Below, piece after piece: positions 1 to 22,937 of a stretch of 22,937 nt of DNA. Origin of the DNA: a virus. The stretch covers positions 1-22,937 of the IMG/VR virus record IMGVR_UViG_3300049431_000004. One strand, 5' to 3'. Position numbers and translations under genes: made by a program. Every line of letters starts with the position of its first letter. Within the stretch, counting starts at the first letter, position 1. The notes beneath the pieces are model-generated. The model was not told the DNA's origin. It was given only the letters and a program-made list of their open reading frames with translations, and did not search any database.

Positions 1-1
1 G

Positions 2-1099
2 TCTATGAACTTACAGTGTGCTGGCAATGTGGGTATCGGTCTTCGTGTCAAGTCTATCCATTGGGGTGACTTCAAGGACTTGTACATCATCAACGCCACA
101 TCTGAAGGTTTGGCTACAGAGTGTTTTGTTACCGGAACTGAACTCGGCGAAGCTGCCGATGTGACAAAATGCACATTCGATAACATCGGTATCCGTATGC
201 TCGAAGTTTCTGATACAGCTAAAGGGTTTAGCTTTGATGGTGCAACCAATGCTAACACTTCGAACTGTACATTCAGAAATCTTGCAGTTTCTTGCAAGGG
301 AGCGCAGCTTGCTATTGATGTTCGCAACACTGACTCTAACCGCTTCTATGACACTGTTATCAACCAATCTAACGGCGGTACTGTTCAACCAATTGTGTTG
401 CGCGGTAGTACGGCGGAAGCTACCACTTCTCGTGGTAACATGTTCTTCGGTTTAGCATCCGGTGGTAGTTCTACCGGTATTCGTGGACTGAAATCTGAAG
501 GCACTGATACCGCTGGCGTGACAGCTCCAGCAATGAACAATGTGGTTTACGGATACTCCATCGAAAACGGCGAACCAGCACCATTGATTGGTACAGGGTC
601 GGTGTTAGAATACTACCTAGCAGGTGGTGCTGCTGCTCTTGCTAGAAGGCCAGTTTTGGCTAACGCCACAACTACCACCGAAACTGTAATTGCAAGATGG
701 CAACTACCTGAAAACTCTATTGCTCAAAATGTCGCATATGAAATTACTGTAGCAGGTCAAGGAAGCGGTACAGCAACATTGATTTATCGTATTCGTGTAG
801 GTACGGCAGGAACGACGGCTGATGCAGTTGCTGGTACATTTGTCACTTCTGCTGCCGGTGTAGCAAACGCGCATAGTTGTGTAAACGCGATCTTATATGG
901 ATTAACGGCTGGTGCAACAGGCACTTGTACCGCATCTGGTATAGCCTCTCTTGCCGGTGCTGCTCGTACAATGGCTACTGCTGCATTCGCTGCTGCTACG
1001 GTGAACACCACTGCAAGATTGTTTGTATCCGTGACAGTTCAGCAATCAGCAGCACAGACTCATACAACTCGTATTGGTAGTTTGGTTAGATTGACATAA
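2..1099 (+). CDS. Tail fibre / tail spike protein, C-terminal part (5' partial)
   Basis: The frame is open to the left edge, so the ATG at 5 is probably internal and the gene starts upstream. About residues 1-200 are rich in Asn, Gly, Thr and short beta repeats (NCTFRNLAV, NRFYDTVIN), the look of a right-handed parallel beta-helix as in phage tail spikes. About residues 215-364 form an Ala/Thr/Gly/Val-rich beta domain ending RIGSLVRLT, typical of a receptor-binding tip. It would act outside the virion in host recognition. It ends in TAA, which overlaps the next ATG (TAATG). The class rests on composition and repeat style, not on a catalytic motif; depolymerase activity is not shown. Confidence 0.6.
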   Translation, partial: SMNLQCAGNVGIGLRVKSIHWGDFKDLYIINATSEGLATECFVTGTELGEAADVTKCTFDNIGIRMLEVSDTAKGFSFDGATNANTSNCTFRNLAVSCKGAQLAIDVRNTDSNRFYDTVINQSNGGTVQPIVLRGSTAEATTSRGNMFFGLASGGSSTGIRGLKSEGTDTAGVTAPAMNNVVYGYSIENGEPAPLIGTGSVLEYYLAGGAAALARRPVLANATTTTETVIARWQLPENSIAQNVAYEITVAGQGSGTATLIYRIRVGTAGTTADAVAGTFVTSAAGVANAHSCVNAILYGLTAGATGTCTASGIASLAGAARTMATAAFAAATVNTTARLFVSVTVQQSAAQTHTTRIGSLVRLT

Positions 1100-1302
1100 T
1101 GACCGACGAAGAGTTTTTCGAATGGTTCAAAGACCGAGTGGAATTGTTTGCTCCACTCGGTATCATGCACCCGAAATCTGAATGGGGAAAAATTGTCAAG
1201 ATCTGTCTGGTTGTCTGCAAAGAACTCTAGAAAGATTAGCATTCCTAGTAGCCCATCAAAAAAGTAAGAAAAGTGACTAAAAACTCAGACTGGTCTGTTT
1301 GA
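1099..1302 (+). CDS. Small hypothetical protein with four in-frame TAG codons
   Basis: The ATG at 1099 overlaps the TAA of the tail-fibre gene, suggesting translational coupling. The protein starts MTDEEFFEWFKDRVELFAPL. TAG occurs at codons 44, 47, 50 and 51 (1228, 1237, 1246, 1249), and the frame then stays open to TGA at 1300-1302. Read as Gln this gives a 67-residue protein with a Gln-rich, basic C-terminal tail. Under the standard code it would stop after 43 residues. The first 43 residues look like a real protein; the tail is less certain because four TAGs in eight codons could also mark a degenerate 3' end. No family recognised. Confidence 0.5.
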
Positions 1303-1327
1303 CCTTTACAGTCTTCGATGGTAAGAT
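1299..1327 (+). promoter_or_regulatory. Sigma70-like promoter upstream of the metal-dependent hydrolase
   Basis: TTGACC (1299-1304), a 17-base spacer and TAAGAT (1322-1327) with an upstream TGG (extended -10). The same layout occurs before the PRPP synthetase and the peptidase. It would allow early expression by host RNA polymerase. A late-type motif follows at once. Confidence 0.5.
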
Positions 1328-1335
1328 CATAAATA
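1328..1335 (+). promoter_or_regulatory. T4-type late promoter motif (CATAAATA)
   Basis: CATAAATA, one base from the T4 late consensus TATAAATA, lies 22 bases before the ATG at 1358. By T4 spacing transcription would start near 1341, leaving a short leader with an AGAGGA ribosome-binding site. Confidence 0.5.
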
Positions 1336-1357
1336 CATTACCCAAAGAGGATTTGTT

Positions 1358-2149
1358 ATGATCAGTAAAATTTTACCTCGCAAGATGAAGTTCGAATCCA
1401 AGGCAATCGACATGAATCGCTACTATGACAGCGATAGGTTCATGAGCATTTTCTGGAACACGCTGTCAATGAAGTTCCCGAAAGGCGAACAGTTCTTTGT
1501 CAAGTCCGTCCTACACTACAAGAATCGCATCAAAGATGCAAGCCCTGAACTCTATGCCGACCTCGATGGATTCATCCGTCAGGAAGCACAACACACGAAA
1601 GCACACATCGACTTCAACAATGCCCTGAAATCACATGGCTACCCGACTGAAGAAGTTGATGCACTGCTTGACAAATTCCTATTGCCAATTCTGAAAAAGT
1701 ATCCTCTGTTGGCACTGCACATCACTGCGATACTTGAGCACTACACATCGATTCTGGGTATCCAGCTGCTTGATGAATACTCGCACCGCGAAGCGATCCA
1801 AGGCGAAGCCCGTAAGATCTGGTTGCATCATGCAGTCGAGGAATTTGAACACCGGGCAGTGAGTTTTGATGTGCTCAGTAAGGTTGGTGGTAAGCACACT
1901 GAGCTGGCAAGACTTTTCTTGTTTGCTCCAGTCAGCATTGGATTTGCCGGTGCAGTAGCAGCGACATTCACCTACAACCTGAAAAAGCAGGGAATCAAGA
2001 AGGAAGAGCTGGCGAGTATCGTCAGGTTGATCGACTTACTGCTGAAGAACAAAGAGAAGGTAGCTGACTGGTACACGACCGGATTTCATCCAAGCCAGCA
2101 CTACAGCAAGCATGTTGAAGAAGTCAAGGTAGAGTTAGGGATTACCTAA
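1358..2149 (+). CDS. Predicted metal-dependent hydrolase (PF10118 / COG3687-like)
   Basis: A 263-residue protein resembling the bacterial 'predicted metal-dependent hydrolase' family, which looks like a ferritin-type helical bundle. Visible features: FPKGEQFF (40-47), EAQHTKAH (76-83), ILEHYTSI (125-132) and HAVEEFEHRAVSFDV (158-172), so E44, E76, H79, H83, E127, H128, E161 and H165 are candidate metal ligands. A hydrophobic stretch near 186-205 may contact a membrane. The ATG has an AGAGGA site. It is preceded by both a sigma70-like and a late-type promoter. It is not a standard T4 gene and was probably acquired from a bacterium as an auxiliary gene. The reaction is not known from sequence. 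The stop (TAA) overlaps the convergent gene end by 8 bases. Confidence 0.65.
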   Translation: MISKILPRKMKFESKAIDMNRYYDSDRFMSIFWNTLSMKFPKGEQFFVKSVLHYKNRIKDASPELYADLDGFIRQEAQHTKAHIDFNNALKSHGYPTEEVDALLDKFLLPILKKYPLLALHITAILEHYTSILGIQLLDEYSHREAIQGEARKIWLHHAVEEFEHRAVSFDVLSKVGGKHTELARLFLFAPVSIGFAGAVAATFTYNLKKQGIKKEELASIVRLIDLLLKNKEKVADWYTTGFHPSQHYSKHVEEVKVELGIT

Positions 2150-2621
2150 CTCGTACCCATCCTTTCAAACTAGCAAAGTAATATCCTTTCACGCAGAGTC
2201 GCAGGAATTGCCTTACTAGAAGGTTGTAAGAGCCTTCCTGTGACAGTGAAAAGAAAAACAGGTCAGCTGCTAGAAACCCGTCTATCACCTCACTTATCGG
2301 TTTCAAATTTCCGTCTACAACAACATTCCGACCGATGTTGGTCTGTCTTTGCTCGTTCAAGATGAAATCATGGACACATGCAGCAACCAACATGGCATTT
2401 TCTGTTGGGTGAAAAATTCCCCATGCCCATTTTGGCACCGTAGCAAAGTTTGTCAAGAATCCCTTTGGAATTATGAACACATAAGACACGCCACGGTAGC
2501 GTATGTAGTATGAAAACATCTGCTGTAACTCATAGATGCCAGCCCTTGGATCTACTAGCTTTGCGTTTATGACACTACTTCCTACATTCAACCTAATATA
2601 CCGCTTGAAAAACACTTTCAC
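2142..2621 (-). CDS. DUF1353 family protein
   Basis: A 159-residue protein with the family pattern: IPKGFLTNFATVPKWAW (about 51-67), then HPTENAMLVAACVHDFIL with the conserved His-Asp pair. DUF1353 proteins are common in phages and prophages; their function is not established. The GTG start at 2621 is chosen because a GGGGA site lies 5 bases upstream. It is the only minus-strand gene in the left half of the window and has its own candidate promoter (2656-2684). Its end overlaps that of the hydrolase gene, and no terminator separates them. Confidence 0.65.
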   Translation of the reverse strand: MKVFFKRYIRLNVGSSVINAKLVDPRAGIYELQQMFSYYIRYRGVSYVFIIPKGFLTNFATVPKWAWGIFHPTENAMLVAACVHDFILNEQRQTNIGRNVVVDGNLKPISEVIDGFLAADLFFFSLSQEGSYNLLVRQFLRLCVKGYYFASLKGWVRVR

Positions 2622-2630
2622 AAAAATCCC

Positions 2631-2637
2631 CTAAATA
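2631..2637 (+). promoter_or_regulatory. Late promoter motif CTAAATA, left arm of an inverted repeat
   Basis: CTAAATA lies 40 bases before the ATG at 2678. The 7-mer CCTAAAT (2630-2636) is exactly repeated in inverted form as ATTTAGG (2662-2668), which holds the likely ribosome-binding site of the downstream gene. Confidence 0.55.
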
Positions 2638-2655
2638 CCGAATAACCGTCACTTA

Positions 2656-2684
2656 TCATAGATTTAGGTATAACACAATGGCAA
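2656..2684 (-). promoter_or_regulatory. Sigma70-like promoter for the DUF1353 gene
   Basis: On the minus strand TTGCCA (2684-2679), a 17-base spacer and TATGAT (2661-2656), 5 of 6 matches in each box. A start near 2649 would give a leader of roughly 28 bases before the GTG at 2621. It overlaps the plus-strand late promoter region. Confidence 0.4.
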
Positions 2685-3253
2685 CATTTACTGACTTGAT
2701 TTTCAAAGGCCGCGACATCTCAGAAGCCATCAAGGATCAACTGGCAGCTCGTGCCGCTCACATTATCGAAAACTGCGATAAGGAAGCTGTTCTTGCTGAA
2801 GCTCGTATGATCCCTGATCGCCGTGAAGCAATCGTCGCATTCGCTACGCAGCACTACAACAAGACCCACGGTACCGATTTTCCTAAGCACGATGTGCATG
2901 CTCATCTGTATGGCGGAGAAGCGTCTGAATTTGCTGATCATGTTGAAAAGCATGCCTCACCAGAAATGCCCGATCACCTTGAAAAGAATTTCGGCCTGAC
3001 CAAAAATTCCTTCATGGAAGGTACTGATGCTGAACCGTTCTCGATTGCTGAAATGGAAGACGGTCCGGGTAACAACATCCCTGCACTCTCGAAAGAACAA
3101 GTCAAGCATATTCTGGCTACTTTCAAAGTGCGCGATCTCCCAGCTGACTATCACCTAGATGATGTCCTTCCTTCATATCTACAAAATGTGCAGTCAGTGA
3201 CACCAGCGCCAGAAACCGATACCGAAGATGAATATCAGAAGTGGTACAAGTAA
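2678..3253 (+). CDS. Putative prohead core/scaffold-associated protein (gp67 position)
   Basis: A 191-residue acidic protein beginning MATFTDLIFKGRDISEAIKD, then helical N-terminal and mixed C-terminal parts. It lies behind a late promoter and heads the run of genes leading to gp68-like, 21, 22 and 23, where T4 has 67 and 68. It is longer than T4 gp67 (80 residues), so homology is only inferred from position and the DLI-type N-terminus. A TAGG site about 9 bases before the ATG is the probable ribosome-binding site. It could instead be a minor virion protein. Confidence 0.45.
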   Translation: MATFTDLIFKGRDISEAIKDQLAARAAHIIENCDKEAVLAEARMIPDRREAIVAFATQHYNKTHGTDFPKHDVHAHLYGGEASEFADHVEKHASPEMPDHLEKNFGLTKNSFMEGTDAEPFSIAEMEDGPGNNIPALSKEQVKHILATFKVRDLPADYHLDDVLPSYLQNVQSVTPAPETDTEDEYQKWYK

Positions 3254-3254
3254 T

Positions 3255-3515
3255 ATGACTATCGAAGAGAATCAAGATTTCCATGCAGAGTCAGATACCT
3301 CCGCTGCTGAAATCTCAAAGCACCTTCACGATGCCATTAACCATCGCGAATCGCTTGACTTGACTTTTGCTACTGGCGACTTCGTTGCGATTGATCCACA
3401 TACTGCTCAGTACATCCTGAACAAAGAGATGGTACAGCAGATGATCGATTCTACAGATTCCCCAGAGAATTTTCAACTTTTCCTGAACCAACTGTTTGAT
3501 GGTGCCGGTCAGTGA
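3255..3515 (+). CDS. Small hypothetical head-cluster protein
   Basis: An 86-residue acidic protein, start MTIEENQDF, with GDFVAIDPHTAQYIL near the centre. Its ATG follows the previous TAA by one base, and its TGA overlaps the next GTG, so the three genes are probably translated as a coupled unit. An upstream ATG at 3228 lies inside the previous gene and is unlikely. Similar short proteins with a central 'VAID..TA' segment occur near T4-like core genes, but this recognition is weak. Confidence 0.5.
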   Translation: MTIEENQDFHAESDTSAAEISKHLHDAINHRESLDLTFATGDFVAIDPHTAQYILNKEMVQQMIDSTDSPENFQLFLNQLFDGAGQ

Positions 3516-3838
3516 AGATCAACCAATTTGCATATCCACATCAAGGTGAAGTGAGCTTGCTAGTCAATGCAATATCTTACACGAGCTAGACTACCGAATA
3601 CCTGACAAATTTCTAGTTTGTCGATATCTCGGAAATCACTTGGTCTGTTGGGTCTGTCGGTTACATTGAACTTCAATGGGTCAATACAGAAGAGACTGCG
3701 TTCGTACTTTCTGGCACTGGCAAGATCAACCTGAAGGCAATCCCACCAAAAGATTCTGACGGTGGTTTCAAAGTCAACTATGTCAACTTCTCAGAAAATG
3801 ATGCTGCTATGTTCTGCGTCAGAGGTAGCGTGAAATGA
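3512..3838 (+). CDS. Hypothetical beta-rich structural protein with two in-frame TAG codons
   Basis: GTG at 3512 overlaps the preceding TGA (GTGA), and the TGA at 3836-3838 overlaps the next ATG (ATGA), so the frame exactly fills the gap between coupled genes. TAG sits at codons 26 (3587) and 35 (3614); no TAA or TGA interrupts it. The 108-residue product has strong beta-strand character after residue 36 (ITWSVGSVGYIELQW, AFVLSGTGKINL), similar to small phage virion proteins. Under the standard code no gene would be called here. The role is inferred from location in the prohead cluster. Confidence 0.6.
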
Positions 3839-4224
3839 ATTCACTCGAAAAAATCAAATCCGAACTTTCTATCAGATTACAAGAAGCAATTATCGCTGCC
3901 AAGAAATCAGCAGCTCCGCCGCTTGCACCAGCTCCAAGCGGCGCTGGGTTTGATCCCAACCATATTGTGATTGGCCGCACTGGTCTTGTCAACCGCATCC
4001 GTGGTGGCAAGTTGCAGTGGAGACATCTGGTTTCCGAACAGCAGGGATTCAAGATCCTTGATGGCAGTCTTGTCAAGATGACTCCTCAAGAAATGCGCCA
4101 TCGCAGAATTGCAGCTCGCATCGGTGCCCGTAAACGATCAGCCGAAATCGCACAAATTACCCGTAGGCGTAACCTTTCTCTGGTCAAGAGAGATGTTCGC
4201 CTCAATGCCTACACAGGAGTTTAA
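3835..4224 (+). CDS. 68: Prohead core protein, gp68-like
   Basis: A 129-residue basic protein directly before the protease gene, the place of T4 gene 68. It has a helical N-terminus (MNSLEKIKSELSIRLQEAII), a Pro/Ala-rich linker (45-60 region) and a strongly basic C-terminal half with VKMTPQEMRHRRIAARIGAR followed by further Arg/Lys-rich helix, a pattern shared by gp68-type core proteins of distant T4 relatives. LQE near residues 15-17 fits the LxE cleavage rule of gp21. It should act in the core on which the shell assembles. Its ATG overlaps the upstream TGA. Confidence 0.6.
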   Translation: MNSLEKIKSELSIRLQEAIIAAKKSAAPPLAPAPSGAGFDPNHIVIGRTGLVNRIRGGKLQWRHLVSEQQGFKILDGSLVKMTPQEMRHRRIAARIGARKRSAEIAQITRRRNLSLVKRDVRLNAYTGV

Positions 4225-4227
4225 GAC

Positions 4228-4893
4228 ATGAGCAATATTCTGCTTGTGGAATCCAACTTTTCAAGCGTACAGAGCTTGAACGAAGATGTTGGTGGTCAAA
4301 AGAAATGGTTCATCAATGGCGTGTTTGCATAGCACTCCGTTGTCAACCGCAATCGTCGTATCTATCCGAAAGATGTGCTTAACGAATCCATCGGAAGCTA
4401 TGTCAACGAGTTCATGAACAATGGCCGTGCCGTTGGTGAACTCGAACACCCAACTACTGGTGCCAAGATCAACCTTGACCGCATTGCCTGTAAAATCGTC
4501 GGCTTGCACGAGGATGGTAACTCTTGGATGGGTCGTGCGCAGGTACTAGATACTCCATGCGGTAAGATCGCATAGGGTCTTCTGGAAGCAGGTATTCAGC
4601 TGGGCGTTTCTACCCGTGCTGACGGTCAGCTCAAGAACAACTCACAAGGCATTATGGAAGTCCAGCGTGGCTTGAAAATGTCTGCTATCGATATCGTAGC
4701 CAGCCCATCTGCACCTGATGCCTTTGTGCAAGGTCTGATGGAAGGTCATGATTTCGTATGGGATACCATGAATGAAGATGTTCAGTTCGTAGAACAGCTT
4801 CGCATCGATATCCAAAAAACAAGTTCGCGCAATCTTCAAGAAGCCAAGCTCGCTGCCTTCCAGAAGTTCATGCAGAACATTCGAACAAAGTAA
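4228..4893 (+). CDS. 21: Prohead maturation protease gp21, with two in-frame TAG codons
   Basis: A 221-residue serine protease that trims scaffold and capsid proteins inside the prohead. Markers: VVNRNRRIYP (38-47), GELEHP with catalytic H74, LGVSTRA with nucleophile S128, and PSAPDA near the end. T4 gp21 is 212 residues with His85 and Ser140 in the same motifs. TAG at codon 35 (4330) and codon 116 (4573) splits it into three pieces under the standard code. Codon 35 falls in GVFA-TAG-HSVVNRN, where T4 has GIFMQAEVVNRN as I recall it, so TAG replaces Gln. The ATG has an AGGAG site 8 bases upstream. It is not a pseudogene: catalytic residues and spacing are intact. Confidence 0.9.
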
Positions 4894-4895
4894 CA

Positions 4896-4902
4896 CTAAA
4901 TA
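4896..4902 (+). promoter_or_regulatory. Late promoter motif CTAAATA before the scaffold gene
   Basis: CTAAATA lies 29 bases before the ATG at 4932; by T4 spacing transcription would start near 4908. Confidence 0.55.
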
Positions 4903-4931
4903 AACCATATTGCAAGACTTTGGAGTCACAA

Positions 4932-6014
4932 ATGAATATCGACGCATTCCGCACCCTACTTGAAAACATGGCTTCTCGCCCTCTTGACAACCCGCAAGGT
5001 GATTTGGCTCCAGAAGCTGCTCCTGATATGTCAGGTGGTGCAGGTGGCATCGGTGCAGATCCTCACGCCCTTCGCACAGCTGACGACCTCGCTGCTGTTG
5101 ATCCACTACAGCCCGGCATCATCCCTGATGTACCCGGTGGCATCGGTCAAGATCCTAAGCGCCCTCTAGACAAGACTGTCGCTGAGGAAGAAGAAGAAGA
5201 CGGCGAGAAAGATGAAGACGATGGCACGATGGCTGAATCTTTCACCAAGCATATGCAAGAGCATGTGAAGTTTGAAATCAGCTTCAAAGATTCTGGCCTG
5301 CTTGAATCCCTCGAACTGGATGAAGACCTCGCTGCTAAAGCTGCCGACACTTTCCAGAAAGTCATTCAGGAAGCTGCCGACGCTCATGCTACCAAACTGA
5401 ACACGATTGCTGGTCAGGTCATGGAACAAGTCATCAAGGCAAAAGTCGAAGTGATGGAAGCTGCCGTTGACAAGTACATGGACACTGTTGTGACCGAATG
5501 GATGGAAGAAAACAAGATTGCGGTTGCTGCCGGTATTCGTACTGAAATCGCAGAATCCTTTATGGAAGAAATGAAGACTGTATTCGAGCGTCATTATGTT
5601 GAAATGCCAAAATCGAAGAAAGATCTTTATGAAGAAGCCATTAGCAAAGGCGAAGAAATCTTTGTCAAGCTGACTGAATCTGAAGTTGCCAAGGCTGAAT
5701 TGGCTGGCAAGTTGCAAGCCGCTGAAAAGCGTCTAGTTGTCGAATCAGTTGTTGCTGGCATGGTTGCAACTAAAGCTCATAAGGTTCGTGAACTTGCTGA
5801 GTCAATGGAGTTTGATGCTGGTATGGAATCCAAGCTTCGTGCAATTGCAGAAGAACTAAATGAAGAAGCAACAAAGACGGTTGAAAAACCAATCAGTTCA
5901 CCGATTACAGAAGATGTTTCTAGCATCGTTGCTGATCTCCAAGAAGACGCTCGTTTCCAGAAAGCTATTGATCCACAGGTAGCAAGTTACATGAGTTTCT
6001 TCAACCGTTTGTAA
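4932..6014 (+). CDS. 22: Prohead core scaffold protein gp22
   Basis: A 360-residue, very acidic, mostly helical protein between the protease and the major capsid gene, as in T4 (gp22, 269 residues). It has a Gly/Pro/Asp-rich N-terminal third, an acidic run (EEEEEDGEKDEDD, about 78-90) and a long coiled-coil-like region (about 100-320) rich in Glu, Ala and Lys. N-terminal LLE is a candidate gp21 cut site. The ATG at 4932 is preferred over the upstream TTG because GGAG lies 6 bases before it. It forms the internal core and is degraded on maturation. It contains no TAG codon. Confidence 0.8.
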   Translation: MNIDAFRTLLENMASRPLDNPQGDLAPEAAPDMSGGAGGIGADPHALRTADDLAAVDPLQPGIIPDVPGGIGQDPKRPLDKTVAEEEEEDGEKDEDDGTMAESFTKHMQEHVKFEISFKDSGLLESLELDEDLAAKAADTFQKVIQEAADAHATKLNTIAGQVMEQVIKAKVEVMEAAVDKYMDTVVTEWMEENKIAVAAGIRTEIAESFMEEMKTVFERHYVEMPKSKKDLYEEAISKGEEIFVKLTESEVAKAELAGKLQAAEKRLVVESVVAGMVATKAHKVRELAESMEFDAGMESKLRAIAEELNEEATKTVEKPISSPITEDVSSIVADLQEDARFQKAIDPQVASYMSFFNRL

Positions 6015-6028
6015 TTTTTTAGAAAACA

Positions 6029-6035
6029 CTAAATA
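6029..6035 (+). promoter_or_regulatory. Late promoter motif CTAAATA before the major capsid gene
   Basis: CTAAATA lies 60 bases before the ATG at 6096. By T4 spacing the transcript would begin near 6041, a few bases before a stem-loop. Confidence 0.6.
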
Positions 6036-6044
6036 ACATTATTA

Positions 6045-6062
6045 GAGAGTAGAAATACTCTC
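6045..6062 (+). promoter_or_regulatory. Stem-loop at the 5' end of the major capsid mRNA
   Basis: GAGAGTA (6045-6051), loop GAAA, TACTCTC (6056-6062): a perfect 7-bp stem closed by a GNRA tetraloop, starting about five bases into the predicted late transcript and ending 33 bases before the ATG. 5'-terminal stems of this kind are known to stabilise mRNA; that role is inferred here. Confidence 0.6.
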
Positions 6063-6095
6063 AAAACCAAATTCGATTTATATTAGGAGAAGACA

Positions 6096-7385
6096 ATGAG
6101 TCTCATCGAAAAGTGGAAAGAAGTTCTCGAACACGAGAGCATGCCGAAAATTGAAAGTGCTGAAAAGCGCAAGATCACAGCTCGCCTGTTGGAAAACTAC
6201 CAGATCGAATCAAACAAGGAACGCGGCATGTCCTTGAATGAAGATGCTGTTCCGACCAACTTGAATGCAAATGTCTCGAAGTATGACCCGATCCTGATCT
6301 CCTTGATCCGTCGTGCTATGCCGAACATGATTGCATACGATGTGTGTGGTGTACAGCCAATGACTGGCCCTACTGGTCTGATTTTCGCAATCCGTCCGAA
6401 GTATGCAGCTGGCGGCGCTATCACCAACGAAGCTTTCTACAACGAAGCTGACAGTGATTTCTCGGGTACAGGCACTCACGCAGGCACATCACCTGATGTT
6501 CTGAACGATGCAACTCCCGGTTCGTACACATACGGTACAGGTATGTCAACTGCTGCTGGTGAAGCTCTGGGTATCACTACTCCGTTCGCCGAAATGGGTC
6601 TGGAAATTGAACGCGTTTCTGTTGAAGCTAAAACTCGTGCGCTGAAGGCAACTTACAGCATCGAAATGGCTCAGGACATGAAGCAGATTCACGGTCTGGA
6701 TGCAGAAACCGAACTGGCTAACATTCTGACCTCAGAAGTTCTGGCTGAAATCAACCGCGAAGTTATCCGCACTATCTATGTGACCGCCAAGAAGGGTTCA
6801 CAGCAGATCGATCTGGCAAGCAACGCAACTGGTGGCGGTATCTACGATCTTGACACTGACTCGAATGGCCGTTGGTCAGCTGAGAAGTTCAAGGGTATGC
6901 TGTTCCAGATTGACCGTGAAGCAAACCGCATTGCCAAGGACACTCGTCGTGGTAAGGGCAATTTCATCATCTGTTCAGCTGATGTGGCTTCGGCTCTGTC
7001 GATGGCAGGTGTTCTGGATTACGCTCCGGCTCTGATGACTGAACTGCAAGTTGACGACACCGGTAATACCTTCGCTGGTATCCTGAATGGTCGCTACCGC
7101 GTGTTCATCGATCCGTACGCCACTGGCGATTACTGGGTTGTTGGTTACAAGGGCGCGAATGGCTACGATGCTGGTATCTACTACGCTCCGTATGTTCCTG
7201 TCCAGATGCTGCGTGCAGTTTCCGATGACAGCTTCCAGCCGAAGATTGGCCTGAAGACTCGTTACGGCATGGTTGCTAACCCGTTCGCTGAAGGTCTGGT
7301 GAAGGGCAATGGCGCGATGACTGCTCGTGCAAACAATTATTTCAGGCTTACTAAGGTAACTTCGTTGGCCGGTGCAGCTACCTAA
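6096..7385 (+). CDS. 23: Major capsid protein gp23
   Basis: A 429-residue HK97-fold major capsid protein of the T4 family. The signature LISLIRRAMPNMIAYDVCGV and QPMTGPTGLIFAIRPKY (about 66-102) is very characteristic. The N-terminal about 49 residues form a charged delta-like domain; SLNE at 46-49 fits the gp21 rule (LxE) and would release mature protein starting DAVPTN. The C-terminus (KIGLKTRYGMVANPFAEG) is also typical. The ATG has GGAG 7 bases upstream. It ends in TAA immediately followed by TAG, and a rho-independent terminator follows. No TAG inside. Confidence 0.97.
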   Translation: MSLIEKWKEVLEHESMPKIESAEKRKITARLLENYQIESNKERGMSLNEDAVPTNLNANVSKYDPILISLIRRAMPNMIAYDVCGVQPMTGPTGLIFAIRPKYAAGGAITNEAFYNEADSDFSGTGTHAGTSPDVLNDATPGSYTYGTGMSTAAGEALGITTPFAEMGLEIERVSVEAKTRALKATYSIEMAQDMKQIHGLDAETELANILTSEVLAEINREVIRTIYVTAKKGSQQIDLASNATGGGIYDLDTDSNGRWSAEKFKGMLFQIDREANRIAKDTRRGKGNFIICSADVASALSMAGVLDYAPALMTELQVDDTGNTFAGILNGRYRVFIDPYATGDYWVVGYKGANGYDAGIYYAPYVPVQMLRAVSDDSFQPKIGLKTRYGMVANPFAEGLVKGNGAMTARANNYFRLTKVTSLAGAAT

Positions 7386-7414
7386 TAGGTAGTTGTAAAG
7401 TTGTAAAGAATTCA

Positions 7415-7438
7415 ACCCGCTTCGGCGGGTTTTCTTTT
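7415..7438 (+). terminator. Rho-independent terminator after the capsid gene
   Basis: ACCCGC, loop TTCG, GCGGGT, then TTTCTTTT. A perfect 6-bp GC-rich stem with a UUCG tetraloop 30 bases after the gp23 stop; it closes the head-gene transcript. Confidence 0.9.
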
Positions 7439-7447
7439 GCCTGTGAT

Positions 7448-7476
7448 TTGACAAAACTTTTTCGGTATGGTAATCT
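7448..7476 (+). promoter_or_regulatory. Sigma70-like promoter before the PRPP synthetase gene
   Basis: TTGACA (7448-7453), 17-base spacer ending TATGG, TAATCT (7471-7476). The -35 box is perfect, the -10 weak but with a TGG extension. It lies just after the terminator and 28 bases before the ATG at 7504, so it should drive the block to about 10625. Confidence 0.65.
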
Positions 7477-7503
7477 CTCAAGTATCAATCAAAAGAGGCT
7501 ACC

Positions 7504-8304
7504 ATGATCACCTTAAAGAACTACACGCAGAACTGCGTCATTCCAATTACCCAGCTGACATTTCCAGCTGGCGAACGGCATGTCAGCATCGATTATTCCT
7601 ACCTGCGCTCGCGTGACCATATCTACATGTACTTGGATTTCCAAAGCAGCGATGACATCGTTGATATGATGCACCTGCGTGAAATTCTTGCCAACCACAA
7701 GGTTACACTTTCCCTGAACTATGTCCCGTTTGCAAGACAGGACCGGGCAGTCAACCTTGGCGAAGTGAATGCCATGAAGGTGTTTGGTAAGCTGGTCAAC
7801 TCGCTCAACTTCGAGAAGGTCTTGGTAGCCGATCCGCATTCCGATGTCGTGGAAGCAGTGATTGACCGTATCGTCATCACACCACAGCATTTGCTGGCTA
7901 ATCAGATTATTGACCGGAAGTATGACTACATCATCTCGCCTGACATTGGCGCAACGAAGAAGACCGAGAAGTACGCAGCTCTGGTTGATACTCCGGTGCT
8001 CCAGTGTAATAAGAAGCGCGACCTGAAGACTGGCAAGATCCTGAAGTTTGAAATTCTGGATTGCCCTGACTTGGCTGGCAAGCGAGTTCTTGTGCTCGAT
8101 GACATCGGAGATGGGCTTGGAACATTCCACATGCTTGCAGACGCGATCAATAATGACACATGCGAAAAATATCTTTACATTACGCATGGAATTTTTTCAA
8201 AGGGACTTGATGAGATCATGAAAAAGTACCGAGGAATTTTTTGCCACAATCCGATGAACTTTTCAGAAAAGTTCATAAATGGATACTACGGTGGTATCAA
8301 CTGA
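7504..8304 (+). CDS. prs: Ribose-phosphate pyrophosphokinase (PRPP synthetase)
   Basis: A 266-residue protein of the PRPP synthetase / phosphoribosyltransferase fold, making PRPP from ribose 5-phosphate and ATP. Motifs: PFARQDR (75-81), ADPHSD (109-114), KKRD (170-173) and the PRPP loop VLVLDDIGDGLGT (195-207). It is shorter than cellular enzymes (about 310), as is usual for phage versions, which often pair with a nicotinamide phosphoribosyltransferase for NAD+ salvage; no such partner lies in this window. AGAGG precedes the ATG. Its TGA overlaps the HNH ATG by one base. Confidence 0.9.
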   Translation: MITLKNYTQNCVIPITQLTFPAGERHVSIDYSYLRSRDHIYMYLDFQSSDDIVDMMHLREILANHKVTLSLNYVPFARQDRAVNLGEVNAMKVFGKLVNSLNFEKVLVADPHSDVVEAVIDRIVITPQHLLANQIIDRKYDYIISPDIGATKKTEKYAALVDTPVLQCNKKRDLKTGKILKFEILDCPDLAGKRVLVLDDIGDGLGTFHMLADAINNDTCEKYLYITHGIFSKGLDEIMKKYRGIFCHNPMNFSEKFINGYYGGIN

Positions 8305-8891
8305 TGGAAGAAATTTGGAAACCGTGCCAGAAATATTCTGGCTACGAGGTCAGTTCTTATGGAAGGATTCGCTCTATTGATAGGCTCATACAGAGATCTG
8401 ACACTGGGACGAGTGTATTCTATAAAGGAAGAGTGCTGGTACAGTAGATCGACGAATATGGGTATATGCGTATCAGGCTATCAGTCGAAAATAAAAAGTT
8501 CAGTGACAGCGTTCATAGAATAGTTGCAAGTGAATTTGTAGAGAACCACTTGCAACTACCACAAGTCAACCACAAAAATGGGATAAAATCCGATAATAGA
8601 TTTGAAAATCTAGAATGGGTTACAAATCAAGAAAATCAATTACATGCCATCGAGCATGGCCTGAAGTTGATAACTTTTGGTACCGAGGCAATCGCGTTTG
8701 TCAGGTCAGTAGATGTACTTGACATGGATGAAAACTACCTATACACTGTAAGCGGAAACAGAGAAATGGCAGAGCATGGATTTGATTTTAGGCTGGTAAG
8801 CGCATGCTTGCTTGGTAAGAGAAAATCACATCGAAACCATAAATTTACAAAACACGAAACCAAGGCCGGAGTACAATCATGCCAAAACTGA
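8304..8891 (+). CDS. Free-standing HNH homing endonuclease with one in-frame TAG
   Basis: A 195-residue NUMOD4-HNH protein. The N-terminal NUMOD4 module (EEIWKPCQKYSGYEVSSYGR) is followed by the HNH core: HRIVASEFV, QVNHKNGIKSDNRFENLEWV, QENQLHAIEHGL. The C-terminal region (about 130-185) resembles a NUMOD DNA-binding repeat. TAG at codon 48 (8445-8447) interrupts the segment KGRVLVQ-TAG-IDEYGYMRIRL; relatives commonly read 'K.Q.. GY..V.L' here, so Gln fits. Codon use is richer in ATA, AGA and AAT than its neighbours, pointing to a mobile origin. It overlaps prs by 1 base and the next gene by 13. It should nick or cut DNA to spread itself. Confidence 0.88.
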
Positions 8892-9319
8892 AGCGACTTG
8901 AAAAACTGGTGAAAATGCTGGACAACATCCGGGACGACAACTTTGAAATGTCATCTTGGGCAACATACCGCGAACCCGGTGAAGATAAGTTTGAATGTGG
9001 TACGGCCTACTGCGTATGTGGTTGGGCAGCTCACCTCAAAATTTTCAAAAATTTCACGATAGACAATGCACCATGCCCGACTATGACATTAAAAACTGGA
9101 GACTGTGGCCGTTATATTGACTGGGATGCAGTATGTCATCTATTTGATTTGACTGAATCCGTAGCAGAATTCCTGTTCATGGATAGCGAATACGATTCAG
9201 AAACATTTCCGTCAACGCGTTTGAATGTCCAGCAGCGTTTGAAAGATTTTATCAAAATGCACAAGCTGGCAAGAAAGCTTGGATATGATGAGCTTACCCA
9301 TGTGTCAGAGATACGATGA
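8879..9319 (+). CDS. Hypothetical phage protein with CGTAYCVCGWAA motif
   Basis: A 146-residue protein of unknown function. The segment ECGTAYCVCGWAAH (about 39-52) belongs to a pattern often seen in small phage proteins that carry 'CGT..C..GW'. The following part contains DWDAVCHLFDL and a Gln/Arg-rich helical C-terminus. It starts inside the end of the HNH gene and its TGA overlaps the RNA ligase ATG, so it is translated with the operon. No catalytic assignment is possible. Confidence 0.7.
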   Translation: MPKLKRLEKLVKMLDNIRDDNFEMSSWATYREPGEDKFECGTAYCVCGWAAHLKIFKNFTIDNAPCPTMTLKTGDCGRYIDWDAVCHLFDLTESVAEFLFMDSEYDSETFPSTRLNVQQRLKDFIKMHKLARKLGYDELTHVSEIR

Positions 9320-10446
9320 TGAGCAACCTAATTAACTTTCTGTCCTTGCATTCGCGTGCAGGTGGCATCAAGTACATGGCAGATGAACTGCGCGTGAAGG
9401 TCAAGGAGCATGAAAATTTCGTGCTCTTCGACTACGACCAGATCAACTCGCCTCGCAAGCATCCGATTGTGGATGAGTGCCGTGGCATCATTGTTCATTA
9501 CGATGAGCAAGAAGTGCCGACCATTGTTTGCCGACCATTCAACCGGTTCTACAACTTGGGGGAATACCCAGAAGCAGAAGCCGTATTCGACTGGAATAAC
9601 TGCGTGATCAAGGAAAAGGTAGACGGTTCGCTTATCAAGGTATGGTGGAACCCAGTTACATGGCGCTGGGAGATTGGCACCCGTGGATCTATGTTCGGTG
9701 ACAATCCGATTACGACATTGACCGGTGATACTGGTTCGATCACTTTCCGGCAGCTTTTCCTGCGTGCGCTGGGACTGACCGAGGAAGAATTCCAACATCA
9801 GATGGTACCGCTGACTATCATGGCAACGCACCTGTTTGAATTGTGCACGCTGGAGAATAAGGTAGTGACCTCTTACGATGGAGATCAGGTTGCTTACCTT
9901 GGATCACGATACAACTTTGACGGAGAAGAATCGACTTACCGTAGTAGTGCAATTGAGCATGTCAGTAAGAAAATTCGCATTCCTGAAGAATACGAAGCAA
10001 AGTCTGCCCGTAAGGTAGTTGAACTGGCAAACTCGCTTGGTGGGCTGAAGGAAGGCTTCGTCATCACGGATGCAAATGGTGTTCGCTTGAAAGTCAAGAG
10101 TGCTGCCTATGTTGCTGCTCATCATCTTCGTGGTGATGGCGTGACACCGAAGCGTGCCGTGTTGCTTGCACTTGCTGGTGAAATCCCTGAGTTCTGCGGT
10201 TACTTCCCAGAGTACCTGCCGATCTTGACACCTTATGCTGAACGCGTTAAGGACATTCTTTTCGATATCGAAGTAGTCTACGGTGAACACTGCCAGATTG
10301 CCGATCAGAAAGAGTTTGCCATGAAGGTGAAGGACTACCCATTCTCTGGGATTCTTTTCTCGATGCGTAAGGGTGTCTCGCGTGACGATGCAGTCTACCG
10401 ACTGACCGATTCTGCCAAGGTTGCACTTTTCGGAGTTCAGCGATGA
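9316..10446 (+). CDS. rnlA: RNA ligase, T4 Rnl1 family
   Basis: A 376-residue ATP-dependent RNA ligase, close to T4 Rnl1 (374). Nucleotidyltransferase motifs in order: motif I KVDGS with Lys101 as the AMP acceptor, GTRGSM (motif Ia region), FELCTLENKVV (motif III), EGFVI (motif IV) and RLKVKS (motif V). N-terminal ECRGII and RPFNRFYNLGE are also typical. It seals RNA 3'-OH/5'-phosphate ends, in T4 to repair tRNA cut by a host anticodon nuclease. The ATG at 9316 overlaps the previous stop; the ATG at 9319 is equally possible. A polynucleotide kinase partner is not in the window. Confidence 0.9.
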   Translation: MMSNLINFLSLHSRAGGIKYMADELRVKVKEHENFVLFDYDQINSPRKHPIVDECRGIIVHYDEQEVPTIVCRPFNRFYNLGEYPEAEAVFDWNNCVIKEKVDGSLIKVWWNPVTWRWEIGTRGSMFGDNPITTLTGDTGSITFRQLFLRALGLTEEEFQHQMVPLTIMATHLFELCTLENKVVTSYDGDQVAYLGSRYNFDGEESTYRSSAIEHVSKKIRIPEEYEAKSARKVVELANSLGGLKEGFVITDANGVRLKVKSAAYVAAHHLRGDGVTPKRAVLLALAGEIPEFCGYFPEYLPILTPYAERVKDILFDIEVVYGEHCQIADQKEFAMKVKDYPFSGILFSMRKGVSRDDAVYRLTDSAKVALFGVQR

Positions 10447-10625
10447 ATGACGAAAATGCAAAGTACAGCGAAGATCCTTCTCGTCGCGAAACTGATTCAC
10501 CGATTGCTTGGAAGAAAGATCCGAATTATGTTGCTCCAGAGAAGCCACTGGTGAAGTCTGTCAAGATTACATCAGTGACTGATGGCCTAGCAAAGATGGA
10601 AGCGTTTTTCTCCAAGAAGCAGTAA
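10443..10625 (+). CDS. Small hypothetical protein
   Basis: A 60-residue hydrophilic protein, start MNDENAKYSEDPSRRE, Pro/Lys-rich in the middle and ending in a short helix (LAKMEAFFSKK). Its ATG overlaps the RNA ligase TGA (ATGA), so it is coupled to it. It is the last gene before the late promoter at 10631. No family recognised. Confidence 0.55.
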   Translation: MNDENAKYSEDPSRRETDSPIAWKKDPNYVAPEKPLVKSVKITSVTDGLAKMEAFFSKKQ

Positions 10626-10630
10626 CTCCT

Positions 10631-10637
10631 CTAAATA
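10631..10637 (+). promoter_or_regulatory. Late promoter motif CTAAATA
   Basis: CTAAATA lies 43 bases before the ATG at 10674. By T4 spacing transcription would begin near 10643, removing most of the left arm of the hairpin that overlaps it. Confidence 0.6.
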
Positions 10638-10668
10638 CCGGCTATAGTGTCAATCAACTTAGCCGGTA
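10636..10668 (+). promoter_or_regulatory. 9-bp inverted repeat between late promoter and start codon
   Basis: TACCGGCTA (10636-10644) and TAGCCGGTA (10660-10668) are perfect inverted repeats with a 15-base loop. The right arm ends five bases before the ATG at 10674 and covers the only place a ribosome-binding site could be. No T-run follows, so it is not a simple terminator. Confidence 0.75.
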
Positions 10669-10673
10669 TTCCA

Positions 10674-12752
10674 ATGTCAATAATCAATAGCATCCTCTCC
10701 GAAGAATCCCTACTAGAAGAACTCAACCAGAAGCAAAAAATGGCAGTTCATGGTTGGCATCGTGGAGATTATTCATTTTCTGATCATGTCTTTGGTGCCG
10801 AAGACAGTGGTGGCAATTCAAGTTCAGATAGAGTAGTCATTCCATTACTTTCAAAGGATGGAGCGACTGCAAGGCCAGATTCTAAGGTAGTAGAGCATCT
10901 TGCTGCACATGGATACGATGTGCATGACTACAAAGCAGGCCATGCTATCAAGTCAGATGGTTCTGACAGAAGACCTTTCCGAATTGGCGCTGTCTTGAAT
11001 CAGACAGATGCAACTCCAGAGGTCAAGAAAGCATTCGAAGCAGATCCAGCTAGGCGCATGGCTAAAAACAAGAATGACGATCTTCAGGTTGTTATCAGCA
11101 GACATCGGCATGATGTCGCTGGTATGAGCACAAATCAAAACTGGAAATCATGCCAGCAATTAAGTCCTAATGGTAAAGCTGAAGGACTAGCATCTGCGTT
11201 GAAGTCCGACATAAGCGAAGGAAGTCATGTCGCATACCTATGCCGTAAGGGAGATAACACTGCATCAAATGCACTTTACAGAATTGCATTGCGTCCATAC
11301 AAAAGTGCGAATGGTCACAAGATTGTAAGACCTTCCGATAGAGCATATCCATCTCAAAATGATGACTTTAGTCATACTGTACGACACTTCACAGAAGAGC
11401 ATTTCCCAGCTCGTGATTTCAAGTACAAACTTTCTGGTGGCTACACTGGTGACGAGTCTGAAGCGAACAGAACCATTTACGCTAGTAATTTCAGTGATGC
11501 CGAATACAAGAAAATTGCTAAGGTTTCACCTTTTGATGTTGCACATCATCCTCACATTTCTTCAAATGTGATCGGTCACATGATTGACCATCACCCAAGT
11601 TACCATTTACAACTTTCTAGGCACCCGAATGCGTCCAGCGCAAATTTGCAAAAACTTTGGAACTCTAGTACAGATGAGAGCGCAAAGGTAAATGTGCTTT
11701 CGCATCCAAATGTACCAAGAAAGATTGTTGATAGTGTCATTGCAGACAAGTAGGATACCAGAGGTGCTACTGTACTGATCGGCAATAGCTCTTTGAAAAA
11801 AACTGATTATGAAAATTTGGCTGATCACTTTCACCCTGACAACATGGTAAAACCTGACATGGTTCAGAAATATCAGGGAAGAGAAGATCTTCTTAAAAGG
11901 CATGTCAACTACAATATCGATGCCGTATTCCATAATATGCACAAAAACCCATCCCTGCATTCGAAAGCAATTTCTAAAGTATATGGAGCACTTTCCAATC
12001 ACAATCTGAAAGAGACTGATACGAATTTTGATAGAGTAGCATATGACAGCAGAACTCCTTCTGATGTACTAGATCATATGTCAAGGAATGGTATAGGTGA
12101 CACTGCTTCAATTGCAGGGCACAAAAATGCCATGCCGTCTACACTTAGCCATCTGTGGGAACGCGCTCATGAAAATGCAAAAGATAGTGAAGGGTGGGTA
12201 TAGAGAAATGCCTCTTACACAATGCAAAAGATTGCAAGTAACTCAAAGACTCCATCTGACATTTTAGGCAGTGCTAGAGCGCATGAAGATGCAAGGGTAA
12301 GACTTGCTGCATTTACAAATCCTAAGACGAGTGTGAAGGAAAGAGTAAACTTTATCAAGAATCGTGACAATGCACAGTCAATTCATACGCATGCTATGAA
12401 TATGGATGCTTTCAACACGATGAGTCAAAATATACCACATCACGAAATCAAAAAGGTACTCGGTGACCTAAACAACCATGTACATGATCCAAATGAGAAT
12501 GACTACTTCAATGGATTGTCTAAGCAAAAATTTGCCGAAAGTCTGATTTCAAAATCTGATAGCCCAGAGCTACATTCCGAGTTCGTGAATCACCCAGATC
12601 GCCATGTAAGAGAAGCAGCATTCCAGAGCCGATTTGCAAAAAGGCTTACCCGTGCCGATATCCGCGCTGGTATCAAAGATCCAGATGGAAGAGTTCGTGG
12701 AGAAGCAAAAGCTCGCAAGAACTATGTATATGAACTCACTGGCAACGCATAA
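10674..12752 (+). CDS. Large paralogous protein 1, candidate internal head protein; two in-frame TAG codons
   Basis: A 692-residue protein when TAG at codons 360 (11751) and 510 (12201) is read through; frame and sequence style continue across both (VIADK-TAG-DTRGATVL, SEGWV-TAG-RNASYTM). N-terminus MSIINSILSE ends in LSE at residues 8-10, like T4 capsid-targeting peptides. A domain at about 75-250 contains VISRHRHDVAGMS (140-152), an NWKSC block with C160, HVAYL and DFSHTVRHF, shared with two other proteins here. From about 290 on it consists of degenerate helical repeats with 'HPN...' and 'SKTPSDIL' units, like HEAT or variant leucine-rich repeats. ATG 10674 is preferred over GTG 10647, which lies in the hairpin loop. 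Molecular function unknown. Confidence 0.75.
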
Positions 12753-12763
12753 GGAAAATGAAA

Positions 12764-14884
12764 ATGGTAATCAAGAAAGAGATGTTTGAAATCATTCTAG
12801 CGGAAGCGTTAGACTCGATTCAGAAAGAAAAGGTTGACAACTTCGAGGTCGAAAACGACCAAGGCAAAGATGTACATCCAGAGAAGGCAAGGCACCCTCT
12901 GGTGCAGAAAGCCATCGAGAATGTCTTCGATGGCAAGTACCGTGTCCGTGTCCCTTTGAAACACGAAGTACAGGCACACCCGGAAGTCGAAGCCCACCTG
13001 AATGAAAATGGCTTTAAGATCTCCGATTACCTTCGTGGTAAGGCTACTGACAAGTATGACCGCGAAGTCAACATTGGCCGTGCCCTGAGTAAGAGCAAGG
13101 CTCCAAAAGAACTTCTGGACAAGTACGCAGAACACTCGGAAGGTGCACGCAATTCGATTGGTGCCGATGACATGGAAGCTGTTATCAGTCACCATCCTCA
13201 TGATGTCGCCGGGATGACTTCAAAAGGGCAGTCATGGGAACATGAATCGTGCTTGAACTTTGAGAGTGGTTGTAATCGCCATTACATCCCAGAAGAGATC
13301 AAAGCTGGGACACATGTTGCATACCTAGTAAAGAAAGGCCACGGGATCACGCCAGAAGGCCACGATACTGGTGATTTAACGCAAGTCTATGGTCGTATCA
13401 AGGTTCCGCCTTTTATCGCCTCTAACGCCGACCCAGAGGCGCATGTGGTGTTCCGTCCAGAGAAGCGCCAATATGGTGTCAAGAACGATGTGTTCAGCCA
13501 CACTGTTGCAAACTGGACAGATAAGAAATACCCAGCTGAAGGTGGACTGACTTACAGAAAAGACGAGAATGTCTACTCAGATTACAATTCTGGCAAAGAT
13601 GAATTCATCTCACATACGCCTACAAGTATCACAGATAAGCTCGATGCTGGAAATGGTGCTATCCCCGATCTGGAGCCAAAGTTGCTCGATCATGCAGTTT
13701 CTCATATCGAAAACAATCCAGTCAGACGAGGAGTTGCTATTGATCTACTCAACTCGAACCAAGAAAATATAAGTCATTCCCAAGTCAGCAGGCTGACAAA
13801 GCACATCAACTTAGTGAGGGATGGTCATATGTTCAGCGAGGGTACATTGAACCGGGTTCCAGAATTGGCAGACAAAATCGCAGATGCTCATTTGAATGAC
13901 TTGGATACAGGTGGACTTCCTAACAATGTTTTCAAAAGCCCTCATTTAAGTTCTCGGTATGTCAAGCTGGCGAACCCCGGACAAGTGCCGTTCATGCACG
14001 AGAAGCACATTGATCATGATGTCATTTCCAAGTCAATCGAAGACCACAAAAATTCGAAACTAGGAGCGTATTCGGTTGCGACTGCATTTGGGCTTGAACA
14101 TATCATGTCTACTCACCCTGAAAGGTTGACCAAAGAACACATTAACAAAATTGCCGACCTACCTGAAGAAAAGTTTGAGGGAATGGGTGGTGTCGATTTC
14201 ATGGCAAATCAGCCGAATTATTCACATGAAGCACATCAGAAACTTCTGATGAGAATTTCAAATCCGAGAAGACTGGTTGCCGCTTCTACTCATAAAGTAG
14301 ACAACCCAGCGGCTGTTCTGAATCGTTATAGTGCGCTGTACACAAATTCGATTGATATGGTAAGGCACCTAACCAACAAAAGTAATCCAGAAACTCATGA
14401 CTCGTTAATGAATAGCTACATTGATGTTCACGAAAAAGAAGGTGGCGGTTACTTGAATATCAATGGACTCAATATTTCACCTGATCATTTGTCAGAAGAA
14501 ACAAAGGCCAAGATGAAACCGATATCGACTAAAGGGACATCGACAAACAAGGCACTTTCTCTATTAGATGTAAAGAACACGGCAGACAATATTTCTGCAT
14601 ATCAAAGAGCAAATGGAAATGATGCCCATATCCACACCGAGATTACGAGGAAAATGCGCGATCACATGTACACGAATTTGTCGAAGAATTATAGTCCAGA
14701 TCATGCACATGATAAGTCAGATAAAGATTTTGCAGATACCGACAGAACCATTGACGAAATCCACAAATCTCTACCTGACCCATCTGTGTGGGATCGCGAT
14801 GTACATCAGATGAAAACCGAACTGAAGCAGCACCATTCTGACTATCGAGAAAATAGAGCTTTCCACGGTTTCCAAAATCAGTAA
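12764..14884 (+). CDS. Large paralogous protein 2, candidate internal head protein
   Basis: A 706-residue protein, 11 bases after paralogue 1. The ATG at 12764 is chosen because AAGGA (12751-12755) lies 8 bases before it; the ATG at 12758 is too close. N-terminus MVIKKEMFEIILAE ends in LAE, as in T4 internal protein I (FIAE). The shared domain has DYLRGKA, VISHHPHDVAGM (140-151), a W..ESC block, THVAYLVKKG and FSHTVANW. The C-terminal two thirds are helical and repeat-like (RRLVAASTHKVDNPAAVLNR). No TAG. It ends 7 bases past the stop of the convergent peptidase gene. Function unknown; not an enzyme I recognise. Confidence 0.75.
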   Translation: MVIKKEMFEIILAEALDSIQKEKVDNFEVENDQGKDVHPEKARHPLVQKAIENVFDGKYRVRVPLKHEVQAHPEVEAHLNENGFKISDYLRGKATDKYDREVNIGRALSKSKAPKELLDKYAEHSEGARNSIGADDMEAVISHHPHDVAGMTSKGQSWEHESCLNFESGCNRHYIPEEIKAGTHVAYLVKKGHGITPEGHDTGDLTQVYGRIKVPPFIASNADPEAHVVFRPEKRQYGVKNDVFSHTVANWTDKKYPAEGGLTYRKDENVYSDYNSGKDEFISHTPTSITDKLDAGNGAIPDLEPKLLDHAVSHIENNPVRRGVAIDLLNSNQENISHSQVSRLTKHINLVRDGHMFSEGTLNRVPELADKIADAHLNDLDTGGLPNNVFKSPHLSSRYVKLANPGQVPFMHEKHIDHDVISKSIEDHKNSKLGAYSVATAFGLEHIMSTHPERLTKEHINKIADLPEEKFEGMGGVDFMANQPNYSHEAHQKLLMRISNPRRLVAASTHKVDNPAAVLNRYSALYTNSIDMVRHLTNKSNPETHDSLMNSYIDVHEKEGGGYLNINGLNISPDHLSEETKAKMKPISTKGTSTNKALSLLDVKNTADNISAYQRANGNDAHIHTEITRKMRDHMYTNLSKNYSPDHAHDKSDKDFADTDRTIDEIHKSLPDPSVWDRDVHQMKTELKQHHSDYRENRAFHGFQNQ

Positions 14885-15663
14885 ATGTCTGCCAGTGTCT
14901 GGGGTCGCGGTCGGTTAACGATCCCAGATGGCAACTTCTTCCAGTCAATCGAAAGCACTGCATCCTGTAACCAGTTCAGATATGTCCAGTCAAGATACTC
15001 GTTTTGGGTATGTTCGTTACCATACCCTACCGAGATGTTAAAGCACTCAGGAACAATCCCAAAATAGTTTGCGGTGTCAGTGAAGCTGCCAACTGCTGGT
15101 GTAAAGCCTTTCCCACCCTGAAGGTCAAGCTGTGCACAAAGCCACCCGGCAGAAGCAGCAGAAGCCATCTTGGTACCAAGCTGCACGACAACCACATCAT
15201 GCGTACCCTTGCGATCAAATGCGATTGCATGCTTGATCCCAGTCAATAATTCCGGTGTGGCTTCTGCGATGTAGGAAGACCCAAGACCGCCAATCTCCTC
15301 ATCACGATGGAAGATGTAAAGCCCTTCGATGCCAGCTTCGATCATTGACAGCAGGATGAACATCCCAGCACCATCATCGGCACCAAGGATCTGATTACTA
15401 CCCGTACGAATAGTCGCGCCCAGATCCAGAATGTCGCGCTTCTCGATGTCGCTTGCACGCTCGCATGTATCGATGTGGCACGAGAACAGAATGGTCGGCT
15501 CACCGATCTTGACGATGATGTTGCCGTACCGGTCTGCTTCGTATTCATGCGCGATGTTCGGCAGCAGATAGTCGTTGATGAAATCAGATTCCTGCCATGA
15601 CCTAGCCGCTCGTGGGTACGAGAGGATTTCTAGCAGATCAGCCTTATCGAATGTAGTTTTCAT
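14878..15663 (-). CDS. Zinc-dependent aminopeptidase-like protein (M28/M42 type)
   Basis: A 261-residue co-catalytic zinc peptidase. Expected residues appear in order: SCHIDT (H63, D65), LGADDGAGM (D96/D97, bridging Asp), RDEEIGGLGS (E122 general base, E123 ligand), AFDRKG (D150) and GNEHTQNE (H218). It is shorter than typical M42 enzymes (about 340), so the dimerisation insert is probably reduced. No signal peptide, so it acts in the cytoplasm, perhaps on peptides. AGGA lies 7 bases before the ATG. It has its own sigma70-like promoter and sits behind the gp32 terminator, so it is regulated apart from the replication operon. Not a T4 gene. Confidence 0.82.
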   Translation of the reverse strand: MKTTFDKADLLEILSYPRAARSWQESDFINDYLLPNIAHEYEADRYGNIIVKIGEPTILFSCHIDTCERASDIEKRDILDLGATIRTGSNQILGADDGAGMFILLSMIEAGIEGLYIFHRDEEIGGLGSSYIAEATPELLTGIKHAIAFDRKGTHDVVVVQLGTKMASAASAGWLCAQLDLQGGKGFTPAVGSFTDTANYFGIVPECFNISVGYGNEHTQNEYLDWTYLNWLQDAVLSIDWKKLPSGIVNRPRPQTLADIY

Positions 15664-15687
15664 GGTAGTTTCCTTGGGAATGACTGC

Positions 15688-15716
15688 ATCTTACAGTTTG
15701 AACCGACAAATGTCAA
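15688..15716 (-). promoter_or_regulatory. Sigma70-like promoter for the peptidase gene
   Basis: Minus strand: TTGACA (15716-15711), 17-base spacer, TAAGAT (15693-15688) preceded by TG. It starts just after the gp32 terminator and 25 bases before the ATG at 15663. Confidence 0.7.
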
Positions 15717-15720
15717 GCAA

Positions 15721-15744
15721 GAAAAAGGGAGCCGAAGCTCCCTT
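15721..15744 (-). terminator. Rho-independent terminator after gene 32
   Basis: Minus strand: AAGGGAGC, loop TTCG, GCTCCCTT, then TTTC. A perfect 8-bp stem with UUCG tetraloop and T-run, 20 bases after the gp32 stop. It closes the replication operon. Confidence 0.92.
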
Positions 15745-15763
15745 GTCCACTCACACCTCTTGG

Positions 15764-16750
15764 TTAGCCCAAGAGTACACGCATGAGTTCATCATCAACA
15801 GCTTCAGTGTCTGCAACCTTGACAGTCGTCTTGGTTGTCATCACATCGTCTGGAATGTCATCATCCAGATCGAACGGAGGAGCATCTGATTTCGTCGTTG
15901 TAGCAGCTGCCTTGGTTTCCTTCGGCGGCTGTGAGGAACCAGCCTTTTCAGCTTCCCAGCCGATCACAGTCTGGATACCAGAACCGCATGTCGGACCAAC
16001 CACGGTGAACAGCTGACGCTTCAGTTCTTCGTACGACTTGAAGTTACCTACCGCGTCAAACTCGCTCAGCTTGTGTGCCTTGCCACAGATAGCGATAACT
16101 TCATCATCATCATCTGCAATTGCACTTGGTGCTGCGAATACGGAACGCTCGTAACTCTGTACGGTTTTACCATTGACTTCTTTCGGGATCATCTTGATCT
16201 TGAAGTTCGCGCCCATGAATGGGTTGAATGCAAGGATCTGATCATCTGTCGGATCTTTCGGGTTCATCGCATCTTCTACGATTTCGAAGATCTGGCTACC
16301 GAACTTCCACAAGAATACCTTGCCTTCGTTTTCACGATTTGCAGGATCGGTCACGACCAGAATGTTGGCGATGTAGGTGATCTTGCGCTTCATTTCAGAG
16401 GCGACCTTCTTGTCTGATTCGATGCCGGAATTCCACAGGCGCGAACAAACTTCACCTACTGGATCTTCCTTGCCGATTGTTGTCAGGCAGTTTTCAATGT
16501 ACCACTTACCGGTTGGACCCTTGAATGAACGGCGGAACAGCTTTGTCCAATCAATGTGATCTTGTTCTGGCGAGGGGAGGAATCGGACGACAGCGGAACC
16601 TGTCTGTTTTTCCTTATCGAACACGGGACTCCAGAATCGGGCATCAGATGACGACGATTTGGACTTTTGTTCTTCTGAGGCTTTCTTGGCAGCAGCGAGT
16701 TGTGCAGCAGCGCCAGTTTTAGTTTTCAGTGCTAAGAGATGACTTGTCAT
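15764..16750 (-). CDS. 32: Single-stranded DNA-binding protein gp32
   Basis: A 328-residue T4-type helix-destabilising protein (T4: 301). It has a basic N-terminal cooperativity region, an OB-fold core (FWSPVFDKEKQTGSAVVRFLPS, split here at 39-60) and WYIENCLTTIGKEDPVGEV (83-101), then a C-terminal acidic tail (DLDDDIPDDV and beyond) that recruits replication partners. Only C88 and C102 occur in the zinc-finger region; the CPVC pair of T4 is absent, as in other zinc-free relatives with 'WYIEN..TTIG.. DPV'. The ATG at 16750 is preferred over TTG 16756: AAAGGA lies 9 bases upstream. It overlaps gene 59 by 32 bases. No TAG. Confidence 0.92.
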   Translation of the reverse strand: MTSHLLALKTKTGAAAQLAAAKKASEEQKSKSSSSDARFWSPVFDKEKQTGSAVVRFLPSPEQDHIDWTKLFRRSFKGPTGKWYIENCLTTIGKEDPVGEVCSRLWNSGIESDKKVASEMKRKITYIANILVVTDPANRENEGKVFLWKFGSQIFEIVEDAMNPKDPTDDQILAFNPFMGANFKIKMIPKEVNGKTVQSYERSVFAAPSAIADDDDEVIAICGKAHKLSEFDAVGNFKSYEELKRQLFTVVGPTCGSGIQTVIGWEAEKAGSSQPPKETKAAATTTKSDAPPFDLDDDIPDDVMTTKTTVKVADTEAVDDELMRVLLG

Positions 16751-17333
16751 TTTCAATTTTCCTTTGGATTAAGTTTTTCAACGAGTTTAGTGTGTTTTCA
16801 TTTTGTACAGTCACGAATGGTCTATACCGATCCAATCTACGAATTACTTCTTCGATCAGAAAGTTAGAACATCCGACATTTGCTAGGAAAGGTGACGCAC
16901 GGTCAAGTAGAATTACCTCTTCCGGTGTTATTTCCCCAGCAAGCATACTATTTAGGGTGCTGCTAGGCTCCACGCTGCCGCTGACAGCGTTTATTTCCAA
17001 AAAAGGTACTACCCTACTGCCTAAGTGGTGCTCAGGCGCTAAAACGATTCTACGAGCTTCTAGGTACCTTTCACGGCACCCTTCAGTTTCGAGGTCAGTG
17101 AACCACAGGTTCTTATCCATTACAAGGTTACTTGCAACAAATAGTGAGAGCCTGTATGTATTCTGATAGGTTTCACTCAAACGCTTGGCGACGAATCGCT
17201 CAGGCGCGAATGCGAACTTCTCAGGTGTAAAGACATTCCACAGCATACCCTTGATGGGTTTGTTTCCACGAAAGTGAATACGGAGCGAGTGCATTACCAC
17301 CCATGCTTCGTAATCAGTAATCGTTTTAGTCAA
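16719..17333 (-). CDS. 59: DNA helicase loader gp59
   Basis: A 204-residue protein in the T4 gene order 33-59-32; T4 gp59 has 217 residues. Matching region: DYEAWVVMHSLRIHFRG near the N-terminus, FVAKRLSETYQNTYRLSLF and ASNLVMDKNLWFTDLE, which line up with the T4 segment containing 'FQKLSEKYK' and 'ISNLVANQDAWIGDI'. It loads the gp41-type helicase onto gp32-covered forks. The start is uncertain: no ATG near the conserved N-terminus, so TTG at 17333 (overlapping the gp33 stop) or 17339 is proposed; an upstream ATG at 17417 would add residues encoded inside gene 33. Confidence 0.8.
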   Translation of the reverse strand: MTKTITDYEAWVVMHSLRIHFRGNKPIKGMLWNVFTPEKFAFAPERFVAKRLSETYQNTYRLSLFVASNLVMDKNLWFTDLETEGCRERYLEARRIVLAPEHHLGSRVVPFLEINAVSGSVEPSSTLNSMLAGEITPEEVILLDRASPFLANVGCSNFLIEEVIRRLDRYRPFVTVQNENTLNSLKNLIQRKIENDKSSLSTEN

Positions 17334-17589
17334 ATTCAATAGCGACACGAGATTTGGCTCCCTTTGATGACTGCTTGAGCAAACGGAGACTAACCGCTTC
17401 TTCGGTGATACGGGCAATCAAAAATGGTGAAAGCAGTGGAACTACATCCTCTACTTCAGATCCAACCGAATTGCAATATTCGATAATGGATTCCATCCAA
17501 GACAGGTTTTCATCTTTGAACGCTGCGATGCGATGGTGCAGTGCAGTAACTTTTGATTCGTAACTTGTCAGGTCTACATCGGTTGTCAT
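17326..17589 (-). CDS. 33: Late transcription co-activator gp33
   Basis: An 87-residue acidic protein upstream of 59 and 32, the T4 position of gene 33 (112 residues). The central segment SWMESIIEYCNSVGSEVEDV and VPLLSPFLIARITEEA is typical of gp33-like proteins: a 'MESI.EYC...  .DVEDV.PL' helix pair that contacts the RNA polymerase beta flap. It links the sliding clamp to polymerase at late promoters, matching the CTAAATA motifs in this window. The ATG at 17589 follows the upstream TGA by 7 bases. Confidence 0.78.
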   Translation of the reverse strand: MTTDVDLTSYESKVTALHHRIAAFKDENLSWMESIIEYCNSVGSEVEDVVPLLSPFLIARITEEAVSLRLLKQSSKGAKSRVAIEFD

Positions 17590-17596
17590 TATTTTC

Positions 17597-17854
17597 TCAA
17601 TAGTCGGGAATGGAGTTCTTGCCGTTCAGGTGTCGTTTCTTGAATACCTTCATAGCATCTTTGTGATCGCCTGACATCTGCTTCCACGGGTTCGGTCTAA
17701 CAAACCCCTGAGTATACCCAATCACTTGGGTGATTTCACCCTTGACACCGCATTGAGGACAAGGATCTTGAAGCGCAGCATGACGATTAGAAATGGACGC
17801 AATTTTATCAAACTCGTGGTGGCAAGTCTAGCACGCATAGGCATATGTTGGCAT
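17597..17854 (-). CDS. FmdB-like zinc-ribbon protein, hidden by an in-frame TAG
   Basis: An 85-residue protein that is absent under the standard code because codon 9 is TAG (17830-17828). Read through, it starts MPTYAYAC-TAG-TCHHEFDKI with DPCPQCG at 30-36: C8, C11, C32 and C35 form the four-Cys zinc ribbon of FmdB-type proteins, which usually begin MP-Y-Y-C--C. The C-terminal half (RPNPWKQMSGDHKDAMKVFK) is basic and helical. It exactly fills the gap between DUF6433 and gp33, with GGAA 9 bases before the ATG. Probably a nucleic-acid or protein-binding accessory of the late-transcription/replication operon; function not established. Confidence 0.82.
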
Positions 17855-17879
17855 ATTTTTTCGTTCCAATGGCTCAGGA

Positions 17880-17903
17880 GCACCAGCTTTCTTAGGCTGG
17901 TGC
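17880..17903 (-). repeat. 8-bp inverted repeat over the DUF6433 stop codon
   Basis: GCACCAGC (17880-17887) and GCTGGTGC (17896-17903), with an 8-base loop that includes the stop codon of the DUF6433 gene. No T-run follows on the minus strand, so it is more likely an intercistronic RNA stem (processing or stability) than a terminator. Confidence 0.5.
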
Positions 17904-18443
17904 TTGTGCGTTTTTTGATTCAGTACCCGGCAACCAATCAGGGAATGCTTCACGGAAAAGCTTCTCATCGACTGTTGGGTAGATTCGCTTGTCGAGCTTC
18001 TTGTCCTTGATCATGAGCAACAGCTTAGCTTCACGAGGAGCAAGGCGTTCGAGCATCTGTACGAATCCGCGTTCACGAATCAGCTTGTTCTGAATCTTAG
18101 CAGGGCAGTTGCAGAACTGCTTGATCTTCTTCAACTCATTGAACAGGTTGGAGAATGCCATAGTTTCGTCAAGTGCGTCAAGTGGTTTGTACGGCGGAGT
18201 ACCAGCAGGCAGGTCAAAAATGACATCTGGGTGGTAGGTAGCCTCTACGAAGAACTTCAACGATGCTCTGTACGAATCCGACCGCTTGGCATAAGCCTGA
18301 AGAATTTCGATCTTGTCTTTCTGACTCGGTGCCTTGGCAGCGTACTTCAGAACTTCGTGCAGGAAAATGTTTCCTCTTGGGAGGCCGATCTTCTGCATGA
18401 ACTCGGATTTGATTTCCGATGCGGGTGTAACTTGTGGTTTCAT
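17892..18443 (-). CDS. DUF6433 family protein
   Basis: A 183-residue protein of a family widespread in T4-like phages and of unknown function. Recognised from FVEATYHPDVIFDLPAGTPP (mid-protein), YKPLDALDETMAFSN and the C-terminal pattern FVQMLERLAPREAKLLLMIK followed by DKKL and FREAFPDWLP. It lies between RNase H and the late-transcription genes, so a link to replication or transcription is likely. The ATG at 18443 is preferred because GGAA lies 9 bases upstream and upstream in-frame starts fall in the RNase H end. Ends in TAA. Confidence 0.75.
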   Translation of the reverse strand: MKPQVTPASEIKSEFMQKIGLPRGNIFLHEVLKYAAKAPSQKDKIEILQAYAKRSDSYRASLKFFVEATYHPDVIFDLPAGTPPYKPLDALDETMAFSNLFNELKKIKQFCNCPAKIQNKLIRERGFVQMLERLAPREAKLLLMIKDKKLDKRIYPTVDEKLFREAFPDWLPGTESKNAQAPA

Positions 18444-18481
18444 TTTCAAATTTCCAGTTGTGATAAGGTATCTAGCCTGCA

Positions 18482-19363
18482 TCAAAATAGATGCAGGTTC
18501 TCGATAAAGTTCCCAAGCTTGTGGCTGTTGAAATATTCGAGCATCGTTGACTTCGAAGCAACCGGCGCATTCTCGTATGCAGTGATCACATTCTGCTGTA
18601 CTTCATAGGGAATGTCAAACAAGCTGATCAACGATTTATTGCGCTCGTAGTACACCAGTTCTTCTGGGATCACTCCTTCCATCAGCATCGGAATCCACTT
18701 GTCAAGCATCTTCTGGCTGATTGGCTTCTGGCGCTGGCCGATCATGAAGATGTCATCTTGTGAGATGCACGAAGGAACATCGTCACCGGCATCACCCTTG
18801 ATGACTTTTGTCAGATAGTCGATTTCAATCGAGTCGGATCGAACATGCTCGTTACGAGTCGAGTTCCACTGATCGATACCTTGCAGTCTTTGCAGTTGCA
18901 ACATGTCATGGTCAGCAGAGACGATCATTGATCGGTTATCATACTTTGACCCGATCTCATCACGCAAGCTCTTGTGGCGATGCTGGATGATAGATCCGAT
19001 GATATCATCACCTTCACAGTCACTCAAGCACACGACCTTGTACGGCATGCAATGAATAAACTCTTCCTTGATGGCTTCCATGAAGTCGCCAATGAATTCC
19101 CAGTCAAGCGGAGAGCTGGCCTTCTTGTTTGCACGACGAACCTTGTAGTACGGGAATGCCTTGCGCCGCCAGAGTTGTTCGGACTTGCCATCAAATGCGA
19201 AGACCATCTCGTTGCCATATTCACTGCCAAATTTCTTGCGCAACCCAAGCACATGCTGCATCAGATAGTTTCTGGCATCATTGAAGGTGGTGTTTCCACC
19301 AAATGCCTTCTGTGCTTCTGCACAGGCAGCGATTACGACATTGTTACTATCAACGATGATCAT
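18482..19363 (-). CDS. rnh: RNase H / 5'-3' flap exonuclease
   Basis: A 293-residue FEN/5'-nuclease family enzyme matching T4 RNase H (305). Acidic metal sites in order: IIVDSNN (D5), FAFDGKSEQLWRRKAFPYYK with the arched basic segment, SDCEGDDIIG, VSADHDMLQL and GDAGDDVPS (helix-3-turn region). It removes RNA primers from Okazaki fragments with gp32. The ATG at 19363 fits the family N-terminus; the upstream extension would lie in the kinase gene. It overlaps the kinase end by 14 bases. No TAG. Confidence 0.9.
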   Translation of the reverse strand: MIIVDSNNVVIAACAEAQKAFGGNTTFNDARNYLMQHVLGLRKKFGSEYGNEMVFAFDGKSEQLWRRKAFPYYKVRRANKKASSPLDWEFIGDFMEAIKEEFIHCMPYKVVCLSDCEGDDIIGSIIQHRHKSLRDEIGSKYDNRSMIVSADHDMLQLQRLQGIDQWNSTRNEHVRSDSIEIDYLTKVIKGDAGDDVPSCISQDDIFMIGQRQKPISQKMLDKWIPMLMEGVIPEELVYYERNKSLISLFDIPYEVQQNVITAYENAPVASKSTMLEYFNSHKLGNFIENLHLF

Positions 19364-19919
19364 GATTGATACCTGCGGAGTTGATTGCGTCAACGAGACG
19401 GTTTTCCAGATCAACCAGTGATCCATCATTTACGATGTCTTGGTTGACATACGATTGGTTAACACCGGCTTCTGAAGAATGGGTGATGTTTGTGATCTTG
19501 ACATCGCGACCTACGATCTGAATGACGATACCACCTGCATCACGAATTGCCTTGGCTTCGTTGTCGAAACGGACATCAGTGATCAGAACAATACCACCAT
19601 TTTTCGATGCTGTCATTGCCTTTGACATACAGACATCAACCCAGAGTGAACCAGAAATCGTATCACGACCCCATTCGGTACCGAGAGTCTACATCGCGTA
19701 GCGAGGAGTTTTACCACCGAGGATTGCAGAAGGAACTTCGTAGATCTTGTGAAATTCTTCCAAGTTGCTATAACCAACAAGACCCATGACCATCTGGCGG
19801 ATAGGTGCAGCAAAGCTGCACCGTGCCACTTGATCACCGATATCATTGAAGTAGCTAGTCAGGATGTCAGCAGATGTATCTTTTCCTGACTGCGCCTTAC
19901 CAGTGATCCCGATAATCAT
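19350..19919 (-). CDS. Deoxynucleoside monophosphate kinase with an in-frame TAG
   Basis: A 189-residue P-loop kinase. Walker A GKAQSGKDT (7-15) at the N-terminus, then ARCSFAAPIRQMV, TPRYAM-TAG-TLGTEWGRD and LITDVRFDNEAKAIRDAGG (DVR motif). It phosphorylates dNMPs to supply DNA synthesis, as T4 gp1 does. TAG is codon 77 (19691-19689). In this family the stretch is commonly 'R..MQ.LGTE', and T4 gp1 has RRLMQALGTD as I recall it, so TAG stands at a conserved Gln. The standard code yields two fragments, neither functional. The ATG overlaps the DsbA stop (ATGA). Confidence 0.9.
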
Positions 19920-20233
19920 TCGTCGTCACCTTCGTCTTGATCTTCATCGGCATCCTTGATACCACGGAGCACGACGAACGACTCGTAGAAAGCATCGTCA
20001 GCAACACGCTGCTGTTCGAGGTTGTGGTTGTAGATGGTGCGTGCGAAGCGGTTGACAACCTTTGGCGGCATGTCGAACTCTTCCTTCAAGAGCTTCTTGA
20101 TTTCCTTGATGTGGTCAGATTCAGCTGACTGTCGAACCAGACTGTTGACGATCTCTTCCAAAGCGGAGTTGATCTTTGTCTTGTCGGCTGGACTGGACGG
20201 CATTACCCACGATTCTGCATTTTCGATAGTCAT
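19916..20233 (-). CDS. dsbA: DsbA-like double-stranded DNA-binding protein
   Basis: A 105-residue protein related to T4 DsbA (89 residues), which binds double-stranded DNA and affects late transcription. The matching part is IKKLLKEEFDMPPKVVNRFA to EQQRVADDAFYESFVVL, compared with T4 'KDELGVDGKMFNRLLALYH... .VFEAETEEVVELYDTVF'. The C-terminal end is very acidic (DADEDQDEGDDE). T4 carries dsbA next to rnh and 33, as here apart from inserted genes. ATG and TGA overlap both neighbours. Confidence 0.75.
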   Translation of the reverse strand: MTIENAESWVMPSSPADKTKINSALEEIVNSLVRQSAESDHIKEIKKLLKEEFDMPPKVVNRFARTIYNHNLEQQRVADDAFYESFVVLRGIKDADEDQDEGDDE

Positions 20234-20688
20234 TCTGACTTCTCCTGTTGTGTTTGTTCATGTTGGATCATTTCGATCCCCTGAGACTGCATCTTACTAA
20301 TAATTTCTGGAGAATTCCAGCGTTTTTTGAAATTTTCATCGCCTGAATCAAAAAATACTGTTTTGATCCCTGCATCTACAATTTTTCCTGCACACTGTTC
20401 ACATGGTGGATGTGTCACGAAAAGAATTGCACCTGACAACCTCGCTTTCTCTGCAAACTGAATGCAGTTGTGTTCTGCATGGTTTGTGTACATAAGCTTG
20501 CGATCCCGGCTCTACAGAACCCACTCGTCATCAAACTCTGGCGGTGGTCCATTGTAACCTGTCGAGATGATCGCCTTTCTCTGATCAACGAGAACCGCAC
20601 CGACCTTAGTCGATGGGTCTTTGCTCCAAGAAGCAACTTCAAGTGCTTGCTTTCTGTAGCGGTCTATCCAAATCTAACTGAAACCCAT
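20230..20688 (-). CDS. cd: dCMP deaminase with two in-frame TAG codons
   Basis: A 152-residue zinc deaminase converting dCMP to dUMP for dTTP synthesis. Key residues: STGYNGPPP (42-50), HAE (H70, E72) and PPCEQC (C96, C99). TAG occurs at codon 5 (20676-20674) and codon 59 (20514-20512). The conserved N-terminal segment SWSKDPSTKVGAVLVD (20-35) lies between the two TAGs, so both must be read for an active enzyme with its natural start. AGGA lies 9 bases before the ATG at 20688. Starts upstream would collide with the preceding gene. T4 dCMP deaminase is longer (about 190), but this is close to the bacterial size. Confidence 0.9.
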
Positions 20689-20824
20689 ACTGTACCATCC
20701 TAATTGCTACTTTTCTGTCGTAGCCATTGTCAACTAAATTTTTCACTTGTGCAAGTTCTTCTGCACTAAATTCAATTAGCGGCCTCAAATCGACTGTGAT
20801 CTTTGGCATCTGAATTTTTAACAT
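20639..20824 (-). CDS. Small hypothetical protein, first gene of the minus operon
   Basis: A 61-residue protein, start MLKIQMPKITVDLRPL, with a helical FSAEELAQVKNLVDNGYDRK segment. AGGA lies 7 bases before the ATG at 20824, supporting this start. The last 50 bases overlap the dCMP deaminase gene in another frame, an unusually long overlap, so the C-terminus may be constrained by it. No family recognised. No strong promoter is visible just upstream. Confidence 0.5.
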   Translation of the reverse strand: MLKIQMPKITVDLRPLIEFSAEELAQVKNLVDNGYDRKVAIRMVQYGFQLDLDRPLQKAST

Positions 20825-20840
20825 GCAACAATCCTAAGTT

Positions 20841-20847
20841 CTAAATA
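20841..20847 (+). promoter_or_regulatory. Late promoter motif CTAAATA
   Basis: CTAAATA in the divergent gap between the minus operon and the plus genes from 20892. It could drive the small protein, zinc ribbon, resolvase and the third large paralogue. Confidence 0.5.
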
Positions 20848-20891
20848 TCACAGAACAGTTTAGCACCAGACTTCTACAAAGGCAATCCAAA

Positions 20892-21074
20892 TTGGACAAC
20901 TTCAGAAAAATTATCGAACAACCGTTCACCAAGCACCATGATCAATCCACATCGGAACATTCGAAGTTCCACGATCAGGCAGAAAAATTTCACCGACAAG
21001 GTGGAAACGAATCGCAGGCTGATTTTCATGCCAGCCTTGCAGTAAAATACAAACACGAGAAGGAAATTTCCTGA
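20892..21074 (+). CDS. Small His-rich hypothetical protein
   Basis: A 60-residue, His- and Gln-rich helical protein, containing FHDQAEKFHRQGG and ADFHASLAVKYK. The only usable start is TTG at 20892, with AAAGG 9 bases upstream; no ATG or GTG occurs between the upstream TAA and this point. Its TGA overlaps the next ATG. The regular His spacing resembles small phage proteins with 'H..AA..H' repeats; function unknown. Confidence 0.5.
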   Translation: MDNFRKIIEQPFTKHHDQSTSEHSKFHDQAEKFHRQGGNESQADFHASLAVKYKHEKEIS

Positions 21075-21226
21075 TGTCATACATCGACAACCCCTACAGC
21101 TTACACATCTGCGTTGAATGCGAGTCCGAGTACAGAATCAAGCCAATTTTTATTGAAGACCAAGGCGTGATCAAGTTCTGTCCGTACTGTGCAGCTGAAC
21201 TGCCACACGAAGATCCAGAAGACTAA
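21074..21226 (+). CDS. Small zinc-ribbon protein
   Basis: A 50-residue protein, start MSYIDNPYSLHICVECESEY, with CVEC near 13-16 and CPYC near 36-39: two CxxC knuckles about 20 residues apart, a typical zinc ribbon. ATG overlaps the preceding TGA and the gene ends in TAA. Probably binds nucleic acid or a protein partner; no specific role visible. Confidence 0.65.
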   Translation: MSYIDNPYSLHICVECESEYRIKPIFIEDQGVIKFCPYCAAELPHEDPED

Positions 21227-21259
21227 TACAGAACTCATAGTGCCGGAGTAAAGCACAAA

Positions 21260-21829
21260 ATGGACATAAAGTGGAACTCAGAGTGCCGTATTGCTGGCAT
21301 CGATTGGTCAATCACATGCCCTGCCATGTGCATCGGCGACGGTGAGCAATTTGTGATCAATACCTTCACGAAAAAGAAAGGCGTTACTGGTGAAGGCAAC
21401 ATTCGCCTTGATAAAGTTCCAGAGTTCAAAGACAACCAAGAACGGTTCAACGACCTTGCAACTCAATTTTGGTATGAGTGCGTTAAGCACGGCGTAAAAA
21501 CTGTATTCATCGAAGACTATGCCTTTGCCGGTAATGGTCGCATCACTGACATTGCCGAGTCAGTCGGGGTGCTCAAACACATGCTTTGGCAGCAAGGAAT
21601 TTCCATCATTCCAGTTTCTCCGTCTGCCAACAAGCTTGCTGCTTCCGGTAAAGGGAATGCAAAGAAGCATGAAATGGTTGAAGCATTCAAGAAAGTACAT
21701 CCAGAAATCGATCTGGAAAAAATAACAAAAGCCAACATTACGCCAAGTAGTGTTCCAAGTCCGATACAGGACATCGTAGACGCATTTTTCCTTTACCAGT
21801 ACGGGATATCAAAACTCAATGAAAACTAA
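21260..21829 (+). CDS. RuvC-like Holliday junction resolvase
   Basis: A 189-residue RNase H-fold nuclease of the RuvC type. Acidic residues fit the family: D15 in AGIDWS, E85 in VFIEDYAFAGNGR, and D171/D174 in IQDIVDAFFLY; VLKHMLWQQGISIIPVSPSA and NAKKHEMVEAF are also typical. It would cut branched DNA before packaging, the job of gp49 in T4, whose fold is different. GGAG lies upstream of the ATG at 21260. Its end overlaps the next gene by 11 bases. Confidence 0.82.
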   Translation: MDIKWNSECRIAGIDWSITCPAMCIGDGEQFVINTFTKKKGVTGEGNIRLDKVPEFKDNQERFNDLATQFWYECVKHGVKTVFIEDYAFAGNGRITDIAESVGVLKHMLWQQGISIIPVSPSANKLAASGKGNAKKHEMVEAFKKVHPEIDLEKITKANITPSSVPSPIQDIVDAFFLYQYGISKLNEN

Positions 21830-22937
21830 GCCTAGCTCCTTCAGGGAGCTTGTAGAAGCACTTTCACCCGAAGCGCAACATATTGCTGACCAGATGTCTC
21901 AAAGAGCTGGGATGGAAGGCTACTATCACCATGATGATGTATTCGGTCCCGGTGAAGACAGAATCGTCATGCCGATCATCAAGCATGACGACAACATCAG
22001 GCACATCCCGCAAAATGAAATCCCATCGAGTGTTGTTGATCACCTGAGCAAGAACGGATGGGCAATTCATGACTACCTTGGCAATGCCGCTACGCGTACT
22101 CGGAAGTACACTGACCCAAATGGAGTTCCAAGAGAAAAGACTGAGATCCAGCGCATCAGTCAGGTGCTGAAGGACAACCCAGAAGCATCAAAAGAACACT
22201 CCGTTGCACTGGGTATGCACGGCGGTGCATCAGATGACGAGCACGAAATTGTAATCTCAAGAGCGCATCAAGATGTTGCCGAGATGTCGTCTGGTCGCAA
22301 GTGGGCAGCTGGTTCTTGTATGCGCCTGCCGGGTGAATACAAGAACCACCCATCGATTCTTGACAAGCTAAGCCCGAACGAAAAAGAGATGGGTGGCGTA
22401 TACCATCACAAAGTCGAAGCCGACATGAAGCATGGCACGCTTGTTGCCACGATGGTCAAGAAAGGAGATACCTTCTCGACAGACCCATCTGCCAGAGTTC
22501 TGCTGAAAAAGTTTATCAACCCGAATAATCCGAACGATACGATCTACCGCCCAGAGACAAAAATGTCTTACGGCAATCCGACATCTAGCTTTTTCCAGAC
22601 TGTCTCGAAATGGTCAAAAGATAACTACAAGGGAAGCGGCCTATCGGCAGATGAAGATTCAAGAACTTATGTAAAGCATAATGAACTCTACGACGATGAC
22701 GAGCAAGCAGTCAGAACGGTTTCCAAGAAGCCTGCATCGACATATACAGTTGGTAACGAAATTCGGAATGAGACTAGAAATGATGAAGGCCAGCTGCACT
22801 CTATCAATGACCAGCCAAGTTCAGAAACCGTCAATACAAAGACAGGGATGATTGTCAAGCAGTGGCACAAGAATGGTGTCCTGCACCGTGACGGTGACAA
22901 GCCTGCACAGGTCACGACAATGAAGTCAGATATGGGT
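21819..22937 (+). CDS. Large paralogous protein 3, candidate internal head protein (3' partial)
   Basis: The frame is open from the ATG at 21819 to the window end (373 residues seen, no stop of any kind). N-terminus MKTKPSSFRELVE ends in LVE at 11-13, again like a capsid-targeting peptide; MKT also starts T4 internal protein I. Shared domain: HHDDVFG, DRIVMPI, WAIHDYLGNA, IVISRAHQDVAEM (144-156), GSCMRL with C167, GTLVATMVKKG and FFQTVSKW. After about residue 300 a different tail begins with GQLHSINDQPS and KQWHKNGVLHRDGDKPAQV, a MORN-like phage repeat ('NG.LHRDGD.PA'). Third copy of the family after 10674 and 12764. Confidence 0.7.
   Translation, partial: MKTKPSSFRELVEALSPEAQHIADQMSQRAGMEGYYHHDDVFGPGEDRIVMPIIKHDDNIRHIPQNEIPSSVVDHLSKNGWAIHDYLGNAATRTRKYTDPNGVPREKTEIQRISQVLKDNPEASKEHSVALGMHGGASDDEHEIVISRAHQDVAEMSSGRKWAAGSCMRLPGEYKNHPSILDKLSPNEKEMGGVYHHKVEADMKHGTLVATMVKKGDTFSTDPSARVLLKKFINPNNPNDTIYRPETKMSYGNPTSSFFQTVSKWSKDNYKGSGLSADEDSRTYVKHNELYDDDEQAVRTVSKKPASTYTVGNEIRNETRNDEGQLHSINDQPSSETVNTKTGMIVKQWHKNGVLHRDGDKPAQVTTMKSDMG

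Follow-up and report, generated by a model that had tools for sequence, protein, structure and literature searches.

The 22,937-nt window analysed here, from a T4-like phage, encodes three proteins of a virus-restricted family that has not been described before. They are likely to be internal head proteins, which would be packaged, trimmed by a protease and probably passed to the host with the DNA. These proteins, which start at 10674, 12758 (or 12764) and 21819 (members 1 to 3, Table 1), have one domain of about 200 residues in common, with 44 invariant columns in the alignment of the three, and the phage genome contains at least three copies of it. The motifs by which the initial annotation had grouped them, V[IV]S..H.DVA.M (SRAHQDVAEM in member 3), W..SC and T/HVA..KKG, are where conservation is highest in a family of over 70 members, with tblastn matches in named phages down to E 2e-19, so that the kinship is far beyond chance. 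With the alignment as query, relatives were retrieved from 77 IMG/VR loci, and several named jumbo phages also have them; a single-protein query was insufficient, member 2 alone giving no match in IMG/VR. No relative of the domain turned up when 84,980 cellular species genomes were scanned. The family spans T4-like phages and jumbo phages that infect Erwinia, Dickeya, Pseudomonas and Agrobacterium, with 1 to 3 copies per phage; gp176 and gp177 of Dickeya phage JA11, gp213 to gp215 of Pseudomonas phage Lu11 and gp394 of Atu_ph07 (YP_009612059.1) belong to it. Close relatives of this phage itself were not found, the best gp23 in IMG/VR standing at about 61%. The family is new with respect to Pfam, in which the domain has no match, but not to PHROGs, where jumbo-phage members already match families 17056, 18912 and 5925 of unassigned function; the three members of the window fall outside these profiles, and no PHROG of known function matches the domain.

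Table 1. Features of the window discussed in the text (a slash marks the predicted cut)
Feature	Position	Strand	Remarks
gp21-type prohead (head maturation) protease	4228–4893	+	two in-frame TAG (4330–4332, 4573–4575); phrog_207
gp22-type head scaffold protein	4932–6014	+	phrog_237, E 4e-39
gp23-type major capsid protein	6096–7385	+	64% to Pseudoalteromonas phage XG4, 60% to Pelagibacter phage HTVC008M
CTAAATA, late-promoter-like	10631–10637	+	43 nt upstream of member 1
Member 1	10674–12752	+	692 aa if TAG = Gln; 359 aa in the standard code
Member 1, predicted propeptide	10674–10718	+	MSIINSILSEESLLE/ELNQ, 15 residues; LLE/EL aligns with LNE/EL and LME/EL of relatives
Member 1, conserved domain	10830–11456	+	from alignments
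Member 1, C-terminal alpha-solenoid (HEAT/LRV-like)	11496–12746	+	all-helical in AF2 model
Member 2	12758–14884	+	708 aa (706 if start at 12764)
Member 2, predicted propeptide	12758–12805	+	MKMVIKKEMFEIILAE/ALDS; residues 1–14 with pLDDT < 50
Member 2, conserved domain	12935–13582	+	AF2 model of residues 1–296: mean pLDDT 84.7, pTM 0.79
Member 3	21819–22937	+	373+ aa; gene runs past the window end
Member 3, predicted propeptide	21819–21857	+	MKTKPSSFRELVE/ALSP

The family layout consists of a predicted N-terminal propeptide followed by the alpha/beta domain; members 1 and 2, like most relatives, end in a variable alpha-solenoid of the HEAT/LRV kind. Foldseek matched the solenoid of member 1 to the HEAT/ARM solenoids of karyopherin, PP2A-A and SF3B1 (best E 2.6e-4). 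Within the domain, D149, M153, W160, C165 and R213 (numbering of member 2 from 12758) do not vary across 72 sequences, and the highly conserved polar constellation S144, H146, D149, W160, S164, C165, R213, K217 and Y239 resembles an active site or a binding site. Fold prediction, proposed as a check in the initial annotation, gave a model of the domain in member 2 (Table 1) but no significant match in the PDB (best E 0.3). It is very unlikely that the domain is a known enzyme in disguise, whether of GNAT acyltransferase, PcfJ or T4 Alt-like ADP-ribosyltransferase type. Foldseek against the PDB does list mostly GNAT folds first (malonyl-CoA decarboxylase, TacT3, Eis2, SSAT, KacT), but none of these matches is significant and the Q/RxxGxG/A acyl-CoA loop is absent, the likely corresponding strand-helix turn reading Y-G-x-P-x-x-x-F on inspection of the alignment; kinship to GNAT is disfavoured on these grounds. 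The PcfJ domain (PF14284) bears a superficial likeness in the spacing of Cys, V..G, paired strands and a late aromatic-G turn, and several PcfJ-like proteins were matched in BFVD (E 0.15–2); this candidate was rejected, as hhalign against nine phage PcfJ sequences returned a probability of 0.3% and 22 records with family members lack PF14284. As for ADP-ribosyltransferases, a stretch upstream of the domain in the 1,552-aa open frame of relative L030 resembles one by eye only, but it matches nothing in the PDB and no PHROG of known function, and for the family no ADP-ribosyltransferase was found in Pfam, PHROGs or the best 50 PDB fold matches listed, so that this kinship was rejected as well.

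Member 1 had been taken to end at 11753; its gene in fact continues to 12752. The open frame 10635–12752 is interrupted only by two TAG codons (11751–11753 and 12201–12203) and ends with TAA at 12752, and the resulting protein is close in size to member 2. The extension past the first TAG matches HEAT (E 0.0044), as do the C-termini of relatives. The TAG stop codon is evidently read as glutamine in this phage, because eight in-frame TAG occur in five genes, gp21 among them, none of the 26 genes of the window ends in TAG, and profile scores improve with this reading, the gp21 match to phrog_207 passing from E 1.2e-12 (standard-code fragment) to 2.8e-62 and an HNH match from 1e-26 to 1e-40. There is no in-frame TAA or TGA. 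In the kinase gene, an in-frame TAG lies directly before TLGTEWGR, a position that we take to be occupied by Q in this kinase family. Phages using code 15 (TAG = Gln) are alike in having in-frame TAG at Gln positions of conserved genes and in not using TAG as a stop. Neither a suppressor tRNA nor any other recoding gene lies in the 23-kb window and none of 68 gp21 homologues of relatives has an in-frame TAG, as might be expected if member 1 were a broken gene with two nonsense mutations; however, the number and distribution of the TAG codons, the improved matches and the kinase position make such decay extremely improbable. With standard gene calling, the prohead protease and one predicted cargo gene of this phage would be cut short or missed.

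The N-terminal peptides had been described as 10 to 14 hydrophobic residues ending in LSE, LAE or LVE. LxE ends are indeed present (LLE15, LAE16 and LVE13 in members 1, 2 and 3), but the site of member 1 that is homologous to those of relatives is LLE15/EL and not LSE10, the peptides of relatives range from 8 to about 35 residues, and their character is only partly hydrophobic. In the alignment of relatives, the peptide varies in length and sequence, whereas the [LI]xE site at its end is kept, in the form LxE/[AE]L; the propeptide of member 3 has the same form as MQYTDLIE/ALKPSEYR of Atu_ph07 gp394, and the domain of L030 directly follows an IYE/EL site. The peptide lies outside the folded domain in the AF2 model (pLDDT < 50), and that of member 1 is likewise a low-confidence tail. 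Leu or Ile stands at P3 in 34 of the 39 E-type sequences, in agreement with the published T4 cleavage rule L/I-x-E (PMC9026906). In T4, the targeting peptide directs unrelated proteins, and in IPIII an Asp at the position of the cut-site Glu stops processing but not targeting (PMC9026906). LxE-type N-termini are frequent by chance: the two genomes counted have 10 and 7 of them, where 6.5 and 5 are expected, so that genome-wide counts do not discriminate. In Dickeya phage JA11, the S[LI]SA N-terminal pattern occurs in 10 genes against 1.1 expected, and the non-paralogous neighbours gp179 and gp180 have this same N-terminus.

The P1 residue is associated with the kind of protease detected in the phage. 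It is Glu in 14 of 14 phage records with a detectable T4-type (gp21) protease, while no gp21-type protease was found in any of the ten records with Ser or Ala at P1 (among them Lu11, Salmondvirus and Alexandravirus; several are complete genomes); the P1 state thereby matches the presence of this protease in every informative record. Together with Leu or Ile at P3, this comparison supports well the capsid-targeting and processing reading put forward initially, and the pattern fits a propeptide that tracks the phage's own protease. The Ser/Ala group literally keeps the domain while lacking LxE, a combination that the initial annotation had held to speak against its proposal; because the same phages also have no detectable matching protease, we read this group as co-variation with the protease rather than as refutation, and not as independent proof. 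The split between Glu and Ser/Ala calls for three changes on the tree, of which strongly supported branches force just one, so that shared descent could lie behind much of it, the association resting on 1 to 3 independent changes. This small number, and the frequency of LxE near N-termini, would suit ordinary late or early proteins with no place in the head, whose conserved N-terminus is part of the fold and whose P1 residue follows lineage; we consider this unlikely, since the peptide before the kept site is variable and predicted to be disordered and the P1 state follows the protease throughout.

The genomic setting also points to the head. Some 6 kb separate member 1 from gp21, and the CTAAATA upstream of it is also found 36–67 nt upstream of gp22 (4896), gp23 (6029) and gene 2678 (2631), although the motif is no more frequent in the window than by chance and the T4 late-promoter consensus TATAAATA is not enriched there. 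Of the late promoters initially proposed, the one preceding the first gene is retained with this limit, whereas the nearest motif to the third gene is about 980 nt upstream. In Alexandravirus and Salmondvirus, family genes lie 2–8 kb from an annotated head-tail connector gene. In 80 related T4-like loci, no family member was found near gp23; the family is therefore accessory, which counts against the head reading. A packaged and trimmed protein could still be purely structural, a core or DNA-organising component of the head with no part in the host, given the proximity to head genes, the solenoid C-termini suited to scaffolding and the gp21 sites that T4 core proteins also carry (PMC9026906); we find this rather unlikely in view of the polar constellation and of the patchy, multi-copy distribution, more like that of accessory effectors.

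We favour packaged internal head proteins because of the association between P1 and protease, Leu or Ile at P3, the variable and disordered peptide before a kept site, the distance of member 1 to gp21 and the CTAAATA shared with gp22 and gp23, and further because of the connector-linked genes of Alexandravirus and Salmondvirus, the S[LI]SA neighbours in JA11, the copy number of 1 to 3 and the IYE/EL site of L030. The propeptide would bind the scaffold core and so bring the protein into the prohead, where the phage's own prohead protease (here the recoded gp21) would cut after [LI]xE; the trimmed protein would remain in the head and probably enter the host with the DNA, its conserved domain then acting on a host or phage target selected by the variable solenoid. 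We infer packaging and cleavage from sequence comparison and, at a further remove, ejection, and the same holds for any catalytic or binding activity; the three proteins are good candidates for virion-carried, host-delivered proteins. T4 IPI–IPIII and Alt are comparable in their short N-terminal L/I-x-E peptide, in the gp21-type protease of the same phage and in being accessory and variable between phages. No sequence similarity to IPI, IPII, IPIII or Alt was detected (no Pfam or functional PHROG match), and unlike the T4 internal proteins this family is much larger (about 350–900 aa), has a conserved domain with a HEAT/LRV solenoid and is only predicted to be packaged. The head ejection proteins of phiKZ and SPN3US, cleaved at S/A-x-E, are also large multi-copy proteins of jumbo phages with propeptides (predicted in our case) and a phage protease; they are different proteins, and the jumbo relatives here have Ser/Ala instead of Glu and no detectable phrog_207 protease.

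In article texts, virion proteomics was found for no family member, and the main text of the Atu_ph07 paper with virion ESI-MS/MS data (PMC6102473) does not mention gp394. Virion proteomics of PaBG (PMC7412058) shows only processing of the capsid protein in that phage group; PaBG itself has no family match by tblastn. More tentatively, and with some doubt, the family may represent a new virion-carried enzyme, an alpha/beta domain with no detectable relatives and an invariant Ser/His/Asp/Trp/Cys/Arg core, whose interchangeable HEAT/LRV solenoids would choose the target and which two groups of large phages would each load by a protease-matched propeptide and deliver together with the DNA for action on the host.

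To our knowledge, internal head proteins have the least-known roles among the virion parts of large phages. The family described here can be recognised by sequence across T4-like and jumbo phages and offers candidates that can be tested in phages already in culture. Should the propeptide indeed track the protease, the P1 residue would allow virion cargo, and also the specificity of the prohead protease, to be predicted from sequence only.

The domain that the initial annotation had noticed in three large proteins was borne out by alignment of the products of the genes at 10674, 12758 and 21819 (members 1, 2 and 3, the last gene being cut off by the window end). This 22,937-base IMG/VR fragment comes from a T4-like phage (gp21, gp22, gp23, RNA ligase, gp32, gp59, gp33, exonuclease, dNMP kinase and others), whose capsid protein is 64% identical to that of Pseudoalteromonas phage XG4 and 60% to that of Pelagibacter phage HTVC008M; a search for a closer phage found none. 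Relatives were retrieved by tblastn in Lu11 (gp213-215), HRDY3, Dickeya JA-phages, Agrobacterium Atu_ph07, Erwinia Alexandravirus and Rivsvirus phages and two 640-kb uncultured phages, with one to three copies per phage. An alignment query gave 77 IMG/VR loci, including some records of phages already found by tblastn, and no family match in 84,980 cellular species genomes. The domain has no match in Pfam, PDB or functional PHROGs; PHROGs already lists some jumbo-phage members, as unknown. D149, M153, W160, C165 and R213 (member 2 numbering) are invariant in 72 sequences, and S144, H146, P147, S155, S164, Y189, D204, K217 and Y239 nearly so family-wide.

The member 1 frame (10635-12752) is open apart from two TAG codons, through which the gene runs on beyond the end first assigned to it. 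In-frame TAG also occurs in gp21 (two), the HNH endonuclease (one), the dNMP kinase (one) and the dCMP deaminase (up to four, depending on the start chosen). Reading TAG as Gln improved the profile matches of gp21 (E from 1.2e-12 to 2.8e-62) and HNH (1.3e-26 to 1e-40). The 26 window genes, with eight in-frame TAG, end in TAA (16) or TGA (10), never TAG. Other T4-like contigs yielded 68 gp21 homologues, all without in-frame TAG. Because of the in-frame TAGs, the better gp21 and HNH matches and the lack of terminal TAG, genetic code 15 (TAG to Gln), described as confirmed by proteomics in other phages (PMC9523058), is most likely in use here; no suppressor tRNA was found in the fragment. Member 1 therefore has 692 aa, similar to member 2 (708 aa).

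Table. Features of the window
Feature	Position	Strand	Remarks
Gene upstream of gp21	2678-3253	+	no PHROG match; starts MATFTDLIFKGRDISEAIKDQL...; ISE|A site near start
Gene upstream of gp21	3835-4224	+	no PHROG match
gp21 protease	4225-4893	+	in-frame TAG
Ribose-phosphate pyrophosphokinase	7504-8304	+	immediately 3' of gp23; HNH endonuclease gene next
HNH endonuclease	8214-8891	+	in-frame TAG
Member 1	10674-12752	+	in-frame TAG
Phage peptidase family gene	14878-15663	-	phrog_4191; convergent with member 2
dNMP kinase	19350-19919	-	in-frame TAG
dCMP deaminase	20230-20742	-	in-frame TAG
CTAAATA	2631, 4896, 6029, 10631, 20841	+	four of five 36-67 nt before gene starts (2678, gp22, gp23, member 1)

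One aligned N-terminal column holds Glu in 39 family members (E-type), Ser/Ala in 30 (S/A-type) and is unreadable in 3. E-type sites mostly read [LI]xE|[AE]L (P3 Leu in 21/39, Ile in 13/39; P1' Ala in 18, Glu in 16) and are preceded by peptides, 8 to roughly 35 residues long, that have little else in common. T4 gp21 cleaves after L/I-x-E, and 10-residue propeptides send T4 internal proteins to the head (PMC9026906); judged by sequence, the E-type pattern is the gp21 rule. The LxE-type site of the initial annotation is present, in member 1 at a corrected position. S/A-type sites read SLS|AL, ALA|AV or STS|AL. The gp21-type protease (phrog_207), searched for in 28 records, was present in 14, all E-type; no match came from four E-type fragments, 34-70 kb in length, or from ten S/A-type records, of which nine measure about 130 kb or more. 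Relatives keeping the domain without LxE, which were to speak against capsid targeting, do literally occur in the jumbo group, and no LxE-type protease was found in those phages. The P1 residue and protease type thus appear consistently associated, with few independent events and short of proof, because near-copies occur among the E-type records (G003 and G004), no more than three changes of state are needed on the tree, one of them forced by strongly supported branches, and the S/A group may possess a divergent protease that phrog_207 misses. The conserved L/I-x-E site, matched to a gp21-type protease, supports the capsid-targeting reading; as effectors in the host, the proteins are candidates.

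In Dickeya phage JA11, family members have SLSA or SISA in their N-terminal peptide, M..[LV]S[LI]SA, and the neighbours gp179 and gp180 (8829-10406 of locus L004), which are not paralogues, carry the same one. Ten JA11 genes show the family's N-terminal pattern against 1.1 expected, which suggests one signal common to family and neighbours, possibly a head-targeting signal in Salmondvirus. LSA also occurs near the N-terminus of gp172.

The distance from member 1 to gp21 is about 6 kb; in Alexandravirus and Salmondvirus an annotated head-tail connector gene lies within 2-8 kb of family genes. The product of the 2678-3253 gene may be a core protein. As for the late promoters initially claimed, CTAAATA, a possible late-promoter core, does stand 43 nt upstream of member 1 and also precedes gp22, gp23 and gene 2678; its placement hints only faintly at late expression, since the heptamer is no more frequent in the window than by chance.

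The fold prediction initially called for gave a good model of member 2 (residues 1-296; pLDDT 84.7, pTM 0.79), of low confidence over the first 14 residues, as expected of a tail predicted to be disordered. It had no significant match among solved structures (top ranks mostly GNAT-like, E 0.3 and worse); among predicted viral structures its matches were family members and a small number of distant, unnamed phage proteins. The C-terminal halves of 21 full-length members matched HEAT in 15 cases and LRV in 12, and the full-length member 1 model (pLDDT 74.6) matched HEAT/ARM solenoids (best E 2.6e-4). In phmmer searches the C-terminal halves of members 1 and 2 matched neither each other nor any relative; by sequence, the two differ there. 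At another locus (L030:6060-10715) the family domain lies within a 1,552-aa open frame, behind roughly 640 residues of different sequence, and an IYE|EL site stands directly before the domain. This frame also has a YunG-like stretch and one that, by eye, looks like an ADP-ribosyltransferase.

We propose that the proteins would be produced late, that the propeptide would bring them into the prohead and the phage's own protease would trim them, and that the trimmed form would remain in the mature head and probably enter the host together with the DNA. Sequence supports this scheme as far as the conserved cut site matched to the protease; packaging, trimming, ejection and any activity are inferred. 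The working part is likely to be the conserved domain, and targets are likely to be selected by the variable solenoid.
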